NCBI RefSeq assembly: GCF_004331955.1
Contig: NZ_CP036532.1
Coordinates: forward strand, 3,435,501 to 3,499,500
Direction of reading: 5' to 3'
DNA from: Roseitalea porphyridii
Lineage (GTDB): Bacteria > Pseudomonadota > Alphaproteobacteria > Rhizobiales > Rhizobiaceae
DNA: 64,000 nt
How positions within the stretch are numbered: the first letter of the stretch is position 1; every line of letters begins with the position of its first letter. A program made the translations under genes and the position numbers. Shown one piece after another: positions 1-64,000 of the stretch. The notes under the pieces were generated by a model. That model saw only the letters and a program-made list of their open reading frames with translations, had not been told where the DNA came from and did no database searches.

Positions 1-603
1 GCCGTCGGCGTCCCTGGTCCACACGCACTGGCCGAGATATTCGAGGTTCACCTGGTGGCAGATGCCGGTGCCCGGCGGCACGACGCGGAAATTGTCGAAC
101 GCGTTCTGACCCCATTTGAGGAAGCGGTAGCGCTCGCCGTTGCGTTCATACTCGAGCTCCACGTTCCGCTCGAAGGCCAGCGGCGTGCCGAACTCGTCGA
201 CGATCACCGAATGGTCGATGACCAGATCCACCGGCACCAGCGGATTGATCTTCTCGGGATCGCCGCCCAGATGGACCATGGCATCGCGCATCGCGGCGAG
301 GTCGACGACCGCCGGCACGCCGGTGAAGTCCTGCATCAGCACGCGCGCGGGACGATAGGCGATCTCGTAGCCGGCCGTGCCCTTGTCGTTCAGCCAGTTG
401 GCCACGGCCTGGATGTCGGCCTTGGTTACCGAGCGGCCGTCCTCGTTCCTGAGCAGGTTCTCCAGCAGCACCTTCATCGAGAAGGGCAGGCGGGAGATGC
501 CGTCGAGCCCGTTCTTCTCGGCCTCGGCGAGGCTGAAATAGGTGTAGGACTTGCCATTGACCTCAAGCGTCTTGCGGCAATTGTAGCTGTCGATGCTGGA
601 CAC
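1..603 (-). CDS. acnA: Aconitate hydratase AcnA, N-terminal part (runs off the left edge)
   Basis: Interconverts citrate and isocitrate in the TCA cycle, in the cytoplasm, with a [4Fe-4S] cluster. Only the first 201 codons lie in the window. The translation opens with the N-terminal segment typical of the AcnA/IRP1 type (starting [12 protein letters not shown] after the initiator) and contains [14 protein letters not shown] followed by a conserved VDLVIDHSV block, both characteristic of this family. The cluster-binding cysteines lie further downstream, outside the window. I chose the GTG start at 603 because a GGAGGT ribosome-binding site lies 8 bases before it. It is divergent from ccmA, an arrangement common in Rhizobiales. 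The identification is firm; only completeness is unknown. Confidence 0.93.
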
Positions 604-825
604 GATATCGGACCTCCGGTTGGCCCGGCGCTCTGGGCCGGGCGCCGCCCCTTCCCGATCGGGCGGACGGAATCATTGGCGATTGCGCATTGCAGCAATC
701 GCGGCTTGCGCGCCTGCAATAGATTTAAATGGGCGCTGTTTCCAGACCAACCAAGGTCAAATCGTCACCGCGATTGCGCCCGCCGCCCCATTCGTGCCAT
801 GGGCCTGCCGACAAAGGGGATGACC
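604..825. promoter_or_regulatory. Divergent promoter region between acnA and ccmA
   Basis: This 222-base gap must carry the promoters for acnA (leftward) and the ccmAB unit (rightward). It holds an inverted repeat at 681-700, with arms GATTGC and GCAATC separated by 8 bases, and an AT-rich patch near 720-730. I cannot assign -35/-10 elements with confidence. The repeat could be an operator, but arms this short also arise by chance in such a composition. Confidence 0.3.
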
Positions 826-1440
826 ATGCAGCTTGTCGCCGACGGTCTGGCCGCCCGGCGCGGCAGCGAACTGGTGTTCGAGAACATCGGCTTCCGGCTC
901 GGCTCGGGCCAGGCGATGGCCGTGACCGGCCCGAACGGGGCCGGCAAGTCGACCCTGCTGCGGGTCCTGGCGGGCTTCCTCAGGCCGCATGCGGGCCACG
1001 CCCGGATCGAGGGGATCGGCGACGGGCCGGCCGAGATCGCCGCCCATTGCCATTTCCTGTCGCCGCTCAACGCGATGAAACCGGCGCTGACCGTGCGCGA
1101 GAACCTCGCCTTCTGGCGCGGCTTCGGCGACACGCCGTCGCTGACGCCCGAACAGGCGCTCGAAAAAGTCGGCCTCGACCATGTGATCGACGTGCCCTTC
1201 TCCGATCTTTCGACCGGCCAGCGCCGCCGCGTCGCCATCGCCCGGCTGTTCGTGACGAAAAAGCCGGTCTGGCTGCTCGACGAGCCGACATCGGGCCTGG
1301 ACGCGCGCGCCGAGACGGCCTTCGCCGGCCTGATCGCAGAGCATATCGCCGAAGGCGGCATCGCCATCGCCGCCACCCATCTGCCCATCGACGTGCCCGG
1401 CATGAAGCGGCTGCGCTTCACCGACGGAGCCGACACATGA
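826..1440 (+). CDS. ccmA: Haem exporter/cytochrome c biogenesis ABC ATPase CcmA
   Basis: Cytoplasmic ATPase of the CcmABCD complex, which releases holo-CcmE so that haem can be passed to apocytochrome c. At 204 aa it has the usual short CcmA length. Visible motifs are Walker A GPNGAGKST (residues 35-43), the ABC signature LSTGQRRR, Walker B with VWLLDEPTSGLD, and the switch histidine in AATHLP. The reading frame is open far upstream, but the ATG at 826 has AAAGGGG six bases before it, and the protein then begins MQLVADGLAARRG as expected. Its stop overlaps the ccmB start (ATGA at 1437-1440), so the two are translationally coupled. Confidence 0.93.
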   Translation: MQLVADGLAARRGSELVFENIGFRLGSGQAMAVTGPNGAGKSTLLRVLAGFLRPHAGHARIEGIGDGPAEIAAHCHFLSPLNAMKPALTVRENLAFWRGFGDTPSLTPEQALEKVGLDHVIDVPFSDLSTGQRRRVAIARLFVTKKPVWLLDEPTSGLDARAETAFAGLIAEHIAEGGIAIAATHLPIDVPGMKRLRFTDGADT

Positions 1441-2102
1441 TCGCGCTGATCGTCCGGGATGTGCGGCTCGGCGTCCGCGCAGGGGGCGGCGCGCTGATCG
1501 GCATCCTGTTCTATCTCGCCGTGGTCACGGTCGCCCCGTTCGCCATGGGGCCGGATCTGAACCTTCTGGCGCGCATCGGCCCGGCGATCCTGTGGACCGG
1601 CGCCCTGCTCGCCTCGCTTCTGGGTCTCGAACGCCTGTTCCGCATCGACCATGAGGACGGTTCGCTCGATCTTCTCGTCATCGCCCGGCACGAGACGCCG
1701 CTGGCGCTGACCGTCTTCGCCAAATGCGTCGCCCACTGGCTGGTGACCGGCCTGCCGCTGGTGCTGGTCACGCCGCTGCTCGGCCTGCTCCTGAACATGA
1801 GCGCCGCGGCGATCGGCGCCACCGCGCTGACGCTCGCCATCGGCACGCCGGCGATCACCTTCATCGGCGCGGCCGGCGCGGCGATCGCCGTGTCGCTGCC
1901 GCGCGGCGGACTGCTCGTCTCGGTGATCGTGCTGCCGTTCACGATTCCGGTGCTGATCTTCGGCGTGATGGCGACGCTCGGCGCGGTCGAACCGTTCGCG
2001 CCCTTCGTCCAGCCGCTCGCCTTCCTGTCCGCCCTGACCCTGTTCTTCGCCGTGCTCGGCCCGTTCGCGGCCGCCGTCGCGCTGAAGGGATTGCAGGATT
2101 GA
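1437..2102 (+). CDS. ccmB: Haem exporter permease CcmB
   Basis: Integral membrane partner of CcmA in cytochrome c maturation. The 221-aa protein matches normal CcmB length. It begins MIALIVRDVRLGVRAGGG and shows about six hydrophobic segments, including the AILWTGALLASLLGLERLF stretch and the FTIPVLIFGV segment typical of CcmB. Its ATG overlaps the ccmA stop codon. Unlike the usual contiguous ccmABCDG order, ccmC does not follow directly. A minus-strand toxin-antitoxin pair and an SRPBCC gene lie between, so ccmC probably needs its own promoter or read-through. Confidence 0.92.
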   Translation: MIALIVRDVRLGVRAGGGALIGILFYLAVVTVAPFAMGPDLNLLARIGPAILWTGALLASLLGLERLFRIDHEDGSLDLLVIARHETPLALTVFAKCVAHWLVTGLPLVLVTPLLGLLLNMSAAAIGATALTLAIGTPAITFIGAAGAAIAVSLPRGGLLVSVIVLPFTIPVLIFGVMATLGAVEPFAPFVQPLAFLSALTLFFAVLGPFAAAVALKGLQD

Positions 2103-2120
2103 GGCGGACCGGCAGTTCTA

Positions 2121-2405
2121 CTAGGCGAGCGCCCGCTCGACGGCTTCCGGATCGTTTTCGATGACCTTCAGCAGCACGCGGGCCGGCTGGTCGGGTTGCC
2201 GGCGGTTCTGTTCCCAGTCACGGACGGTGGCAACGTTCAGGCCATAGCGGGCGGCAAAGCCGGCCTGCGTCAGCCCGAGGCGCCGCCGCAACGCGGCCAC
2301 GTCGGTCTTGGCGGGTACGACCATGCGGGATGGGGCCTTTTCGGCCTTGGCGATGGCCAATGCTTCCTCGGCGCTCTCGACCAGTTCCCGGCCAAACTTG
2401 CTCAT
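2121..2405 (-). CDS. HTH (XRE-type) antitoxin, HigA/NadS-like
   Basis: Likely antitoxin and DNA-binding repressor of the pair with the upstream toxin gene. The 94-aa protein has an N-terminal helical stretch and then a Cro/C1-type helix-turn-helix at about residues 40-75 (LRRRLGLTQAGFAARYGLN, then VRDWEQNRRQP), followed by a short tail. The start at 2405 is chosen because AAGGAGG lies 5 bases upstream. Another ATG at 2426 would overlap the toxin stop (ATGA), which also marks tight coupling. Toxin-first order is typical of higBA-type modules. The antitoxin identity rests on the HTH class and on the neighbour. Confidence 0.82.
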   Translation of the reverse strand: MSKFGRELVESAEEALAIAKAEKAPSRMVVPAKTDVAALRRRLGLTQAGFAARYGLNVATVRDWEQNRRQPDQPARVLLKVIENDPEAVERALA

Positions 2406-2422
2406 CCATGCCTCCTTGCAGA

Positions 2423-2779
2423 TCATCTTCTTCTGGCGCCCGACCCTGTCCGGTATGCCTCCGCGATCCTGGGCAAGGTCGCGGCAAGCGCGTCACGCTC
2501 GGCCTGGCTGATATCGGCTCTGTCGCCCTTCTTGACGAGCGCCAGCAGGAAAATCGGCACGTCATCGGCCGCGAAATAGTGGATCGTGCGGTAACCACCG
2601 CGCTTGCCCTTGCCGGCGCCCGCAAAGCGCACTTTCCGCGCACCGCCTGTCCCAGGAATCACCGATCCCGCTTTCGGGTTGTCGGCAAGATATGCAATGA
2701 TGCCGCTCAACTCCTCTTCGGAAAGGCCAGCCGCCTTTGCGTGCCGCTCGAAGACCGACGTCGTGACAACCGTGTGCAT
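2423..2779 (-). CDS. RelE/HigB-superfamily toxin
   Basis: Probable mRNA-interferase-type toxin of a type II toxin-antitoxin module. At 118 aa it shows the RelE-like pattern of an N-terminal helical hairpin, a central GGARKVRFAGAGKGKRGGYR block, a YRTIHYF strand, a VPIFLLALVKKGDR strand, and a C-terminal helix with SQAERDAL. This resembles the HigB-2/COG4737 group. The basic residues in the central block and the tail (GARRR) fit RNA binding. The gene precedes and nearly overlaps its antitoxin. A near-consensus promoter with an embedded palindrome lies just upstream, and the predicted transcript begins at or within two bases of this ATG. No test of toxicity is possible from sequence. Confidence 0.82.
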   Translation of the reverse strand: MHTVVTTSVFERHAKAAGLSEEELSGIIAYLADNPKAGSVIPGTGGARKVRFAGAGKGKRGGYRTIHYFAADDVPIFLLALVKKGDRADISQAERDALAATLPRIAEAYRTGSGARRR

Positions 2780-2787
2780 TCCTGAAG

Positions 2788-2816
2788 AAAATACGGCATT
2801 GCCGTACCAATTTCAA
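2788..2816 (-). promoter_or_regulatory. Promoter of the toxin-antitoxin pair with palindromic operator in the spacer
   Basis: On the minus strand the order is TTGAAA (2816-2811), a 17-base spacer, then TATTTT (2793-2788). The perfect palindrome TACGGCATTGCCGTA occupies 2792-2806, filling most of the spacer and touching the -10. The toxin ATG at 2779 begins 9 bases after the -10, so transcription would start at or beside the start codon. A palindrome in this position suits autorepression by the HTH antitoxin. The motif match is direct; the function is inferred. Confidence 0.6.
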
Positions 2817-2860
2817 CAGACAAGTGCTGCCGGCCCCGCTCCAGCGCGCATCGACCAGCG

Positions 2861-3325
2861 ATGACCACGGTCGAACTATCCACCCACCTGCCCGCCGATC
2901 CGGCCATGGTGCGCGAACAGATCATGCGCCCGGCGGTGCTGGTCCACGTCTCGCGCCCGCTGATCCGCTTCACGCCGATCGATCCGCCGGCCCTGCCCGA
3001 GGTCTGGAAGCAGGACCGCTACAAGGTCGCCATGCACCTTTTCGGCGTCGTGCCGATCGGCTGGCAGGTGGTCGGCATCGAGATGCGGCCCGCCGAAGGC
3101 GAGACTTGGTCGATCCGCGACAACGGCCATGGCGCGCTGATCCGCACCTGGGACCACGTCATCGAGGTCGCGCCCGAGGGCGAGGGCACGCGCTATACCG
3201 ATCGCGTGACGATCGAGGCCGGCTGGCTGACGCCGGCCGTCGTCCTGTTCGCCCGCATCTTCTACGGCCACCGCCAGCGCCGCTGGCGCAAACTGGTCGC
3301 CAGCGGCTTCGACCGCGGCGGATAA
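2861..3325 (+). CDS. SRPBCC-fold (START/Bet v1-like) protein of unknown function
   Basis: The 154-aa protein has the look of a polyketide-cyclase/START-type ligand-binding domain. It opens MTTVELSTHLPADPAMVREQIM (strand then helix), has a run of beta strands through residues 30-120 containing GWQVVGIEMRP and RTWDHVIEVAP, and ends in a long amphipathic C-terminal helix (LFARIFYGHRQRRWRKL). This order fits the SRPBCC helix-grip fold. There is no signal peptide and no obvious catalytic motif. It lies between the toxin-antitoxin pair and ccmC, on the ccm strand, with 69 bases before ccmC, so it may be co-transcribed with ccmCDG. Fold assignment moderate; role unknown. Confidence 0.7.
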   Translation: MTTVELSTHLPADPAMVREQIMRPAVLVHVSRPLIRFTPIDPPALPEVWKQDRYKVAMHLFGVVPIGWQVVGIEMRPAEGETWSIRDNGHGALIRTWDHVIEVAPEGEGTRYTDRVTIEAGWLTPAVVLFARIFYGHRQRRWRKLVASGFDRGG

Positions 3326-3394
3326 CGGTTCCGTGCGCATCGGCTTGTCCGAGATCAATTGCCCCGCCACATTTGCCGGACTATATCCGCGCTC

Positions 3395-4180
3395 ATGAAC
3401 GATGCCGCCGCCCGCAAGCCGGGGTTCTTCTCGCGCCTGGCCAATCCGACCCGCTTCATGGGCCTGTCGGCCGCCATGCTGCCGTGGCTGTGGGCGATCG
3501 CCGCGATCGTCACGCTCGGCGGACTGGTCTGGGCGTGGAACGCGCCGCAGGACTATCAGCAGGGCATCACCGTCCGGATCATGTATATCCATGTGCCCGC
3601 GGCCTGGCTTTCCATGTTCGCCTATGCGGTGATGACGGTCTCGGCGCTCGGCGTTCTGATCTGGCGCCATCCGCTGGCCGACGTGTCGATCCGCGCCGCC
3701 GCGCCAATCGGCGCCGCCTTCACGCTGATCTGCCTGATCACCGGCTCGCTGTGGGGCCGGCCCATGTGGGGCACCTGGTGGGTGTGGGACGCGCGGCTGA
3801 CGTCGGTGTTCGTGCTGATGTTGATGTATCTGGGCATCATGGCGCTGCAGCGCGCGATGGACGATCCGGCAAGGGCGGCCCGCCCTGTCGCCGTCCTGGT
3901 TCTGGTCGGCTCGGTCAACATTCCCATCATCAAGTTCTCCGTCGACATCTGGAACACGCTGCACCAGCCCGCCTCGGTGATCCGGCTCGACGGGCCGACG
4001 ATCCACGCCTCGATGCTGTGGCCGCTGCTGGTCACGGCGATCGGCTTCATGGTGCTGTTCTTCGCCATGCACTTGACCGCGATGCGCAACGAGATCCGCC
4101 GTCGCCGCGCCGCCGCGCTTCGCAGGGCCGGCGCGCGCGGGCCGGCCTCGGCGCCGGCAACCGCCGTTCTGGAGGGCTGA
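3395..4180 (+). CDS. ccmC: Haem-handling protein CcmC
   Basis: Membrane protein that attaches haem to CcmE during cytochrome c maturation. The 261-aa product has six hydrophobic segments and the periplasmic tryptophan-rich WWD signature WGRPMWGTWWVWDARLTS, the haem-presenting loop of CcmC/CcmF family members. Flanking histidines in IHVPAAWL and HASMLWP fit the conserved axial ligands. I start at the ATG at 3395 (MNDAAARKPG). A TTG further upstream at 3359 would add only a short unconserved stretch. ccmD follows after 4 bases. Confidence 0.93.
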   Translation: MNDAAARKPGFFSRLANPTRFMGLSAAMLPWLWAIAAIVTLGGLVWAWNAPQDYQQGITVRIMYIHVPAAWLSMFAYAVMTVSALGVLIWRHPLADVSIRAAAPIGAAFTLICLITGSLWGRPMWGTWWVWDARLTSVFVLMLMYLGIMALQRAMDDPARAARPVAVLVLVGSVNIPIIKFSVDIWNTLHQPASVIRLDGPTIHASMLWPLLVTAIGFMVLFFAMHLTAMRNEIRRRRAAALRRAGARGPASAPATAVLEG

Positions 4181-4184
4181 CGCC

Positions 4185-4358
4185 ATGCTCAGCCACACGG
4201 CCTTCGTCCTGCTCAGCTACGGCGCTGCCCTCGCCGTTCTCGCGGCGGTGATCGGCTGGCTGCTGGTCGACCGCGCGGCGACCAGGCGCGAACTCGAACG
4301 GCTCGAACAGGCCGGCTTCAGGCGGCGCTCCGAAAGCGCCGACGAGACCCTGCGATGA
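4185..4358 (+). CDS. ccmD: Haem exporter small subunit CcmD
   Basis: This 57-aa protein is MLSHTAFVLLSYGAALAV, a transmembrane helix ending near residue 28, then a charged cytoplasmic tail (ATRRELERLEQAG). That is the standard CcmD layout: one N-out helix, a conserved tyrosine before it, and an R/E-rich tail. CcmD stabilises the CcmABC complex and helps release holo-CcmE. It lies 4 bases after ccmC, and its TGA overlaps the ccmG ATG (4355-4358). Position and topology make the call secure despite the small size. Confidence 0.88.
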   Translation: MLSHTAFVLLSYGAALAVLAAVIGWLLVDRAATRRELERLEQAGFRRRSESADETLR

Positions 4359-4972
4359 GCGCGTCCGACACCCGGCCGGCGCGACCGCGCCGCATCTCCT
4401 GGCCGATCATGATCTCGGCGCTGGTCGTGCTCGCCCTGTTCGGCGTGTTCGCCTACATGCTCGTGCTGCCCGACCGGGTCGCCTCCACCATCCCCTCGGC
4501 GCTGATCGGGCGGCAGGCCCCGCAGACCACGCTGCCGGCGGTCGACGGGATGACGACCGAGGAGGGCGCGCCGATGCCCGGCTTCGATCCGTCGGCCTTT
4601 CAGGGCAACGTCTCGCTGGTCAATGTCTGGGGCTCCTGGTGCGCGCCATGCCGCGAGGAGCATCCCTACCTGATGGAGCTCGCCGAAGACCCGCGCATCC
4701 GGATCGTCGGCATCAACTACAAGGACGAGCCGCAGAACGCGATCCGCTTCCTGCGCCAGCTCGGCAACCCGTTCGACGCGGTCGGCGCCGACGGAACCGG
4801 CCGCACCGCGATCGAGTGGGGCGTCTACGGCGTGCCCGAGACCTTCATCGTCGGCCCCGACGGGACGATCGAATACAAGCATGTCGGCCCGATCAGCGCC
4901 GACATCCTCGAACGCAAGCTGAGACCAGAAATCGACCGGGTCGCCGAAGGCGGCATCGCCCCTTCTTCCTGA
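4355..4972 (+). CDS. ccmG: Thiol:disulfide interchange protein CcmG/DsbE
   Basis: Membrane-anchored periplasmic thioredoxin that keeps the CXXCH haem-binding cysteines of apocytochrome c reduced. The 205-aa protein has one N-terminal membrane anchor (about residues 17-38) and a thioredoxin fold with active site WCAPC (Cys96, Cys99). It also has the cis-proline loop YGVPETFIV and the acidic residue typical of DsbE/CcmG in GINYKDEP. Its start overlaps the ccmD stop. It closes the ccmCDG unit; the convergent MFS gene begins after a short gap. Confidence 0.93.
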   Translation: MSASDTRPARPRRISWPIMISALVVLALFGVFAYMLVLPDRVASTIPSALIGRQAPQTTLPAVDGMTTEEGAPMPGFDPSAFQGNVSLVNVWGSWCAPCREEHPYLMELAEDPRIRIVGINYKDEPQNAIRFLRQLGNPFDAVGADGTGRTAIEWGVYGVPETFIVGPDGTIEYKHVGPISADILERKLRPEIDRVAEGGIAPSS

Positions 4973-4989
4973 GCCGGCGCGCGCTACGC

Positions 4990-6234
4990 CTACCGGTCGA
5001 GCCGCCTGACGTCGCGCAGTTGCGGGAACAGGAACGCCCAGCCGGCCGCGATCGCCATGGCGCTGGCGCCGCCGATCACCACCGCCGGCACCGCCCCGAT
5101 CCAGGCGGCGACCAGCCCGGCCCGGAAGTCGCCCAGTTCGTTCGAAGCGCCAAGGAAGACCATGTTGACCGCGTTGACACGTCCGCGCACATGGTCGGGC
5201 GTCCACAGCTGCAGCACCGTCTCGCGGATATAGACGCTGATCATGTCGAACGCGCCGATCATGGCCAGCGCGATCACCGACAGCCAGGCAAGGCTCGACA
5301 GGCCGAAGACGACGGTGAACAGGCCGAACAGGCCCACCGAGACGAGCAGGATACGGCCGGCATGGTCGCGCACCGGCGAAGCGGCCAGGAACACCGCCAT
5401 CAGCACCGCGCCGACGCCGGGCGCGGCGCGCAGCATGCCCAGCGCCCAGGGCCCGGCGTCCAGCACGTCGCGCGCAAAGACCGGCAGCAGCGCGACGGCC
5501 GAACCGAGGAACACGGCAAACAGATCGAGCGAGATCGCTCCGAGCACCACCTTCTGGTCGCGAATGTAGCGCAGCCCGTCAAACAGCGACGAAAAGGTCA
5601 CCTTGGCCGTGTCGGCGCGCTCGGCCGGTTTCGGGATCATCATCACCAGCACCAGCGACGCCACGAACATCAGGGCGGCCGCGCCATAGGCGACCGAGGC
5701 GCCGAGCCCGTAGATCAGCCCGCCCGCGACCGGCCCGACGATCGAGGCGACCTGCCAGGCCGAGGAGTTCCAGGCGACCGCGTTCGGAAACACCTTCGCC
5801 GGCACCAGATTGACCACCAGCGACTGCGAGGCGGGACCGAAGAAGGCCCGCGCGATGCCGAACCCGAACAGCGCGGCGAAGACGGGCAGCGGCGATAGGA
5901 GCCCGCGCAGCGTGAAGGCGATGATCGCCAGCGTGAAGACGATCTCGGCGGCGACCGACCATGCCATCACCGTGCGCCGGCCGAACCGGTCGGCGACCGA
6001 GCCGGTCACGAGCATGAACAGGACCAGCGGAATGAACTGCACCAGCCCGGCAATGCCCAGATCGAGCGGATCGCGCGTCAGGTCGTAGAGCTGCCAGCCG
6101 ACCGCGACGATCACCATGTTGCCGGCGAAGGTCGATGCGAAGCGCGCCGTCCAGTATTTGGCATAGGCCGGGTAGCGGAACGCCTCGAACCGGTCGTCGG
6201 CGGGACCGTCTTCGTCGTGCGGGGTCTGACTCAT
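4990..6234 (-). CDS. MFS transporter, EntS/enterobactin-exporter-like
   Basis: The 414-aa product has about twelve membrane segments. It begins with a soluble N-terminus, then AFRYPAYAKYWTARFASTFAG, a pattern shared by MFS_3-type exporters such as EntS. The MFS loop motif appears as GSVADRFGRRTVMAW. The substrate cannot be told from sequence. I use the ATG at 6234 (MSQTPHDEDG). A TTG at 6270 lies inside a perfect palindrome and is unlikely to be the start. The gene is divergent from yggT and convergent with ccmG. Confidence 0.8.
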   Translation of the reverse strand: MSQTPHDEDGPADDRFEAFRYPAYAKYWTARFASTFAGNMVIVAVGWQLYDLTRDPLDLGIAGLVQFIPLVLFMLVTGSVADRFGRRTVMAWSVAAEIVFTLAIIAFTLRGLLSPLPVFAALFGFGIARAFFGPASQSLVVNLVPAKVFPNAVAWNSSAWQVASIVGPVAGGLIYGLGASVAYGAAALMFVASLVLVMMIPKPAERADTAKVTFSSLFDGLRYIRDQKVVLGAISLDLFAVFLGSAVALLPVFARDVLDAGPWALGMLRAAPGVGAVLMAVFLAASPVRDHAGRILLVSVGLFGLFTVVFGLSSLAWLSVIALAMIGAFDMISVYIRETVLQLWTPDHVRGRVNAVNMVFLGASNELGDFRAGLVAAWIGAVPAVVIGGASAMAIAAGWAFLFPQLRDVRRLDR

Positions 6235-6262
6235 GGCGCCTGCGATAGGCTCTTTGCGACCG

Positions 6263-6283
6263 GCGCACAAAGCCTTTGTGCGC
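6263..6283. promoter_or_regulatory. Perfect palindrome between the MFS gene and yggT
   Basis: Arms GCGCACAAAG and CTTTGTGCGC, 10 bases each, flank a single central base. It lies 29 bases before the MFS start and about 100 before yggT. The position and perfect symmetry suggest a dimeric-repressor operator for the exporter, but no regulator gene is adjacent. Confidence 0.5.
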
Positions 6284-6383
6284 TCCGCGCGCCGCGCTCA
6301 TGACACAAGCGTGGCGCGAACGGCTTGCCGAGCCGGGCGCGGCTGCCTATGTCAGGGCGGTTTCAGCCAATCGGAGCAGTCGC

Positions 6384-6677
6384 GTGGGCCTTGCGATCAT
6401 CAACACCATCCTGTTTGCGCTCGACATCTACGTCTTCATCGTGATCGGCGCGGTCATCTTCTCCTGGCTCTACGCGTTCAACGTCGTCAACACGTCCAAC
6501 CGTTTCGTCGGACTTCTGGGCGAGTTCTTCTACAAGGCGACCGAACCGCTGCTGCGGCCGATCCGGCGCGTGCTTCCCGACCTGGGCGGCATCGACATCT
6601 CGCCGATCGTCCTGTTCATCGGCATCTACTTCCTGCGCCAGGTGATCGTGAACGTGTTCGCCCCCGCCATCCTCTGA
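6384..6677 (+). CDS. yggT: YggT family membrane protein
   Basis: Small integral membrane protein of 97 aa with the two-helix YggT layout. The first helix is VGLAIINTILFALDIYVFIV, continuing to FSWLYAF. The conserved loop contains NRFVGLLGEFFYKATEPLLRPIRR, and the second helix lies around ISPIVLFIGIYFL. YggT proteins have been linked to osmotic tolerance and membrane or division functions; the biochemical role is not settled. I chose the GTG at 6384 because GGAG lies 8 bases upstream and this gives the family's normal length. The frame is open further upstream without similarity. Confidence 0.85.
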   Translation: MGLAIINTILFALDIYVFIVIGAVIFSWLYAFNVVNTSNRFVGLLGEFFYKATEPLLRPIRRVLPDLGGIDISPIVLFIGIYFLRQVIVNVFAPAIL

Positions 6678-7091
6678 GACGGTCCATCGCGCGGGCCGCA
6701 CACCGGCATCCAACGGGCGACGACGGGCGACCGATTGTCGCGCCGCCGGCAGCCGCGATCCGCTGCGGTCGCGGGCGCGCGACCTGCCGTGCCACGGGCC
6801 CGCGCCGCCTCCCGGGCCACCGATCGGCCGACAGGGGTTGACCTCAGCGTCCGGGCTGACATGCTTAAGGCATGGGCAACGGAGCGCGTATCACTCGCAC
6901 GACCGAACAGAAGGTGTTGCGCCGGATTCGACCGGCGCGGCGTTTCCGGTCGAATCTCGCGCTTCCGGTGGAACGACCACCGGCACTCTAGCGTTTCCCC
7001 AGCGGCGCCCGCCGCGCAGACCTTCCGCACGACTGGCTGGTCGCGCTTGAGCGCAGGTGCCGGCACGTTTCAACCTCAACCGGAGATCAAA
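6678..7091. other. Long intergenic region ahead of the osmoprotectant transporter
   Basis: I find no convincing gene in these 414 bases. They should hold the promoter of the ABC transporter. A possible -35 TTGACC is at 6838-6843, with a weak -10 candidate TGCTTA at 6862-6867. A short palindrome (CATGC, five bases, GCATG) at 6860-6874 overlaps it and could be an operator. The remainder is GC-rich, with open frames in several phases that look like compositional artefacts. Confidence 0.35.
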
Positions 7092-8063
7092 ATGCGAAAA
7101 CTCGCAGTTAGTACGTTTATCGGCGCGGCCATGCTGCCGGCCGCTGCCTTCGCCCAGGACGGCGAATGCGGCGAGGTGTCGATCACCGAGATGAACTGGG
7201 CATCGGCCGCCATCGTCACGCAGGTCGCCAACTTCATCATGGAACAGGGCTATGGATGCGACGTCACCATCGTTCCCTCCGACACCACCCCGGCGGTGAC
7301 ATCCGTCGCCGAGAACGGTGAGCCCGACATCCTGACCGAGCTGTGGCCCAACTCGACCGGCGAGGTCTACGAGACCATGATCGAGGACGGCAAGATCGAG
7401 GTCGTCGCCGACGTGCTCGATCCGGGCGGCCTCGAAGGCTGGTGGATCCCGACCTACCTCGCCGAGCAGAACCCCGAACTGACCACCCTCGAGGGCATTC
7501 TGAACAACCCCGAAGCCGTTGGCGGCACGTTCAACAACTGCCCGGACGGCTGGGGCTGCCGCATCGTCAACGACAATCTGATCCGCGCGATCGGCGTCGA
7601 GGACGAGGGCATCGAAGTGTTCAACCACGGTTCGGGCGAGACGCTCGCCACGTCGATGGCTTCGGCCGTCGAGAGCGAAGAACCCTGGTTCGGCTATTAC
7701 TGGGGCCCGACCGTGCCGCTCGGCAAGTACGACATGACCCGGGTGGACCTCGGCGAAGTCAAGCCGGACGTGCATGCGGCCAACGGCAACCCCGACACGC
7801 CCGATCCGCAGGTCTCCGACTTCCCGGCCGCGCCGATCCTGACGGTCGTGACCAGCGACTTCCGCGAACGTGAGCCGGACGTGGTCGAGTTCCTGTCGAA
7901 CATGACGTTCCAGACCGACACGATGAGCGCGCTTCTGGCCTGGCAGGACGAGAACAACGCTTCCGCCGAGGAAGCTGCGGTCTACTTCCTGCAGAACAAC
8001 ACCGAAGCATGGTCGGGCTGGATCAACGACGCAGCGCGCCAGAACCTCTCGGGTCTCCTGTAA
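7092..8063 (+). CDS. proX: Glycine betaine/proline-type ABC transporter substrate-binding protein
   Basis: Periplasmic binding protein that delivers a quaternary-ammonium osmolyte (probably glycine betaine or proline betaine) to the membrane complex encoded next. The 323-aa precursor starts MRKLAVSTFIGAAMLPAAAFA, a signal peptide with cleavage expected after AFA, before QDGECGEV. The mature part is OpuAC/ProX-like, with several tryptophans suited to cation-pi binding of a trimethylammonium group (EMNWASA, LEGWWIPTY, EPWFGYYWGP). Cysteines in pairs (GECGE, YGCDV, NNCPDGWGC) suggest disulfides. A strong hairpin terminator follows, which may keep binding-protein message above that of the permease. 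Exact substrate unproven. Confidence 0.85.
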   Translation: MRKLAVSTFIGAAMLPAAAFAQDGECGEVSITEMNWASAAIVTQVANFIMEQGYGCDVTIVPSDTTPAVTSVAENGEPDILTELWPNSTGEVYETMIEDGKIEVVADVLDPGGLEGWWIPTYLAEQNPELTTLEGILNNPEAVGGTFNNCPDGWGCRIVNDNLIRAIGVEDEGIEVFNHGSGETLATSMASAVESEEPWFGYYWGPTVPLGKYDMTRVDLGEVKPDVHAANGNPDTPDPQVSDFPAAPILTVVTSDFREREPDVVEFLSNMTFQTDTMSALLAWQDENNASAEEAAVYFLQNNTEAWSGWINDAARQNLSGLL

Positions 8064-8092
8064 GGGCGCACTTGCGCATCCCGACACCATGG

Positions 8093-8127
8093 ACAGGGCC
8101 GGCTTCGGCCCTGTTCGCTTTTGTTTG
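8093..8127 (+). terminator. Hairpin terminator/attenuator after the binding-protein gene
   Basis: A perfect 9-bp stem, ACAGGGCCG (8093-8101) and CGGCCCTGT (8106-8114), with a GCTT loop, is followed by a T-rich tail (TCGCTTTTGTTTG). It lies between proX and the permease of the same operon, so partial termination could set their ratio. Confidence 0.7.
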
Positions 8128-8167
8128 AAACGGGGAGCGCCGGGCCGAAGCGGCCGGCGCCTGATTG

Positions 8168-9208
8168 ATGGCAACATATGATTTCGTTTTCGACGCGCTT
8201 GGCTTGCGCGGGTGGTGCGACGCGGGCGCCTCACAGGCTCCAGCCTCGATGGCCGATCTGCTCGCACAGGCCCAGGGCGCCGATGCGCCGGCTCCCTCCT
8301 TGTGGGAGCTTCCCTTTCCCTCGCTCGACGCCCTTAACGAGGCGTGCGGGCGCGTTCCGCAGTCCCGCGACCTGACCCAGGGCCTCGAGCAGGGCTTTCT
8401 CGACGTCAAGGACGCGCTGTCGCTGGTTCTCGACCCGCTGACGCAGCCCCTGAGCTGGATGCTGAGCGGCGCGCTCTACACGATCCTCAACACGCCCTGG
8501 TGGATCGTCATTCCGTTCCTGCTGGCCGTCACCTTCTTCGTCGCCCGCTCCTGGAAGCTGGTCGTCTTCGTCGGCGTGTGCATCGGCTTTCTCGCCTTCA
8601 TCGACCATTACGACTACGCCATGCAGACGCTGGCGATCATCTTCGTGTGCGCCTTCCTGTGCGTGCTCCTGGGTGTTCCCATCGGCATCGGCATGTCGCG
8701 CTCGGACGCGATGCAGCGCGGGGTCATCCCGATCCTCGACATGCTGCAGACGCTGCCGCCCTTTGTCTATCTCATTCCGCTTATCTTCCTGTTCAGCGTC
8801 ACTGAACCCAAGCTCTACGGCATCGCCATCATCCTTTACGCCATCGTGCCGGTGATCCGCCTGACCGACCTCGGCATCCGGCTGGTCGATCCGGCCGTGA
8901 TCGAGGCGGCCGACGCGTTCGGCATGACCGACCGGCAGAAGCTGTTCGGCGTGCAGATCCCGCTGGCGCTGCCCAACATCATGGCCGGCGTCAACCAGAC
9001 GATCATGATGAGCCTCGCCATGGTCGTGATCGCCTCGCTGGTCTCGGCGCCGGGCCTTGGCGTGCTGGTGCTGCGCGGCATCCGCAACCTCGAACTGGGC
9101 GTCGGCCTTGTCGCCGGTCTGGGGATCGTGCTTCTGGCGATCATCCTCGATCGGGTCACCAAGGCGTCCCTTGCCCGCGTGAACGCGGCGCAGAAGGCGG
9201 GAGGCTGA
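8168..9208 (+). CDS. proW: Glycine betaine/proline-type ABC transporter permease
   Basis: Inner-membrane permease of the osmoprotectant importer. The 346-aa protein has a roughly 90-residue hydrophilic N-terminal extension, then a membrane domain with about six or seven segments. The binding-protein-dependent transport motif (EAA loop) is at EAADAFGMTDRQKLFGVQIP. ProW/OpuAB features such as DMLQTLPPFVYLIP and GIRNLELGVGLVAG are present. I prefer the ATG at 8168 to the TTG immediately before it. The ATPase gene starts 3 bases after its stop. Confidence 0.87.
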   Translation: MATYDFVFDALGLRGWCDAGASQAPASMADLLAQAQGADAPAPSLWELPFPSLDALNEACGRVPQSRDLTQGLEQGFLDVKDALSLVLDPLTQPLSWMLSGALYTILNTPWWIVIPFLLAVTFFVARSWKLVVFVGVCIGFLAFIDHYDYAMQTLAIIFVCAFLCVLLGVPIGIGMSRSDAMQRGVIPILDMLQTLPPFVYLIPLIFLFSVTEPKLYGIAIILYAIVPVIRLTDLGIRLVDPAVIEAADAFGMTDRQKLFGVQIPLALPNIMAGVNQTIMMSLAMVVIASLVSAPGLGVLVLRGIRNLELGVGLVAGLGIVLLAIILDRVTKASLARVNAAQKAGG

Positions 9209-9211
9209 CCG

Positions 9212-10279
9212 ATGAGCGACGACGTCAAGATCCGCATCCGCAACCTCTACAAGATCTTCGGCGAGGACCCGGCGACGGCCCTGGAGGCCGTCCGGGGCGG
9301 CATGGGCAAGCCCGAACTGCTGCGCGAGACCAACCACGTGCTCGGGCTTTCCGACATCAATGTCGACATCAAGGACGGTTTGACGACCGTCATCATGGGC
9401 CTTTCGGGCTCGGGAAAGTCGACGCTGATCCGGCACCTGAACCGGCTGATCGAACCGACCGCCGGCGAGGTTCTCGTCGACGGCGAGGACATTCTCGAAT
9501 ACGGGCCCTCGCAACTGCGCGACCTCAGGCGCCGGCGCATGTCGATGGTGTTCCAGAAGTTTGCGCTGCTGCCGCACCGCACCGTTCTGGAGAACGCCGC
9601 GATGGCGCTGGCCGTCAGCGGCGTCGATCGGGCCGACTATGAGAAGGAAGCCAACAAATGGCTCGACCGGGTCGGGCTGGAAGGCAACGCCAATCTCTAT
9701 CCGCACCAGCTCTCGGGCGGCATGCAGCAGCGCGTCGGCATCGCGCGGGCGCTCGTCTCCAATTCCGAGGTCATGCTGATGGACGAGGCGTTTTCGGCGC
9801 TCGATCCGCTTATCCGCACCGACATGCAGGACCTGCTGGTCGAATTGCAGGCCGAACTGCAGAAGACGGTCGTGTTCATCACGCACGACCTCGACGAGGC
9901 GCTCAAGCTGGCCGACCATCTGGTCATCCTCAACGAGGGCGAAGTGGTCCAGCAGGGCGAGCCGCAGCACATCCTGCTGCATCCGGCCGATCCCTACATC
10001 GAGGACTTCGTCTCCGACATCAACCGCGCGCGCGTGCTCAAGGTGCGCTCGGTGATGACCCGCGACGGCGGCCCCTCGGGCAAGGACGTCGCCGGCGAGA
10101 TCGACCAGGAGGCGACGCTCGAGGACGTGATCAGCATCTCCGAAGGCGACATCTCCAAGAACTACCGGGTCACCAAGGACGGCGAACCGGTCGGCACGCT
10201 GAAGATGAAGGACCTCGTCAAGGCGCTGGTGCCGACCAAGGCCTCGGAGAACGGCATCCGCATGAAGATGAGCGCGTAA
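9212..10279 (+). CDS. proV: Glycine betaine/proline-type ABC transporter ATP-binding protein
   Basis: ATPase of the importer. The 355 aa contain the ProV-type N-terminal block (LYKIFGEDPATALEA), Walker A GLSGSGKST, Q-loop VFQKFALLPHRTVLEN, signature LSGGMQQR, Walker B VMLMDEAFSALD, and the switch His in ITHDLDEAL. The C-terminal 80 residues correspond to only part of the CBS region that follows the ATPase in longer ProV proteins. It carries DQEATLEDVISI and DGEPVGTLKMKDLV, so ionic-strength sensing may differ. It is the last gene of the unit and is followed by a terminator. Confidence 0.9.
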   Translation: MSDDVKIRIRNLYKIFGEDPATALEAVRGGMGKPELLRETNHVLGLSDINVDIKDGLTTVIMGLSGSGKSTLIRHLNRLIEPTAGEVLVDGEDILEYGPSQLRDLRRRRMSMVFQKFALLPHRTVLENAAMALAVSGVDRADYEKEANKWLDRVGLEGNANLYPHQLSGGMQQRVGIARALVSNSEVMLMDEAFSALDPLIRTDMQDLLVELQAELQKTVVFITHDLDEALKLADHLVILNEGEVVQQGEPQHILLHPADPYIEDFVSDINRARVLKVRSVMTRDGGPSGKDVAGEIDQEATLEDVISISEGDISKNYRVTKDGEPVGTLKMKDLVKALVPTKASENGIRMKMSA

Positions 10280-10289
10280 GAGGGGCCGG

Positions 10290-10322
10290 GGCGCTTTTCA
10301 TCGGTGAAAGGCGCCTTTCGTT
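10290..10322 (+). terminator. Rho-independent terminator of the osmoprotectant operon
   Basis: The stem GGCGCTTTTCA (10290-10300) pairs with TGAAAGGCGCC (10305-10315) with one G-T wobble, across a TCGG loop. A short T run (TTTCGTT) follows. It begins 11 bases after the proV stop. Confidence 0.65.
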
Positions 10323-10390
10323 CCCTCGCGTAGGCGGGGCGCGACGCGGCGGCTATGGTCATGCGCAATCGCGCATGAACAGGAGCCCCC

Positions 10391-11440
10391 GTGTCAGACA
10401 AACCCGATGAAACGACGATGCCGACGCGCCCGCTCGGCGCCAACGGCCCGCTGATCTCGCAGCTTGCCCTTGGAACGATGACGTTCGGCGCCGAGACCGA
10501 CGAACCGGAGGCCTGCGCGCAGCTCGACCTGTTCGTCGAACGCGGCGGCACGCTGATCGACACCGCCGATGTCTACGCCGCGGGCGCATCCGAGGCGATC
10601 ATCGGCCGCTGGGGCCGCGCACGCGGCGGCATGGACGATCTGGTCGTCGCCACCAAGGCGCGCTTCGGGCCGCCGCCGGGCAGTCGCGGCGCCTCGCGCC
10701 GGGCGATCAGGCGCTGTCTCGACGCCAGCCTGAACCGGCTGCAGGTCGAGGCGGTCGATCTGTATTTCATCCATGGCTGGGACCGACACACCGAGATCGA
10801 GGAGACCCTCTCGACGCTCGGCGATCTGGTCGCCGCCGGACGCATCCACAACATCGCCTGGTCGAACCTGACCGGTTGGCAGTTGCAGAAGATCGTCTCG
10901 ACGGCGCGCGCCGGCGGCTATCCGGTGCCGGTCGCCGTGCAGCTGCAATACAATTTGCTCGAGCGCGGCGCGGAGATCGAACTGCTGCCCTGCTGTCTGG
11001 AGGCCGGAATCGCGCTGACGCCCTGGTCGCCGCTCGGCGGCGGCTGGCTGACCGGCAAATACGGCGCGGACGCGCGCCCCACCGGGGCGACACGTCTCGG
11101 CGAGGATCCCGACAGGGGCGTCGAGGCCTATGACCGCCGCAACACGGAGCGCACCCATGCGATCGTCGATGCCGTACGCACGGTCGCCGGGCGTCATGGC
11201 CGCCCGCCCGCGCACGTGGCGATCGCCTGGCTGCTCGCGCGTCCCGGCGTCGCCGCGGTTCTGCTCGGCGCACGCACGGCGGAGCAACTCGCCGACAATC
11301 TGGACGCGGTCGATCTTTCGCTCGATCCCGGGGACATGGAGACGCTGACCAGTGTCTCCGCGCAGGGCCTGCCGTCCTATCCCTACGGGTTCGTCCAGGA
11401 CTGGTCGGGCCTCGACATCTGGCGGCGGCTCGGCACTTGA
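10391..11440 (+). CDS. Aldo/keto reductase
   Basis: NAD(P)H-dependent oxidoreductase of the aldo/keto reductase superfamily, 349 aa. The catalytic tetrad is visible: Asp57 and Tyr62 in DTADVYAAG, Lys89 in VATKA, and His128 in LYFIHGWD. The C-terminal cofactor-binding region includes TPWSPLGGGWLTGKYG and VLLGARTAEQLADNL. This resembles the YajO/IolS-like bacterial AKRs that use small carbonyl substrates; the substrate is unknown. The GTG start at 10391 has AGGAG 5 bases upstream. It appears monocistronic. Confidence 0.85.
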   Translation: MSDKPDETTMPTRPLGANGPLISQLALGTMTFGAETDEPEACAQLDLFVERGGTLIDTADVYAAGASEAIIGRWGRARGGMDDLVVATKARFGPPPGSRGASRRAIRRCLDASLNRLQVEAVDLYFIHGWDRHTEIEETLSTLGDLVAAGRIHNIAWSNLTGWQLQKIVSTARAGGYPVPVAVQLQYNLLERGAEIELLPCCLEAGIALTPWSPLGGGWLTGKYGADARPTGATRLGEDPDRGVEAYDRRNTERTHAIVDAVRTVAGRHGRPPAHVAIAWLLARPGVAAVLLGARTAEQLADNLDAVDLSLDPGDMETLTSVSAQGLPSYPYGFVQDWSGLDIWRRLGT

Positions 11441-11489
11441 AGCCGGTCTGACGCGCGCAAGGCGATCGGTCGCCGGACGTTGGCGGGGC

Positions 11490-12017
11490 CTACCCCTTGG
11501 CGCGGTCGATCGCCTCCAGGATCAGCCGTTCGGCGGTCGCCTTGTCCTGCCAGCCGCCCAGCTTGACCCACTTGCCGGGCTCGAGATCCTTGTAGTGCTC
11601 GAAGAAATGCTCGATCTGCTGCAGGGTGATCTCGGGCAGGTCGGTGTAGTTCGTCACCGCGTCGTAGCGCTTGGTCAGCGCGTGCGAGGGCACGGCGATC
11701 ACCTTTTCGTCCTGGCCCGAATTGTCCTCCATCAGCATCACGCCGATCGGCCGCACATTGATCACGCAGCCGGGCACGAGCGGGCGCGTGTTGCACACCA
11801 GAACGTCGATCGGATCGCCGTCCTCGGACAGGGTGTGGGGCACGAACCCGTAGTTTCCCGGATAGGACATGGGCGTATGGAGGAACCGGTCGACAACGAG
11901 CGTGCCGGCCTCCTTGTCCAGTTCGTACTTGATCGGCTGGCCGCCGAGCGGCACTTCGATGATGACGTTGACGTCCTCGGGCGGGTTCTCGCCGATGGAA
12001 ATGGCGTCGATGCGCAT
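11490..12017 (-). CDS. ppa: Inorganic pyrophosphatase (family I)
   Basis: Hydrolyses pyrophosphate to phosphate, pulling biosynthetic reactions forward, in the cytoplasm and with Mg2+. At 175 aa it has standard bacterial length. The family I signature DGDPIDVLV with its metal-binding aspartates is present, as are [11 protein letters not shown] and the C-terminal [17 protein letters not shown] block. The ATG at 12017 ([13 protein letters not shown]) has GGAGAG 4 bases upstream. The frame stays open upstream but the extra residues are not family-like. Confidence 0.93.
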
Positions 12018-12345
12018 GGGGCTCTCCGGGCTGGTGCTGGGCGGGTGATAGCGGCCATGGCGTTGCGCCGCAACACAGCCATTGGGCGGGGGCAGGCCAG
12101 TGGGTTCCTCCGGCACGCCCGCAAACGACGTCCCGACATGATTGGAATTATTCGCAGTATTTCCGGCACACCGTGATGAGAATCGCCTTTTCGTGAAATG
12201 CGTGCTTTTCATGATATTGATTCTGTGACACGCTTGCCGAGTATATCCTGACCTGAAATAGCCATGCATACCAATAGTTCCGGTTGCATGAGGTAGAAAA
12301 ATTCCATTGCGTCCGCATCGCGGGCGGAAGACGGGAGGGTTTGCC
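12018..12345. other. Divergent intergenic region, ppa / thiaminase homologue
   Basis: These 328 bases carry no gene that I can support. Roughly 12130-12310 is much AT-richer than the surroundings and should contain the thiaminase promoter, with the GGAGG ribosome-binding site at 12334-12338. I looked for the conserved parts of a TPP (THI-box) riboswitch on both strands and did not find them, so thiamine-dependent control by that route is not supported. Confidence 0.4.
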
Positions 12346-13848
12346 GTGAAGATACTCGCAAGAGCCTGCGGGCTCGTCCTTGCACTGATCCTGTTCGCGG
12401 CGCCCCAGAAGGCGTTCGCCCAGGATTGCAGCACGATCTGCACCGATGGCGAGACGTGCATCGCCGCCGGGCTCTATCCCTACGTGCCCGACACCGAGGC
12501 GTTCGCCTCGGCGATCTGTTCGGCATGGACGGCGGCCGGCCAGACCGAAAAGCTCTACCTGATCGCCGACGAGAACGTCTGGGACGGCGGCTACTCGTCC
12601 GATCCCGTCTACACCAACGGCAGCGGCACGCAGGTGCCGATCGACGTGTTCGTCTACGATGCGATGTATCTGCAATACTGGCAGACGCAGACGACGCCGG
12701 TGCCGGCCAGCGCGATCTCCGATGCGTCCGATTTCGTCTCCTATGCGAGCAAGGCGCTGACGCAGAACGATGGCAGCATGCTGGCCCTGCCCATGCTCGG
12801 CTGCACCAACATCATGTTCTACCACGACGATGACAGCGGCATGGACGGCGTGACCAGCCTGTCCGACTTCCTGTCGGTCAACCCGGCCGGCGTCTATATC
12901 AGTCCGGTGCCGTTCGACCGGACCGGCGCGATGATGAACATGTCCGGCAAGACCACGATCGCCGTCGACTACATGGTCAAGGGTCTGCTCGACAACGGCT
13001 CATGGCCGTCGATGAACCCGCTCGACCAGTCCATCATCGACGCGATGGCGCAGATCGCCGAGCGGGCGAGCTGGTACAACGCGCTCACCGGCGCCATCCC
13101 CTCCCTGCCCGGCGTCGAGGACCAGTATGTGCGCGCCGGCTATTTCAGCGAGGGCTATGGCCGCACCTCGATCGGCTTCTCCGAGAGCATGTCGCAGATG
13201 TCCGATGCCACGCGCGCCGGGCTCAAGCTGAGGGCCTTCCCGTGGACCGACACGGCCAACGCGCCCAACATGTTCTATTCCGACGTCGTCGGCGTGAACA
13301 ACGCCTCGACCTTCCTGAACGGCGGCGGCACGCTGCCCTTCACCCTGGCCAATCTGATGACCGAGCAGGCCGTCGTCCAGGACGCGATCGCGCCGCCCTC
13401 GGGCGAACTGTCCTACCTGTTCCCGGCCCGCAACAGCGTGCTCAACGCGCTCAGCGCACAGGACCCGCTCTATACGCAGATGGCGGCCGTGCTGAACGGG
13501 GCCGATTCTGTGCTCGTTACCATGCCGACCACCGACCGCGACGCCTTCCACAATTTCGGCGGTACGGTGGAGACGGCCGTGCGCGGAGCGTTCACCGGAA
13601 GCTGCGATCTGGAAAGCACGACCTTCCCCGGCTCGACCGCCGAGGCCCCGGCGATCTGCAGGCCGCTGTGCGCCAACAGCGGTGGCTGGGTCGGGTCATG
13701 GACCAACGAGGCGCCGCCCGCCTGGCCGGGCTATTCGGCCTGCGGCTGCGCGCAGTGCACGGCCGAGTCGCCGCTGCCGACGACCGTCCAGGAACCCTCG
13801 GCGATGATCATGTCGGGCCCGGCGCTCAGGCGCTACAACCGCAACTGA
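12346..13848 (+). CDS. Secreted thiaminase I (thiamine pyridinylase) homologue with Cys-rich C-terminal extension
   Basis: The protein resembles Paenibacillus thiaminolyticus thiaminase I, which cleaves thiamine by swapping the thiazole for another base. That enzyme has a periplasmic-binding-protein-like fold, with Cys113 as nucleophile and Glu241 as base. Matching blocks in order are YPYVPD (44-49), [10 protein letters not shown] (100-109), [12 protein letters not shown] (148-159, nucleophile candidate Cys153), [13 protein letters not shown] (261-273), IGFSESM (276-282, base candidate Glu280), [10 protein letters not shown] and [10 protein letters not shown] signal peptide ends AFA at residue 25, so it is exported. 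The GTG start has GGAGG 7 bases upstream. At 500 aa it is longer than the roughly 400-aa family norm: the last ~70 residues add six cysteines ([20 protein letters not shown]). No thiamine genes adjoin it. Family call strong; activity unproven. Confidence 0.85.
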
Positions 13849-13861
13849 CCTGGCCCGCACG

Positions 13862-13923
13862 GCCCCGAGCGGGGCTTGCGACTGTCTCGCTTCACCGTTC
13901 CGGACCAATGGTGCCGGAACGGT
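13862..13923. repeat. Inverted repeats between the thiaminase homologue and the hydrolase
   Basis: A small hairpin (GCCCC, GAGC loop, GGGGC) lies just after the thiaminase stop. A perfect 10-bp inverted repeat follows: ACCGTTCCGG at 13894-13903 and CCGGAACGGT at 13914-13923, with a 10-base spacer. There is no T run, so an operator or a weak terminator are both possible. Function unknown. Confidence 0.4.
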
Positions 13924-14026
13924 TCATCTTCCATCCGGAGATGGACCGTTCTAGAGCGTGGGGCGATGCGTCGGGTCATGGCTGTAAAGCCGTCGGACGC
14001 CGGGTGCCAGCTCAACGAGGACCAAC

Positions 14027-15085
14027 ATGCACTTTCGGACAAATGCACTGGCGGCGATCGCCGCTGCCATCACCATGCTGTTCGCGTTCCCGGCGACCGC
14101 CGGGGATCAGGCGGCCGGCGTGGCGCGGATCGCGGCCCCCGCGCCCGAGCGTGGCACCGATCTCGACGTGACCGTCTGGTATCCGGCTTCGTCCGGCGGC
14201 GAGACCCTCACGATCGGCGAGACCTTGTTCTTCAAGGGAACGCCGGCGATACGCGATGCGCCGGTCGCGGCAGGCCGGTTCCCGCTCGTCGTGCTGTCTC
14301 ACGGCGCCGGCCTTGGCGGGCGGGCCGAGGCGGCGAGTTGGCTCGCCGCGCCATTGGCCGAAGCGGGGTTCATCGTCGTCGCCCCCACCCATCCCGGCAA
14401 CACGGGCCCGGACCGGTCGGCGGAAGAAACGATGAAGCTCTGGCTGAGGCCGGCCGATCTTTCGGCGGCCATCGACGCCATCGTACAGGACACCACGTTC
14501 GCGGATCACATCGATGCCGGTTCCATTGGCGCTCTGGGTCTTTCGATGGGCGGCGGCAGCGCCCTGTCCGTCGTCGGGGCGCGTCTTCATCCGGAGCGTT
14601 TCGCGGCCTATTGCGACAGCGCCGACCGGAATGCCTCGCTTTGCGACTGGGTCCGCATGAGTGGCGTCGATCTGCACGCGTTCGATAAATCCCTCGTCGG
14701 CCGGGATAATCGCGACGACCGGGTCCGGTTCGCGATGGCGATCGACCCGGTTCCCGCCGACATCTTCGCCCCGGAGACGTTTTCCGGGATTTCGGTTCCC
14801 GTCGCGCTCGTGAACCTCGGCACGAAGAGCGGCATTCCCGAGACCGCGCGCGCATCGGCCATGGCGGACGCCATCGCCGGCGCCCGCTACACGGTCATCG
14901 AGGACGCCGGCCACTTTTCCATGTTCGGTGAGTGCAAGCCCGTCGCCGCAGGAACAGCTCTGGAGATGGGTATCGAGGACCCGATCTGTGACGATGGCGG
15001 GGGGCGTTCGCGTGCCGCGATCCATGCCGAACTGATCGACATGATCACCGCCGCATTCGAACGAGCACTCGCTCGGGAAGGCTGA
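14027..15085 (+). CDS. Secreted alpha/beta hydrolase (dienelactone-hydrolase/PAF-acetylhydrolase-like)
   Basis: The 352-aa precursor has a signal peptide (MHFRTNALAAIAAAITMLFA, cleavage near ATAGD). The alpha/beta-hydrolase core shows LDVTVWYPASSGGE, the oxyanion-region strand PLVVLSHGAGLGGR, the nucleophile elbow GLSMGGG, and a C-terminal AGHFSMFGEC that supplies the catalytic histidine. This layout is typical of periplasmic predicted dienelactone hydrolases with an esterase or lipase-like role; the substrate is unknown. It follows the thiaminase gene by 178 bases on the same strand, but the inverted repeats between them make a shared transcript uncertain. Confidence 0.78.
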   Translation: MHFRTNALAAIAAAITMLFAFPATAGDQAAGVARIAAPAPERGTDLDVTVWYPASSGGETLTIGETLFFKGTPAIRDAPVAAGRFPLVVLSHGAGLGGRAEAASWLAAPLAEAGFIVVAPTHPGNTGPDRSAEETMKLWLRPADLSAAIDAIVQDTTFADHIDAGSIGALGLSMGGGSALSVVGARLHPERFAAYCDSADRNASLCDWVRMSGVDLHAFDKSLVGRDNRDDRVRFAMAIDPVPADIFAPETFSGISVPVALVNLGTKSGIPETARASAMADAIAGARYTVIEDAGHFSMFGECKPVAAGTALEMGIEDPICDDGGGRSRAAIHAELIDMITAAFERALAREG

Positions 15086-15173
15086 GCCCCGCGCCGTGAT
15101 GGGTCCTTGCGGCACGGCAGGGACCGACAGCAGGACACGCGGGTCCGAAGGGCGTGAGTGGTTTCCGCCGGGA

Positions 15174-15680
15174 TCAGTCCCAGACGAAGGCGATCTTGGC
15201 CAGTTTGCGGCCGTCGAAATTCTCGGCGCCCTCGGCGACGGCGCGGCCGCCCTGGCCGCGATAGAAGTCGACGGCGCCGTCATTGTCGGCCAGCGCCCAG
15301 ACGACCAGCCCCTTGCAGCCATGGCTCGTCAGCCGCCCGCGCGCGGCCGCGAACAGGCGGGTGCCGAAGCCGACGCCCTGATATTCGGGCCGCAGGTAGA
15401 TCTCGTAGACCTCGCCGTCCTGCGGCAAGGCGCGGGCCCGATTGAGCCCGTAGGTGACGTAGCCGGCGATCAGCCCGCCAAGGTCGAGAACCATCACCGA
15501 GGTGCCGCGCCGGATCGCGCGTTGCCACCAGCGATGGTCGCGCCGACCGATCATCGTGCGCAATGCCTTGTAGGGAATGATCCCGGCATAGGCGTTCTGC
15601 CAGGCCGCCTCGTGCACCTCTGCGATCCCGGGCGCATCGCGCGGGTCTGCGGGGCGTATGTCGATCGTCAGGGCGGTCAT
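15174..15680 (-). CDS. GNAT family N-acetyltransferase
   Basis: The 168-aa protein has the complete GNAT fold signature: an N-terminal strand-helix IRPADPRDAPGIAEVHEAAW, the acetyl-CoA pyrophosphate-binding motif A as IYLRPEYQGVGFGTRLF (Q/RxxGxG/A, here QGVGFG), and motif B around NDGAVDFYRGQG. It resembles RimI-like acetyltransferases, but the acceptor is not predictable. Single gene, same strand as typA, 102 bases away. Confidence 0.82.
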   Translation of the reverse strand: MTALTIDIRPADPRDAPGIAEVHEAAWQNAYAGIIPYKALRTMIGRRDHRWWQRAIRRGTSVMVLDLGGLIAGYVTYGLNRARALPQDGEVYEIYLRPEYQGVGFGTRLFAAARGRLTSHGCKGLVVWALADNDGAVDFYRGQGGRAVAEGAENFDGRKLAKIAFVWD

Positions 15681-15782
15681 GATTTGTTAACCATCGCCCA
15701 GCGACGCCGCGCGGGCAAGCCCGTTTTCGGCCGGCCCGGGTCAATTTCACATTCTGTTGAGAGCGGCCCCGCCCCGGCGCGA

Positions 15783-17603
15783 TCAGGCGCTGGCGCGGGC
15801 CTTTTCGAAGCGCTTGCGCTCGTGCGGGTCCAGATGCAGCTTGCGCAGGCGGATCGATTTGGGCGTCACCTCGACCAGCTCGTCGTCCTGGATCCACGAA
15901 AGCGCGCGCTCGAGCGTCATCCGCACCGGCGGGGTCAGCTTGACCGCATCGTCCTTGCCTGCGGCGCGCACGTTGGTCAGCTTTTTGCCCTTGAGCACGT
16001 TGACTTCCAGATCGTTGTCGCGGCTGTGGATGCCGATGATCATGCCCTGATAGACCTTGGCGCCCGGGTCGATCACCATCGGCCCGCGATCCTCGAGGTT
16101 GAACAGCGCATAGGCGACCGCCTCGCCGGGCTCGTTGGCGATCAGCACGCCGTTCGTGCGGCCGGCGATCGGGCCCTTGTAGGGTGCATAGCCGTGGAAC
16201 AGCCGGTTCATGATCGCCGTGCCGCGCGTGTCGGTGAGCAGTTCGGACTGGTAGCCGATCAGCCCGCGCGTGGGCGCATGGAAGACGAGCCGAACCCGGT
16301 CGCCGCCGGACGGCTTGAGTTCGGCCATTTCGCCCTTGCGCTCGCTCATCTTCTGGACGACGGCGCCCGAATGCTCCTCGTCGACGTCGATGACCACTTC
16401 CTCGATCGGCTCGAGCAGCGTGCCGTCCTCGTCCTTCTGCATGACCACGCGCGGCCGCGAGACGGCCAGTTCGAACCCTTCGCGGCGCATCGTCTCGATC
16501 AGCACAGCAAGCTGGAGTTCGCCCCGGCCCGAGACGTGGAAGGCGTCCTTCTGGTCGGAATCCTCGATTTTTAGCGCCACATTGCCCTCGGCCTCCTTCA
16601 TCAGGCGGTCGCGGATGACGCGGCTGGTCACCTTGTCGCCCTCGGTGCCGGCGAGCGGGGAATCGTTGACGATGAAGCTCATCGTCACCGTCGGCGGGTC
16701 GATCGGCTGGGCAGCGAGCGGCTCGTCGACCTGCGGATCGCAGAACGTGTCGGCGACCGTGCCCTTGGAAAGGCCCGCAATGGCGACGATGTCGCCGGCC
16801 GCGCCCTCCTCGATCGGCTGGCGTTCGAGGCCGCGGAAGGCGAGGATCTTGGAGACGCGCCCGGTCTCCAGCGTCTTGCCGTCGCGGTCCATCACCTTGA
16901 CGGTCTGGTTCGGCCGGACCGTGCCCGAATGGATACGGCCGGTGATGATGCGGCCCAGGAACGGGTCGGCCTCGAGGATCGTGCCGATCATGCGGAACGG
17001 GCCGTCGGCGACGGCGGGCGCGGGCACATGGTCGAGCACCAGATCGAACAGGGGCGCGAGCGACGCCTCGTCGGGCCGGTCGGGTTCGGGCGCCATCCAG
17101 CCGTCACGGCCGGACCCGTACAGGATCGGAAAGTCGAGCTGGTCCTCGTCGGCGTCGAGCGCGGCGAACAGGTCGAACACCTCGTTGACGACCTCGTCGG
17201 CGCGCGCGTCCGGCCGGTCGATCTTGTTGACGGCGACGATCGGGCGGAGCCCGACCTTGAGCGCCTTGCCGACGACGAACTTGGTCTGCGGCATCGGACC
17301 TTCGGCGGCATCGACCAGCAGCACCGCGCCGTCGACCATGTTCAGGATGCGCTCGACCTCGCCGCCGAAATCGGCGTGGCCGGGCGTGTCGACGATGTTG
17401 ATGCGCGTGTCGCCCCAGGTGACCGAGGTCGCCTTGGCGAGGATGGTGATGCCGCGCTCCTTTTCGATGTCGCCGGAATCGAGGGCGCGTTCGGCGACGC
17501 GCTCGTTCTCCCGGTAGACGCCGGATTGTTTGAGGAGTTCGTCGACGAGCGTGGTCTTGCCGTGGTCGACATGCGCGATGATCGCGATGTTGCGAAGGGA
17601 CAT
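15783..17603 (-). CDS. typA: Ribosome-associated GTPase TypA/BipA
   Basis: Translational GTPase that binds the ribosome and helps 50S assembly and stress or cold adaptation. The 606-aa protein has the normal length. G1 is [10 protein letters not shown] (residues 10-19), the switch contains [10 protein letters not shown]3 is [11 protein letters not shown], and G4 is [12 protein letters not shown]-like domains III and V follow ([19 protein letters not shown]), then the TypA-specific C-terminal domain with [25 protein letters not shown]. Identification is secure. Confidence 0.96.
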
Positions 17604-17706
17604 GGATTGTCTCGGAGGTCAGGGGTGTTGCGGCGCATATAGGCGGCAAGCGGGACGATGGCCAGCATTATCGTCACGGCGCCGCCGGCACGGCCCGCGC
17701 CGACGA

Positions 17707-18468
17707 TCAGCCGCCGGCCACCGCCTCGCGCTCGAACACGATGTCGAGGAAATCGGCGAGCCACTGGCGGACCCGGTCGTCATAGTGAAGCCGGCCTTGA
17801 AGATGCTCGCGTCCCTTCTGCGCGCCGGGCAGATCGAACCGGTGCGCGCCGCGCACCACCCAGCGCTGCATCATCACCTGTGTCAGTTCGGCGTGGAACT
17901 GCACCCCCCAAGCGTTCTCGCCATAGCGGAACGCCTGGTTGGGATAGATGTCGGCGGTCGCAAGATGCGTGGCGCCCGTGGGCAGCGTGAATCCTTCGCG
18001 GTGGAACTGGTAGATCATCTCCGGCCAGTCCATCAGCGCGGCGCCCTCCTCGGTCGGCCGCAGCGGGTACCAGCCGACCTCGACCTGCCCTTCCTCGTGG
18101 CTTTCGACCGACCCGCCCAGATGATTGACCAGCATCTGCGCGCCCAGGCAAATGCCGAAGAACGGCTTGTTCTCCCTGAGCGGCACGGCCAGCCAGTCGG
18201 TCTCGCGCTTGACGAATTCGTCCGGATCGTTGGCGCTCATCGGCCCGCCGAACATCACCGCGCCGGCATGGTGCTCGAGCGTTTCGGGCAGAGGGTCGCC
18301 GAGCGGCGGCCGGCGAATGTCGAGCGCATGGCCGCGCGCCTCGAGCATCTGGCCCACGCGTCCGGGCGACGAGGTCGCCTGATGCAGGATGACCAGCACC
18401 GGCTTCTTCGCCGCATCCCGCGGCGCGCGCATGCCGGCCATCGTCGTCACTGCGGTGTCTGCCTTCAT
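17707..18468 (-). CDS. Class I glutamine amidotransferase domain protein (GMP-synthase-like)
   Basis: A stand-alone GATase1 domain of 253 aa. The catalytic triad is visible: Cys107 in FFGICLGAQ, and His192 with Glu194 in GVQFHAELT. The oxyanion loop is MFGGPMSAND. It resembles YfeJ/GuaA-like amidotransferases of unknown acceptor; relatives include gamma-glutamyl-polyamine hydrolases, so a role beyond glutaminase chemistry is possible. Its ATG overlaps the stop of the TerB-like gene (ATGA at 18465-18468), so the two are co-translated. Confidence 0.82.
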   Translation of the reverse strand: MKADTAVTTMAGMRAPRDAAKKPVLVILHQATSSPGRVGQMLEARGHALDIRRPPLGDPLPETLEHHAGAVMFGGPMSANDPDEFVKRETDWLAVPLRENKPFFGICLGAQMLVNHLGGSVESHEEGQVEVGWYPLRPTEEGAALMDWPEMIYQFHREGFTLPTGATHLATADIYPNQAFRYGENAWGVQFHAELTQVMMQRWVVRGAHRFDLPGAQKGREHLQGRLHYDDRVRQWLADFLDIVFEREAVAGG

Positions 18469-18944
18469 GCCTCCCCGCCGCCGTCGATGCCCAGCCGTTC
18501 CTGCACGCGCTGACGCATGTGCACGCGGTCCCGTCCGCTCACGCCAAGAAGCTCGGAGATGCGCCAGACCACATTGTCCTCCAGCTCGTGCCGGATGCCG
18601 TCCGCATAGACCATCTCCCAGAGGATCTCGATGAAGCCGATCCGTTCGGCCTCGCTCATCGAATCCATCAGCACCGAGGTGAACCGGTAGAGATCGACCG
18701 CCTCGCCGTCAGCCAGTCGCGCCTGCTCGATCAGCGCCTGCAGTTCGCCCTTGCCGAGCGCATACTCCTCCGCGAGCACCTGGGCGAAGCGCTCGCGCTC
18801 GACCGGCCGCAGCACGCCGTCGGCCTGGATCACATGGTACATGAGCGCGGCGGCGGCCAGTTGCGGGCTGTCCGGCGCCTGGCCGGACGGGGCGCCCGCC
18901 TCGCCGGCAAGCTCCCTGACGAACGACCGGAAACGGTCAAGCAT
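18465..18944 (-). CDS. TerB-like (tellurite-resistance TerB/DjlA N-domain) protein
   Basis: This 159-aa helical protein has the TerB/COG4103 pattern: LAAAALMYHVIQADGVLRPVERERFAQVL, then FIEILWEMVYADGIRHELEDNVVWRISELLGV. Both acidic helix-turn segments (QADG and YADG) are those that bind metal in TerB-type domains. The name is historical; tellurite resistance is not implied. It is the first gene of a two-gene unit with the overlapping glutamine amidotransferase gene, whose start codon lies on its stop. Confidence 0.78.
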   Translation of the reverse strand: MLDRFRSFVRELAGEAGAPSGQAPDSPQLAAAALMYHVIQADGVLRPVERERFAQVLAEEYALGKGELQALIEQARLADGEAVDLYRFTSVLMDSMSEAERIGFIEILWEMVYADGIRHELEDNVVWRISELLGVSGRDRVHMRQRVQERLGIDGGGEA

Positions 18945-19016
18945 GCTGCCACCCCCATCCTGGCCGCCTGCGGCGCGGCGCGTTGATCACGCAAATCAAT
19001 CTATGCCGCCACGCCG

Positions 19017-20981
19017 TCAAAACAACCGGAAGCGCCGGGGCTTGTCGGGCTCGGTCTCCGCATCCGGGTCAATGCCCGGATCGTCGGGGATCGGCGGCCG
19101 GTCGCTCCGTTCATCGTCCCTGGCGCCGTCCGACCCGCGCCCCGAGCCGTTCCGCGCGGCCTCGTCTCCGACCGTCGTCGCCCCGGCGGCGTCCGGCTTC
19201 GGGGCTTCGGACGGCTTTTCGGGCGCGTCGCCGCCGGTTTCGCCATTGCCCGCCGGCGGGTCTGCGGCAGGCGCGGGCGGCGCAGGCGGCTTCGGCTCGG
19301 ATGCGGACGGTCTTTCTTCGGCGTCGGGGGCCTCTGCCGTGTTGGCCGTCCCGGTCGGCGCCGGTTCGGAAGCGTCGGCGGACGCCGGTGTCGCATCCTC
19401 CGCGTCGGCGGCGACCGCTTCGGCGGCCATCTCGATATCGGGATCGGCGCCCGACCGTTCGGCCTCCCGCGCGCGCCGGGAGGCCTCGACCCGGGCCTTC
19501 AGATCGACCGGCTCGCCCTTCGGCTTGACCGGTTCGGCCTGCGCGTCGACCACGTCGTCCTTGGCGCGCATCACCGCATCGGCCGCCGGAAGCGCCGGCA
19601 CGACGCTGTCGTCCCCGTCATCGTCCGGCCGTGCGTCGCGGCGGGGCCGGCCCGGCTCCATCGGATCGAGATCGTTCTCGATCAGCGCGCCGGTGCGCTC
19701 GACGGGCACCTTCCATTCGAACGCGTCGATCCGCCCCGTCACCGGCGAGAAGGGCGCCCATTTCTCGGCGACGATGCCGTCCGCCGTCCAGGCCGGGTCG
19801 CGCGCCGCGCGCACCGCCCGCGACAGCCACTCGCGCACCTTGCCCTGATCGCCGGTCTCGGCGTCCTCGATGTCGGCCATCAGCATGAAGGCGCTCTCGC
19901 GGGGCTCGTTGCGCAGCAGCGCGCCGGCGGTCTTGCGCGCCTTTTCGAACTCGCCCGCCTCGAGCGCCATGCGGGCCACGATCAGCCAGCTCTCGGCCGT
20001 GTTGGGCTTGATCGATTCGAGCCGCTGCGCGCGCTTGAGCCGGTCGAGCGCCGAATCGCCCGGCCGCGCATTGACGTAGGCCAGGGCGACGTCCGGGTGC
20101 GGCTGCTTGCGCCAGCAGGTCTCCAGCACCTTGACGCCACGCCGCATCTCGTTGAGCCGGAAGCACGCCTCGGCCGCCGTCACCGCCGCCGGCGCGAAGC
20201 CCGGCGCCAGCTTGTGGGCCTCGAGCGCGGCCTGCCTGGTCTTCTGCGGATCGCTTTCGGCATTGTCCATGGCGAGCGCGGTCAGCAGCACCGCCCGCTT
20301 GCGGTCGGCGTCCTCCTTGGCGATCTGCTTGGCCTGCTTCTGCTTGTCGACGAGCTTGATCGCGCCGTCCCAGTCGCCCGAGGCGGTCTTCAGATCGATC
20401 GCCGCCTTGCCGGCCCAGACGAGCTGCGGCCCCAGTTCGGCGGCCTTTTCGGCATAGTGCTTCTGTGCCTCGCGATCGCCGAGCCGCTGCGCCTCCATGT
20501 AGAGCCCGCGCAGGCCGAGCATGCGCAGTTCGGGATCGTCGAGCATCGCCTCGAACTTGCCGCGCGCCTCGGCGTGCTTGCCTTCCAGCAGCGTCGTCTG
20601 CGCGTCCAGAAGCTGGATCAGCGGTTCGGTCGTCTCATTGAGCAGCCCGCCGGCCTGCTTGAGCATCTTGCGCGAGGTGGTGCTGTCGCCGGCGCCGGCC
20701 GCGATGATGCCCGTCGACAGCGACTGGTAGCCCCGATCGCGCTTGCGGGCGCGGAAATAGCGATTGACCCGCTCGGGCGATGTGAAGACGACGCGGATCA
20801 GCCACCAGGTGAACATGATCAGCGCGACGATCGAGACGATCGCGACGGCGGCGACCATCAGCGAGACGTTGATGAGCTGGTCGCCCACCGTGATCGCGAC
20901 GTCGCCGGGCATGTCGGCCAGCCATGCGAAACCGAAGCCGAGCGCGAAGACGAGCGCGATGAAGATCAGGATCTTGATCAT
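19017..20981 (-). CDS. hemY: HemY-domain membrane protein with long disordered C-terminal tail
   Basis: The 654-aa protein starts with two transmembrane segments (residues 1-22 and about 40-65). It continues with the HemY N-domain (VFTSPERVNRYFRARKRDRG) and TPR-like helical repeats to about residue 420, the standard proteobacterial HemY architecture. The last 200 or so residues are rich in Ala, Pro, Glu and Asp and look disordered, ending KPRRFRLF. HemY of this kind is a membrane scaffold encoded in haem operons; its exact role is unresolved, and it is not the HemY protoporphyrinogen oxidase of Gram-positives. It follows mic60 by 12 bases in the hemC-hemD-mic60-hemY order. Confidence 0.85.
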   Translation of the reverse strand: MIKILIFIALVFALGFGFAWLADMPGDVAITVGDQLINVSLMVAAVAIVSIVALIMFTWWLIRVVFTSPERVNRYFRARKRDRGYQSLSTGIIAAGAGDSTTSRKMLKQAGGLLNETTEPLIQLLDAQTTLLEGKHAEARGKFEAMLDDPELRMLGLRGLYMEAQRLGDREAQKHYAEKAAELGPQLVWAGKAAIDLKTASGDWDGAIKLVDKQKQAKQIAKEDADRKRAVLLTALAMDNAESDPQKTRQAALEAHKLAPGFAPAAVTAAEACFRLNEMRRGVKVLETCWRKQPHPDVALAYVNARPGDSALDRLKRAQRLESIKPNTAESWLIVARMALEAGEFEKARKTAGALLRNEPRESAFMLMADIEDAETGDQGKVREWLSRAVRAARDPAWTADGIVAEKWAPFSPVTGRIDAFEWKVPVERTGALIENDLDPMEPGRPRRDARPDDDGDDSVVPALPAADAVMRAKDDVVDAQAEPVKPKGEPVDLKARVEASRRAREAERSGADPDIEMAAEAVAADAEDATPASADASEPAPTGTANTAEAPDAEERPSASEPKPPAPPAPAADPPAGNGETGGDAPEKPSEAPKPDAAGATTVGDEAARNGSGRGSDGARDDERSDRPPIPDDPGIDPDAETEPDKPRRFRLF

Positions 20982-20993
20982 GTCCGGTCTCCC

Positions 20994-22619
20994 TTACTGG
21001 CCGGCTTCTTCGGGACCGGCGGCCGCCATCGCCGACGACAGCGCGTCGGCGACGAGCTGGTCGACCGTCCGGCGGGCGCGCACCTGGTCGATGAAGTCCT
21101 CGGACGCCGCGCGCGCCGCTTCGGGCAGCGTCTCCCACTCGGCCAGCGTCGCGTCGAGATCGCCTTCCTTCAGCCGCGCCTCCATGCGCGCGGCGATCGC
21201 GCCGGGCGTGTCGCCCTCGACCTCGCCGACCGGACGCACCTGCACCAGGCCGCGCGCGCTCGCCATCAGCCGGTCGGCGATCGAGGCGTTCTCATCCAGC
21301 CCCTGACCGGTGGCGACGATGCGGTTGGCGACCGGGCCGAACGAATCGGCAAGCTGCGGCACCGTCGGCACGCCCGAGGCGGCATAGTCGCGCAGCGCGG
21401 CAACGGTCTCGTCCTCGCCGGCGACGGAGGCATAGGCTTCAAGTTCGGTGGCGAACGCGCTGCCCCGGTCGATCGCCGACTTCAGGCCGGCCGCCGCGAC
21501 CGCGCGGGCGACCGAGGCCGAGTCCGCGCCGCCCTCGGCGATCGTCTCCTCGGCGCTCGCAACCCGGTCGCGCAGCGCCGCCAGTTCCTCGTCGAGCCGC
21601 GCCCGCAACGCCTCGACGGACTGGCCGAGCGGCGCGATCTCGCCGGCAATGGCCTCCACCTCCTCGCCGAGCGCGCCCAGATCGTTCCGGATCCCCTCCA
21701 GCGCGGCGGGCACGTCGCCGAGCGCCTGGCCGCCATCGTCGCCAAGGTCGGTCTCGATCGCGGCGAGGCGGTCCTGCAGCGCGGCGATGCTGTCCTCGCC
21801 GCCGAGCGCGTCGGCGATCTCGCCCTCGAGCGCCTCGAGCCGTTCCGACAGGGCCTGCGCGGCGGCGCCATCGCCCGCTTCGCCCGATGAGACGGCCGAT
21901 TGCAGCGATTGAAGCTCGGCGGAAACCGATTCGATCGCGTCCATCGCCTCGGCGCCCTGCTGGCGGGCCGCCTCGACGGCCGCATCGATCTCCGCGCGCG
22001 CCTCGGCGGACAGACCCGCTTCGCCGGTACCCGTCTGCTGCTGTTCGCCCAATTCGGCGATCCGTGCTTCCAGATCGGCGATGTTCTGTTCGATCGGCGT
22101 GGAGTCGAATGGTTCGGCTCCCTGGCCGACCGAAGGCAACGCACCGAACCATTGCAGGGCGGCGGCGGCAAACAGCGCGATCAGCGCGCCGATGATGCCG
22201 CCAAGCAGCGGCCCGATGCCGCCGCGGCGCGCAGGTGGCGGCGGCGTGGCCGACCGGTCGGCACCCCCATCGCGCACGCCTCCGGCGGCCGACGATCGCG
22301 TCGCGTCTTTTGCCGCGCCGCCCGCCGCGCTCGCGCTTGCGGCGGACTTCTCGGAGGTCGCGGGCGACGCCGCATCCGGACGCGCGGCCGCGTCCTTGCC
22401 GGCCTCACCGGCCGCCGCATCCTTCCCGCCGGACGTCTTCGCCTGGTCCATGGCGACCGGCTCGGCCGGGCTGACAGCGGGATCCGGCGCGCCTTCGGCC
22501 TTGTCGGGCGCCGGCTTGCCGGTATCCTTTGCGGCCTTGTTGGCCTCCAGATCGATGGTGACCGGCTTGCGGGTTCCGCCGCGTCCCGCGCCTTGCGACG
22601 GTCGTGCGCGTTTTGCCAT
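20994..22619 (-). CDS. Mic60/mitofilin-like inner-membrane protein
   Basis: The 541-aa protein has a basic, low-complexity N-terminus of about 130 residues, then one transmembrane helix (about residues 135-158, GIGPLLGGIIGALIALFAAA). A long coiled coil follows (about 170-370), and then a C-terminal domain with the mitofilin-like pattern ending in SRARGLVQVRPVGEVEGD-type sequence and helices. Alphaproteobacterial Mic60 homologues shape intracytoplasmic membranes and are the relatives of the mitochondrial MICOS core. The position between hemD and hemY is the classical one for this family. Identification rests on architecture, locus and the VRPVGEVEGDTPGAI region. Confidence 0.82.
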   Translation of the reverse strand: MAKRARPSQGAGRGGTRKPVTIDLEANKAAKDTGKPAPDKAEGAPDPAVSPAEPVAMDQAKTSGGKDAAAGEAGKDAAARPDAASPATSEKSAASASAAGGAAKDATRSSAAGGVRDGGADRSATPPPPARRGGIGPLLGGIIGALIALFAAAALQWFGALPSVGQGAEPFDSTPIEQNIADLEARIAELGEQQQTGTGEAGLSAEARAEIDAAVEAARQQGAEAMDAIESVSAELQSLQSAVSSGEAGDGAAAQALSERLEALEGEIADALGGEDSIAALQDRLAAIETDLGDDGGQALGDVPAALEGIRNDLGALGEEVEAIAGEIAPLGQSVEALRARLDEELAALRDRVASAEETIAEGGADSASVARAVAAAGLKSAIDRGSAFATELEAYASVAGEDETVAALRDYAASGVPTVPQLADSFGPVANRIVATGQGLDENASIADRLMASARGLVQVRPVGEVEGDTPGAIAARMEARLKEGDLDATLAEWETLPEAARAASEDFIDQVRARRTVDQLVADALSSAMAAAGPEEAGQ

Positions 22620-22709
22620 GAACGCTCTCCATTGTGTGCGTCGGACCAGTTCTGATCCGCTTCTAGCACGGCCTTCGGGAATCGAAAGCCGTCAGCGCGG
22701 CAAGAGCGT

Positions 22710-23450
22710 CTATCGGCCGGCCATCGCCCGGCGCACGCACGCCACAAGAGCATCGTCGCGCGGTTCCGGCGATGCCGTCACGCTGCGCGACGGCATCGTT
22801 TCGAGTCGTCTGGCGACGCGCTCGGAAATGACGAAAAAATCAATTTTATCAAGCACTTCATTAAGGTCCTGATCCGCCACCGCCTCAAGGAACAGGCCGG
22901 CCGATACGCCCGAGTGGAACATGATGGCGTCGGGTGGCGCCTCACGCAGACACTCGATCAGCGTATCAGTCAGATGACTGACTTTTTCGACATCATAGGT
23001 CTCGATCAGCACCGGCGCGTATCCGGCATCGGACAGGGCGTCTTCGAGCGTGCCGGTGCGCACGCGGCCGCACAGGTAAAGGACGGACCGCCCCTTCGGC
23101 AGTTCGCTCGCGACCAGATCGGCAAGCGCAAGCGCGTCGCCATCCGCCGACATGACCGTCCCGGCATCGTCGGGCACGGCCGCTGCGGTCGCATCGCCCA
23201 CCGTGAAGACCGGCTTGCCGGCAAGGGCGGCACGCAGCGCCGCGGGCGCGTGAGTGAGCGCCTTGGCACTGGTGACGACGACCGCGTCGCATGCCCCGGC
23301 GGCGGCGATCCGGTCTGCCGGCACGGACAGTCCGACCGTCCGCGTGAACGGCATGACGACGGGATCGAGCCCGGCCCCGGCGAGCGCGGCGGCCGTGCGC
23401 GAAGCACCGGGCTCGGGCCGCGTCACCAGAACCCGTGGCCGTCGCGTCAC
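22710..23450 (-). CDS. hemD: Uroporphyrinogen-III synthase HemD
   Basis: Cyclises hydroxymethylbilane to uroporphyrinogen III in tetrapyrrole synthesis. At 246 aa it has the expected length and bilobal pattern: VLVTRPEPGASRTAAAL at the N-terminus, VVVTSAKAL, PVFTVGDATAAA and FHSGVSAGLFLEA. HemD sequences are poorly conserved, but the position directly after hemC is diagnostic. The GTG at 23450 lies 2 bases after the hemC stop. The frame remains open further upstream inside hemC, which is not meaningful. Confidence 0.88.
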   Translation of the reverse strand: MTRRPRVLVTRPEPGASRTAAALAGAGLDPVVMPFTRTVGLSVPADRIAAAGACDAVVVTSAKALTHAPAALRAALAGKPVFTVGDATAAAVPDDAGTVMSADGDALALADLVASELPKGRSVLYLCGRVRTGTLEDALSDAGYAPVLIETYDVEKVSHLTDTLIECLREAPPDAIMFHSGVSAGLFLEAVADQDLNEVLDKIDFFVISERVARRLETMPSRSVTASPEPRDDALVACVRRAMAGR

Positions 23451-23452
23451 GA

Positions 23453-24388
23453 TCAGACCCAGCTTTCGAAGAACGCCGATCCGGCCCGCGCGCGCAGCGT
23501 GTCGCCGGCGGCGCGGCCGAGCGCGGCGGGGTCGGATGCCGCACCGCTCGTCTCGATGTCGTGCGCCTCGGTGCCGTCGGGCGTCAGGATCGTCCCGGCA
23601 AAGGCGATCGTGTCCCCATCGATGCGCGCATGGCCGGCGATCGGCGTGCGGCAAGAGCCGTCAAGCGCGGCGAGAAAGGCCCGCTCGCAGGCGAGCGCGA
23701 CATGGGTGTCGGCATCGTCGAGCGGTTCGACGAGCGCATCGGTGCGTTCGTCGCCCTTGCGGCCCTCGATGCAGATCGCGCCCTGCCCCGGCGCCGGCGG
23801 GAACACGTCCATTTCCATCAGATCGGTGATGATCTCGGCCATGCCCAGCCGCCGCAGGCCCGCATTGGCGAGCAGCGTGGCGTGCGCGACGCCCTCGTCG
23901 AGTTTTCTGAGCCGCGTCTGCACATTGCCGCGAAAGCCGACCACCGTCAGGTCGGGCCGCGCGCGGCGCACCAGCGCCTGCCGCCGCAGCGAGGACGTGC
24001 CGACGATGGCCCCCACCGGCAGCGCGGCAAGAGACGGCGCCGCCCGGCCGATGAACGCATCGCGCGGGTCCTCGCGTTCGAGGAACGCGTTCAGCGCCAG
24101 CCCTTCAGGGAGTTTGGTCGGCATGTCCTTGGACGAATGGACGGCCAGGTCGATCTCGCCCGAGGCAAGCTGCGCCTCGATCTCCTCGGTGAACAGGCCC
24201 TTGCCGCCGATTTCCTTGAGCTCGCGGTCCTGCACCCGGTCGCCCTTGGTCGAGATGACGACGATCTCGATCGTCTCGGCCGCCATGCCATGAGCGGCGA
24301 CCAGCCGGTCGCGCACCTCGTGCGCCTGCGCCAGCGCCAGCGGGCTGCCGCGCGTTCCGATCCTGACCGTGCCGAACGTCCGTGCCAC
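23453..24388 (-). CDS. hemC: Porphobilinogen deaminase HemC
   Basis: Polymerises four porphobilinogens to hydroxymethylbilane. The 311-aa enzyme shows [14 protein letters not shown] at the N-terminus, the catalytic Asp in [35 protein letters not shown] and [12 protein letters not shown]. The dipyrromethane-cofactor cysteine is in [15 protein letters not shown] chose the GTG at 24388, which gives [12 protein letters not shown] and has GGAAG just upstream. It heads the hemC-hemD-mic60-hemY run and is divergent from tsaD across a 97-base gap. Confidence 0.94.
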
Positions 24389-24485
24389 CGTTTGCTTCCC
24401 CCTCGATCCGTGATAGGCGGACAAATCCCTAACGCGAACCGCCACGAGCGGCAATCGACCCTTCGCCGGGTCCGCAGGATTACCC

Positions 24486-25568
24486 ATGCCGACAGTCCTG
24501 GGCATCGAGACGAGCTGCGACGAGACCGCCGCCGCGCTGGTGCGCAGCGACGGCGATGCGGCGCGCGGCCGCATCCTCTCCAACGTGATCCACAGCCAGT
24601 TCGACGATCATGCGGCCTATGGCGGCGTGGTGCCCGAGATCGCCGCGCGCGCCCATGTCGACAAGCTCGATCAGGTGGTTCGCCGCGCGCTGGACGAAGC
24701 CGGAGCCGGCTGGGACAATGTCGACGCCATCGCCGCCACCACCGGCCCGGGGCTGATCGGCGGGCTGATCGTCGGGACCATGACAGCCAAGGCGATCGCT
24801 TTGGCCAGGGGCAAGCCGTTCCTGGCCGTCAATCACCTTGAAGGGCACGCGCTGACGCCGCGCCTGACCGACGGGCTCGCCTTTCCCTACCTGCTTCTGC
24901 TCGTCTCGGGCGGCCACACCCAGATCGTGCTGGCGCGCGGGCTCGGCGACTATGCCCGCTGGGCGACGACCATCGACGACGCGCTCGGCGAGGCCTTCGA
25001 CAAGACCGCCAAGCTCTTGGGCCTCGGCTATCCGGGCGGACCGGCGGTCGAAGAGGCGGCGACGGCGGGCGATCCGGGCCGTTTCGCCCTGCCCAGGCCG
25101 CTGAAGGGCGAGGACCGGCCCGATTTCTCCTTTTCCGGCCTGAAGACGGCGCTACGCCAGCAGGCCACCGCGCTCGGCGACCTCGACGACCGGGACGTGG
25201 CCGACCTTTGCGCCTCCTTCCAGAAGGCCGTGACCGACACGCTGGAGGATCGCGTCAGGCGCAGCCTTGTCCGCTACCGCGCCGAGATCGCCGATCCGTC
25301 GCCGACGCTCGTCGTCGCCGGCGGCGTCGCCGCCAACCGGGCGATCCGGTCCATGCTCGAGACGCTGTGCGAAAGGCACGGCTTTGCCTTTCTCGCCCCG
25401 CCGACAGAGCTTTGTTCGGACAATGCGGCGATGATCGCCTGGGCGGGGCTCGAACATCTACGGCTGGGGCACGCCGACCCGCTCGATATGGCGCCGCGCC
25501 CGCGCTGGCCGCTCGATCCGTCAAGCGAGCCGCTGATCGGCTCGGGCCGCAAGGGCGCCAAGGCATGA
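24486..25568 (+). CDS. tsaD: tRNA N6-adenosine threonylcarbamoyltransferase TsaD
   Basis: Transfers the threonylcarbamoyl group to A37 of ANN-decoding tRNAs, together with TsaB and TsaE. The 360-aa protein begins [14 protein letters not shown] and has the metal-binding motif [42 protein letters not shown], and the C-terminal [13 protein letters not shown] and [12 protein letters not shown]. Length and motifs are complete. Its stop overlaps the gpsA ATG (25565-25568). Confidence 0.95.
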
Positions 25569-26545
25569 GCGGCCGCGTCGCGGTGATCGGCGCGGGCGCC
25601 TGGGGCACCGCGCTTGCCTGCGCGATGGCGCGCGGCGCACCGGTCACGCTGTGGGGGCGCGATGCCGGCGTGGTGCGCCAGATCAACGCCGAACGGACCA
25701 ACCGCTTCTATCTGGGCGCCGCCGAACTGCCGGGCGCGATCGCCGCGACCACCGATCTGGCCGAGGCGCTCGATGGCGCGCGTTTCGTGCTGCTGGCCGT
25801 GCCCGCCCAGACCATGCGCGCCATGCTAACCGCCATGGTGCCGCACCTTCACGCCAACATGGTGCTCGTCTCCTGCGCCAAGGGGATCGAGCGCGATTCG
25901 GGCGACCTGATGAGCGAGGTCATCGCAGAAACCGCGCCGGCCAACCGCGCCGCCGTACTGTCCGGTCCCAGCTTCGCCGCCGATGTCGCGCGCGGCCTGC
26001 CGACCGCCGTCACGCTCGCCATGGCCGACGAAAAGGCCGCGCTCGCCGCCGCCGAGGCGCTCTCCCGGCCCGGCTTGCGGCTTTACGCGGGCGGCGATCC
26101 GACCGGCGTCGAATATGGCGGCGCGCTCAAGAACGTGCTCGCCATCGCCGCCGGCATCGTCGCCGGACGCGGGCTCGGCGCCAGCGCGCAGGCCGCGCTG
26201 ACCGCGCGCGGCTTCGCCGAAATGACGCGCGTGGCCGAGGCGCTTGGCGCGCGCGTCGAAACGCTCGCCGGCCTGTCCGGCCTCGGCGACCTGATCCTGA
26301 CCTGCAGTTCGGCGCAGTCGCGCAACTTTGCCTATGGCCTGGCGCTGGGGCGCGGCGAGGACACGTCCGGGCTCAAGCTGGCCGAAGGCGTCGCCACCGC
26401 GCACATTGCCGCGCGCATCGCCGGCGACCACGGCATCGAGGCGCCGATCATCGCCGCCGTCGCCGACATCCTCGACGGGCGCCTCGGCGTGGACGCGGCC
26501 GTCTCCGCGCTGATGGCGCGTCCGATCAGGGTGGAAGGGCAATAG
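25565..26545 (+). CDS. gpsA: Glycerol-3-phosphate dehydrogenase [NAD(P)+] GpsA
   Basis: Reduces dihydroxyacetone phosphate to sn-glycerol-3-phosphate for phospholipid synthesis. The 326-aa protein has the Rossmann motif [12 protein letters not shown], the [12 protein letters not shown] lysine loop, [13 protein letters not shown], the catalytic [16 protein letters not shown] lysine, and [13 protein letters not shown]. The ATG at 25565 overlaps the tsaD stop, so translation is coupled. Confidence 0.95.
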
Positions 26546-26633
26546 CGCGTTGTGAGAGACGGTCCGGCCTGATGACAAGCGGCCACGGCTTGCTCTATTC
26601 ACCGTGCACCGTTCACCGATTTCCGAGGCCCCG

Positions 26634-27065
26634 ATGTCGAATTACTGGCTCTTCAAGTCCGAACCGTTCAAATGGTCCTGGGAGCAGCAGAAGGCCAGGG
26701 GCGATGCCGGCGAGGAATGGGACGGCATCCGCAACTACCAGGCGCGCAACAACATGCGGGCCATGAAGCTGGGCGACAAGGCGTTCTTCTACCATTCCAA
26801 CGAGGGCCTCGAGATCGTCGGCATCGTCGAGGTCTCAAAGGAAATCCATCCCGATTCGACCACCGACGATCCGCGCTGGGAATGCGTCGACGTCCGCGCC
26901 GTGTGCGACATGCCCGAGCCGGTCAGCCTGAAGGCGGTCAAGGCCAACCCGAGACTGGCCGACATGGCGCTCGTCACCTCGATGCGCCTTTCGGTGCAGC
27001 CGGTAACCAAAGAGGAGTGGCTCGAAGTGTGCCGCATGGGCGGCCTCGACGATCCGCCGCTGTGA
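26634..27065 (+). CDS. EVE-domain protein
   Basis: A single EVE domain of 143 aa, related to PUA and YTH folds that read modified bases. It starts NYWLFKSEPFKWSWEQQ and continues DGIRNYQARNNMRAMKLGDKAFFYHSN, EIVGIVEVSKE, and the C-terminal LALVTSMRLSVQPVTKEEW-type block, the usual EVE order. Single-domain EVE proteins are common housekeeping neighbours of tsaD-gpsA in Rhizobiales, so no defence role is implied here. The start at 26634 has GAGG 6 bases upstream. Confidence 0.88.
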   Translation: MSNYWLFKSEPFKWSWEQQKARGDAGEEWDGIRNYQARNNMRAMKLGDKAFFYHSNEGLEIVGIVEVSKEIHPDSTTDDPRWECVDVRAVCDMPEPVSLKAVKANPRLADMALVTSMRLSVQPVTKEEWLEVCRMGGLDDPPL

Positions 27066-27138
27066 GGCCGGGCCGCCCGATGCGTCTCAAAAAAGCCCCG
27101 ATCCACGGCGAAATCCGGGAAAAAAGACGGATGGTGTC

Positions 27139-27738
27139 GTGACGGGACGATCGTTCAAGCGATGGCTGGCGCGCGTGCGCCAGGGCCGGGCGGGCATCAC
27201 CGGCCTGTTCTGGCTGTCGGCCGGCGAGACCACCATCCTGCCGATGCCCGTCGAACTGGTGCTGCTGCCGCTGATGCAGTACGCGCGCGACCATGTCTGG
27301 CGCATGGCGACCAGCGTGACGCTCGGCGCGCTGGCCGGCGCGGTGGTCGGCTACTTCATCGCCTATTTCTTCATGGAGGCGGCGGGCAACAGCTTCGTCG
27401 CGCTGGCCGGCTGGCAGGACGAGCAGGCGCGTTTTGCCGAAATGTTCGACCGCTACGGCTTTCTGGCGATCGTGCTTGTCGGCATGCTGCCACCGATCCC
27501 GTTCCAGCTCGCCATCGTTTCGGCCGGCGCGACGGGCTATCCGTTCGCGCTGTTCGTCGCCGCCACGCTGATCGCGCGCGGCACGCGCTATTTCTTCCTG
27601 GCCCTGATGGTGCACCTGTTCGGCGACCATGTCGCCGCCGCCTACGCCAACAATCGCGCCCTTGCGGTCGGCGTGCTGATCGCGCTGTTCTTCGGCGCGG
27701 TCGGCCTGATCGTCTATTTCGAGCGCGGCTTCGCCTGA
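27139..27738 (+). CDS. YqaA/DedA-type (SNARE-associated) membrane protein
   Basis: The 199-aa membrane protein has four or five hydrophobic segments and the VTT/DedA-like core: SAGETTILPMPVELVLLPLM, GALAGAVVGYFIAYFF, and LVGMLPPIPFQLAIVSAGATGYPF with the conserved re-entrant Pro/Gly pattern, then ARGTRYFFLA. Such proteins are linked to lipid-carrier or lipid-scrambling functions in other bacteria. The GTG start at 27139 has only a weak ribosome-binding site. It is convergent with acs, and a strong hairpin overlaps its stop. Confidence 0.78.
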   Translation: MTGRSFKRWLARVRQGRAGITGLFWLSAGETTILPMPVELVLLPLMQYARDHVWRMATSVTLGALAGAVVGYFIAYFFMEAAGNSFVALAGWQDEQARFAEMFDRYGFLAIVLVGMLPPIPFQLAIVSAGATGYPFALFVAATLIARGTRYFFLALMVHLFGDHVAAAYANNRALAVGVLIALFFGAVGLIVYFERGFA

Positions 27739-27760
27739 CGCCCGCAGGGAGCGTCAGGCG
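27732..27760. terminator. Hairpin between the YqaA-type gene and acs (convergent)
   Basis: A perfect 10-bp stem, CGCCTGACGC (27732-27741) and GCGTCAGGCG (27751-27760), with a 9-base loop, includes the YqaA stop codon. It lies between two convergent genes and could act in both directions. It lacks a T run, so intrinsic termination would be inefficient. Confidence 0.5.
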
Positions 27761-27768
27761 CCGGCCGG

Positions 27769-29721
<1,953 letters not shown>

Positions 29722-29867
29722 CGGATTCCTCCACTGGGTTCGGGCGCGCGGCCCCTCATGCTCGGTCCGCCCGGCCTCTCCCGTGACCCGGCGCGTGGGC
29801 CCCGTCTAACGCGAAGCCTCTCTGCGCGTAAATTAGACCATGGACAACCAGCGCGACCGGATCGATC

Positions 29868-30812
29868 CTAGCGGCGCTCCCCGTCCAGCTTCAAGTCGGC
29901 GACCGCCTGCCGCAGCGCGTCGTCGAGCGGCGTGTGCGGCTCGGTGCCGATCAGCGCGGCGAGCTTCGATCCGTCCAGCGAATGCGGCACGTCCCACAGG
30001 TAGCGCATCTTGATCACCTCGCGCAGGACCGGGTTAAAGAGGCCCACGATCCGCAGCAGCCGCCACGGCACCGACCCGGGCTTGAGCGAACGGCCCACCG
30101 CCGCCTCCATGGCAGTGTGAAACTGCGCGCCGGTCACCGTGTGACCCGACAGGTGGAACCGCTCGAACCGGCCCAGTTCCCCGCGCTTTTCGGCGACCGC
30201 CACGAAGGCCGCGCCGAAATCGGGCAGGTAGGCGAACGCGTGCGGCACGTCCAGGCGCCCCGGCCAGACGAACCGGTTCTTGCGAAGATCCTTGGCGATG
30301 ACCAGATCGAGCCAGCTTCCGTCGACCGGCCCGCCGAAGAAGTCGCCCGCGCGCAGCACGATGGTCTGCACGCCCTCGGCCGCGGCGGCGCGGAACTTCT
30401 CCTCGATGTCGACGCGCAGGCGCCCCTTTTCCGTATCCGCCGGCATGGGTGCGTCCTCGGACGTATCCATCCCGATGCCGGTGCCGAAATTGTAGACATT
30501 GCCCGGCAGCATCAGCGTCGCGCCGGCCGCCTTCGCCGCCGCAAGGACGTTCTCGGCCATCGGCACGACGTGCGTGGCCCATTTGTCGTAGGTCGGGTTG
30601 AGCGCATGCAGGACCACGTCCGCCCCGGCGCAGGCGTCGATCATGGCCTGGCGATCGAACGCGTCGGCCTCGACCGGCTCGACGCCCTGTGGCAGACGCT
30701 TCAGCTTTTCGCCGCGCGCGATGCCGCGCACGGTCCAGCCGGCGGCGACGAAGGCGCGTGCGGCGTTGAAGCCGATGCGACCGGCCGCGCCGGCAATGAC
30801 GATGGTGCTCAT
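29868..30812 (-). CDS. NAD-dependent epimerase/dehydratase family protein
   Basis: The 314-aa Rossmann-fold protein has an N-terminal nucleotide-binding GAAGRIGFNAARAF (GxxGxxG). It belongs to the extended or atypical short-chain dehydrogenase group: DVVLHALNPTYDKW, NVYNFGTG where the YxxxK motif is not clear, and LRAGDFFGG. The loss of an obvious catalytic Tyr-Lys pair argues for an NmrA-like or atypical SDR whose reaction I cannot name. It is divergent from the LysR gene across about 98 bases and is its likely target. Confidence 0.72.
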   Translation of the reverse strand: MSTIVIAGAAGRIGFNAARAFVAAGWTVRGIARGEKLKRLPQGVEPVEADAFDRQAMIDACAGADVVLHALNPTYDKWATHVVPMAENVLAAAKAAGATLMLPGNVYNFGTGIGMDTSEDAPMPADTEKGRLRVDIEEKFRAAAAEGVQTIVLRAGDFFGGPVDGSWLDLVIAKDLRKNRFVWPGRLDVPHAFAYLPDFGAAFVAVAEKRGELGRFERFHLSGHTVTGAQFHTAMEAAVGRSLKPGSVPWRLLRIVGLFNPVLREVIKMRYLWDVPHSLDGSKLAALIGTEPHTPLDDALRQAVADLKLDGERR

Positions 30813-30910
30813 ATTGGTTCTCCTTCTCGGATCGTGTTGTCGGAACCGGTATGAGCCCTTCCCTTACGTATCGATAGACCAGATTGCGGATGTTTGGTAT
30901 TCATTGGTGG

Positions 30911-31942
30911 ATGGAACATCTTCGCTTCGACTGGAACCTGGTTCGCAGCTTCCTCGCCGTGATCGAGGCGGGTACGCTGAGCGGCGCGGCGCGCGCGACC
31001 GGCGTGTCGCAACCCACGCTCGGCCGCCACGTCGCCGAACTCGAGGCGCAGACGGGCCTCGTCCTGTTCGGACGGGGCCGGGCCGGCATGGTCCCGACCC
31101 AGGCCGCGCTGCGGCTGGCCGAGGAGGCGACCGCGATGCGCGACAGCGCCGCCGCCTTCGCCATGGCGGCCGCCGACCAGGAGACCCGGGTCGAGGGCGT
31201 CATCCGGATCACCGCCAGCCGCGTCATGTCGACCTACGTTCTGCCGCCGCTGCTGACCGATCTGCACCGCGCCGAGCCGGCGCTCGAGATCGAACTGGCG
31301 CCGAGCGACGCGATCGCCAACCTGCTCGCGCGCGATGCCGACATCGCCGTGCGCATGGCCCGGCCGACCCAGAACGACCTGATCGCACGCAAGGTGGGCG
31401 ATTTCGCCATGGGCGCGTGGGCGCATCCGGACTATCTGTCGCGCGCCGGCACGCCCGCCGATCTGGACGCCCTGTTCCGGCACACGCTGATCGGCTACGA
31501 CCGGTCGGACCTGATCGAACGGGGCATGCGGCGCCTGATCGGCTACTATGACCGTTCGGCGTTCCACATCCGCACCGACGACCAGATCGCCTACTGGGAG
31601 CTGGTCAGGGCGGGCGCCGGCATCGGCTTCGGTCCGATCCACGTGGCGCGGCGCTCGGGTGAACTGGTTCGCGTCCTGCCCGAACTGGCCATCGACCCGC
31701 TGCCGGTCTGGCTCGCCTCGCACCGCGAACTGCGCCACAGCGCAAAGGTGCGGCGGGTCTACGACTTTCTTGCCGAGGCGCTGTCGGCCCTGCCGCTCGA
31801 TCGCGACGGCAGTCCGGGAACGACCAGTCCGGCGAGAGCGACCGCGACGACGACCACGCCCCACGCCGCGAACACGACCGCGAGCGAGAACGCGTCGGCG
31901 ACCGCACCGACGAAGGCGGGCACGAACAGAAGGCCGGCATAG
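30911..31942 (+). CDS. LysR-family transcriptional regulator
   Basis: DNA-binding regulator with an N-terminal winged helix-turn-helix (FDWNLVRSFLAVIEAGTLSG, then ARATGVSQPTLGRHVAELE) and a periplasmic-binding-like effector domain through about residue 295. I use the ATG at 30911 (MEHLRFDWNLV), the usual start for this subgroup. ATG 30890 and TTG 30884 are in frame upstream. The C-terminal 45 or so residues are low-complexity Thr/Ala-rich and run 184 bases antisense into the convergent MFS gene, so they are probably a late stop-codon loss rather than a domain. Likely regulates the divergent epimerase gene. Confidence 0.83.
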   Translation: MEHLRFDWNLVRSFLAVIEAGTLSGAARATGVSQPTLGRHVAELEAQTGLVLFGRGRAGMVPTQAALRLAEEATAMRDSAAAFAMAAADQETRVEGVIRITASRVMSTYVLPPLLTDLHRAEPALEIELAPSDAIANLLARDADIAVRMARPTQNDLIARKVGDFAMGAWAHPDYLSRAGTPADLDALFRHTLIGYDRSDLIERGMRRLIGYYDRSAFHIRTDDQIAYWELVRAGAGIGFGPIHVARRSGELVRVLPELAIDPLPVWLASHRELRHSAKVRRVYDFLAEALSALPLDRDGSPGTTSPARATATTTTPHAANTTASENASATAPTKAGTNRRPA

Positions 31943-32991
31943 CCGAAGGTGGTGATCACGCCGATCGAGACGGCCGGCGGCAGGCCTTGATAGGCGCCGG
32001 CGGCCGAGAACATGATCGGCGCCAGATTGGCCATGCCGATCCCCGCGACCAGAAAGGCGAGGCAGGCGAAGACGAAGCCCGGCGCCATGCCGGCGGCGAC
32101 GAGCCCGGTCGCAGCCAGCAGCGCGCTCGCCACGAACATCGGCCGGTCGCCGAAACGGCCACGCAGGCTGTCCCCGGTAAGCCGCATCGTCGCCATGGTG
32201 GCCGAGAAGGCGGCATAGGCATAGCCGCTGACCACCAAAGGCGCGCCCAGTTCCTCGCGCAGATACAGCGCGCTCCAGTCGATGACCGTGCCCTCGGGCG
32301 CATAGGCCAGCAGCGTGACCAGGCCGAGCACGTAGATGCCCGGCGACCGGGGCAAGCCCCGCCATCCGCCAGAACCGGTGCTCTGGCGCATCGCCGCGTC
32401 GTCGGGCCGGTAGTGACCGAAGGCCCAGACCGCCAGCACCAGGACGATCGCGCCGACGATCAGCGCGTGGCCCATCTCGCCGAAGGCGGCGATCATCGCG
32501 CCGCCGGTGAGGCCGCCGGCCACCCCGCCCAGCGACCAGAAGCCATGGAACGAGGACATCACCGGCCGACCGAGCGCGCGCTCGACGCCGATGCCGTTGG
32601 CGTTCATCGCATTGTCCATCGCGCCCAGGAACACGCCGAGCCAGAGCAGCGCCAGCGCCGCCGCGGGCAGCGAAGGCGCCAGCGTCAGCAGCACCAGCGA
32701 CGGCGCCAGCAGGACCGAGGTCCAGCGCACCACGGCGACCGAGCCGATGCGGGTGACCATCCATGCCCCGCCGATCAGCGCGAACACCGCGCCGATGCCG
32801 AACAGCACGATCAGACGCCCCAGCACGGCCTCGGAGATGCCGAGCCGCTCGACCAGCACCGGGATCTTCGTCGCCCAGTGGCCGACCATGAAGCCGTTGA
32901 CGAAGAACGCCGCGTACACCGCCAGCCGCGCCAGGTGCAGGCGCCGGGCATCGCGCGGTGCGCCGGCTTCGGTGTGTTGAACGGTCGACAT
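31759..32991 (-). CDS. MFS transporter (YbjJ-like)
   Basis: The 410-aa protein has about twelve transmembrane segments, beginning RLAVYAAFFVNGFMVGHW. It contains MNANGIGVERALGRPVMSSFHGFWSLGG, a hallmark of the YbjJ/sugar-transporter-like MFS subgroup. The ligand is unknown. The ATG at 32991 has GGAG 6 bases upstream and is preferred over one 51 bases earlier. Its 3' end overlaps the convergent LysR gene by 184 bases. The overlap encodes the last membrane helix and tail here, so this frame is the conserved one. Confidence 0.78.
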   Translation of the reverse strand: MSTVQHTEAGAPRDARRLHLARLAVYAAFFVNGFMVGHWATKIPVLVERLGISEAVLGRLIVLFGIGAVFALIGGAWMVTRIGSVAVVRWTSVLLAPSLVLLTLAPSLPAAALALLWLGVFLGAMDNAMNANGIGVERALGRPVMSSFHGFWSLGGVAGGLTGGAMIAAFGEMGHALIVGAIVLVLAVWAFGHYRPDDAAMRQSTGSGGWRGLPRSPGIYVLGLVTLLAYAPEGTVIDWSALYLREELGAPLVVSGYAYAAFSATMATMRLTGDSLRGRFGDRPMFVASALLAATGLVAAGMAPGFVFACLAFLVAGIGMANLAPIMFSAAGAYQGLPPAVSIGVITTFGYAGLLFVPAFVGAVADAFSLAVVFAAWGVVVVAVALAGLVVPGLPSRSSGRADSASARKS

Positions 32992-33078
32992 GACGGGCTC
33001 CGGGCAAGCGGCTCTTGGTAGTCCAGATCGCGCGCGGTTCAAAGCTTTGACGCGCTGGCGGCAAACAATTTTCGCGGC

Positions 33079-33963
33079 TCAGAAGTCGTAAAGCCGAGCC
33101 GGATTGTCGACGAGGATGCGCCGGCGCGTCGCCGTGTCTGTGACCACCCGCAGGAACGCGTTCAAGAGCGCACCCGCATCGGGCATCTTCGCATCGGCCA
33201 GCATCAGATGCGGCCAGTCGCTGCCCCAAAGGCATCGCTCCGGGTTGGCCCGGACCAGCGCGGTGACGAGCGCATCGGTCGCCTCGTAGGGCGCGTCGGC
33301 GAGCCGGTAGAGCCCCGAGAGCTTCACGAAGGCCTTGCCGTCGGCAAGGAGCGCGCACAGACGCCGGAAACCGGGCTCGTCGGGACCCGCCGCGACGTCG
33401 GGCCAGCCGATATGGTCGAAGACGACAGGCACCGGCATGGCGCGCACGCCGTCCTCGAGTTCGGCCATGTGCCGGTGCGCGTTCATCAGCATCTGCACAT
33501 GCATGCCGCGCGCCTTCAGCCGGTCGGCCATGGCGGTCACCCCGCCCCAGCTCAGCACGCCGCCATGAACGTAGTTGAGCCGCACGCCGCAAAGGCCGGC
33601 TTCGGCGAGCGCGTCGAGTTCGGCGTCCCCGGCTCGGTCGTCGACCAGTCCGATGCCGCGCGCCCGGTCGCGGCCGAGCCGCGCGACCGCGGCCTTGGTC
33701 ACCGCGTTGTCGGCCCCGTAGAGGATCGAGTGGACCACGACCACGCGGTCGATGCCGAGCACTGCCATGTGCCGCTCGTAAAGACCGATCCAGTCCTCGA
33801 ACCGCGGACCGGGAGCGGGGTCCTCGACGCGGCCGTCCCAGAGCGGAAATTCCCCCGGGCCCGCCACCATGTGGATGTGGGCGTCGCACGCCCCGGCCGG
33901 CAGCGCCCGGTCCGGCGCGGCCGGTTCCGCGACCGGCATCTGCGCCTTCGGCTTGTCGGTCAT
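33079..33963 (-). CDS. Amidohydrolase-superfamily hydrolase (COG3618, LigI-like)
   Basis: The 294-aa TIM-barrel protein has metal/catalytic motifs ACDAHIHMVAGP at the N-terminus, VFDHIGWPD and the C-terminal LWGSDWPHLMLA aspartate. This pattern is that of 2-pyrone-4,6-dicarboxylate lactonase and related lactonases, so a lactone or cyclic-ester substrate is likely, but which one is not clear. There are no aromatic-degradation genes beside it. The ATG at 33963 has GGAG 5 bases upstream. It is divergent from pyc. Confidence 0.78.
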   Translation of the reverse strand: MTDKPKAQMPVAEPAAPDRALPAGACDAHIHMVAGPGEFPLWDGRVEDPAPGPRFEDWIGLYERHMAVLGIDRVVVVHSILYGADNAVTKAAVARLGRDRARGIGLVDDRAGDAELDALAEAGLCGVRLNYVHGGVLSWGGVTAMADRLKARGMHVQMLMNAHRHMAELEDGVRAMPVPVVFDHIGWPDVAAGPDEPGFRRLCALLADGKAFVKLSGLYRLADAPYEATDALVTALVRANPERCLWGSDWPHLMLADAKMPDAGALLNAFLRVVTDTATRRRILVDNPARLYDF

Positions 33964-34075
33964 GTCAGCTCCGTTCGTCTGCGCAGACGCAACCCATCCG
34001 TGTTTGCGCCGCACAATGCGAACCGCTAAACAGGCCCGGTTGCTTTTCTGCATTTCATAATCGGGGACATCGATC

Positions 34076-37000
34076 GTGGCCATCAAGAAACTGCTCGTCG
34101 CCAACCGGTCCGAGATCGCAATCCGCGTTTTGCGCGCCGCCAACGAACTGGGCATGACGACGGTCGCCATCTGGGCCGAGGAAGACAAGCTGTCCCTGCA
34201 CCGGTTCAAGGCCGACGAGAGCTATCAGGTCGGCCGGGGCGGGCACCTCGACAAGGACCTCGGCCCGATCGAGAGCTACCTGTCCATCGACGAGGTGATC
34301 CGCGTCGCCAAGCAGTCCGGCGCCGACGCGATCCATCCCGGCTACGGGCTTCTTTCGGAAAGCCCCGAATTCGTCGACGCCTGCGACGAGGCCGGCATCA
34401 TCTTCATCGGCCCCACCGCCGGGACGATGCGCGCGCTCGGCAACAAGGTCTCGGCCCGCAACATTGCCGTCGATGCCGGCGTGCCGGTCGTGCCGGCGAC
34501 CGGACCGCTTCCCGACGACATGGACGAGGTCAGAAAGCTCGCCGCCGAGATCGGCTTTCCGGTGATGCTGAAGGCCTCCTGGGGCGGCGGCGGGCGCGGC
34601 ATGCGCGCCATCCGCGCCGCAGAGGATGTCGAGCGCGAGGTGACCGAGGCCAAGCGCGAGGCCAAGGCGGCCTTCGGCAAGGACGAGGTCTATTTCGAAA
34701 AGCTGATCGAGCGCGCCCGCCACGTCGAGGTGCAGGTGCTGGGCGACACGCACGGCAACATCGTCCATCTGTTCGAGCGGGACTGCTCGATCCAGCGGCG
34801 CAACCAGAAGGTGGTCGAGCGCGCGCCCGCCCCCTATCTCGACGACGCCCAGCGCAACGAGCTGGCCGAATACGCCATGAAGATCGCCCGGGCGACCGAC
34901 TATCGCGGCGCCGGCACGGTCGAATTCCTGATGGATGCCGACAGCGGCAATTTCTACTTCATCGAGGTCAATCCGCGCATCCAGGTCGAGCACACCGTGA
35001 CCGAGGAGGTCACCGGCATCGACATCGTCAAGGCGCAGATCAGGATCCTGGAAGGCGAGACGATCGGCCAGCCCGGCTCCGGCGTTCCGGCGCAGCACGA
35101 CATCACGCTGCACGGCCATGCCCTGCAGTGCCGGATCACCACCGAGGACCCCGAGCAGAACTTCATTCCCGATTATGGCCGGATCACCGCCTACCGGGGC
35201 GCGACCGGCTTCGGCATCAGGCTCGACGGCGGCACCGCCTATTCGGGCGCGGTGATCACCCGCTTCTACGATCCGCTTCTGGAAAAGGTCACCGCCTGGG
35301 CGCCGACGCCCCAGGAGGCCATCGACCGGATGGACCGGGCCCTGCGCGAATTCCGCATCCGGGGCGTGGCCACCAATCTGACCTTTCTCGAGGCGATCAT
35401 CGGCCATCCCGATTTCCGGTCCAACAGCTATACGACCCGCTTCATCGACACGACGCCGGAACTGTTCACCGCCGTCAAGCGGCAGGACCGGGCGACCAAG
35501 CTTCTGACCTATCTGGCCGACGTCACCGTCAACGGCCATCCGGAAACCAAGGGCCGGCCGAAGCCGCCCGCGCACGCCGCCCCGCCCGAACCGCCCTTCC
35601 ATGGCGGCCCGGTGCCCGAGCGCGGCACCAAGCAGATGCTCGACGAGATGGGCCCGGCGAAGTTCGGCCAGTGGCTGCGCGAGCACGATCCGGTGATGAT
35701 CACCGACACCACCATGCGCGACGGCCATCAGAGCCTGCTCGCAACGCGCATGCGCACCTATGACATGGCGCAGATCGCCGGCACCTATGCGCGTGCGCTG
35801 CCGAACCTTCTGTCGCTGGAATGCTGGGGCGGAGCGACCTTCGACGTCTCCATGCGGTTCCTGACCGAAGACCCGTGGGAACGGCTGGCGCTGATCCGCG
35901 AGGCGGCGCCCAACATCCTTTTGCAGATGCTGCTGCGCGGCGCCAACGGCGTCGGCTACACCAACTATCCCGACAATGTCGTCAGGCACTTCGTGCGCCA
36001 GGCAGCGGCCGGCGGCATCGACCTGTTTCGCGTGTTCGACTGCCTGAACTGGGTGCCGAACATGCGCGTCGCCATGGACGCGGTCGCCGAAGAGGACAGG
36101 ATCTGCGAGGCGGCGATCTGCTACACCGGCGACATCCTCAATTCGGCGCGGCCCAAATACGACCTGAAATATTATGTCGCCATGCTCAAGGAGTTGGAGG
36201 CGGCCGGCGCGCACATGATCGCCATCAAGGACATGGCCGGCCTGCTCAAGCCGGCCGCCGCCTCGGTCCTGTTCAAGGCGCTGCGCGAGGAAACCGACCT
36301 GGCGCTGCATTTCCACACGCACGACACGTCGGGCATCGCCGCTGCCACCATCCTTGCCGCGATCGATGCGGGCGTCGATGCGGTCGATGCGTCGATGGAC
36401 GCGCTGTCCGGCCTGACGGCGCAGCCCTGCCTTGGTTCGATCGCCGAGGCGCTGACCGGGACGAGGCGCGATCCCGGCCTCGATCCGGAATGGATCCGGC
36501 GCATCTCGTTCTACTGGGAGGCGGTGCGGCACCAGTACGCGGCGTTCGAGAGCGACCTGAAGGGCCCGGCCTCGGAGGTCTACCTGCACGAGATGCCCGG
36601 CGGCCAGTTCACGAACCTGAAGGAACAGGCGCGCTCGCTGGGTCTGGACACGCGCTGGCACGAGGTGGCGCGCGCCTATCACGACGTCAACATGATGTTC
36701 GGCGACATCGTCAAGGTGACGCCGTCCTCCAAGGTGGTCGGCGACATGGCGCTGATGATGGTCAGCCAGGACCTGACCGTCGCGGACGTCAAGAACCCGC
36801 AAAAGGACATCGCCTTCCCCGATTCGGTCGTCTCGATGATGCGCGGCGATCTCGGCCAGCCGCCGGGCGGATGGCCCACCGACATCCAGACCAAGGTGCT
36901 CAAGGGCGAACAACCCTATACCGACGTGCCCGGCTCGCTGCTGGCGCCCGAGGACATGGAGGCGCGCCGCGCCGAGATCGAGGAGAAGATCGGCCGGCAG

Positions 37001-37540
37001 GTGAACGAGTACGAGTTCGCCGCCTATCTGATGTATCCCAAGGTGTTCACCGATTTCGCGCTCGCCCAGGACAAGTACGGCCCGGTCAGCAATCTGCCGA
37101 CGCCGAACTATTTCTACGGCCTGCCGGCCGGCGAGGAGATCCTGGTCGACATCGAACGCGGCAAGACGCTGGTGATCCGGTGCCTTGCGATCGGCGAGCC
37201 GGACGACAAGGGCATGGTCACCGTGTTCTTCGAACTCAACGGCCAGCCGCGCCGCGTCAAGGTGCCCGACCGGGTGCATGGCGCCGAAAGCTCGGTCGCC
37301 CGCCGCAAGGCCGAGGACGGCAACGCCGCCCATGTCGGCGCGCCGATGCCCGGCGTGATCTCGACCGTCTCGGTCGCCTCCGGACAGGAGGTCAGGAAGG
37401 GCGACGTGCTGGTCTCGATCGAGGCGATGAAGATGGAGACCGCGCTGCACGCCGAGCGCGACGGCACCGTCTCCGACGTGCTGGTCAAGGCCGGCGACCA
37501 GATCGACGCCAAGGACCTTCTGGTGATCTATGCGGGGTAG
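34076..37540 (+). CDS. pyc: Pyruvate carboxylase
   Basis: Carboxylates pyruvate to oxaloacetate, the main anaplerotic step, using biotin and ATP. The 1154-aa protein is full length. The biotin carboxylase ATP-grasp domain covers residues 1-450 (KKLLVANRSEIAIRVLRAA; LKASWGGGGRGMR). The carboxyltransferase TIM barrel lies around 540-810 (TDTTMRDGHQSLLATRMRT; the carboxylated-lysine region AIKDMAGLLKPAA). The C-terminal biotinyl domain has Lys1119 in EAMKMET. The GTG start at 34076 follows CGGGGA 9 bases upstream. Immediately downstream lies the promoter of an antitoxin gene. Confidence 0.96.
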   Translation: MAIKKLLVANRSEIAIRVLRAANELGMTTVAIWAEEDKLSLHRFKADESYQVGRGGHLDKDLGPIESYLSIDEVIRVAKQSGADAIHPGYGLLSESPEFVDACDEAGIIFIGPTAGTMRALGNKVSARNIAVDAGVPVVPATGPLPDDMDEVRKLAAEIGFPVMLKASWGGGGRGMRAIRAAEDVEREVTEAKREAKAAFGKDEVYFEKLIERARHVEVQVLGDTHGNIVHLFERDCSIQRRNQKVVERAPAPYLDDAQRNELAEYAMKIARATDYRGAGTVEFLMDADSGNFYFIEVNPRIQVEHTVTEEVTGIDIVKAQIRILEGETIGQPGSGVPAQHDITLHGHALQCRITTEDPEQNFIPDYGRITAYRGATGFGIRLDGGTAYSGAVITRFYDPLLEKVTAWAPTPQEAIDRMDRALREFRIRGVATNLTFLEAIIGHPDFRSNSYTTRFIDTTPELFTAVKRQDRATKLLTYLADVTVNGHPETKGRPKPPAHAAPPEPPFHGGPVPERGTKQMLDEMGPAKFGQWLREHDPVMITDTTMRDGHQSLLATRMRTYDMAQIAGTYARALPNLLSLECWGGATFDVSMRFLTEDPWERLALIREAAPNILLQMLLRGANGVGYTNYPDNVVRHFVRQAAAGGIDLFRVFDCLNWVPNMRVAMDAVAEEDRICEAAICYTGDILNSARPKYDLKYYVAMLKELEAAGAHMIAIKDMAGLLKPAAASVLFKALREETDLALHFHTHDTSGIAAATILAAIDAGVDAVDASMDALSGLTAQPCLGSIAEALTGTRRDPGLDPEWIRRISFYWEAVRHQYAAFESDLKGPASEVYLHEMPGGQFTNLKEQARSLGLDTRWHEVARAYHDVNMMFGDIVKVTPSSKVVGDMALMMVSQDLTVADVKNPQKDIAFPDSVVSMMRGDLGQPPGGWPTDIQTKVLKGEQPYTDVPGSLLAPEDMEARRAEIEEKIGRQVNEYEFAAYLMYPKVFTDFALAQDKYGPVSNLPTPNYFYGLPAGEEILVDIERGKTLVIRCLAIGEPDDKGMVTVFFELNGQPRRVKVPDRVHGAESSVARRKAEDGNAAHVGAPMPGVISTVSVASGQEVRKGDVLVSIEAMKMETALHAERDGTVSDVLVKAGDQIDAKDLLVIYAG

Positions 37541-37541
37541 C

Positions 37542-37570
37542 TTGTTGCCCGACAGGTCGCCCCCTATGAT
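37542..37570 (+). promoter_or_regulatory. Promoter for the lone FitA-like antitoxin
   Basis: TTGTTG (37542-37547), a 17-base spacer and TATGAT (37565-37570) form a good sigma-70-type promoter starting directly after the pyc stop. Inverted CCCC and GGGG flank the -10, giving a possible operator. Predicted transcription start is near 37577, leaving a leader of about 25 bases with a GGAGG site. Confidence 0.5.
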
Positions 37571-37601
37571 GGGGTGAGACCCGTTGGCGATGGAGGTGCC
37601 A

Positions 37602-37862
37602 GTGGCAGACATCGTGATCCGCGACGTTCCGGAGCATATGCGTGCCGATCTCGAGGCGCGCGCCCGCCAGAGTGGGCGGAGCCTGTCCGACGAGGCCAAG
37701 GCTCTGCTGGATGATGTCATCGAGGCGGGCCGCGCTCGGCAGGCCGGGCAGCACAACGCATTCGACGCGCTGCGTGAAGCCTTTGAAGGTGCATTCATGA
37801 CCGACGAGGAACATGCCGACTTCATGCAGGCGGTCCAGGAGATGCGCCGCGAGGTCCGCTGA
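37602..37862 (+). CDS. FitA-like antitoxin, no partner toxin (orphan)
   Basis: An 86-aa Arc/MetJ ribbon-helix-helix protein: VADIVIRDVPEHMRADLEARA, then RQSGRSLSDEAKALLDDVIEAG, the canonical FitA layout of a DNA-binding strand plus two helices. An acidic tail follows (FEGAFMTDEEHADFMQAV) that would bind a PIN toxin. No toxin gene follows. Instead a second FitA-like gene starts 40 bases on. GTG 37602 is chosen because GGAGG lies 5 bases upstream; earlier in-frame ATG and TTG codons overlap that site. It may be the remnant of a duplicated module or an anti-addiction antitoxin for the next locus. Confidence 0.72.
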   Translation: MADIVIRDVPEHMRADLEARARQSGRSLSDEAKALLDDVIEAGRARQAGQHNAFDALREAFEGAFMTDEEHADFMQAVQEMRREVR

Positions 37863-37867
37863 GATCA

Positions 37868-37896
37868 TTGACAGATGATATCAGCGATATCATCAT
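37868..37896 (+). promoter_or_regulatory. FitAB-like promoter with palindromic operator in the spacer
   Basis: A perfect -35 TTGACA (37868-37873) is followed 17 bases later by the weak -10 CATCAT (37891-37896). A perfect palindrome spans 37874-37894, with 9-bp arms GATGATATC and GATATCATC around AGC, filling the spacer. The antitoxin ATG at 37903 starts 7 bases after the -10, so the mRNA is probably leaderless. This suits autorepression by FitAB-type complexes; inferred. Confidence 0.62.
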
Positions 37897-37902
37897 GTCG
37901 CG

Positions 37903-38187
37903 ATGAGCGATTTGTTGATCAGAAACATCTCCGAGCCGTTGCGGATGGAGCTGAAGGCGCGGGCTGCGCGCAGTGGCCGCAGTCTGTCCGACGAAGCCAA
38001 GGACTTGCTGCGCAAGGGACTGCGGGAGCCGGAGAGAGCACCGCAAGAGGCGGATTTGGATACATTCGATCTCTTACGCCTGCCCTTCCTGGATGCACTT
38101 CTGACAGAGGACGAGCATCGGAAGTTGATGGAGGCAACGTCGGAAAGCCGTCGGCACGCAAGTCGTGACGTTCCCGATTTCGAATGA
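37903..38187 (+). CDS. FitA-like ribbon-helix-helix antitoxin
   Basis: A 94-aa Arc/MetJ-type antitoxin: SDLLIRNISEPLRMELKARA, then ARSGRSLSDEAKDLLRKGL, closely parallel to the preceding 86-aa protein (shared GRSLSDEAK). Its C-terminus, DTFDLLRLPFLDALLTEDEHRKLM, is the toxin-binding part. No ribosome-binding site lies ahead of the ATG, consistent with a leaderless transcript. Its stop overlaps the toxin ATG (38184-38187), so antitoxin and toxin are co-translated. Confidence 0.8.
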   Translation: MSDLLIRNISEPLRMELKARAARSGRSLSDEAKDLLRKGLREPERAPQEADLDTFDLLRLPFLDALLTEDEHRKLMEATSESRRHASRDVPDFE

Positions 38188-38609
38188 TTGTCCTCGATAC
38201 CAACATCATCTCCGAGACCCAGAATACGAAATTCGATCAGAATGTTGGACAGTGGATCAGGCGGCAGGACATCGGATCCCTTTATCTGTGTGCCCCCGTT
38301 GTCGCGGAACTGGCTTATGGCGCTCAGCGCGTCCTGCTCCGCGATCGATCAGATCGATATTTGAGGGCGCTCGATGAGCAGGTGGAGACCAGATTTGGCG
38401 GCCGCGTGTTGGCCTTCGATCTGATGGCCGCCCGGCAATATGGCGTGATCCGGGCGCGCGCCGAACGAGATGGAAGGCCACGAACCGATATAGACCTCAT
38501 GATCGCCGCCATCTGCCTGACCCATGGTGCGACGCTCGCCACCCGCAACGTGCGCGATTTCGCCGATTTCGGGCTCGACCTGGTCAACCCGTTCGACCCG
38601 GCCGGCTGA
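38184..38609 (+). CDS. PIN-domain toxin, FitB/VapC-like
   Basis: The 141-aa PIN-domain RNase has the acidic metal-binding residues in MIVLDTNIISE (Asp5, Glu11), the conserved Glu in APVVAELAYGAQR, and the C-terminal DLMIAAICLTHGATLATRNVRDF with two further aspartates. These are the FitB-type motifs, and the chain ends NPFDPAG. The overlapping FitA-like antitoxin gene makes this a complete type II toxin-antitoxin pair. RNA target unknown. Confidence 0.85.
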   Translation: MIVLDTNIISETQNTKFDQNVGQWIRRQDIGSLYLCAPVVAELAYGAQRVLLRDRSDRYLRALDEQVETRFGGRVLAFDLMAARQYGVIRARAERDGRPRTDIDLMIAAICLTHGATLATRNVRDFADFGLDLVNPFDPAG

Positions 38610-38615
38610 CATCGT

Positions 38616-41600
38616 TCAATGAAAATCCCGGCTTTTCGGGATCACGCGCACATTGCGCGGATGCCGTCCGGCATGGCCCATCACCGGCCGTTTGACCTCG
38701 TCGGCGCGGGAGATTTCCGGCTCGAGCAGGTCTTCGGACAGCGCGGTCAGCCGGCCGGTCTCGTCGACGAGGTGCGTGGCGACGACATGGATGACGCCCT
38801 CGCTCGCCTGCACCGTGCCGTGCACCGCCATCAGCCGGGCGCCCATCACCACCTTGCGATATTGCTTCAGCACCTTCGGCCAGACCACCAGATTGGCCGA
38901 TCCGGTCTCGTCCTCGATGGTGACGAACACCACGCCCTTGGCGCTGCCCGGCCGCTGGCGGATCAGCACGATGCCGGCGACCGCGACGCGCGCGCCGAAG
39001 CGCTTGTCCCTGAGGTCGGCCGTGCGGATGAAGCCGCGCGCGGCGAGCGTCGCGCGCAGGAAGGACAGCGGATGCGCCTTCAGCGACAGCCGCACCGTCT
39101 GATAGTCGGCGACCACATGTTCGCTCAGCGGCATGGCCGGCAGCAGCGCCGGCGTGTCGGCGCCCTCGTCGGCCGCCTCGGCATGGGTGAAAAGCGGCAG
39201 GTCGGGCGCCGGCTTGATCGCGCGCGCGTCCCACAGCGCCGCGCGCCGGTCGCGGCCGACAGAGCCGAACGCGTCGGCTGCGGCGAGCAACTGGATGCCC
39301 CGCGCCGACACCCTGCCGCGTGACCTCAGTTCCTCGACGCTCTCATAGGGCCGGTCGCGACGGGCGATCAGCTTCGCCGCGTCTTCGGTGGCGAACCCGT
39401 CGATCTGCCGGAAGCCGAGCCGCACCGCGCAGACCCCCGGCGCGAGCGGTTCGAGCAGATTGTCCCACTCGGAGAAGTTGACGTCCGGCGGCAGCACGGT
39501 CACGCCGTGCTCGCGCGCATCGCGCACGATCTGCGCGGGCGCGTAGAACCCCATCGGCTGCGAGTTCAGCAGCGCCGCGCAGAAGGCCGCCGGATAGTGG
39601 CACTTCATCCAGCTGGACACATAGACCAGATGCGCGAAACTTGCCGCGTGGCTTTCGGGAAAACCATATTCGCCGAACCCCTCGATCTGCGAGAAGCAGC
39701 GCGCGGCGAATTCGGGATCGTAGCCGCGCTCGACCATGCGGCCGACCATCTTCTCCTTGTGCGCGGTCACCTGCCCGCGCGAGCGGAAGGTCGCCATCGC
39801 CTTGCGCAACTGGTTGGCCTCGACCGGCGAGAAACGCGCCGCGACCATGGCGATCTTCATCGCCTGTTCCTGGAAGATCGGCACGCCGAGCGTGCGGCCC
39901 AGAATGTTCTTCAGTTCGTCCGGATCGTGTTCCGGCCCGGGCGAGGGATAGATCACCGGTTCCTTCTTCGACCGGCGGCGCAGATAGGGATGGACCATGT
40001 CGCCCTGGATCGGGCCGGGCCGGACGATCGCCACCTCGATGACAAGGTCATAGAAGGTGCGCGGCTTCAGGCGCGGCAGCATGTTCATCTGCGCCCGGCT
40101 TTCCACCTGGAACACGCCGACCGAATCGGCCCGGCACAGCATGTCGTAGACGACCGGATCTTCCTTCGGCACCGAGGCCAGCGTCAGCGGCCGGTCGTAA
40201 TGCACCGCGATCAGTTCGAAACATTTGCGGATGCAGGTCAGCATGCCCAGCGCCAGCACGTCGACCTTGAAGATGCCGAGCGCGTCGATGTCGTCCTTGT
40301 CCCATTCGATGAAGCTGCGGTCGGCCATCGCGCCATTGCCGATCGGCACCGTCTCGACGAGCGGCTTCTCGGTCAGGATGAACCCGCCCACATGCTGGCT
40401 GAGGTGACGCGGCATGCCGATCAGCTCGTCGGCGAGCGCGATGGTGCGCTTCAGATGCGGATCGTTCAGGTCGAGCCCGGCCTCGTTGACATTGTCGCCA
40501 TCGACCGTCGAGCCCCACGACCCCCAGACCGTACGCGCCAGCGCCGAGGTCACGTCCTCGGACAGGCCCATCACCTTGCCCACCTCGCGCACCGCCATGC
40601 GCGGCCGGTAGTGGATCACCGTGGCGCACAGGCCGGCGCGGTCGCGGCCATATTTGTCGTAGATGTGCTGGATCACCTCCTCGCGCCGCTCGTGCTCGAA
40701 ATCGACGTCGATGTCGGGCGGCTCCTTGCGCTCCTCGGAGATGAAGCGCTCGAACAGCACATCGTGCTGGGCCGGGTCGACCGCGGTGATCTCGAGGCAA
40801 TAGCAGACCGCCGAATTGGCCGCCGAGCCGCGCCCCTGGCACAGGATGTCACGGCTGCGCGCAAAGCGGATGATCTCGTGGATGGTCAGGAAATAGCGGG
40901 CGATGTCGAGCTTGCCGATCAGCGCCAGTTCCCTTTCGACCGTCGCGCGCACATGGCCGGGCACCCCGTCCGGATAGCGCCGCGCCGCGCCCTGCCAGGT
41001 CAGTTCGGCCAGATAGCCGTCGACGGTCTTGCCCTCGGGCACGGTCTCGCGCGGATAGTCGTAGCGAAGCTCGTCGAGCGAAAACGTGCAGGCGTCCGCG
41101 ATGACCCGGCTCTCGGCGATCGCCTCGGGCCAGTCGGCGAAAAGGCGGGCCATCTCGGCCGGGCTCTTCAGGTGCCGCTCGGCATTGGCGTCCAGAAGCC
41201 GGCCGGCGGTGAAGATCGTCACCTTCTCGCGGATGCAGGTCATCACGTCCTGCAGCGGCCGCCGCGCCGGCGTGTGATAGTGCACGTCGTTTGTGGCGAC
41301 GAGCTTCAGCCCGAAGGTCCTTGCCAGTTCGGAAAGCCGGTTGATCCGCGCCCGGTCGTCGCCGCGATAAAGATGCGCGGCGGCGATGTGGCTGACCGGC
41401 AGCGCCTCGCGCAGACGCGGCAGGGAAGCGGCGAACGCGTCGAGCCGCGCGCCCGGCACGGCGATCAGCACCACATCGTCGACACCGCCCAGCGTTTCGG
41501 TGGCCATCGCCAGCGTGATGTCGCAGGCGCCCTTGTCCTGCCAGGCGCCGTCGACCGTGCGCATCTTGCCCGCCGACAACAGCCGGCACAGGCGCCCGTA

Positions 41601-41924
41601 GCCGGCGCGCCTCTTCGGATAGGCGAGCAGCGAGGACGCATCGACCAGATCGAGCCGGCAGCCGATGACCGGCCGCATCCGCGCGGTCCTCGCCTCGCCA
41701 TGCAGGCGGACGACGCCGGCCATCGTGTTGCGGTCGGCGATGCCGAGCGCGTCATAGCCGAGCGCGTGCGCGGTCAGCACCAGATCGACCGCGTCGGACG
41801 CCCCGCGCAGAAAAGAGAAATTGCTGGTCACGCCCAGTTCGACGAACGGGGCGGGCGCGTTGGGCGCAAATGTCCCCTCTTCGCCCAGGGTACGCTTGGC
41901 CGGGGTGAGCGGGGCTTCGGGCAT
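38616..41924 (-). CDS. dnaE2: Error-prone DNA polymerase DnaE2 (ImuC)
   Basis: Alpha-subunit-type polymerase of the SOS mutasome (ImuA-ImuB-DnaE2) that copies damaged DNA. The 1102-aa protein has an N-terminal PHP domain (VELGVTSNFSFLRGASDAV, then GYDALGIADRNTMAG), the polymerase core with the catalytic PPDIDVDFEHERR aspartates, helix-hairpin-helix elements, and a C-terminal OB-fold (AGIVLIRQRPGSAKGVVF). It lies 3 bases after imuB in the damage-inducible operon. It lacks the extended C-terminus of replicative DnaE1, which supports the DnaE2 call. Confidence 0.94.
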   Translation of the reverse strand: MPEAPLTPAKRTLGEEGTFAPNAPAPFVELGVTSNFSFLRGASDAVDLVLTAHALGYDALGIADRNTMAGVVRLHGEARTARMRPVIGCRLDLVDASSLLAYPKRRAGYGRLCRLLSAGKMRTVDGAWQDKGACDITLAMATETLGGVDDVVLIAVPGARLDAFAASLPRLREALPVSHIAAAHLYRGDDRARINRLSELARTFGLKLVATNDVHYHTPARRPLQDVMTCIREKVTIFTAGRLLDANAERHLKSPAEMARLFADWPEAIAESRVIADACTFSLDELRYDYPRETVPEGKTVDGYLAELTWQGAARRYPDGVPGHVRATVERELALIGKLDIARYFLTIHEIIRFARSRDILCQGRGSAANSAVCYCLEITAVDPAQHDVLFERFISEERKEPPDIDVDFEHERREEVIQHIYDKYGRDRAGLCATVIHYRPRMAVREVGKVMGLSEDVTSALARTVWGSWGSTVDGDNVNEAGLDLNDPHLKRTIALADELIGMPRHLSQHVGGFILTEKPLVETVPIGNGAMADRSFIEWDKDDIDALGIFKVDVLALGMLTCIRKCFELIAVHYDRPLTLASVPKEDPVVYDMLCRADSVGVFQVESRAQMNMLPRLKPRTFYDLVIEVAIVRPGPIQGDMVHPYLRRRSKKEPVIYPSPGPEHDPDELKNILGRTLGVPIFQEQAMKIAMVAARFSPVEANQLRKAMATFRSRGQVTAHKEKMVGRMVERGYDPEFAARCFSQIEGFGEYGFPESHAASFAHLVYVSSWMKCHYPAAFCAALLNSQPMGFYAPAQIVRDAREHGVTVLPPDVNFSEWDNLLEPLAPGVCAVRLGFRQIDGFATEDAAKLIARRDRPYESVEELRSRGRVSARGIQLLAAADAFGSVGRDRRAALWDARAIKPAPDLPLFTHAEAADEGADTPALLPAMPLSEHVVADYQTVRLSLKAHPLSFLRATLAARGFIRTADLRDKRFGARVAVAGIVLIRQRPGSAKGVVFVTIEDETGSANLVVWPKVLKQYRKVVMGARLMAVHGTVQASEGVIHVVATHLVDETGRLTALSEDLLEPEISRADEVKRPVMGHAGRHPRNVRVIPKSRDFH

Positions 41925-41927
41925 GGT

Positions 41928-43481
41928 TCACGCGTCGAGCCCATGCACGAACCAGCGCGGCGGACCGTCGCGCCCGTCGCCGGGCAGCCCCTCGCGGAAG
42001 ATCCAGTAGCGCCGCCCTTCGGCATCCTCGACGCGGTAATAGTCGCGCAGCCGCGCGGTCGATTTCTCGCGCCACCATTCCGGCGCGATCCGCTCGGGCC
42101 CCTGGCTCCTGACGATGCGATGGGTCTGCCGCCGCCAGACGAGCTGCGCGGGCGGGCCGTCGGGCACCGCGTACAGCACCTGCGCCTCCTCGGGCCGGAC
42201 CAGGAGACGCAACGGGCGCGGCACCCCGTCCGCCGTCTCACCGGTGGGCACGATCACGCATTGCGTGCCCGCCGGCGCCAGCCCCTCGGCGCGCTCGGGC
42301 ACATGGCTGTCGCGGGCGACGGGCCTGAGCACCGCGCCGGGACCGAGCCGGGCGACCAGCCGATCGATCAGCCGCGCCAGATCGATGCTCTCGTCGGCCG
42401 CGCCCACGAGCGCCTGCTGCGCCGCGCCGAGCGCTTCGTGGACGACCGCGTCGAGCGTCATCGCATCGAGCCCGAAGCCGGTGTCGATCCGTTCGAGCCG
42501 GTCGCGGAACAGACGGCGCAGATGGGCCGGGTCGCGGCTCGGACGGCTGGTCGCGGCCTCCACGGACGAAGACCCGCCATCGGCGCGGTAGCCGGTCAGA
42601 AGCAGCCGCCGCGCGCCGAGCTGGCGCGTGTCCATCTGGCCGGTCAGATCATCGAGAAGGCGATCCAGCACCGGGCCGATCGCCTCGACCTCGGTGACCG
42701 GCTCGGCAAAGCGGGCAAGCGCGCGCACCGGCGCGGGCACGTCGTCGGGCATCAGCGGCTCGGCCAGCCGGCCGAACGCCTGATCGAGCCTGAGCGGCGG
42801 ATTTGAGGGCAGGTCGTTCCTGTGCCGGAAGCGGCGGGCGAGCGCGGTGCGCGGCACGCCGGCGACCGCGCCGACCGTTTTCAGGCCGAGGCGCTTAAGA
42901 AGCAGCACCGTGTCCGCGTCCAGCCGCAGCGCCGCGACCGGCAGCGGGCCGAGCCTTTCGGCAAGAGCGTCGGCTCCGCAAAGTTCGCGCGGGGCGGCGC
43001 CGAAGCGCGCCAGCGCCCAGGCCGCGCCGAGCGTCGGCGCGACGGCGACGCGCGCGGTCAGGTCGAGCCCGGCGAAGGCGCGGCGCATCTGCGCCAGCAT
43101 CGCCGCCTCGCCGCCCCACAGATGATCGGACCCGGTCGTCTCCAGCATCAGCCCGTCGGCGCCGTCCACCCGCGTCCACGGACACCAGCGCTGCGCCCAG
43201 CGCGCGAGCGCGGAAAGCCGCGCCGCATCGGCCGCCATATCGGCGTCAGCGACATGCAGCGACGGCACCAGCGCCTTCATGTCGGTCAGCCGCGCGCCGC
43301 GCGTGATCCCGGCGCGGGCGGCCGCGCCGTTGACGTCGTGGACGAGACGGCCATGGGCGCCCTCGCGCGCCAGCACGAGCGGGGTCTGTTCAACCGGCGC
43401 GCCGGGGCCGCGCGTCCGGCGGCGCCAGCTCTGGATCGGAAAGTGCGGCAGATAGATCGAGACGATGCGTCTTTGCGTCAT
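41928..43481 (-). CDS. imuB: ImuB, Y-family-polymerase-like mutasome subunit
   Basis: A non-catalytic Y-family homologue that bridges DnaE2, ImuA and the beta clamp. The 517-aa protein begins RRIVSIYLPHFPIQSWRRR, where active Y-family enzymes carry a metal-binding aspartate. The Y-polymerase palm, fingers and little-finger pattern continues (ARAGITRGARLTDMKALVP; WCPWTRVDGADGLMLETTG; LKRLGLKTVGAVAG), then the ImuB C-terminal region (PLRLLVRPEEAQVLYAVPDGP). The missing acidic residues match the known inactivity of ImuB. Its start lies 92 bases inside the end of imuA. Confidence 0.92.
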   Translation of the reverse strand: MTQRRIVSIYLPHFPIQSWRRRTRGPGAPVEQTPLVLAREGAHGRLVHDVNGAAARAGITRGARLTDMKALVPSLHVADADMAADAARLSALARWAQRWCPWTRVDGADGLMLETTGSDHLWGGEAAMLAQMRRAFAGLDLTARVAVAPTLGAAWALARFGAAPRELCGADALAERLGPLPVAALRLDADTVLLLKRLGLKTVGAVAGVPRTALARRFRHRNDLPSNPPLRLDQAFGRLAEPLMPDDVPAPVRALARFAEPVTEVEAIGPVLDRLLDDLTGQMDTRQLGARRLLLTGYRADGGSSSVEAATSRPSRDPAHLRRLFRDRLERIDTGFGLDAMTLDAVVHEALGAAQQALVGAADESIDLARLIDRLVARLGPGAVLRPVARDSHVPERAEGLAPAGTQCVIVPTGETADGVPRPLRLLVRPEEAQVLYAVPDGPPAQLVWRRQTHRIVRSQGPERIAPEWWREKSTARLRDYYRVEDAEGRRYWIFREGLPGDGRDGPPRWFVHGLDA

Positions 43482-44202
43482 AGCCTGCTTCCCAGAGGCC
43501 CGGTTGAAGGTCGCGCGCGCGGAACAGTTCGGCCCGCCAGCGCGGCGGCCCGGGCGCGCGCGGATCGTAAGGATGGGCGAACGAAGGCCGGGCCGCGATG
43601 CGCCAGCGCCGCCGCGCCGCCGACAGGTTCGCCCGCGCCGAGAACCGGATCAGCACCGCGGCGGTGCCGGATCGCGCCGCGCGCATGGCCAGCCGCCGCG
43701 TGGCGGTGAAATCGAGCGCGGCCGGATCGCCCCAGACCTCGCCGATCACCGCGCCCATGCTGGCGCAGCCAAGGCCTTCCTCCATCGCCCAGAGCACGTC
43801 GCGCGCATCGCGCGCGCAGACCATGACGAGCCGGTCGGGATCGACCCCGAAGCGATGCAGGGCGCGGCCGTGCGGCCGGCCCGTCTCGAGCGCCGCCATG
43901 CGGTCCTGCACCCACAGGACCGGCCGGCCCGCCGGCAAGTGCGCCAGCGCGAAGCCGGTCGCCGCGCCGTCGCGCGGGGCGGCGAAGATCTCATCGAGAT
44001 GCGCGACGGCCGGAAGGCCGTCCCGTTCCACCACCCGCTCCGTACGGGCTGGCGAACCCGCCGGCTCAGGCGCTTGCCCTGTCTCAAGCGCCTGCCCTGT
44101 CTTCGGCGGCCGATGCGCGCGCTCCGCCGCACCGCCGGAGACGGCGCGCAAACGCGTCAAAAGCGCCTTGGCCGGCGCGGATGTGCGGAACCGTCCGTTC
44201 AT
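43390..44202 (-). CDS. imuA: ImuA, RecA-like mutasome subunit
   Basis: Partner of ImuB and DnaE2 in mutagenic repair, distantly RecA/SulA-related. The 270-aa protein has a Pro/Arg-rich N-terminus and then the ImuA core: FALAHLPAGRPVLWVQDRM, GRALHRFGVDPDRLVMVCA, WAMEEGLGCASMGAVIGEV and TATRRLAMRAARSGTAAVLIRF. The C-terminal block WRAELFRARDLQPGLWEAGYD is typical. An alphaproteobacterial LexA box lies 17 bases upstream of its start, so the operon should be DNA-damage inducible. It overlaps imuB by 92 bases. Confidence 0.9.
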   Translation of the reverse strand: MNGRFRTSAPAKALLTRLRAVSGGAAERAHRPPKTGQALETGQAPEPAGSPARTERVVERDGLPAVAHLDEIFAAPRDGAATGFALAHLPAGRPVLWVQDRMAALETGRPHGRALHRFGVDPDRLVMVCARDARDVLWAMEEGLGCASMGAVIGEVWGDPAALDFTATRRLAMRAARSGTAAVLIRFSARANLSAARRRWRIAARPSFAHPYDPRAPGPPRWRAELFRARDLQPGLWEAGYDAKTHRLDLSAALSDPELAPPDARPRRAG

Positions 44203-44218
44203 CGCCTGAGGGGCTCTT

Positions 44219-44262
44219 GTTCATGATATGTTCCATTGTGCGTAGCACGCGAAAAGAGTCAA
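44219..44262 (-). promoter_or_regulatory. LexA (SOS) box and promoter of imuA-imuB-dnaE2
   Basis: GTTC, 7 bases, GTTC at 44219-44233 (GAACATATCATGAAC on the transcribed strand) matches the LexA site of alphaproteobacteria exactly. Upstream on the minus strand is TTGACT (44262-44257), 16 bases, then CACAAT (44240-44235). The predicted transcription start falls inside the LexA box, a position where LexA would block initiation. Confidence 0.82.
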
Positions 44263-44280
44263 TCCCGGAATCGGAGCGTG

Positions 44281-44292
44281 TAGGAATTTATG
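44281..44292 (+). repeat. Left 12-bp direct repeat of the islet
   Basis: TAGGAATTTATG, identical to the copy at 45252-45263. The bases flanking the two copies differ, so the exact match is limited to 12 bases. Confidence 0.65.
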
Positions 44293-44455
44293 TTTGATTA
44301 TATGCGTGACAAAAGTAACGCCCGATTACATATTGGAATCAAAGGGTTACGATCATGACCGCGTCCAGCGATCCCATCTTTCTCAGGACTTGAGGGAGCC
44401 CGGCCCAACGCATCGAAGCGTTTCTTCTCAACAGCTTTGCTGTCGCGCTCGCCAT

Positions 44456-45061
44456 TCATGCTAACACCGTGGCTCCGACGATATATGGAGAAAGGCCTCC
44501 CTCCCTATATTGCATCAACCTAGGAAGATTTGCCACGACCGTTTCATCATCCTGATTGGCTTCAAACCACCGATAGACTGCATCAGTGAAGACACGACAG
44601 AAATCCACCACGCTATAAACGTAGGCATCATTCATTCGAGAATTGGTGAACGTAAAGCCGCTGTCTGGCAACGTGAAAATTACTCTTGCAACGCTGTGTT
44701 TCATGTCACCAAAGCGACCATTGTGAAGTACACCGCACCTCATTGACCAAAGATCGTCTGGTGTGACAAAACTCAATCTGTCCCAAGGCAAATTATTTTG
44801 GCACCAAGCTTTGTAACGCTCGCCATTCGTGCGCCCATCTTCAGAGTCAAGGGAAGCACAGATGTCAGGCAATGCCACAGTCATTGCCACTGCTAGAAAC
44901 GGTAGCCCATTCTCTGCTGCGGTGTTTATTTCATTTAAAAGCGGGTAAAGCGGGGAAGACGATTTTTCCATTATCCAGCAATGCCCCATCCGCTGAACCA
45001 ATTTATACCCAGTCAATGACATCGCACAAGTGAACGTCGGTATAGTTATTCCCGCACTCAT
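44456..45061 (-). CDS. Unknown protein with HEPN-like Rx4H motif
   Basis: I do not recognise a named family. The 201-aa protein is mostly helical, with LYPLLNEINTAAENGLPFLAVAMTVALPDICASL, a charged DSEDGRTNGERYKAWC turn, DLWSMRCGVLHNG containing R108 and H113 (Rx4H), and a C-terminal helix VVDFCRVFTDAVYRWFEAN. The Rx4-6H motif between helices is the catalytic signature of HEPN RNases used in toxin and phage-defence systems, so a HEPN-like fold is a reasonable inference, not a proof. The gene sits alone in the repeat-bounded AT-richer islet, which suggests acquisition. An alternative start at 44971 would give 171 aa. No ribosome-binding site is obvious at either start. Confidence 0.6.
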   Translation of the reverse strand: MSAGITIPTFTCAMSLTGYKLVQRMGHCWIMEKSSSPLYPLLNEINTAAENGLPFLAVAMTVALPDICASLDSEDGRTNGERYKAWCQNNLPWDRLSFVTPDDLWSMRCGVLHNGRFGDMKHSVARVIFTLPDSGFTFTNSRMNDAYVYSVVDFCRVFTDAVYRWFEANQDDETVVANLPRLMQYREGGLSPYIVGATVLA

Positions 45062-45073
45062 TCAATGATCGTA

Positions 45074-45244
45074 TCACAATTCGTCAGTGCGAATTAAGCC
45101 AGAGTTCAACGCTTCGCCTTCGACAAACTCACGTACTCCGTTCATTCTCGCAATTTCCATTTCCGTCACGCGAAAAATCTCCCCGCGACTTCGGTGGCCG
45201 GCAAGTCGGTGCCTAGATAGCAAAATCAGCCACTCTTGCCACAT
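45074..45244 (-). CDS. Possible small ORF (56 aa) upstream of the islet gene
   Basis: An open frame from ATG 45244 encodes MWQEWLILLSRHRLAGHRSR followed by a 36-residue part with EMEIARMNGVREFVEGEAL, ending LIRTDEL. It stops 12 bases before the 201-aa gene on the same strand. The composition looks protein-like (amphipathic helix), but the ATG has no ribosome-binding site. A GTG inside it, with GGGGAG upstream, would give only 31 aa. It could be a small partner, a leader peptide, or the truncated end of a lost gene. Confidence 0.3.
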   Translation of the reverse strand: MWQEWLILLSRHRLAGHRSRGEIFRVTEMEIARMNGVREFVEGEALNSGLIRTDEL

Positions 45245-45251
45245 ATACAGC

Positions 45252-45263
45252 TAGGAATTTATG
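45252..45263 (+). repeat. Right 12-bp direct repeat of the islet
   Basis: TAGGAATTTATG, second exact copy. High-GC DNA resumes immediately to the right. Confidence 0.65.
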
Positions 45264-45394
45264 CCGGATTGGGCGGTATCGCCGCAATCGCAGGTCCGCA
45301 GAGACAGACCCGCCGAAATCGGCCCCGGCCGGGCTTGACGCCGCCGGCCGCCGTTCCGACCATGGCGCCGCGCACCATGTCCCGAAAGACCGCC

Positions 45395-46834
45395 ATGCTC
45401 CATCCCGACAGGCTTCTTCCCGCCGACCCGGCCGTCCGGGCGACCGCGCGGGCCCTCTACGAACGGGTCGCCGACGCGCCGATCGTCTCCCCGCACGGCC
45501 ATTGCGAGGCGTCCTGGTTCGCCGAGGACGCGCCGTTTCCGAACGCCGCCGACCTGCTGATCACGCCCGATCACTACGTGCTGCGCATGCTGGCCAGCCA
45601 GGGCGTGTCCTACGAGGCGCTGGGCGTGCCGCGCGCCGACGGAAGCCGCGCCGATGTCGACCCGCGCGAGGCGTTCCGGCTGTTCGCCGCGCACTATCAT
45701 CTGTTCGCCGGCACGCCCTCGCGCGTCTGGCTCGATCACGCCCTTCATGTCGTGCTCGGCGTGCCCGAGCGGCTCGGCCCGGCGACCGCCGACGCGGTCT
45801 TCGATCATGTCGCCGCGCAACTCGCTTCGCCCGCCTTCCGGCCGCGCGCGCTCTACGAGCGGTTCGGCATCGAAGTCCTGGCGACCACCGACAATGCGAC
45901 CGACACGCTCGATGCGCATCGGGCGCTGAAGGCGCTAGCCTTCGGCCGGATCGTGCCGACCTTCCGGCCGGACGCGCTCACCGACCCGCTGCGCGAGGAT
46001 TTCGCCGCATCGATGCAAAGGCTCGAAGAGCAGACCGGCGAAAATGTCACCGACTGGTCCGGCTTGCTCAAGGCGCTGCGGGCGCGGCGCGCGGACTTCG
46101 CGCGGCTCGGCGCGACGGCGACCGACCATGGCGTTCTGGCGCCCGTCACCGCCGACCTGCCGGGGCCGGCCTGCCAGGCGCTGCTCGACAAGGCGAGGGC
46201 CGGCACGATCACCGCCGACGAGGCGGCGCTGTTTCAGGCGCAGATGCTCACCGAGATGGCCGCGATGAGCGTCGAGGACGGTCTGGTGATGCAGATCCAT
46301 GCCGGCTCGCGCCGCAACTATGCGCCCTCGGTCTTCGCCCGCTACGGCCGCGACAAGGGCTACGACATTCCGGCCACGGTCGCCTGGGCGGACGGGCTCA
46401 AGCCGCTGCTCGACCGGTTCGGCTTCGAGCCGAACCTTCGGATGGTGCTCTATACGCTCGACGAGACCGCCTACGGACGCGAACTGGCGCCGCTCGCCGG
46501 CGCGTTTCCGACCGTGCTGCTGGGCGCGCCCTGGTGGTTCTTCGACAGTCCCGAGGGGATGCGCCGCTACCGGTCGCAGGTGATCGAGACGGCCGGGTTC
46601 CACAACACGGCCGGCTTCGTCGACGACACCCGCGCCTTCCTGTCGATCCCGGCGCGGCACGACATGGCCCGGCGCATGGACGCGGGCTTTCTCGCCGGGC
46701 TCGTCGCCGAACACCAGATCGGCACGGACGAGGCATTCGCGCTGATCGGGGAGCTTGCGGGCGGGCTTGCGCGCCGCGCCTATCGGACCGGCACGGGTCA
46801 GGCCGCGCCCGGCAGCGACCGGGCTACGGCATGA
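45395..46834 (+). CDS. uxaC: Glucuronate isomerase UxaC
   Basis: Interconverts D-glucuronate and D-fructuronate (and galacturonate and tagaturonate) at the start of hexuronate catabolism. The 479-aa protein matches the family: LHPDRLLPADPAVRATARALYE, IVSPHGHCEASWFAED (metal-binding HxH region), FGIEVLATTDNATD, and LVMQIHAGSRRNYAPSVFARYG. WWFFDSPEGMRRYRSQV and GFVDDTRAFLSIPARHDM complete it. I start at ATG 45395, where the family begins; upstream ATGs at 45362 and 45377 are possible. No other uronate gene is in the window, so its pathway partners must lie elsewhere. Confidence 0.9.
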   Translation: MLHPDRLLPADPAVRATARALYERVADAPIVSPHGHCEASWFAEDAPFPNAADLLITPDHYVLRMLASQGVSYEALGVPRADGSRADVDPREAFRLFAAHYHLFAGTPSRVWLDHALHVVLGVPERLGPATADAVFDHVAAQLASPAFRPRALYERFGIEVLATTDNATDTLDAHRALKALAFGRIVPTFRPDALTDPLREDFAASMQRLEEQTGENVTDWSGLLKALRARRADFARLGATATDHGVLAPVTADLPGPACQALLDKARAGTITADEAALFQAQMLTEMAAMSVEDGLVMQIHAGSRRNYAPSVFARYGRDKGYDIPATVAWADGLKPLLDRFGFEPNLRMVLYTLDETAYGRELAPLAGAFPTVLLGAPWWFFDSPEGMRRYRSQVIETAGFHNTAGFVDDTRAFLSIPARHDMARRMDAGFLAGLVAEHQIGTDEAFALIGELAGGLARRAYRTGTGQAAPGSDRATA

Positions 46835-46859
46835 GCGGACCGCGCGGCGGCGGGCACGC

Positions 46860-47738
46860 TCAGATCCGCGCGCGGCCCTCTTCCACCGCCTCTTCGATGA
46901 AGCGCGGCAGGGCGAAGGCGGCGCGGTGCACCGCCGGCGTGTAATAGCGCGTCGAAAGACCCGCCTCGGCGAACCGTGCCTTGAGCGTTTCGAGCGGCAC
47001 GTCGGCCTTGCCCGCATCGTCGGTGGCAAAGCCCATCGCCATGTGTCCGCCGACATAGGTCGGGATCGCCGCCACATAGGCCGCCGACAGCGCGAACGAA
47101 CGGCCCAGATCGCGCATCGAGCCGACCAGTTCGTCCTTCTGGAAGAAGGGCACGCCGTTCTGGGTGACGGCAACGCCGCCCGGGTTCAGCACCCGGTGCA
47201 GGCCGGCATAGAACGCGGCCGTGAACAGCACCGCCCCCGGCCCGACCGGATCGGTCGAATCGACGATCGCGACGTCGAACCGGTCTTCGGTCGTCGCGAC
47301 ATAGTCGGCCCCGTCGGCGATCACCAGGTCGAACCGGTCGTCGTCGAACACCGGTGCGTTGAAATCGCCGAAATGGGTGCGCGAGAACTCGACCACCGAT
47401 GCGTCGATCTCGACCTGCGTCAGCCCCTCGACCGACCGGTGCTTGAGCACCTCCTCGGCCAGGCCGCAATCGCCGCCGCCGATGATCAGCACGCGTTTCG
47501 CCGCCCCGTGCGCCAGGATCGGCACATGGCTCATCATCTCGTGATAGATGAACTCGTCGCCGGTGGTCACCTGGGTGATGCCGTCGAGCATCAGCACCTT
47601 GCCGAACGCCGCGTTCTCGATCAGCGCCAGTTCGAAATGGCCGGTGTCCTCGTGATGCAGCACCCGCTCCGCCCGAAAGGCGAAGCGGACGCTGGGATAG
47701 AGACTCTCGGCGAACCAGTCGCTGTCCTTGCCGGCCAT
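46860..47738 (-). CDS. speE: Spermidine synthase (polyamine aminopropyltransferase) SpeE
   Basis: Transfers aminopropyl from decarboxylated S-adenosylmethionine to putrescine. The 292-aa protein starts WFAESLYPSVRFAFRAERVL and has the family blocks DGITQVTTGDEFIYHEMMSHVP, LIIGGGDCGLAEEVLKH, VEIDASVVEFSR, DVAIVDSTDPVGPGAVLF and YVGGHMAMGFA. The ATG at 47738 lies 4 bases after the speD stop, so the two enzymes of spermidine synthesis are made together. Confidence 0.94.
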   Translation of the reverse strand: MAGKDSDWFAESLYPSVRFAFRAERVLHHEDTGHFELALIENAAFGKVLMLDGITQVTTGDEFIYHEMMSHVPILAHGAAKRVLIIGGGDCGLAEEVLKHRSVEGLTQVEIDASVVEFSRTHFGDFNAPVFDDDRFDLVIADGADYVATTEDRFDVAIVDSTDPVGPGAVLFTAAFYAGLHRVLNPGGVAVTQNGVPFFQKDELVGSMRDLGRSFALSAAYVAAIPTYVGGHMAMGFATDDAGKADVPLETLKARFAEAGLSTRYYTPAVHRAAFALPRFIEEAVEEGRARI

Positions 47739-47742
47739 GACG

Positions 47743-48231
47743 TCAGACGCCCTTGCCGCGCAGCAGTTCCGACACGGCGATGCGGGCGGGGTTGAAGGCC
47801 CGGCGCAGCACCTCGACGCACTTTTCCGGCTGCGCGTCGCCGCACATGAACACGTCGAGCGCCGCATAGCCGTTCTCGGGCCACGAATGGATCGAGATAT
47901 GGCTCTCGGCCAGCACCGCCACGCCGGACACGCCGGCCACCTCGCAGCCCATGGGCTCGAAGCTGTGCAGGTGTATGTGCAGCAGCGTCGCGCCGGCTTC
48001 CTCGACGCATTTGACCATGGCCTTTTCGATATGGTCGATGTCGTCGAGCCGTTCGGCTTCGTACAAGTCGATGATCAGATGCGCCCCGGCGCACTTGGTG
48101 CCGTTGCGTTCGATGAAATGATCCTTCGGCAGCGCGTCAGCGGCCGCAAAAGGGGCGTTCAGATCTTCCGTTTGGGAGGTGCTTTGGTCCGCAAAGTCCA
48201 TCCCCAATTGGAAGAGGGCGTCGTGAGTCAT
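47743..48231 (-). CDS. speD: S-adenosylmethionine decarboxylase proenzyme, class 1B
   Basis: Provides decarboxylated SAM for SpeE. The 162-aa proenzyme contains the self-cleavage site AESHISIHSWPE: cleavage before Ser110 generates the pyruvoyl cofactor. The conserved Cys in VFMCGD and the substrate-binding LLHIHLHSFEPMG strand are present. It is about 35 residues longer at the N-terminus than minimal class 1B enzymes (ALFQLGMDFADQSTSQTEDL), before the conserved AGAHLIIDLYEAE. First gene of the speD-speE pair. Confidence 0.93.
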   Translation of the reverse strand: MTHDALFQLGMDFADQSTSQTEDLNAPFAAADALPKDHFIERNGTKCAGAHLIIDLYEAERLDDIDHIEKAMVKCVEEAGATLLHIHLHSFEPMGCEVAGVSGVAVLAESHISIHSWPENGYAALDVFMCGDAQPEKCVEVLRRAFNPARIAVSELLRGKGV

Positions 48232-48375
48232 GGCGCTCTCCCCAACCAGCAGATGTCCCGGCTCATGCCGGAGCCGCGCACATATTGGCTTTGCGCGTCA
48301 CAATCAATCGGCAAATCGAGAAAACTTCGTCCGCAGCCGAAGTTTTTTGATGCGCGTGCCGCGGCGCGGCCGTCG

Positions 48376-49203
48376 TCAGCGAAGGCGCAGCTTCATGTGC
48401 CGGTTGACGTCCTTGTAGAGCAGGTAGCGGAACCGGCCCGGTCCGCCCGCATAGCAGGCCTGCGGACAAAACGCGCGCAGCCACATGAAGTCGCCCGCCT
48501 CCACCTCGACCCAGTCCCGGTTGAGCCGGTAGACCGCCTTGCCTTCGAGCACGTAGAGGCCGTGCTCCATCACATGGGTCTCGGCGAAGGGAATGACCGC
48601 GCCGGGCTCGAACGTGACGATGTTGACGTGCATGTCGTGCGCCATGTCGGCCGGATCGACGAACCGGGTGGTCGCCCAGCGACCGTCGGTGCCCGGCATG
48701 GCGACGGGCTCGACCTCTGCGTCGCTTGTCACGAAGGCTTTCGGCGCCGCGATCTGGTCGACCGGCTCGTAGGCCTTGCGGATCCAGTGGAACGTCGCGG
48801 CCCCATCGCTCCGGTTGCGGATCGTCCAGTCGGTAGCCGGTGGAATGAAGGCATAGCCGCCGGGCCGCATCGCGTGCGCCTCGCCGGCAAGGATCACTTC
48901 GACCGCGCCGGCGGTGACGAACAGAACCGCCTCGGCGGTCTCGTCCGGTTCGGGCCGGTCCGACCCGCCGCCCGGCGCCACCTCGACGATCATCTGCGAA
49001 AAGGTCTCGGCGAAGCCCGACAGCGGGCGCGCCAGCACCCAGGCCAGCGTTCCGTCCCAGTGCGGCAGGTTCGAGGTGACGATGTCGCGCATCACGCCGC
49101 GCGGGATCACCGCATAGGCCTCGGTGAAGACGGCGCGGCCGGTCAGAAGATCGCTCTGGTCCGGATGACCGCCGGCCGGCGAGTGATAGGCGTGTTCGCG
49201 CAT
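48376..49203 (-). CDS. allE: (S)-ureidoglycine aminohydrolase-like bicupin
   Basis: A double-cupin protein of 275 aa resembling AllE/YlbA, which deaminates (S)-ureidoglycine to (S)-ureidoglycolate in allantoin and purine breakdown, using Mn2+. The first cupin contains EAVLFVTAGAVEVILAGEAHAM with the GYAFIPPAT turn. The second has the metal-binding pattern FAETHVMEHGLYVLEGKAVY with HVMEHG, then EAGDFMWLRAFCPQACYAGG and RYLLYKDVNRH. The second-cupin metal ligands are typical of the family. No other allantoin genes are adjacent; the neighbours are polyamine genes. Function is inferred from motif order. Confidence 0.8.
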   Translation of the reverse strand: MREHAYHSPAGGHPDQSDLLTGRAVFTEAYAVIPRGVMRDIVTSNLPHWDGTLAWVLARPLSGFAETFSQMIVEVAPGGGSDRPEPDETAEAVLFVTAGAVEVILAGEAHAMRPGGYAFIPPATDWTIRNRSDGAATFHWIRKAYEPVDQIAAPKAFVTSDAEVEPVAMPGTDGRWATTRFVDPADMAHDMHVNIVTFEPGAVIPFAETHVMEHGLYVLEGKAVYRLNRDWVEVEAGDFMWLRAFCPQACYAGGPGRFRYLLYKDVNRHMKLRLR

Positions 49204-49391
49204 GGACGTTCCGCTGTTCGTTCCGGCCTGTCTTCGGGCCTGCGGCCGATGCCGTCAAGCCCGGCTCATCCACACCCGGCTCGCCCGACGAAGTTAACGG
49301 TCGGTCAACGGTATCGATGGCTTTGTGCCCATGCGGGAAACCGCATCTTCGAACCGATCGGGTACGGTCTCCGGCCAGGCAGGGGAAGACG

Positions 49392-50633
49392 ATGATGCGA
49401 TTCATCAAGGACAGGGCGGGAGGATTCTCGACGAGCTTCGCGCTGGTCGGGCTGTTCCTTGCCGCTTCCGTAGGCGTGGCTGTCGACTATTCGATCTACG
49501 CCAACCAGCGCGCGGCGATGAAGCAATCCCTCGAAACCGGGGTCCTGGCGGCGGTGCGCGAGGCGCCGGTGCAGGGCTGGGACGAGGACACGATCGCGGC
49601 GGTCGTCGACAGCTATGTCGATGCCAATCTGCGCAAGGCGTCCTTCGGCGGCGCCGAATATGTGCTCGATGTCGAGCCGCTTCCCGAAAGGGGCCGCGTT
49701 CGCGCCACGCTGTGGCAGAACGATCACGGCTACTTCGTGCTGGGCCATTTCCGCAAGAACCCGCAGATCGTGGTCCAGGCCGAGGCGGCGATCGTCTCGT
49801 CTGCCAACATCTGCGTTCTGGCGCTCGACGGCTCGGCCCCCGCGGCGCTTTCGCTCGGCAAGGCCCGGACCTCGCTGACCGCCCGGAACTGCGGCGTGTT
49901 CGTCAACTCCACCGACCGGCACGCGATCCATGTCGAGCAGCAGTCGACCCTGTCGGCGAGCCAGATTTGCACCGCGGGCGGCTACGATGCGCGCCTCGTC
50001 GACATGCGTCCGCAGCCGCAGGTCGACTGCCCCGTCATTCCCGACCCGCTGGCCGGCCGCACGCCGCCGAGCTTCGGCGCATGCGACTACCGCGACGTCG
50101 CCGTCGACCGCGACGCCACCCTTCATCCGGGCGTCTATTGCGGCGGACTGGACATCAACGGCACGATCGAGGTGAAGCTGACGCCCGGCATCTACGTCAT
50201 CAAGGACGGTCCGTGGACAATCGGCGGCAATGCGACGCTGAGCGGCGACAATGTCGGCTTCTATCTGACCGGCAGCGGATCGACCATGTCGTTCGAGAAT
50301 TCCTCCAACATCGCGCTGACCGCACCCAGGGACGGTCCGATGGCCGGCATGCTGATCTTCGAGGACCGGGCCTCGCCGCCCGATCGCGTCTTCGAGATTT
50401 CCTCCAAGGACGCCGAGATGCTGCTGGGCACGATCTATCTTCCCAAGGGCAAGCTCCATGTGCGCGGCAAGAACCGCTTCGCAGGGGCGGCCGCCTGGAC
50501 CGCGATCATCGCCCGCGAGATCGTCGCCGACGACGGTCCGGCGATCGAGCTGAACTCGGACTATGCGGCCACCGACATTCCGGTGCCCGAAGGCGTCGGC
50601 GCCGTCGATGGTCAGGTGCGTCTGACGCAGTAA
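49392..50633 (+). CDS. TadE/TadG-like Flp-pilus assembly protein
   Basis: The 413-aa protein has a short basic N-terminus and a single hydrophobic segment (GGFSTSFALVGLFLAASVGVAVDYS), the TadE/TadG class III signal or anchor. A long exported domain follows with beta-rich repeats of disulfide-type cysteines and segments such as TPGIYVIKDGPWTIGGNA, NVGFYLTGSGSTMSF and LLGTIYLPKGKLHVRG. TadG-like proteins usually sit in tad/flp clusters; here it stands alone, so it may serve a pilus encoded elsewhere or another cell-surface role. ATG 49392 follows AGGGGA by 5 bases. Confidence 0.78.
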   Translation: MMRFIKDRAGGFSTSFALVGLFLAASVGVAVDYSIYANQRAAMKQSLETGVLAAVREAPVQGWDEDTIAAVVDSYVDANLRKASFGGAEYVLDVEPLPERGRVRATLWQNDHGYFVLGHFRKNPQIVVQAEAAIVSSANICVLALDGSAPAALSLGKARTSLTARNCGVFVNSTDRHAIHVEQQSTLSASQICTAGGYDARLVDMRPQPQVDCPVIPDPLAGRTPPSFGACDYRDVAVDRDATLHPGVYCGGLDINGTIEVKLTPGIYVIKDGPWTIGGNATLSGDNVGFYLTGSGSTMSFENSSNIALTAPRDGPMAGMLIFEDRASPPDRVFEISSKDAEMLLGTIYLPKGKLHVRGKNRFAGAAAWTAIIAREIVADDGPAIELNSDYAATDIPVPEGVGAVDGQVRLTQ

Positions 50634-50721
50634 GGCTGCGTCGGGCGCGGCCTGCGTCTCATCGCTATCAGGGAAAATCTGATTGCTGGTTTCGTTCCCG
50701 CCTTGACCGGGCGGTCGCCCG

Positions 50722-51942
50722 TCAGCGTGCCGCGTAGGCGAGGAACCGGTCGAGCGGAACCGGCCTGGAGAACAGGAAGCCCTGGGCCTCGTCCACCTCC
50801 AGATTGCGGACGAAATCGTGGGCCCACTGCGTCTCGATGCCTTCGGCCACGGTCTTCAGGCCGACCGACTTGGCGAGCTTGACGGCCGCCTCGACGCAAC
50901 TCGCCGCGAAACGGTCGGTCTGCGCGCCGATCACGAACTGCTTGTCGATCTTCAGTTCAGTGAACGGATAGGCGCCGAGCTGTTCGACATTGGCGTGTCC
51001 GGTGCCGAAATCGTCGAGCGCGACGCCGATATCCTTGATCCGCAGCCGCGTCAGATTCTCGAGCGCCGTCATCGCGTCGGTCGCAAGGCGCGTCTCGGTC
51101 AGTTCGATCGTGAAGTCCGATGGTTCGAGCCCGGTGATCGCCACCCGCTCGCACAGCATGTCGACGAACCCGTCCTTGGATATGGTCTCGGCCGACACGT
51201 TGATCGACAGGTGCATCGGCGCAGGCAGGCGCGTTTGCATGCGCACCGCGTCGGCGAGCACCTGGTCGATGATCTGCCAGGTCAACGCATCGATCGTGCC
51301 CGCGCTTTCCGCGTGCGCGATCGCGGCCTCCGGATTGATGTCGCGGCCGTGCCCGTCGACGAAGCGCGACAGCGCCTCCGCGCCGACGCACTGGCCGGTC
51401 CACACATCGACGCGGGGCTGATAGAGCACGGCGTCGAGCACGACCGTCCGGTCGCCGGGGACCTTCGCCGGCCTTGCCGGCTCGGCGAGCCGATCGGCGC
51501 CGGCCAGAAGATTGATCAGATCGGCCGGATTGAACGGCTTGGCGAGCGTTCCGGGGCAGTTCAGCCCGTAAAGATGGGCCAGCCGCTCGGCGCCCCTGAT
51601 CACGTCGGCCTGTTCGCCCGAGGCCAGCACGAGCGTGCCGGCATAGCCCAGTTCCTTGGCCTTGCGCAGGAACGAGACCCCGTCCTCGTTGGGCATGCGC
51701 AGGTCGAGCACCAGCGCGTCGATCCGCTCGCCATGGGCGGCGAGCTGCGCCCGCGCCTCGACCCCGTCGCCAGCGAGCAGCACCTCGTCGGCCCCCGATG
51801 CGGTGAAGACCATCTGAAGCGTCTGCGCCAGGATCGGATCGTCGTCGCAGACCAGGACGACACGGCCCTTCAACGCCGAACTGTCGAACGGGCTGGCGCC
51901 GGGAGCATCGTCCCGCGCGCGGGCTGCCATGTCGTGCTTCAT
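50722..51942 (-). CDS. Response regulator with receiver and EAL (c-di-GMP phosphodiesterase) domains
   Basis: The 406-aa protein couples a CheY-like receiver (VVLVCDDDPILAQTLQMVF; phosphoacceptor Asp80 in LVLDLRMPNEDG; Lys135 in GTLAKPF) to an EAL domain (about 165-406). The catalytic set is intact: GAEAL (Glu189), INVSAE (Asn248), ELTE (Glu280), LDDFGTG (Asp310-Asp311), KIDK (Lys331), AEGIET (Glu367) and AQGF (Gln387). It is therefore probably active in degrading c-di-GMP to pGpG when phosphorylated. It is divergent from a hybrid histidine kinase across 164 bases, its likely partner. Confidence 0.9.
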   Translation of the reverse strand: MKHDMAARARDDAPGASPFDSSALKGRVVLVCDDDPILAQTLQMVFTASGADEVLLAGDGVEARAQLAAHGERIDALVLDLRMPNEDGVSFLRKAKELGYAGTLVLASGEQADVIRGAERLAHLYGLNCPGTLAKPFNPADLINLLAGADRLAEPARPAKVPGDRTVVLDAVLYQPRVDVWTGQCVGAEALSRFVDGHGRDINPEAAIAHAESAGTIDALTWQIIDQVLADAVRMQTRLPAPMHLSINVSAETISKDGFVDMLCERVAITGLEPSDFTIELTETRLATDAMTALENLTRLRIKDIGVALDDFGTGHANVEQLGAYPFTELKIDKQFVIGAQTDRFAASCVEAAVKLAKSVGLKTVAEGIETQWAHDFVRNLEVDEAQGFLFSRPVPLDRFLAYAAR

Positions 51943-52106
51943 ACCCTCAACCCGTTATTCCCTCGGGTGTTTTGCAGAACCTAAACGCAATTTACTACCA
52001 GTGCGTGAAGATGGCGGCCGAACCTTCCGGCGTTGAGGCTTGTTAACCATTGCCGCCCTAGGCTGGGCGCCGGCAACCGTGCGGCTAAAGGGACGGCCCA
52101 AGGACG

Positions 52107-54881
52107 ATGACGACCCCATTCACCCGACCGGCGATGGCGACCCTCGACGCAAGGCGGATCCGCTGGCACAAGTCCGTGCGCACGCGGCTCGCCCTGACGG
52201 CCGCCGCCATGGTGCTGCTCGGCCTTCTGATCGTCGGCGGCACGATCGGCTGGAACGCCTACGACCGGGCGGTCACCGGCGCCCGCGAGCGGCTCGAGGC
52301 GACCGCCGCCGTGCTCGCGGTGGCCGCGTCCGAACCGCTCGTCCTTTCGCAGCAGGGGCGTATCACGCGGGCCCTGACCGTCATCCGCGAAGTCGACGAG
52401 ATCCGCTTCGCCACCGTGACCGATGCGGCCGGCACGCCGGTCGCGAGCATCGGAACCGGCGTGTTCCTGTCCGATGAGACCGAGCAGATGGGCGCGATCA
52501 CGCCGCGCGCCCTGATCGGACAGGAACGGTTCTGGCTGGAAACGCCGATCGTCCACGCCGGCGACAATGTCGGCCGGCTCTACGTGCTCGCCGACCTGTC
52601 GCGGCTGCGCGCCGGGTTCTTCGCCACGCTCGTGTCCAGTCTCGTCATGGCGCTCGCGGTCTCGGCGATCGTCGGGCTGCTCGTGCTGATCGTCATCCGG
52701 CGGATGACCGCGCCGCTCGCCGGGCTCGCCGCTCTGATGACACGGCTTGCCGCCGACGGTCGCTACGACCGGCGCGCCAGCGTCGACCGGCAGGACGAGG
52801 TCGGCGCGCTGGCATCCTCGTTCAACGCCATGCTCACCCAGATCCAGCGGCGCGACCGCGACCTCAACGACTATCGCCTCCACCTCGAGGACAAGGTCGA
52901 AAGCCGCACCACCGAACTCAGGCAGGCGATGGTCGCCGCCGAGGCCGCCAACCGCGCCAAGTCCGACTTCCTGGCCACGATGAGCCACGAGATCCGCACG
53001 CCGATGAACGGCATGCTGGTGATGGCCGAGATGCTCGCCGCCGCGCCCCTTTCGGCGCGGCATCAGCGCTATGCGCAGATCATCCACCGGTCCGGGCGTG
53101 GCCTGCTGGCGATCATCAACGACATTCTCGACCTGTCCAAGATCGAGGCCGGCAGCATCGAACTGGAGGCGATTGCGTTCTCCATCGACACGCTGATCGA
53201 CGACGCGGTCAGCCTGTTCGCCGAGCGAGCGCGCGAAAAGAGGCTCGACCTGAGCGTCCGCGTGGCGCCCGACGTCGCCGGCAAGCTGGAGGGCGATCCG
53301 ACGCGCCTCGGCCAGATCATCAACAATCTGGTCAACAATGCGCTCAAGTTCACGAGGGATGGCGGCGTCGCGATCCACGTGGACACGCTTGATGCGTCCG
53401 AAGGCCGTCAGATGCTGGCGATCTCGATCGTCGACACCGGCATCGGCATCGCCGAGGACAAGCTGGCCACCATCTTCGAGGCGTTCAGCCAGGCCGAGCA
53501 GTCGACCACGCGCGAATATGGCGGCACCGGTCTGGGCCTTGCCATCTGCCGCAAGCTTGCCCAGGCGATGGGCGGCGAACTGAGCGTCGCCAGCCGGCCC
53601 GGCGAGGGTTCTCGCTTCACGCTGACCGTCGCGCTTCCGGCCATCGAGGCGATCGCCGATGCCGAACCGCTCGCCGGCCTGACCTTCGGCCTGCTGGCGC
53701 CGCCGTCGATGGCGGGCGACGACATCATCACCCTTCTGACCGGCCATGGCGCCGCGGTCGAGACGCTCGCGACGCTCGCCGACGCACCGCCTTCGGGCCC
53801 CGCAGCCCTGCTGATCGACGAAGCGTTCGATCCGGAACCAGGCGAAACTGCGCGCGTCGCGCGCACGGGAATTCCGATCTTGCGGCTCGTGCGGACCAAC
53901 GTTTCGACGCCCGCGCCGCTGCCTCACGGCATCGCCGCAGCCGGCACCCTGACACTGCCCCTGTCACGGGGGGCGCTTCGCCGGCTCGGGACCGCGCTCG
54001 CAACCGGTGACTGGGCGATGCTCGAGGCAACCCCGGCCGGCGCCGGCGACACCGCCGCGCTGCCGAGCTTCGAAAGCGCGCGCGTGCTCGCCGTCGACGA
54101 CAACACCGTCAATCGCGAGGTGCTCAACGAGGCGCTTCTTGCGCTCGGCGTGACGGCCGACTTCGCCGAAAGCGGGCCGCAGGCGATCGAACTGGCGGCG
54201 CGGACCCACTACGATCTGATCTTCATGGACTGCTCGATGCCCGGCATGGACGGCTTCGAGGCAACGTCCCGCATCCGCTCGAACGAGCGCGAGGCGGGAC
54301 GGCCACGCGCGCGGATCGCAGCCCTGACCGCCCATGTCAGCGGCACCGATCCCGACCAGTTCGCGCGCGCCGGCATGGACGCGCACGTCACCAAGCCGTT
54401 CGCCATCGCCGACATCGCCGAGGCGTTGAGGGCGGCGTGCGGCGGCGAAACCCACGAATGGACAGAAGCGCCGACCGAAACTGACTTGCCGGCCGATGAC
54501 GCTCCGCTTCTGGCGGGCCAGACGATCGACATGTTCGAAATGCTCGGCGCCGCCAATGGCGGACAGATGGCGCAGAAGGTGTTCGGCCTGTTCGCCAGTC
54601 ACGCGCCGCAAGGTCTCGCCGATCTGAGGGACGCGGCGAAGAACGCCCCGGGCGAACGCGCCCACCTGGTCGATCTCGCCCACGCGCTGAAATCGATGTG
54701 CGCCAGCGCAGGCGCCGAGCGCGCCCGCCTTCGGTGCCAGGCGATCGAGGACGCCGCCCATGCCGGCGAAACAATCGACGCGCAAATGCTCGACGGGCTT
54801 GAACGAACCATCAACGAGACGCTCGCCGCGATGGACGGGTTCGGCGCCGGGACGAGCGAGGCCGCGGCAGCCGGGCGCTGA
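52107..54881 (+). CDS. Hybrid sensor histidine kinase (HAMP, HisKA, HATPase, receiver, Hpt)
   Basis: The 924-aa membrane kinase has a TM helix about 29-50, a periplasmic loop to about 165, TM about 175-200, and a HAMP domain about 200-255. HisKA follows with His294 in TMSHEIRTPMNG. The ATPase has N box IINNLVNNALKF and G boxes VDTGIGI and GGTGLGL. A degenerate receiver-like stretch about 525-640 is followed by a true receiver (Asp708 in FMDCSMPGMDG) and a C-terminal Hpt domain (His859 in AHALKSMCASAGAERA). The phosphorelay could pass from Hpt to the divergent receiver-EAL protein. Input signal unknown; the periplasmic loop is the candidate sensor. Confidence 0.9.
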   Translation: MTTPFTRPAMATLDARRIRWHKSVRTRLALTAAAMVLLGLLIVGGTIGWNAYDRAVTGARERLEATAAVLAVAASEPLVLSQQGRITRALTVIREVDEIRFATVTDAAGTPVASIGTGVFLSDETEQMGAITPRALIGQERFWLETPIVHAGDNVGRLYVLADLSRLRAGFFATLVSSLVMALAVSAIVGLLVLIVIRRMTAPLAGLAALMTRLAADGRYDRRASVDRQDEVGALASSFNAMLTQIQRRDRDLNDYRLHLEDKVESRTTELRQAMVAAEAANRAKSDFLATMSHEIRTPMNGMLVMAEMLAAAPLSARHQRYAQIIHRSGRGLLAIINDILDLSKIEAGSIELEAIAFSIDTLIDDAVSLFAERAREKRLDLSVRVAPDVAGKLEGDPTRLGQIINNLVNNALKFTRDGGVAIHVDTLDASEGRQMLAISIVDTGIGIAEDKLATIFEAFSQAEQSTTREYGGTGLGLAICRKLAQAMGGELSVASRPGEGSRFTLTVALPAIEAIADAEPLAGLTFGLLAPPSMAGDDIITLLTGHGAAVETLATLADAPPSGPAALLIDEAFDPEPGETARVARTGIPILRLVRTNVSTPAPLPHGIAAAGTLTLPLSRGALRRLGTALATGDWAMLEATPAGAGDTAALPSFESARVLAVDDNTVNREVLNEALLALGVTADFAESGPQAIELAARTHYDLIFMDCSMPGMDGFEATSRIRSNEREAGRPRARIAALTAHVSGTDPDQFARAGMDAHVTKPFAIADIAEALRAACGGETHEWTEAPTETDLPADDAPLLAGQTIDMFEMLGAANGGQMAQKVFGLFASHAPQGLADLRDAAKNAPGERAHLVDLAHALKSMCASAGAERARLRCQAIEDAAHAGETIDAQMLDGLERTINETLAAMDGFGAGTSEAAAAGR

Positions 54882-54887
54882 CGGCCG

Positions 54888-56156
54888 TCAGATCGCCTCG
54901 CCGCGCAAAAGGCGCGGGGCCGGGCCCGCCAGACCCGCCGCCTGCCGGATGAAGAAGGACTTCATCTGCGGCATCCGGTCGACGAGACCGAGCCCGAGGT
55001 CGCGCACCGCGCGCAGCGGCGCGAAATCGTTCGAGAACATCCGGTTCAGCACGTCCGTCGTCACGCCCATCTGCACCGTGTCGAACCGGCGCCAGCGCTG
55101 GTAGCGTTCGAGCACGTCGAGCGCGCCGATGTCCTGTCCGAGCCGGTGCGCCTCGACCACGGTCTCGGCCAGCGCGGCGGCATCCTTGAAGCCCAGGTTC
55201 AGCCCCTGGCCGGCGATCGGATGGATGCCGTGGGCGGCATCGCCCGCCAGCGCGAACCGGTCGATGACGAAGTCGCGCGCCAGCGTCAGCCCGAGCGGAT
55301 AGGCGCGCGGACCGTCCTCGACGCTCAGCGCGCCAAGATGCAGCCCGAACCGCTGTTCGAGTTCCATCTCGAAGGTCAGTTCGTCCACCTTCAGGAGGCG
55401 CTCGGCGTTGGCGGTCGTCTCGGTCCAGACGATCGAGGAGCGATTGCCGGTCAGCGGCAGGATGGCGAACGGCCCGGCCGGCAGGAAGTGCTCCTCGGCC
55501 CGCCCGCCATGCGACCGTTCGTGGGCGATCGTCGCGACGATGCCCGACTGGCCGTAGTCCCAGTGCACGGTCCTGATGCCGGCCATCTCGCGAAGTCGGG
55601 ACTTCACCCCGTCACAGGCGATCAGCAGGCGCGCCTCCACCGCGGTCTCTGCCGTTTCGATGCGCACGCCGGCGCCATGATTTTCGAAGCCCGTCACGGC
55701 CGCGCCCTGCACCACGGCAATGCCCGCTTCGGCGCAGCGCTGGCGCAGGATCCGGTTCATCTCGACATTGGGCAGCATGTGCGCGAACGGCTCGCCCTCA
55801 TCGACATCGCCGTCGAAGGTCAGGAACACCGGCCGCACCGGATCGCCCGTGCGACTGTCGGTGACGATCATCTCGGTCATCGGCTGGGCGTGCGGCGTCA
55901 GCGCGTCCCAGCAATCGAGCGCACCGAGCATGCGGCACGCCGCGGCGGCGATCGCCGAAGCCCTTTTGTCGTTCTCCCACACGCCTTCGGGCGCCGCATC
56001 GGCGACCACGACCGACAGGTCCGGCGCGCCGCGCGCGATCGACAGCGCGGTGGCAAGGCCCACATAGCCCGCCCCCGCCACGGACACGTCGCACCGTTCG
56101 GGCAGCGCTGCCGCGCCCCTGCCGCGACCGGCCCTTGCTGGTTTCGCCTTTGCCAT
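54888..56156 (-). CDS. UbiH/COQ6-family FAD-dependent ubiquinone-biosynthesis hydroxylase
   Basis: Flavoprotein monooxygenase that hydroxylates the ring of a ubiquinone precursor. The 422-aa protein has the FAD Rossmann motif SVAGAGYVGLATALSIA, the LLIACDGVKSRLRE dinucleotide-binding DG motif, and the UbiH-family block LAGDAAHGIHPIAGQGLNLGFKD. Alphaproteobacteria use one or two such enzymes (UbiL and others) for several hydroxylations, so the exact position it hydroxylates is unclear. An Ala/Lys/Arg-rich N-terminal leader of about 20 residues precedes the FAD motif. It is convergent with the kinase gene, 6 bases apart. Confidence 0.87.
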   Translation of the reverse strand: MAKAKPARAGRGRGAAALPERCDVSVAGAGYVGLATALSIARGAPDLSVVVADAAPEGVWENDKRASAIAAAACRMLGALDCWDALTPHAQPMTEMIVTDSRTGDPVRPVFLTFDGDVDEGEPFAHMLPNVEMNRILRQRCAEAGIAVVQGAAVTGFENHGAGVRIETAETAVEARLLIACDGVKSRLREMAGIRTVHWDYGQSGIVATIAHERSHGGRAEEHFLPAGPFAILPLTGNRSSIVWTETTANAERLLKVDELTFEMELEQRFGLHLGALSVEDGPRAYPLGLTLARDFVIDRFALAGDAAHGIHPIAGQGLNLGFKDAAALAETVVEAHRLGQDIGALDVLERYQRWRRFDTVQMGVTTDVLNRMFSNDFAPLRAVRDLGLGLVDRMPQMKSFFIRQAAGLAGPAPRLLRGEAI

Positions 56157-56284
56157 GCCTGTTCCCTTTCGCCGACGGTGCGCTCACTTGACTAGCCGCG
56201 CGCCCTTGTAGCAAGGCGGCAAGGCGTCGCAAACAGCGTCGTTCCCGCCCGCCACTCCGGGCCCCGGCCCGCACAGGTTCCGCC

Positions 56285-57151
56285 ATGTCCGAAGCGATGC
56301 AGAAGGTGCTGTCGATCCTCGATCTGGAGGCCGTCGGCGACAATCATTTCCAGGGCCGCAGCCCGCAATCGGGCTGGCAGCGCGTGTTCGGCGGCCAGGT
56401 GATCGGCCAGGCGCTGGTCGCCGCCCAGCGGACCGTGCCGTCCGATCGGCATGTCCATTCGCTGCACTGCTATTTCGTGCGCCCCGGCGACCCGGCGGTG
56501 CCGATCGACTACACGGTCGACCGGATCCGCGACGGCGGCAGCTTCGCCACGCGCCGCGTGCTGGCCGAACAGGACGGCAAGGCGATCTTCGCCATGTCCG
56601 CCTCCTTCCAGGTCGACGAGCCCGGGCTCGACCACCACATGCCGATGCCGCCCGAAGTGCCGCAGCCCGAGGCGCTGATGGGCGAGAAGCAGTTGATCGA
56701 CACGTTCATCGACCAGGTGCCGGAGAACATCCGCCGCTACTGGATGCGGGAGCGGCCGATCGAACTCAGGCCGGTCTCGCTCACCCACTATATCAGCCGC
56801 GAGAAGCTGCCGCCCGTCCAGCATGTCTGGGTCCGCGCCAACGGCCCGGTGCCAGACGACCGCGCCGTGCAGGCCGCCGTGCTCGCCTATCTGTCCGACA
56901 TGACCCTCCTCGACACGTCGCTGTTCGCCCACGGAAGGGCGATCTTCGACGCCGATCTTCAGGTCGCCAGCCTCGATCACGCCATGTGGTTCCACCGTCC
57001 CGACCGGCTCGATGACTGGCTGCTCTATGCCCAGGACAGCCCGAACGCGTCGGGCGCGCGCGGCTTCACGCGCGGCGGCCTCTATACGCGCGATGGCGTG
57101 CTGGTCGCCTCGGTCGCCCAGGAAGGCCTGATCCGCCTGCGCAAGCGCTGA
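56285..57151 (+). CDS. tesB: Acyl-CoA thioesterase II TesB
   Basis: Hydrolyses acyl-CoA esters. The 288-aa double-hotdog protein has full length. Family segments are VFGGQVIGQALVAAQRTV, HSLHCYFVRPGD, the active-site Asp in YLSDMTLLDTS, and the C-terminal catalytic Gln in VASVAQEGLIR. Divergent from the UbiH-type gene. Confidence 0.94.
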   Translation: MSEAMQKVLSILDLEAVGDNHFQGRSPQSGWQRVFGGQVIGQALVAAQRTVPSDRHVHSLHCYFVRPGDPAVPIDYTVDRIRDGGSFATRRVLAEQDGKAIFAMSASFQVDEPGLDHHMPMPPEVPQPEALMGEKQLIDTFIDQVPENIRRYWMRERPIELRPVSLTHYISREKLPPVQHVWVRANGPVPDDRAVQAAVLAYLSDMTLLDTSLFAHGRAIFDADLQVASLDHAMWFHRPDRLDDWLLYAQDSPNASGARGFTRGGLYTRDGVLVASVAQEGLIRLRKR

Positions 57152-57265
57152 TTTCCTGTGCAGATCGCGATTTTCGCCTAATTTTTGGGCACACCCGCTG
57201 CGCTCCGATGCCCTCTTTCCGGGCACCCTCGAAAAATAGCTCTCATATTCAATAACTTGCGAGTT

Positions 57266-57721
<456 letters not shown>

Positions 57722-57752
57722 GCCGCTTCGCCATCCAGGGAGTCTTCAACCC

Positions 57753-59102
<1,350 letters not shown>

Positions 59103-59183
59103 CGGCCCGGCTGGCGGGGCCGACCTCCTCCCGGCCCCGCCGCCACCGTTTCACGCTCCGAAGGGAGCGACAACGATCCCGTC

Positions 59184-59237
59184 GTGATGGCTTCCATCAC
59201 ACCAACTGGCCCGGTCCCTGCGACCGGGCCTTTTTTC
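59184..59237 (+). terminator. Rho-independent terminator of glnK-amtB
   Basis: The perfect 9-bp stem GGCCCGGTC (59208-59216) and GACCGGGCC (59222-59230) with a CCTGC loop is followed by TTTTTT (59231-59236). A smaller hairpin precedes it (GTGATGG 59184-59190, CCATCAC 59194-59200). Confidence 0.88.
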
Positions 59238-59343
59238 GCGCAGGCGCCGAGCCGGTCGGGCGGGGATGGTTAATGTGCGCTTAACCAGTCCCGCCTAGGC
59301 TTGCGCGCGAAGAACGACCGCCAGCACGATAACGGGACCGACC

Positions 59344-61917
59344 ATGCCGGCACAGCGCCACGACCGGGAACCGGGCCGCGACCACGGCCACGACGGAACG
59401 CTCGCCATGACCGGCGCGCCCGCACCGGGCACGATCGCCGAATGGCTCGCCCGGAAGACCCGGTTCGCCGTCGGCTGCGCGCTGTTCGCCTTCGGCGCGT
59501 TCCTGGTGCTGTCGCTTCTGAGCTGGGACGCCAACGATCCGAGCTTCAGCCACGCAACGGACGCCCCGGTGACCAACTGGATGGGCGCGCCGGGCGCCGC
59601 CGCCGCCGACCTCGCCATGCAGTTCTTCGGCCTTGCCACGCTCGCCGCGCTCGTCCCGCTCGGCTTCTGGGCGCTCGCGCTCGTCGGCGGGGAACTGCCC
59701 TCCCGGCCGGCCCGGCGCGCGGGCCAGTGGTTCGCCGGAGCGCTTGCCGCCGCCGCCGCGATCGGATGCCTGCAACCCACGGCCGGCTGGCCATTGCCCT
59801 CCGGGCTCGGCGGAGCGCTCGGCGACATGGTGCTGCGCATACCGGGCACGTTCACCGGCGGCTATCCGACCGGCTGGTTCGCGCTGCTGCTGGGAGTGCT
59901 TTTCGCCGCCGCCGCGGTCTGGCTGCTGGCGCTTGCGAGTGGCCTGCGCCAGCCCGGCGAAATCGAGGACGAGGCAGTCGGCTTCGACGGCGAGGCCGAC
60001 GAGGACGGACACGAATCCTACGTCACCATCGGCGCGGTCCTGCACGGCCTCTACGCACTGCGGGCCTCGATGCGCCGCTGGCTGCCTGCGGGCCTGCAGC
60101 GGCGGCGCGCCCCACGCCGCGAGCCCGCCGATCCGTTCGGCGAACCGAGGCTGGAGCCAGCCCTTGACGCATCGAACGACGATGGTGCGCTGGACGATGT
60201 GGCGCCTGACACCTGGCAGGGCGCCGAGGACTGGGCGCCCCGTCCCGCGCCCGAACAGCCGGACGCCGCAACGGCAATGCCCGTCGAGACGGACGCGGCC
60301 GGCCGCGTCGCCCAGCCCGCCCCGCCGCCGAAGCCGAGCGTGCGCGTCCAGCGCGAGGCGCAGCCCTCGCTGATCAAGGACGGCGCGTTCGAACTGCCGC
60401 AGATCCACTATCTGGACGAACCCCGGAACGTCGTCCGGGACGAGACCCTGTCCGACGAGGCGCTCGAACAGAACGCGCGCCTGCTCGAAGGCGTGCTCGA
60501 GGATTTCGGCGTGCGCGGCGAGATCATCCAGGTCCGGCCCGGCCCGGTCGTCACCCTCTATGAGCTCGAGCCGGCGCCCGGCATCAAGTCCTCGCGCGTG
60601 ATCGGCCTTGCCGAGGACATCGCCCGCTCGATGAGCGCCATCGCCGCGCGCGTCGCCGTCGTGCCGGGCCGCAACGCGATCGGCATCGAACTGCCCAACG
60701 CCCGGCGCGAGACGGTCTATCTGCGCGAGCTGATCTCCTCGCAAAGCTACGACAAGTCCAAGGCCAAGCTCGCCCTGACGCTGGGCAAGACGATCAATGG
60801 CGAGGCGGTGATCGCCGATCTTGCCAAGATGCCGCACCTTCTGGTCGCCGGCACGACCGGCTCGGGCAAGTCGGTGGCCATCAACACGATGATCCTGTCG
60901 CTGCTCTACAAGATGACGCCCGACCAGTGCCGGCTGATCATGATCGATCCCAAGATGCTCGAACTGTCGGTCTATGACGGCATTCCGCACCTGCTCACGC
61001 CGGTGGTCACCGATCCCAAGAAGGCGGTCGTCGCGCTCAAATGGACGGTGCGCGAGATGGAGCAGCGCTACAAGAACATGTCCAAGCTGGGCGTGCGCAA
61101 CATCGACGGCTTCAACACGCGCATCCGCGAGGCGCAACGAAAGGGCGAGGAACTCAGCCGCACCGTGCAGACCGGCTTCGACCGGGAGACCGGCGAGGCG
61201 ATCTACGAGACCGAGGCGCTCGACCTACACCCGATGCCCTACATCGTCGTCATCATCGACGAGATGGCCGACCTGATGATGGTCGCCGGCAAGGACATCG
61301 AGGGCGCCGTGCAGCGCCTGGCGCAGATGGCCCGCGCCGCCGGCATCCACGTCATCATGGCAACACAGCGCCCCTCGGTCGACGTCATCACCGGCACGAT
61401 CAAGGCGAACTTCCCCACGCGCATCTCCTTCCAGGTCACCTCGAAGATCGACAGCCGCACGATCCTGGGCGAGCAGGGCGCCGAGCAGCTTCTGGGCATG
61501 GGCGACATGCTCTACATGGCCGGCGGCGGCCGCATCCAGCGCGTGCACGGGCCGTTCGTCTCCGACGAGGAGGTCGAGACGATCGTCAACCACCTCAAGG
61601 CGCAGGGCGTGCCCGAATATCTCGACGCGGTCACCGAGGACGAGGACGAGGCCGACATGGGCGCGGACGGCGGCGGCGGATCCGGTTCGGGCGCAGACGA
61701 TGACGGCGCCGATCCCTACGATCAGGCCGTGGCGATCGTCATCCGCGACCGCAAGGCCTCGACAAGCTACATCCAGCGCCGGCTCGGCATCGGCTACAAC
61801 CGCGCCGCCACGCTGATCGAGCGGATGGAGGACGAGGGCGTCATCGGGCCGGCCAACCATGCCGGCAAGCGCGAGATTCTCGTGCCCTCGGAAGAGGAAC
61901 GGCTGGCCGGCGCGTAG
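59344..61917 (+). CDS. ftsK: DNA translocase FtsK
   Basis: Septum-anchored motor that pumps DNA towards dif and activates XerCD. The 857-aa protein has an N-terminal domain with four hydrophobic segments (about residues 40-205), a Pro/Ala-rich linker to about 345, and the alpha and beta domains. Walker A GTTGSGKS lies at 503-510, with [14 protein letters not shown] (Walker B) and [13 protein letters not shown]. The C-terminal winged-helix gamma domain (about 795-845, [20 protein letters not shown]) reads KOPS-type polarity sites. An in-frame ATG at 59407 is an alternative start. Confidence 0.94.
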
Positions 61918-62040
61918 CGTTTGCCGGGCAGCACTTCGTGTTTGCGTACACAGTCCGGCGTGCCCGCGCGCCATAGTCAAGCCAAACTGTGCATCTAGCA
62001 GCACCGCAATCGAACGCATCGAGCAGACCGTGAACCGACC

Positions 62041-62700
62041 ATGACCCAGACCAATCGCACCGCAAGGCTCCTGCCGACCCGCCGCACCGCGCTGGCCCTG
62101 TCCGCCGGCAGCCTCTTCGCCATGGCCCTGCCCGGCACCGGCATCGCCCAGGCCTCGGGCGCCGCCCAGCAGATCGCCGACCATTTCACCCGTGTCCGCA
62201 CCATGATGGGCGAGTTCGTCCAGTTCGGCCCGAACGGCGAGCAGACGGGCGGCAAGTTCTTCATCGAGCGACCGGGGCGGGTCCTGTTCCTCTATGAGGA
62301 GCCGTCCAACATCCGCGTCGTCGCAGACGGCCGGTCGGTCGTCGTCAACAACAAGAAGCTCGACACCTGGGACGCCTATTCGCTCGGCCAGACCCCGCTC
62401 AAGCTCGTGCTCGCCGACCGGATCGACCTGAGCGACGGCAAGGTCAAGCAGGTCATCGAGGACGACGATCTGACCACGATCGTCCTGCAGGACCGGCAGG
62501 TCTTCGGCGATTCGACGATCACCATGATGTTCGACCCGCAGAGCTACGATCTGCGCCAGTGGACCATCCGTGACGCGCAGGGGAAGGACACCACGGTGAT
62601 GATCTACAATGTGCGCGAGGGCGTGACCTTCGGCGACGGCACGTTCGACATCGACTATGGCCGGATCCGCAGAAGCCGGAACAATAACAACAACAACTGA
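62041..62700 (+). CDS. lolA: Outer-membrane lipoprotein carrier protein LolA
   Basis: Periplasmic chaperone that ferries lipoproteins to the outer membrane. The 219-aa precursor has an N-terminal export signal with an Arg-Arg pair (LPTRRTALALSAGSLFAMAL, cleavage near GIAQAS). The LolA core follows: ADHFTRVRTMMGEFVQFGPNGEQTGGKF, ERPGRVLFLYEEP, VVVNNKKLDTWDAYSLGQTPL and MMFDPQSYDLRQWTIRDAQGK. It ends in six consecutive asparagines, an unusual hydrophilic tail. Follows ftsK by about 120 bases, a conserved rhizobial arrangement. Confidence 0.92.
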   Translation: MTQTNRTARLLPTRRTALALSAGSLFAMALPGTGIAQASGAAQQIADHFTRVRTMMGEFVQFGPNGEQTGGKFFIERPGRVLFLYEEPSNIRVVADGRSVVVNNKKLDTWDAYSLGQTPLKLVLADRIDLSDGKVKQVIEDDDLTTIVLQDRQVFGDSTITMMFDPQSYDLRQWTIRDAQGKDTTVMIYNVREGVTFGDGTFDIDYGRIRRSRNNNNNN

Positions 62701-62819
62701 ATTGGCGCCGGCGGCGCCATCAATCTGTGCGTAGCGGCGGGCCGGGCCGGTCCGCCGCTTGTCATCTGCGGCCATGACGGCGACAAGGCGGCCAGACGCT
62801 CCGATCATCCGGCCAGGCC

Positions 62820-63635
62820 ATGTCCCGCTCCGACAGCTTCACCATCGCCACCTGGAACATCAACTCGGTCCGGCTGCGCCGGGGCCTTGTCGAATCCTTC
62901 CTGACCACGCACGCGCCGGACGTTCTGTGCCTTCAGGAGACCAAGTGCCTGAACGACCAGTTCCCGGCCAAGGCGTTCGCCAGGCTCGGCTACGAGCATG
63001 TCGCGCTGAACGGCCAGAAGGCCTATCACGGCGTCGCGACGCTCTCACGCATCCCCTTTGCCACGGTCGATCGGCGCGATTTCTGCCAGATGGGTGATTC
63101 GCGCCATGTGGAGACCACGGTCGACGTCGCCGGGACGCGGCTGCGCATTCACAATTTCTACGTCCCGGCCGGCGGCGACGAGCCCGACCCCGCGATCAAT
63201 CCCAAATTCGCCCACAAGCTGCAGTTCCTCGACGAAATGCGCCAGATCACCACCGGCACCGGCGAGCACGATGCGGCGCTGCTCGTCGGCGACCTCAACG
63301 TCGCCCCGCTCGAGAACGATGTCTGGTCGCACCGGCAACTGCTCCGGGTGGTCAGCCATACGCCGGTCGAGACCGGGACGCTCGAGGACATGCGAACCGG
63401 AGCGGGTTGGTCAGACCTGATGCGCCTGCGCGTGCCGCCCAGCGAGAAGCTGTTCACCTGGTGGAGCTACCGCGCGCGCGACTGGGCCGCATCGAACCGC
63501 GGCCGCCGCCTCGATCACATCTGGGGCTCGCACGCGCTCGAGGGCGCATTGGCCGACATGAGCGTGCTCACCGAGGCGCGCGGCTGGGAGAAGCCGTCCG
63601 ATCACGTGCCGGTCGTGGCGCGCTTCGCCCTTTGA
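62820..63635 (+). CDS. xth: Exodeoxyribonuclease III (AP endonuclease)
   Basis: Mg2+-dependent AP endonuclease/3'-exonuclease of base-excision repair. The 271-aa protein shows FTIATWNINSVRLR, LCLQETKCLNDQFPA with the metal-binding Glu, HNFYVPAGGDEPD, ALLVGDLNVAPLE, FTWWSYRARDWAASNRGRRLDHIW, and the terminal SDHVPVVARF with the catalytic His. Complete and unambiguous at family level. Confidence 0.94.
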   Translation: MSRSDSFTIATWNINSVRLRRGLVESFLTTHAPDVLCLQETKCLNDQFPAKAFARLGYEHVALNGQKAYHGVATLSRIPFATVDRRDFCQMGDSRHVETTVDVAGTRLRIHNFYVPAGGDEPDPAINPKFAHKLQFLDEMRQITTGTGEHDAALLVGDLNVAPLENDVWSHRQLLRVVSHTPVETGTLEDMRTGAGWSDLMRLRVPPSEKLFTWWSYRARDWAASNRGRRLDHIWGSHALEGALADMSVLTEARGWEKPSDHVPVVARFAL

Positions 63636-63653
63636 GTGCCTGCGACCGGACGC

Positions 63654-64000
63654 TCACAGGCCGGGCGCATCCCGGAAGCCGCGCTCGACCCGCTCGATGT
63701 CCTTCAAGAGCCGCTTGAGATCACCGGCAAGCTGGGCGTGGATCGCCATCGCCGTCTGCGGATACTCGGCCAACATCCGCCGGAACAGCGAGCGGCTGAT
63801 CCGCAACACCTCGCTGTCCGTCTCGGTGCGTGCCGAGGTCATCCAGTTCGTTTCGGTGATCAGCGCCAGCTGGCCGAGAACCATGCCCGGCCCCGCCGTC
63901 ATCACGCGCTGCTCGCCGCGATCGGTGTGACGGATCAGGGCGATCGCGCCCACATCGACGATGAAACCGCAGTCGGCGCGTTCGTCCTGCCGGAACAGCG
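63654..64000 (-). CDS. Cyclic-nucleotide-binding-domain protein (Crp-like), 3' part
   Basis: Only the C-terminal 115 or so codons are in the window; the gene enters from the right edge. The in-window part contains a cNMP-binding beta-barrel pattern: FRQDERADCGFIVDVGAIALI, PGMVLGQLALITETNW, SARTETDSEVLRISRSLFRRML. A helix follows (YPQTAMAIHAQLAGDL) and the end is near KRLLKDIERVERGF. No winged-helix DNA-binding domain follows the barrel, so it may be a stand-alone cNMP-binding protein rather than a transcription factor. Convergent with xth. Confidence 0.78.
   Translation of the reverse strand, partial: LFRQDERADCGFIVDVGAIALIRHTDRGEQRVMTAGPGMVLGQLALITETNWMTSARTETDSEVLRISRSLFRRMLAEYPQTAMAIHAQLAGDLKRLLKDIERVERGFRDAPGL

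Follow-up and report, generated by a model that had tools for sequence, protein, structure and literature searches.

The window, a stretch of 64,000 nucleotides of alphaproteobacterial DNA, carries a gene whose product is, with little doubt, a predicted thiaminase I enzyme, and which ends in a domain related by profile and fold to the mannan-binding lectin MVL. This lectin-type fusion and the apparent thiamine auxotrophy of the host are what set the window thiaminase apart from known thiaminase I. It is still an open question why microbes should release an enzyme against a vitamin in short supply, and one report (PMC10598016) describes the sources of thiaminase in fish food webs, and the reasons for it, as relatively unknown. 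The features of the gene and its surroundings are as follows.

12346-13848, forward strand: thiaminase I gene, 500 amino acids, stop included in the coordinates (open reading frame, TIGR04541 and PF22141)
12333-12338, forward strand: probable ribosome-binding sequence GGGAGG, 7 bases 5' of the GTG, judged from the letters
12346-12420, forward strand: probable Sec signal peptide (residues 1-25), by inspection, with the predicted cut following AFA
12457-13527, forward strand: about residues 38-394, catalytic domain with the thiaminase I fold (periplasmic binding protein type)
12802-12804, forward strand: codon of the predicted nucleophile Cys153, the counterpart of Cys113 in 2thi
13183-13185, forward strand: codon of the predicted base Glu280, the counterpart of Glu241 in 2thi
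13603-13758, forward strand: MVL-type domain (mannan-binding lectin related), residues 420-471, six conserved Cys
13759-13845, forward strand: C-terminal tail, residues 472-500, ending in RYNRN, an end conserved in the window clade only
11490-12017, reverse strand: inorganic pyrophosphatase gene (ppa; PF00719), divergent, 328 bases from the thiaminase gene
14027-15085, forward strand: alpha/beta hydrolase gene (PF00561), downstream neighbour
6735-10276: glycine betaine-type transporter genes, with two other genes between them and the thiaminase gene

Identity and probable export of the predicted thiaminase I

The open reading frame is unbroken from the GTG start at 12346 to the stop ending at 13848, and a longer frame from a TTG start at 12307 is an alternative. 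On sequence and fold features its product belongs to the thiaminase I family: TIGR04541 matched with 209.8 bits against a curated cut-off of 175 (E 5.8e-62, profile positions 5-373 of 381) and PF22141 with E 2.5e-19, so the family match is not due to chance. The motifs LGCTN with Cys153 and SESM with Glu280 stand where a sequence-only reading of this DNA had put them, and in a hand-counted phmmer alignment to 2thi the pair falls on chain residues 113 and 241, the comparison on which that reading had staked its claim. Fold comparison returned the thiaminase I fold as in 3thi and 4kys, together with the eukaryotic thiaminase structure 4hcw. That a GC-rich alphaproteobacterium encodes an exported thiaminase I homologue is thus backed by two curated family models, by the alignment to a solved thiaminase and by the fold.

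The same structure comparison showed that this fold is common to solute-binding proteins too, and it is on this ground that a thiamine-binding protein, with catalysis lost or a role in transport, could be proposed. We consider this most improbable, as Cys153, Glu280 and the other named pocket residues are invariant in all 11 aligned homologues, the genome has a separate ThiB, and the Pfam scan of the nearest neighbours found no transporter gene directly adjoining the thiaminase gene.

Judged by inspection, the leader has a basic start, a hydrophobic core and a cleavage site between AFA and QDC, in line with the cleavable signal peptide proposed earlier, and an A-x-A-Q/D-x-C pattern is present in the aligned window-clade homologues. 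Export of the protein is therefore highly probable on the features of this leader. Relative to thiaminase I/thiamine pyridinylase BcmE (TIGR04541; 2thi of Paenibacillus thiaminolyticus, 4kys of Clostridium), the window protein shares the fold and the Cys/Glu pair but has, in addition, a Cys-rich stretch at the N-terminal side and the MVL-type domain at the C-terminus. Paenibacillus, Clostridium and Burkholderia, the sources of characterised enzymes named in the sequence-only reading, have to be supplemented with the myxobacteria and with the eukaryotic enzyme of 4hcw, which the accessible text of PMC10499793 assigns to Naegleria. According to the same text, the thiaminase I enzymes of the myxobacterial CcThi1 family are exported and have the Cys/Glu pair; the leader of CcThi1 is that of a lipoprotein and the enzyme is carried on vesicles, whereas no lipobox was seen by inspection in the window protein.

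C-terminal MVL-type domain

The C-terminal domain, of which the sequence-only reading made no mention, is conserved and is the most unusual part of the protein. Its secondary structure is beta-alpha-beta-beta, and homology to MVL (PF12151) was found by profile-profile comparison and by fold. Alignment A3 comprised six of the eight window-clade sequences (L050 and L051 were omitted as near copies of L049) and alignment A4 seven of the eight non-thiaminase MVL matches; L076, which has no CxC end, was omitted from the latter, and this choice therefore favours the profile match. Searches with the window sequence or with its clade did not detect the lectin domain directly: the window copy gave no match to PF12151 (cut-off 25 bits) up to E 10 and, taken alone, no match in Pfam or the PDB. 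The homologues in genomes G053, G447 and G527 passed the PF12151 cut-off. Profile and fold comparison thus connect the domain with MVL, although its own score does not place it in the Pfam MVL family, and an MVL-related fold is very likely. Compared with the Microcystis viridis lectin itself (1zhq), it has the same fold and sequence pattern but is a single domain, Cys-rich, fused to an enzyme and below the detection of the model.

Separately, genome G243 holds an MVL domain (L071, 60.2 bits) at the end of a 403-amino-acid open frame that reads, by inspection, like an exported nitrilase-type enzyme. The portions of the thiaminase literature available for Alphaproteobacteria, lectin, marine auxotroph and carbohydrate-binding contexts do not indicate a thiaminase-lectin fusion, which is not proof of its absence.

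Occurrence among relatives and place in the genome

Thiaminases scoring above the TIGR04541 cut-off were found in two of the five genus genomes, 3 of 199 family genomes and 4 of 385 class genomes, the window genome included each time. The search for relatives in Hyphomicrobiales, suggested in the sequence-only reading, gave a match to the A2 profile in at least 2 of the 397 genomes of the order; at phylum level at least 1 of 398 matched, namely the window genome, both counts being lower bounds with at most three candidates scored per genome among the matches listed. A further search, which reaches close relatives only, returned six near full-length proteins 69-72% identical over the best segment, four from Roseibium/Labrenzia and two recorded only as Alphaproteobacteria. 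The Roseibium/Labrenzia homologues (L047, L048, L050 and L051; 69-71%) retain the C-terminal domain and have other neighbours than the window gene, for instance a product that reads by inspection as bacterioferritin. Roseibium is a marine, often host-associated genus. G1155 and L048 (Roseibium aquae) were taken as one genome, as were G296 and L046; R. aquae belongs to the same order as the window genome, in agreement with Hyphomicrobiales, and to a different family.

Both carriers in the genus, the window genome (G000) and G004, hold the thiaminase gene beside ppa (in G004 identified by inspection), which is probably a neighbour only and not part of the thiaminase function. In G002, another genome of the genus, an unrelated gene lies between ppa and an 84% identical copy of the hydrolase gene, and a thiaminase is missing; the thiaminase is therefore an accessory gene at a stable place. 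Reading the open reading frames around the homologues revealed no conserved neighbours across genera. A recent mobile insertion was rejected, since the third-position GC of the gene (0.90) lies inside the range of the neighbouring genes and both genus carriers hold it at the same place beside ppa; the plasmid collection, whose sole match was a bcmE with 21.5% identity, present in two records of Rhodococcus fascians D188, was also counted against it.

Pfam was run on 39 window open reading frames (38 of the 53 other picked frames and one more, with the five nearest on each side included), and none was a thiamine or bacimethrin gene, so the earlier statement that no thiamine genes adjoin holds across this set. 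The gene context is accordingly not that of the thiamine-salvage operon type (bacimethrin or thiM-thiD-thiE), and differs in this from the Paenibacillus operon. As no Rfam family matched at 8000-18000, there is no TPP riboswitch near the thiaminase gene, and regulation by one at this place was rejected. Elsewhere in the window, at 38616-44202 on the reverse strand, a DNA polymerase III alpha gene lies beside an ImuB-type protein and a further open reading frame with no Pfam match; we take the polymerase to be probably DnaE2, in a locus resembling the ImuA-ImuB-DnaE2 mutagenesis cassette.

Matches to TIGR04541 below its cut-off accounted for 47 of the 50 matching family genomes and 12 of the 16 matching class genomes and were not counted as thiaminases; those listed cover only part of the model. 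Control genomes matched in 3 of 14 cases, none over the cut-off. Apart from L004, these sub-cut-off matches are probably solute-binding proteins. L004 (positions 736-2379, reverse strand; genome G008, same family) encodes a 547-amino-acid thiaminase-like protein with 50.7 bits against the cut-off of 175, an extra N-terminal region and, by inspection, its Cys and Glu positions in WLCSNF and GFSEQS. It is perhaps a distant thiaminase of another branch.

Thiamine supply of the host

The window genome has at least one TPP riboswitch (150 of 178 candidates scored). On one side it is adjoined by thiB (357.7 bits, cut-off 317) and a ThiP-like permease gene (369 against a cut-off of 395, TIGR01253), the latter overlapped by an open reading frame that reads by inspection as an ABC ATPase, and on the other side by a thiamine diphosphokinase gene (125.8, cut-off 76.4). 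ThiC was matched in 13 of 14 control genomes and in none of the five genus genomes (1 of 10 tested genomes). ThiE passed its cut-off in 11 of the 14 controls and in two of the 10 tested genomes (G527 and G296), the window genome not being among them. Unlike the window genome, G1155 keeps ThiE, with 140 against a cut-off of 145.1 and a pass on another ThiE model.

A ThiE relative in the window genome, L086 (47.6 bits), lacks the canonical R/K, N-D, H-L-G-Q and T-K positions. In canonical ThiE these presumably bind the substrate. In the ThiE alignment (10 of 13 matches, leaving out the ones from G001 and G002 and one of 24.9 bits from G527), L086 and its counterparts in G001-G004, three of the five being aligned, form a conserved paralogue without the usual substrate motifs. 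L086 reached 216.2 against the 218 of NCBIfam NF005080, which is named thiamine phosphate synthase, and it could conceivably function as one; that name on paralogues of this type may mislead predictions of auxotrophy.

These gene contents are most simply read as those of a thiamine auxotroph that depends on import of the vitamin. The three members of the genus devoid of thiaminase also lack ThiC and a ThiE over the cut-off, and auxotrophy is therefore independent of the thiaminase. One of the other genus genomes, G003, has a second TPP riboswitch beside YkoF-type, cobalt-type permease and ABC ATPase genes (L064, 5179-8817, reverse strand), likely a thiamine or HMP importer, in contrast to the one riboswitch found among the scored candidates of the window genome.

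Proposed role

The protein would be exported by Sec and cleaved after residue 25. By homology, its binding-protein-like fold would then take up thiamine, and Cys153, activated by Glu280, would attack the pyrimidine so that the thiazole leaves and is replaced by a nucleophile from the surroundings. The MVL-type domain may bind glycans of the mannose or N-glycan-core kind and hold the enzyme there, be it at a eukaryotic neighbour, in a matrix or at the producer cell itself, and such tethering is about evenly balanced between true and false. The outcome would be a local removal of thiamine or its analogues, acting on partners or competitors, while the producer would obtain its own thiamine intact through ThiBPQ and activate it by means of thiamine diphosphokinase. 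The whole chain, from export over cleavage and glycan tethering to local removal, its ecological step being broad, we hold to be somewhat favoured over its negation.

For the role alone, thiamine removal rather than salvage is the reading towards which we lean with some assurance, since neither ThiC nor a canonical ThiE was recognised in the producer, which seems to import thiamine. Salvage, in which thiamine or damaged analogues are cleaved outside the cell and the pyrimidine and thiazole are imported and rejoined, is reported for Burkholderia thailandensis (available text of PMC10598016), and P. thiaminolyticus, a thiamine auxotroph, is described in the accessible part of PMC5627462 as encoding thiaminase I together with thiM, thiD and thiE in a single operon, a case from which the window host differs. 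Also in favour of salvage are G1155 and G527, which lack ThiC yet have a ThiE or near-cut-off ThiE, and the closeness of L086 to the NF005080 cut-off. It is nevertheless improbable in the window host: four of the seven thiaminase-bearing genomes tested (G000, G004, G053 and G447) have neither a ThiE over the cut-off nor its canonical motifs, and both the scanned window genes and the Rfam search speak against it. An apparent need for intact thiamine argues against simple salvage as in B. thailandensis, and salvage as the main role is weakened by the missing ThiC match and ThiE score. Among the roles put forward in the sequence-only reading, the scavenging of thiamine pieces consequently loses ground, given the importer for intact thiamine.

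By analogy, denial of thiamine to partners or competitors, as with myxobacterial CcThi1, which starves the thiamine-dependent oomycete Phytophthora (PMC10499793, text available in part), or the removal of antivitamins fits better than salvage. As the specific role, protection of the cell by removing methoxythiamin, pyrithiamine and other thiamine antivitamins before the importer takes them is quite improbable. Pyrithiamine is reported to be a substrate of thiaminase I (PMC5627462) and Microcystis to release bacimethrin and methoxythiamin (PMC12345177), both as far as the available text goes, and an auxotroph relying on one importer would be vulnerable; the enzyme would, however, destroy the cell's needed thiamine as well, and nothing beside the gene points to an antivitamin role. 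Base exchange is reversible in principle. Reverse use of the enzyme, in which a pyrimidine-base conjugate and free thiazole would be recombined into thiamine in the periplasm for import by ThiBPQ, would suit an auxotroph that takes up intact thiamine and has no canonical ThiE, but it would require unusual substrate concentrations and is very unlikely.

Within the preferred reading of thiamine removal, a more specific and rather doubtful proposal is that thiamine-auxotrophic alphaproteobacteria fix thiaminase by its lectin domain to mannose-bearing surfaces of eukaryotes such as algae, and so would control thiamine locally with their own uptake protected. A predicted thiaminase joined to a lectin-type domain, in a host that is likely an auxotroph, allows salvage and targeting to be told apart and both ideas to be tested.
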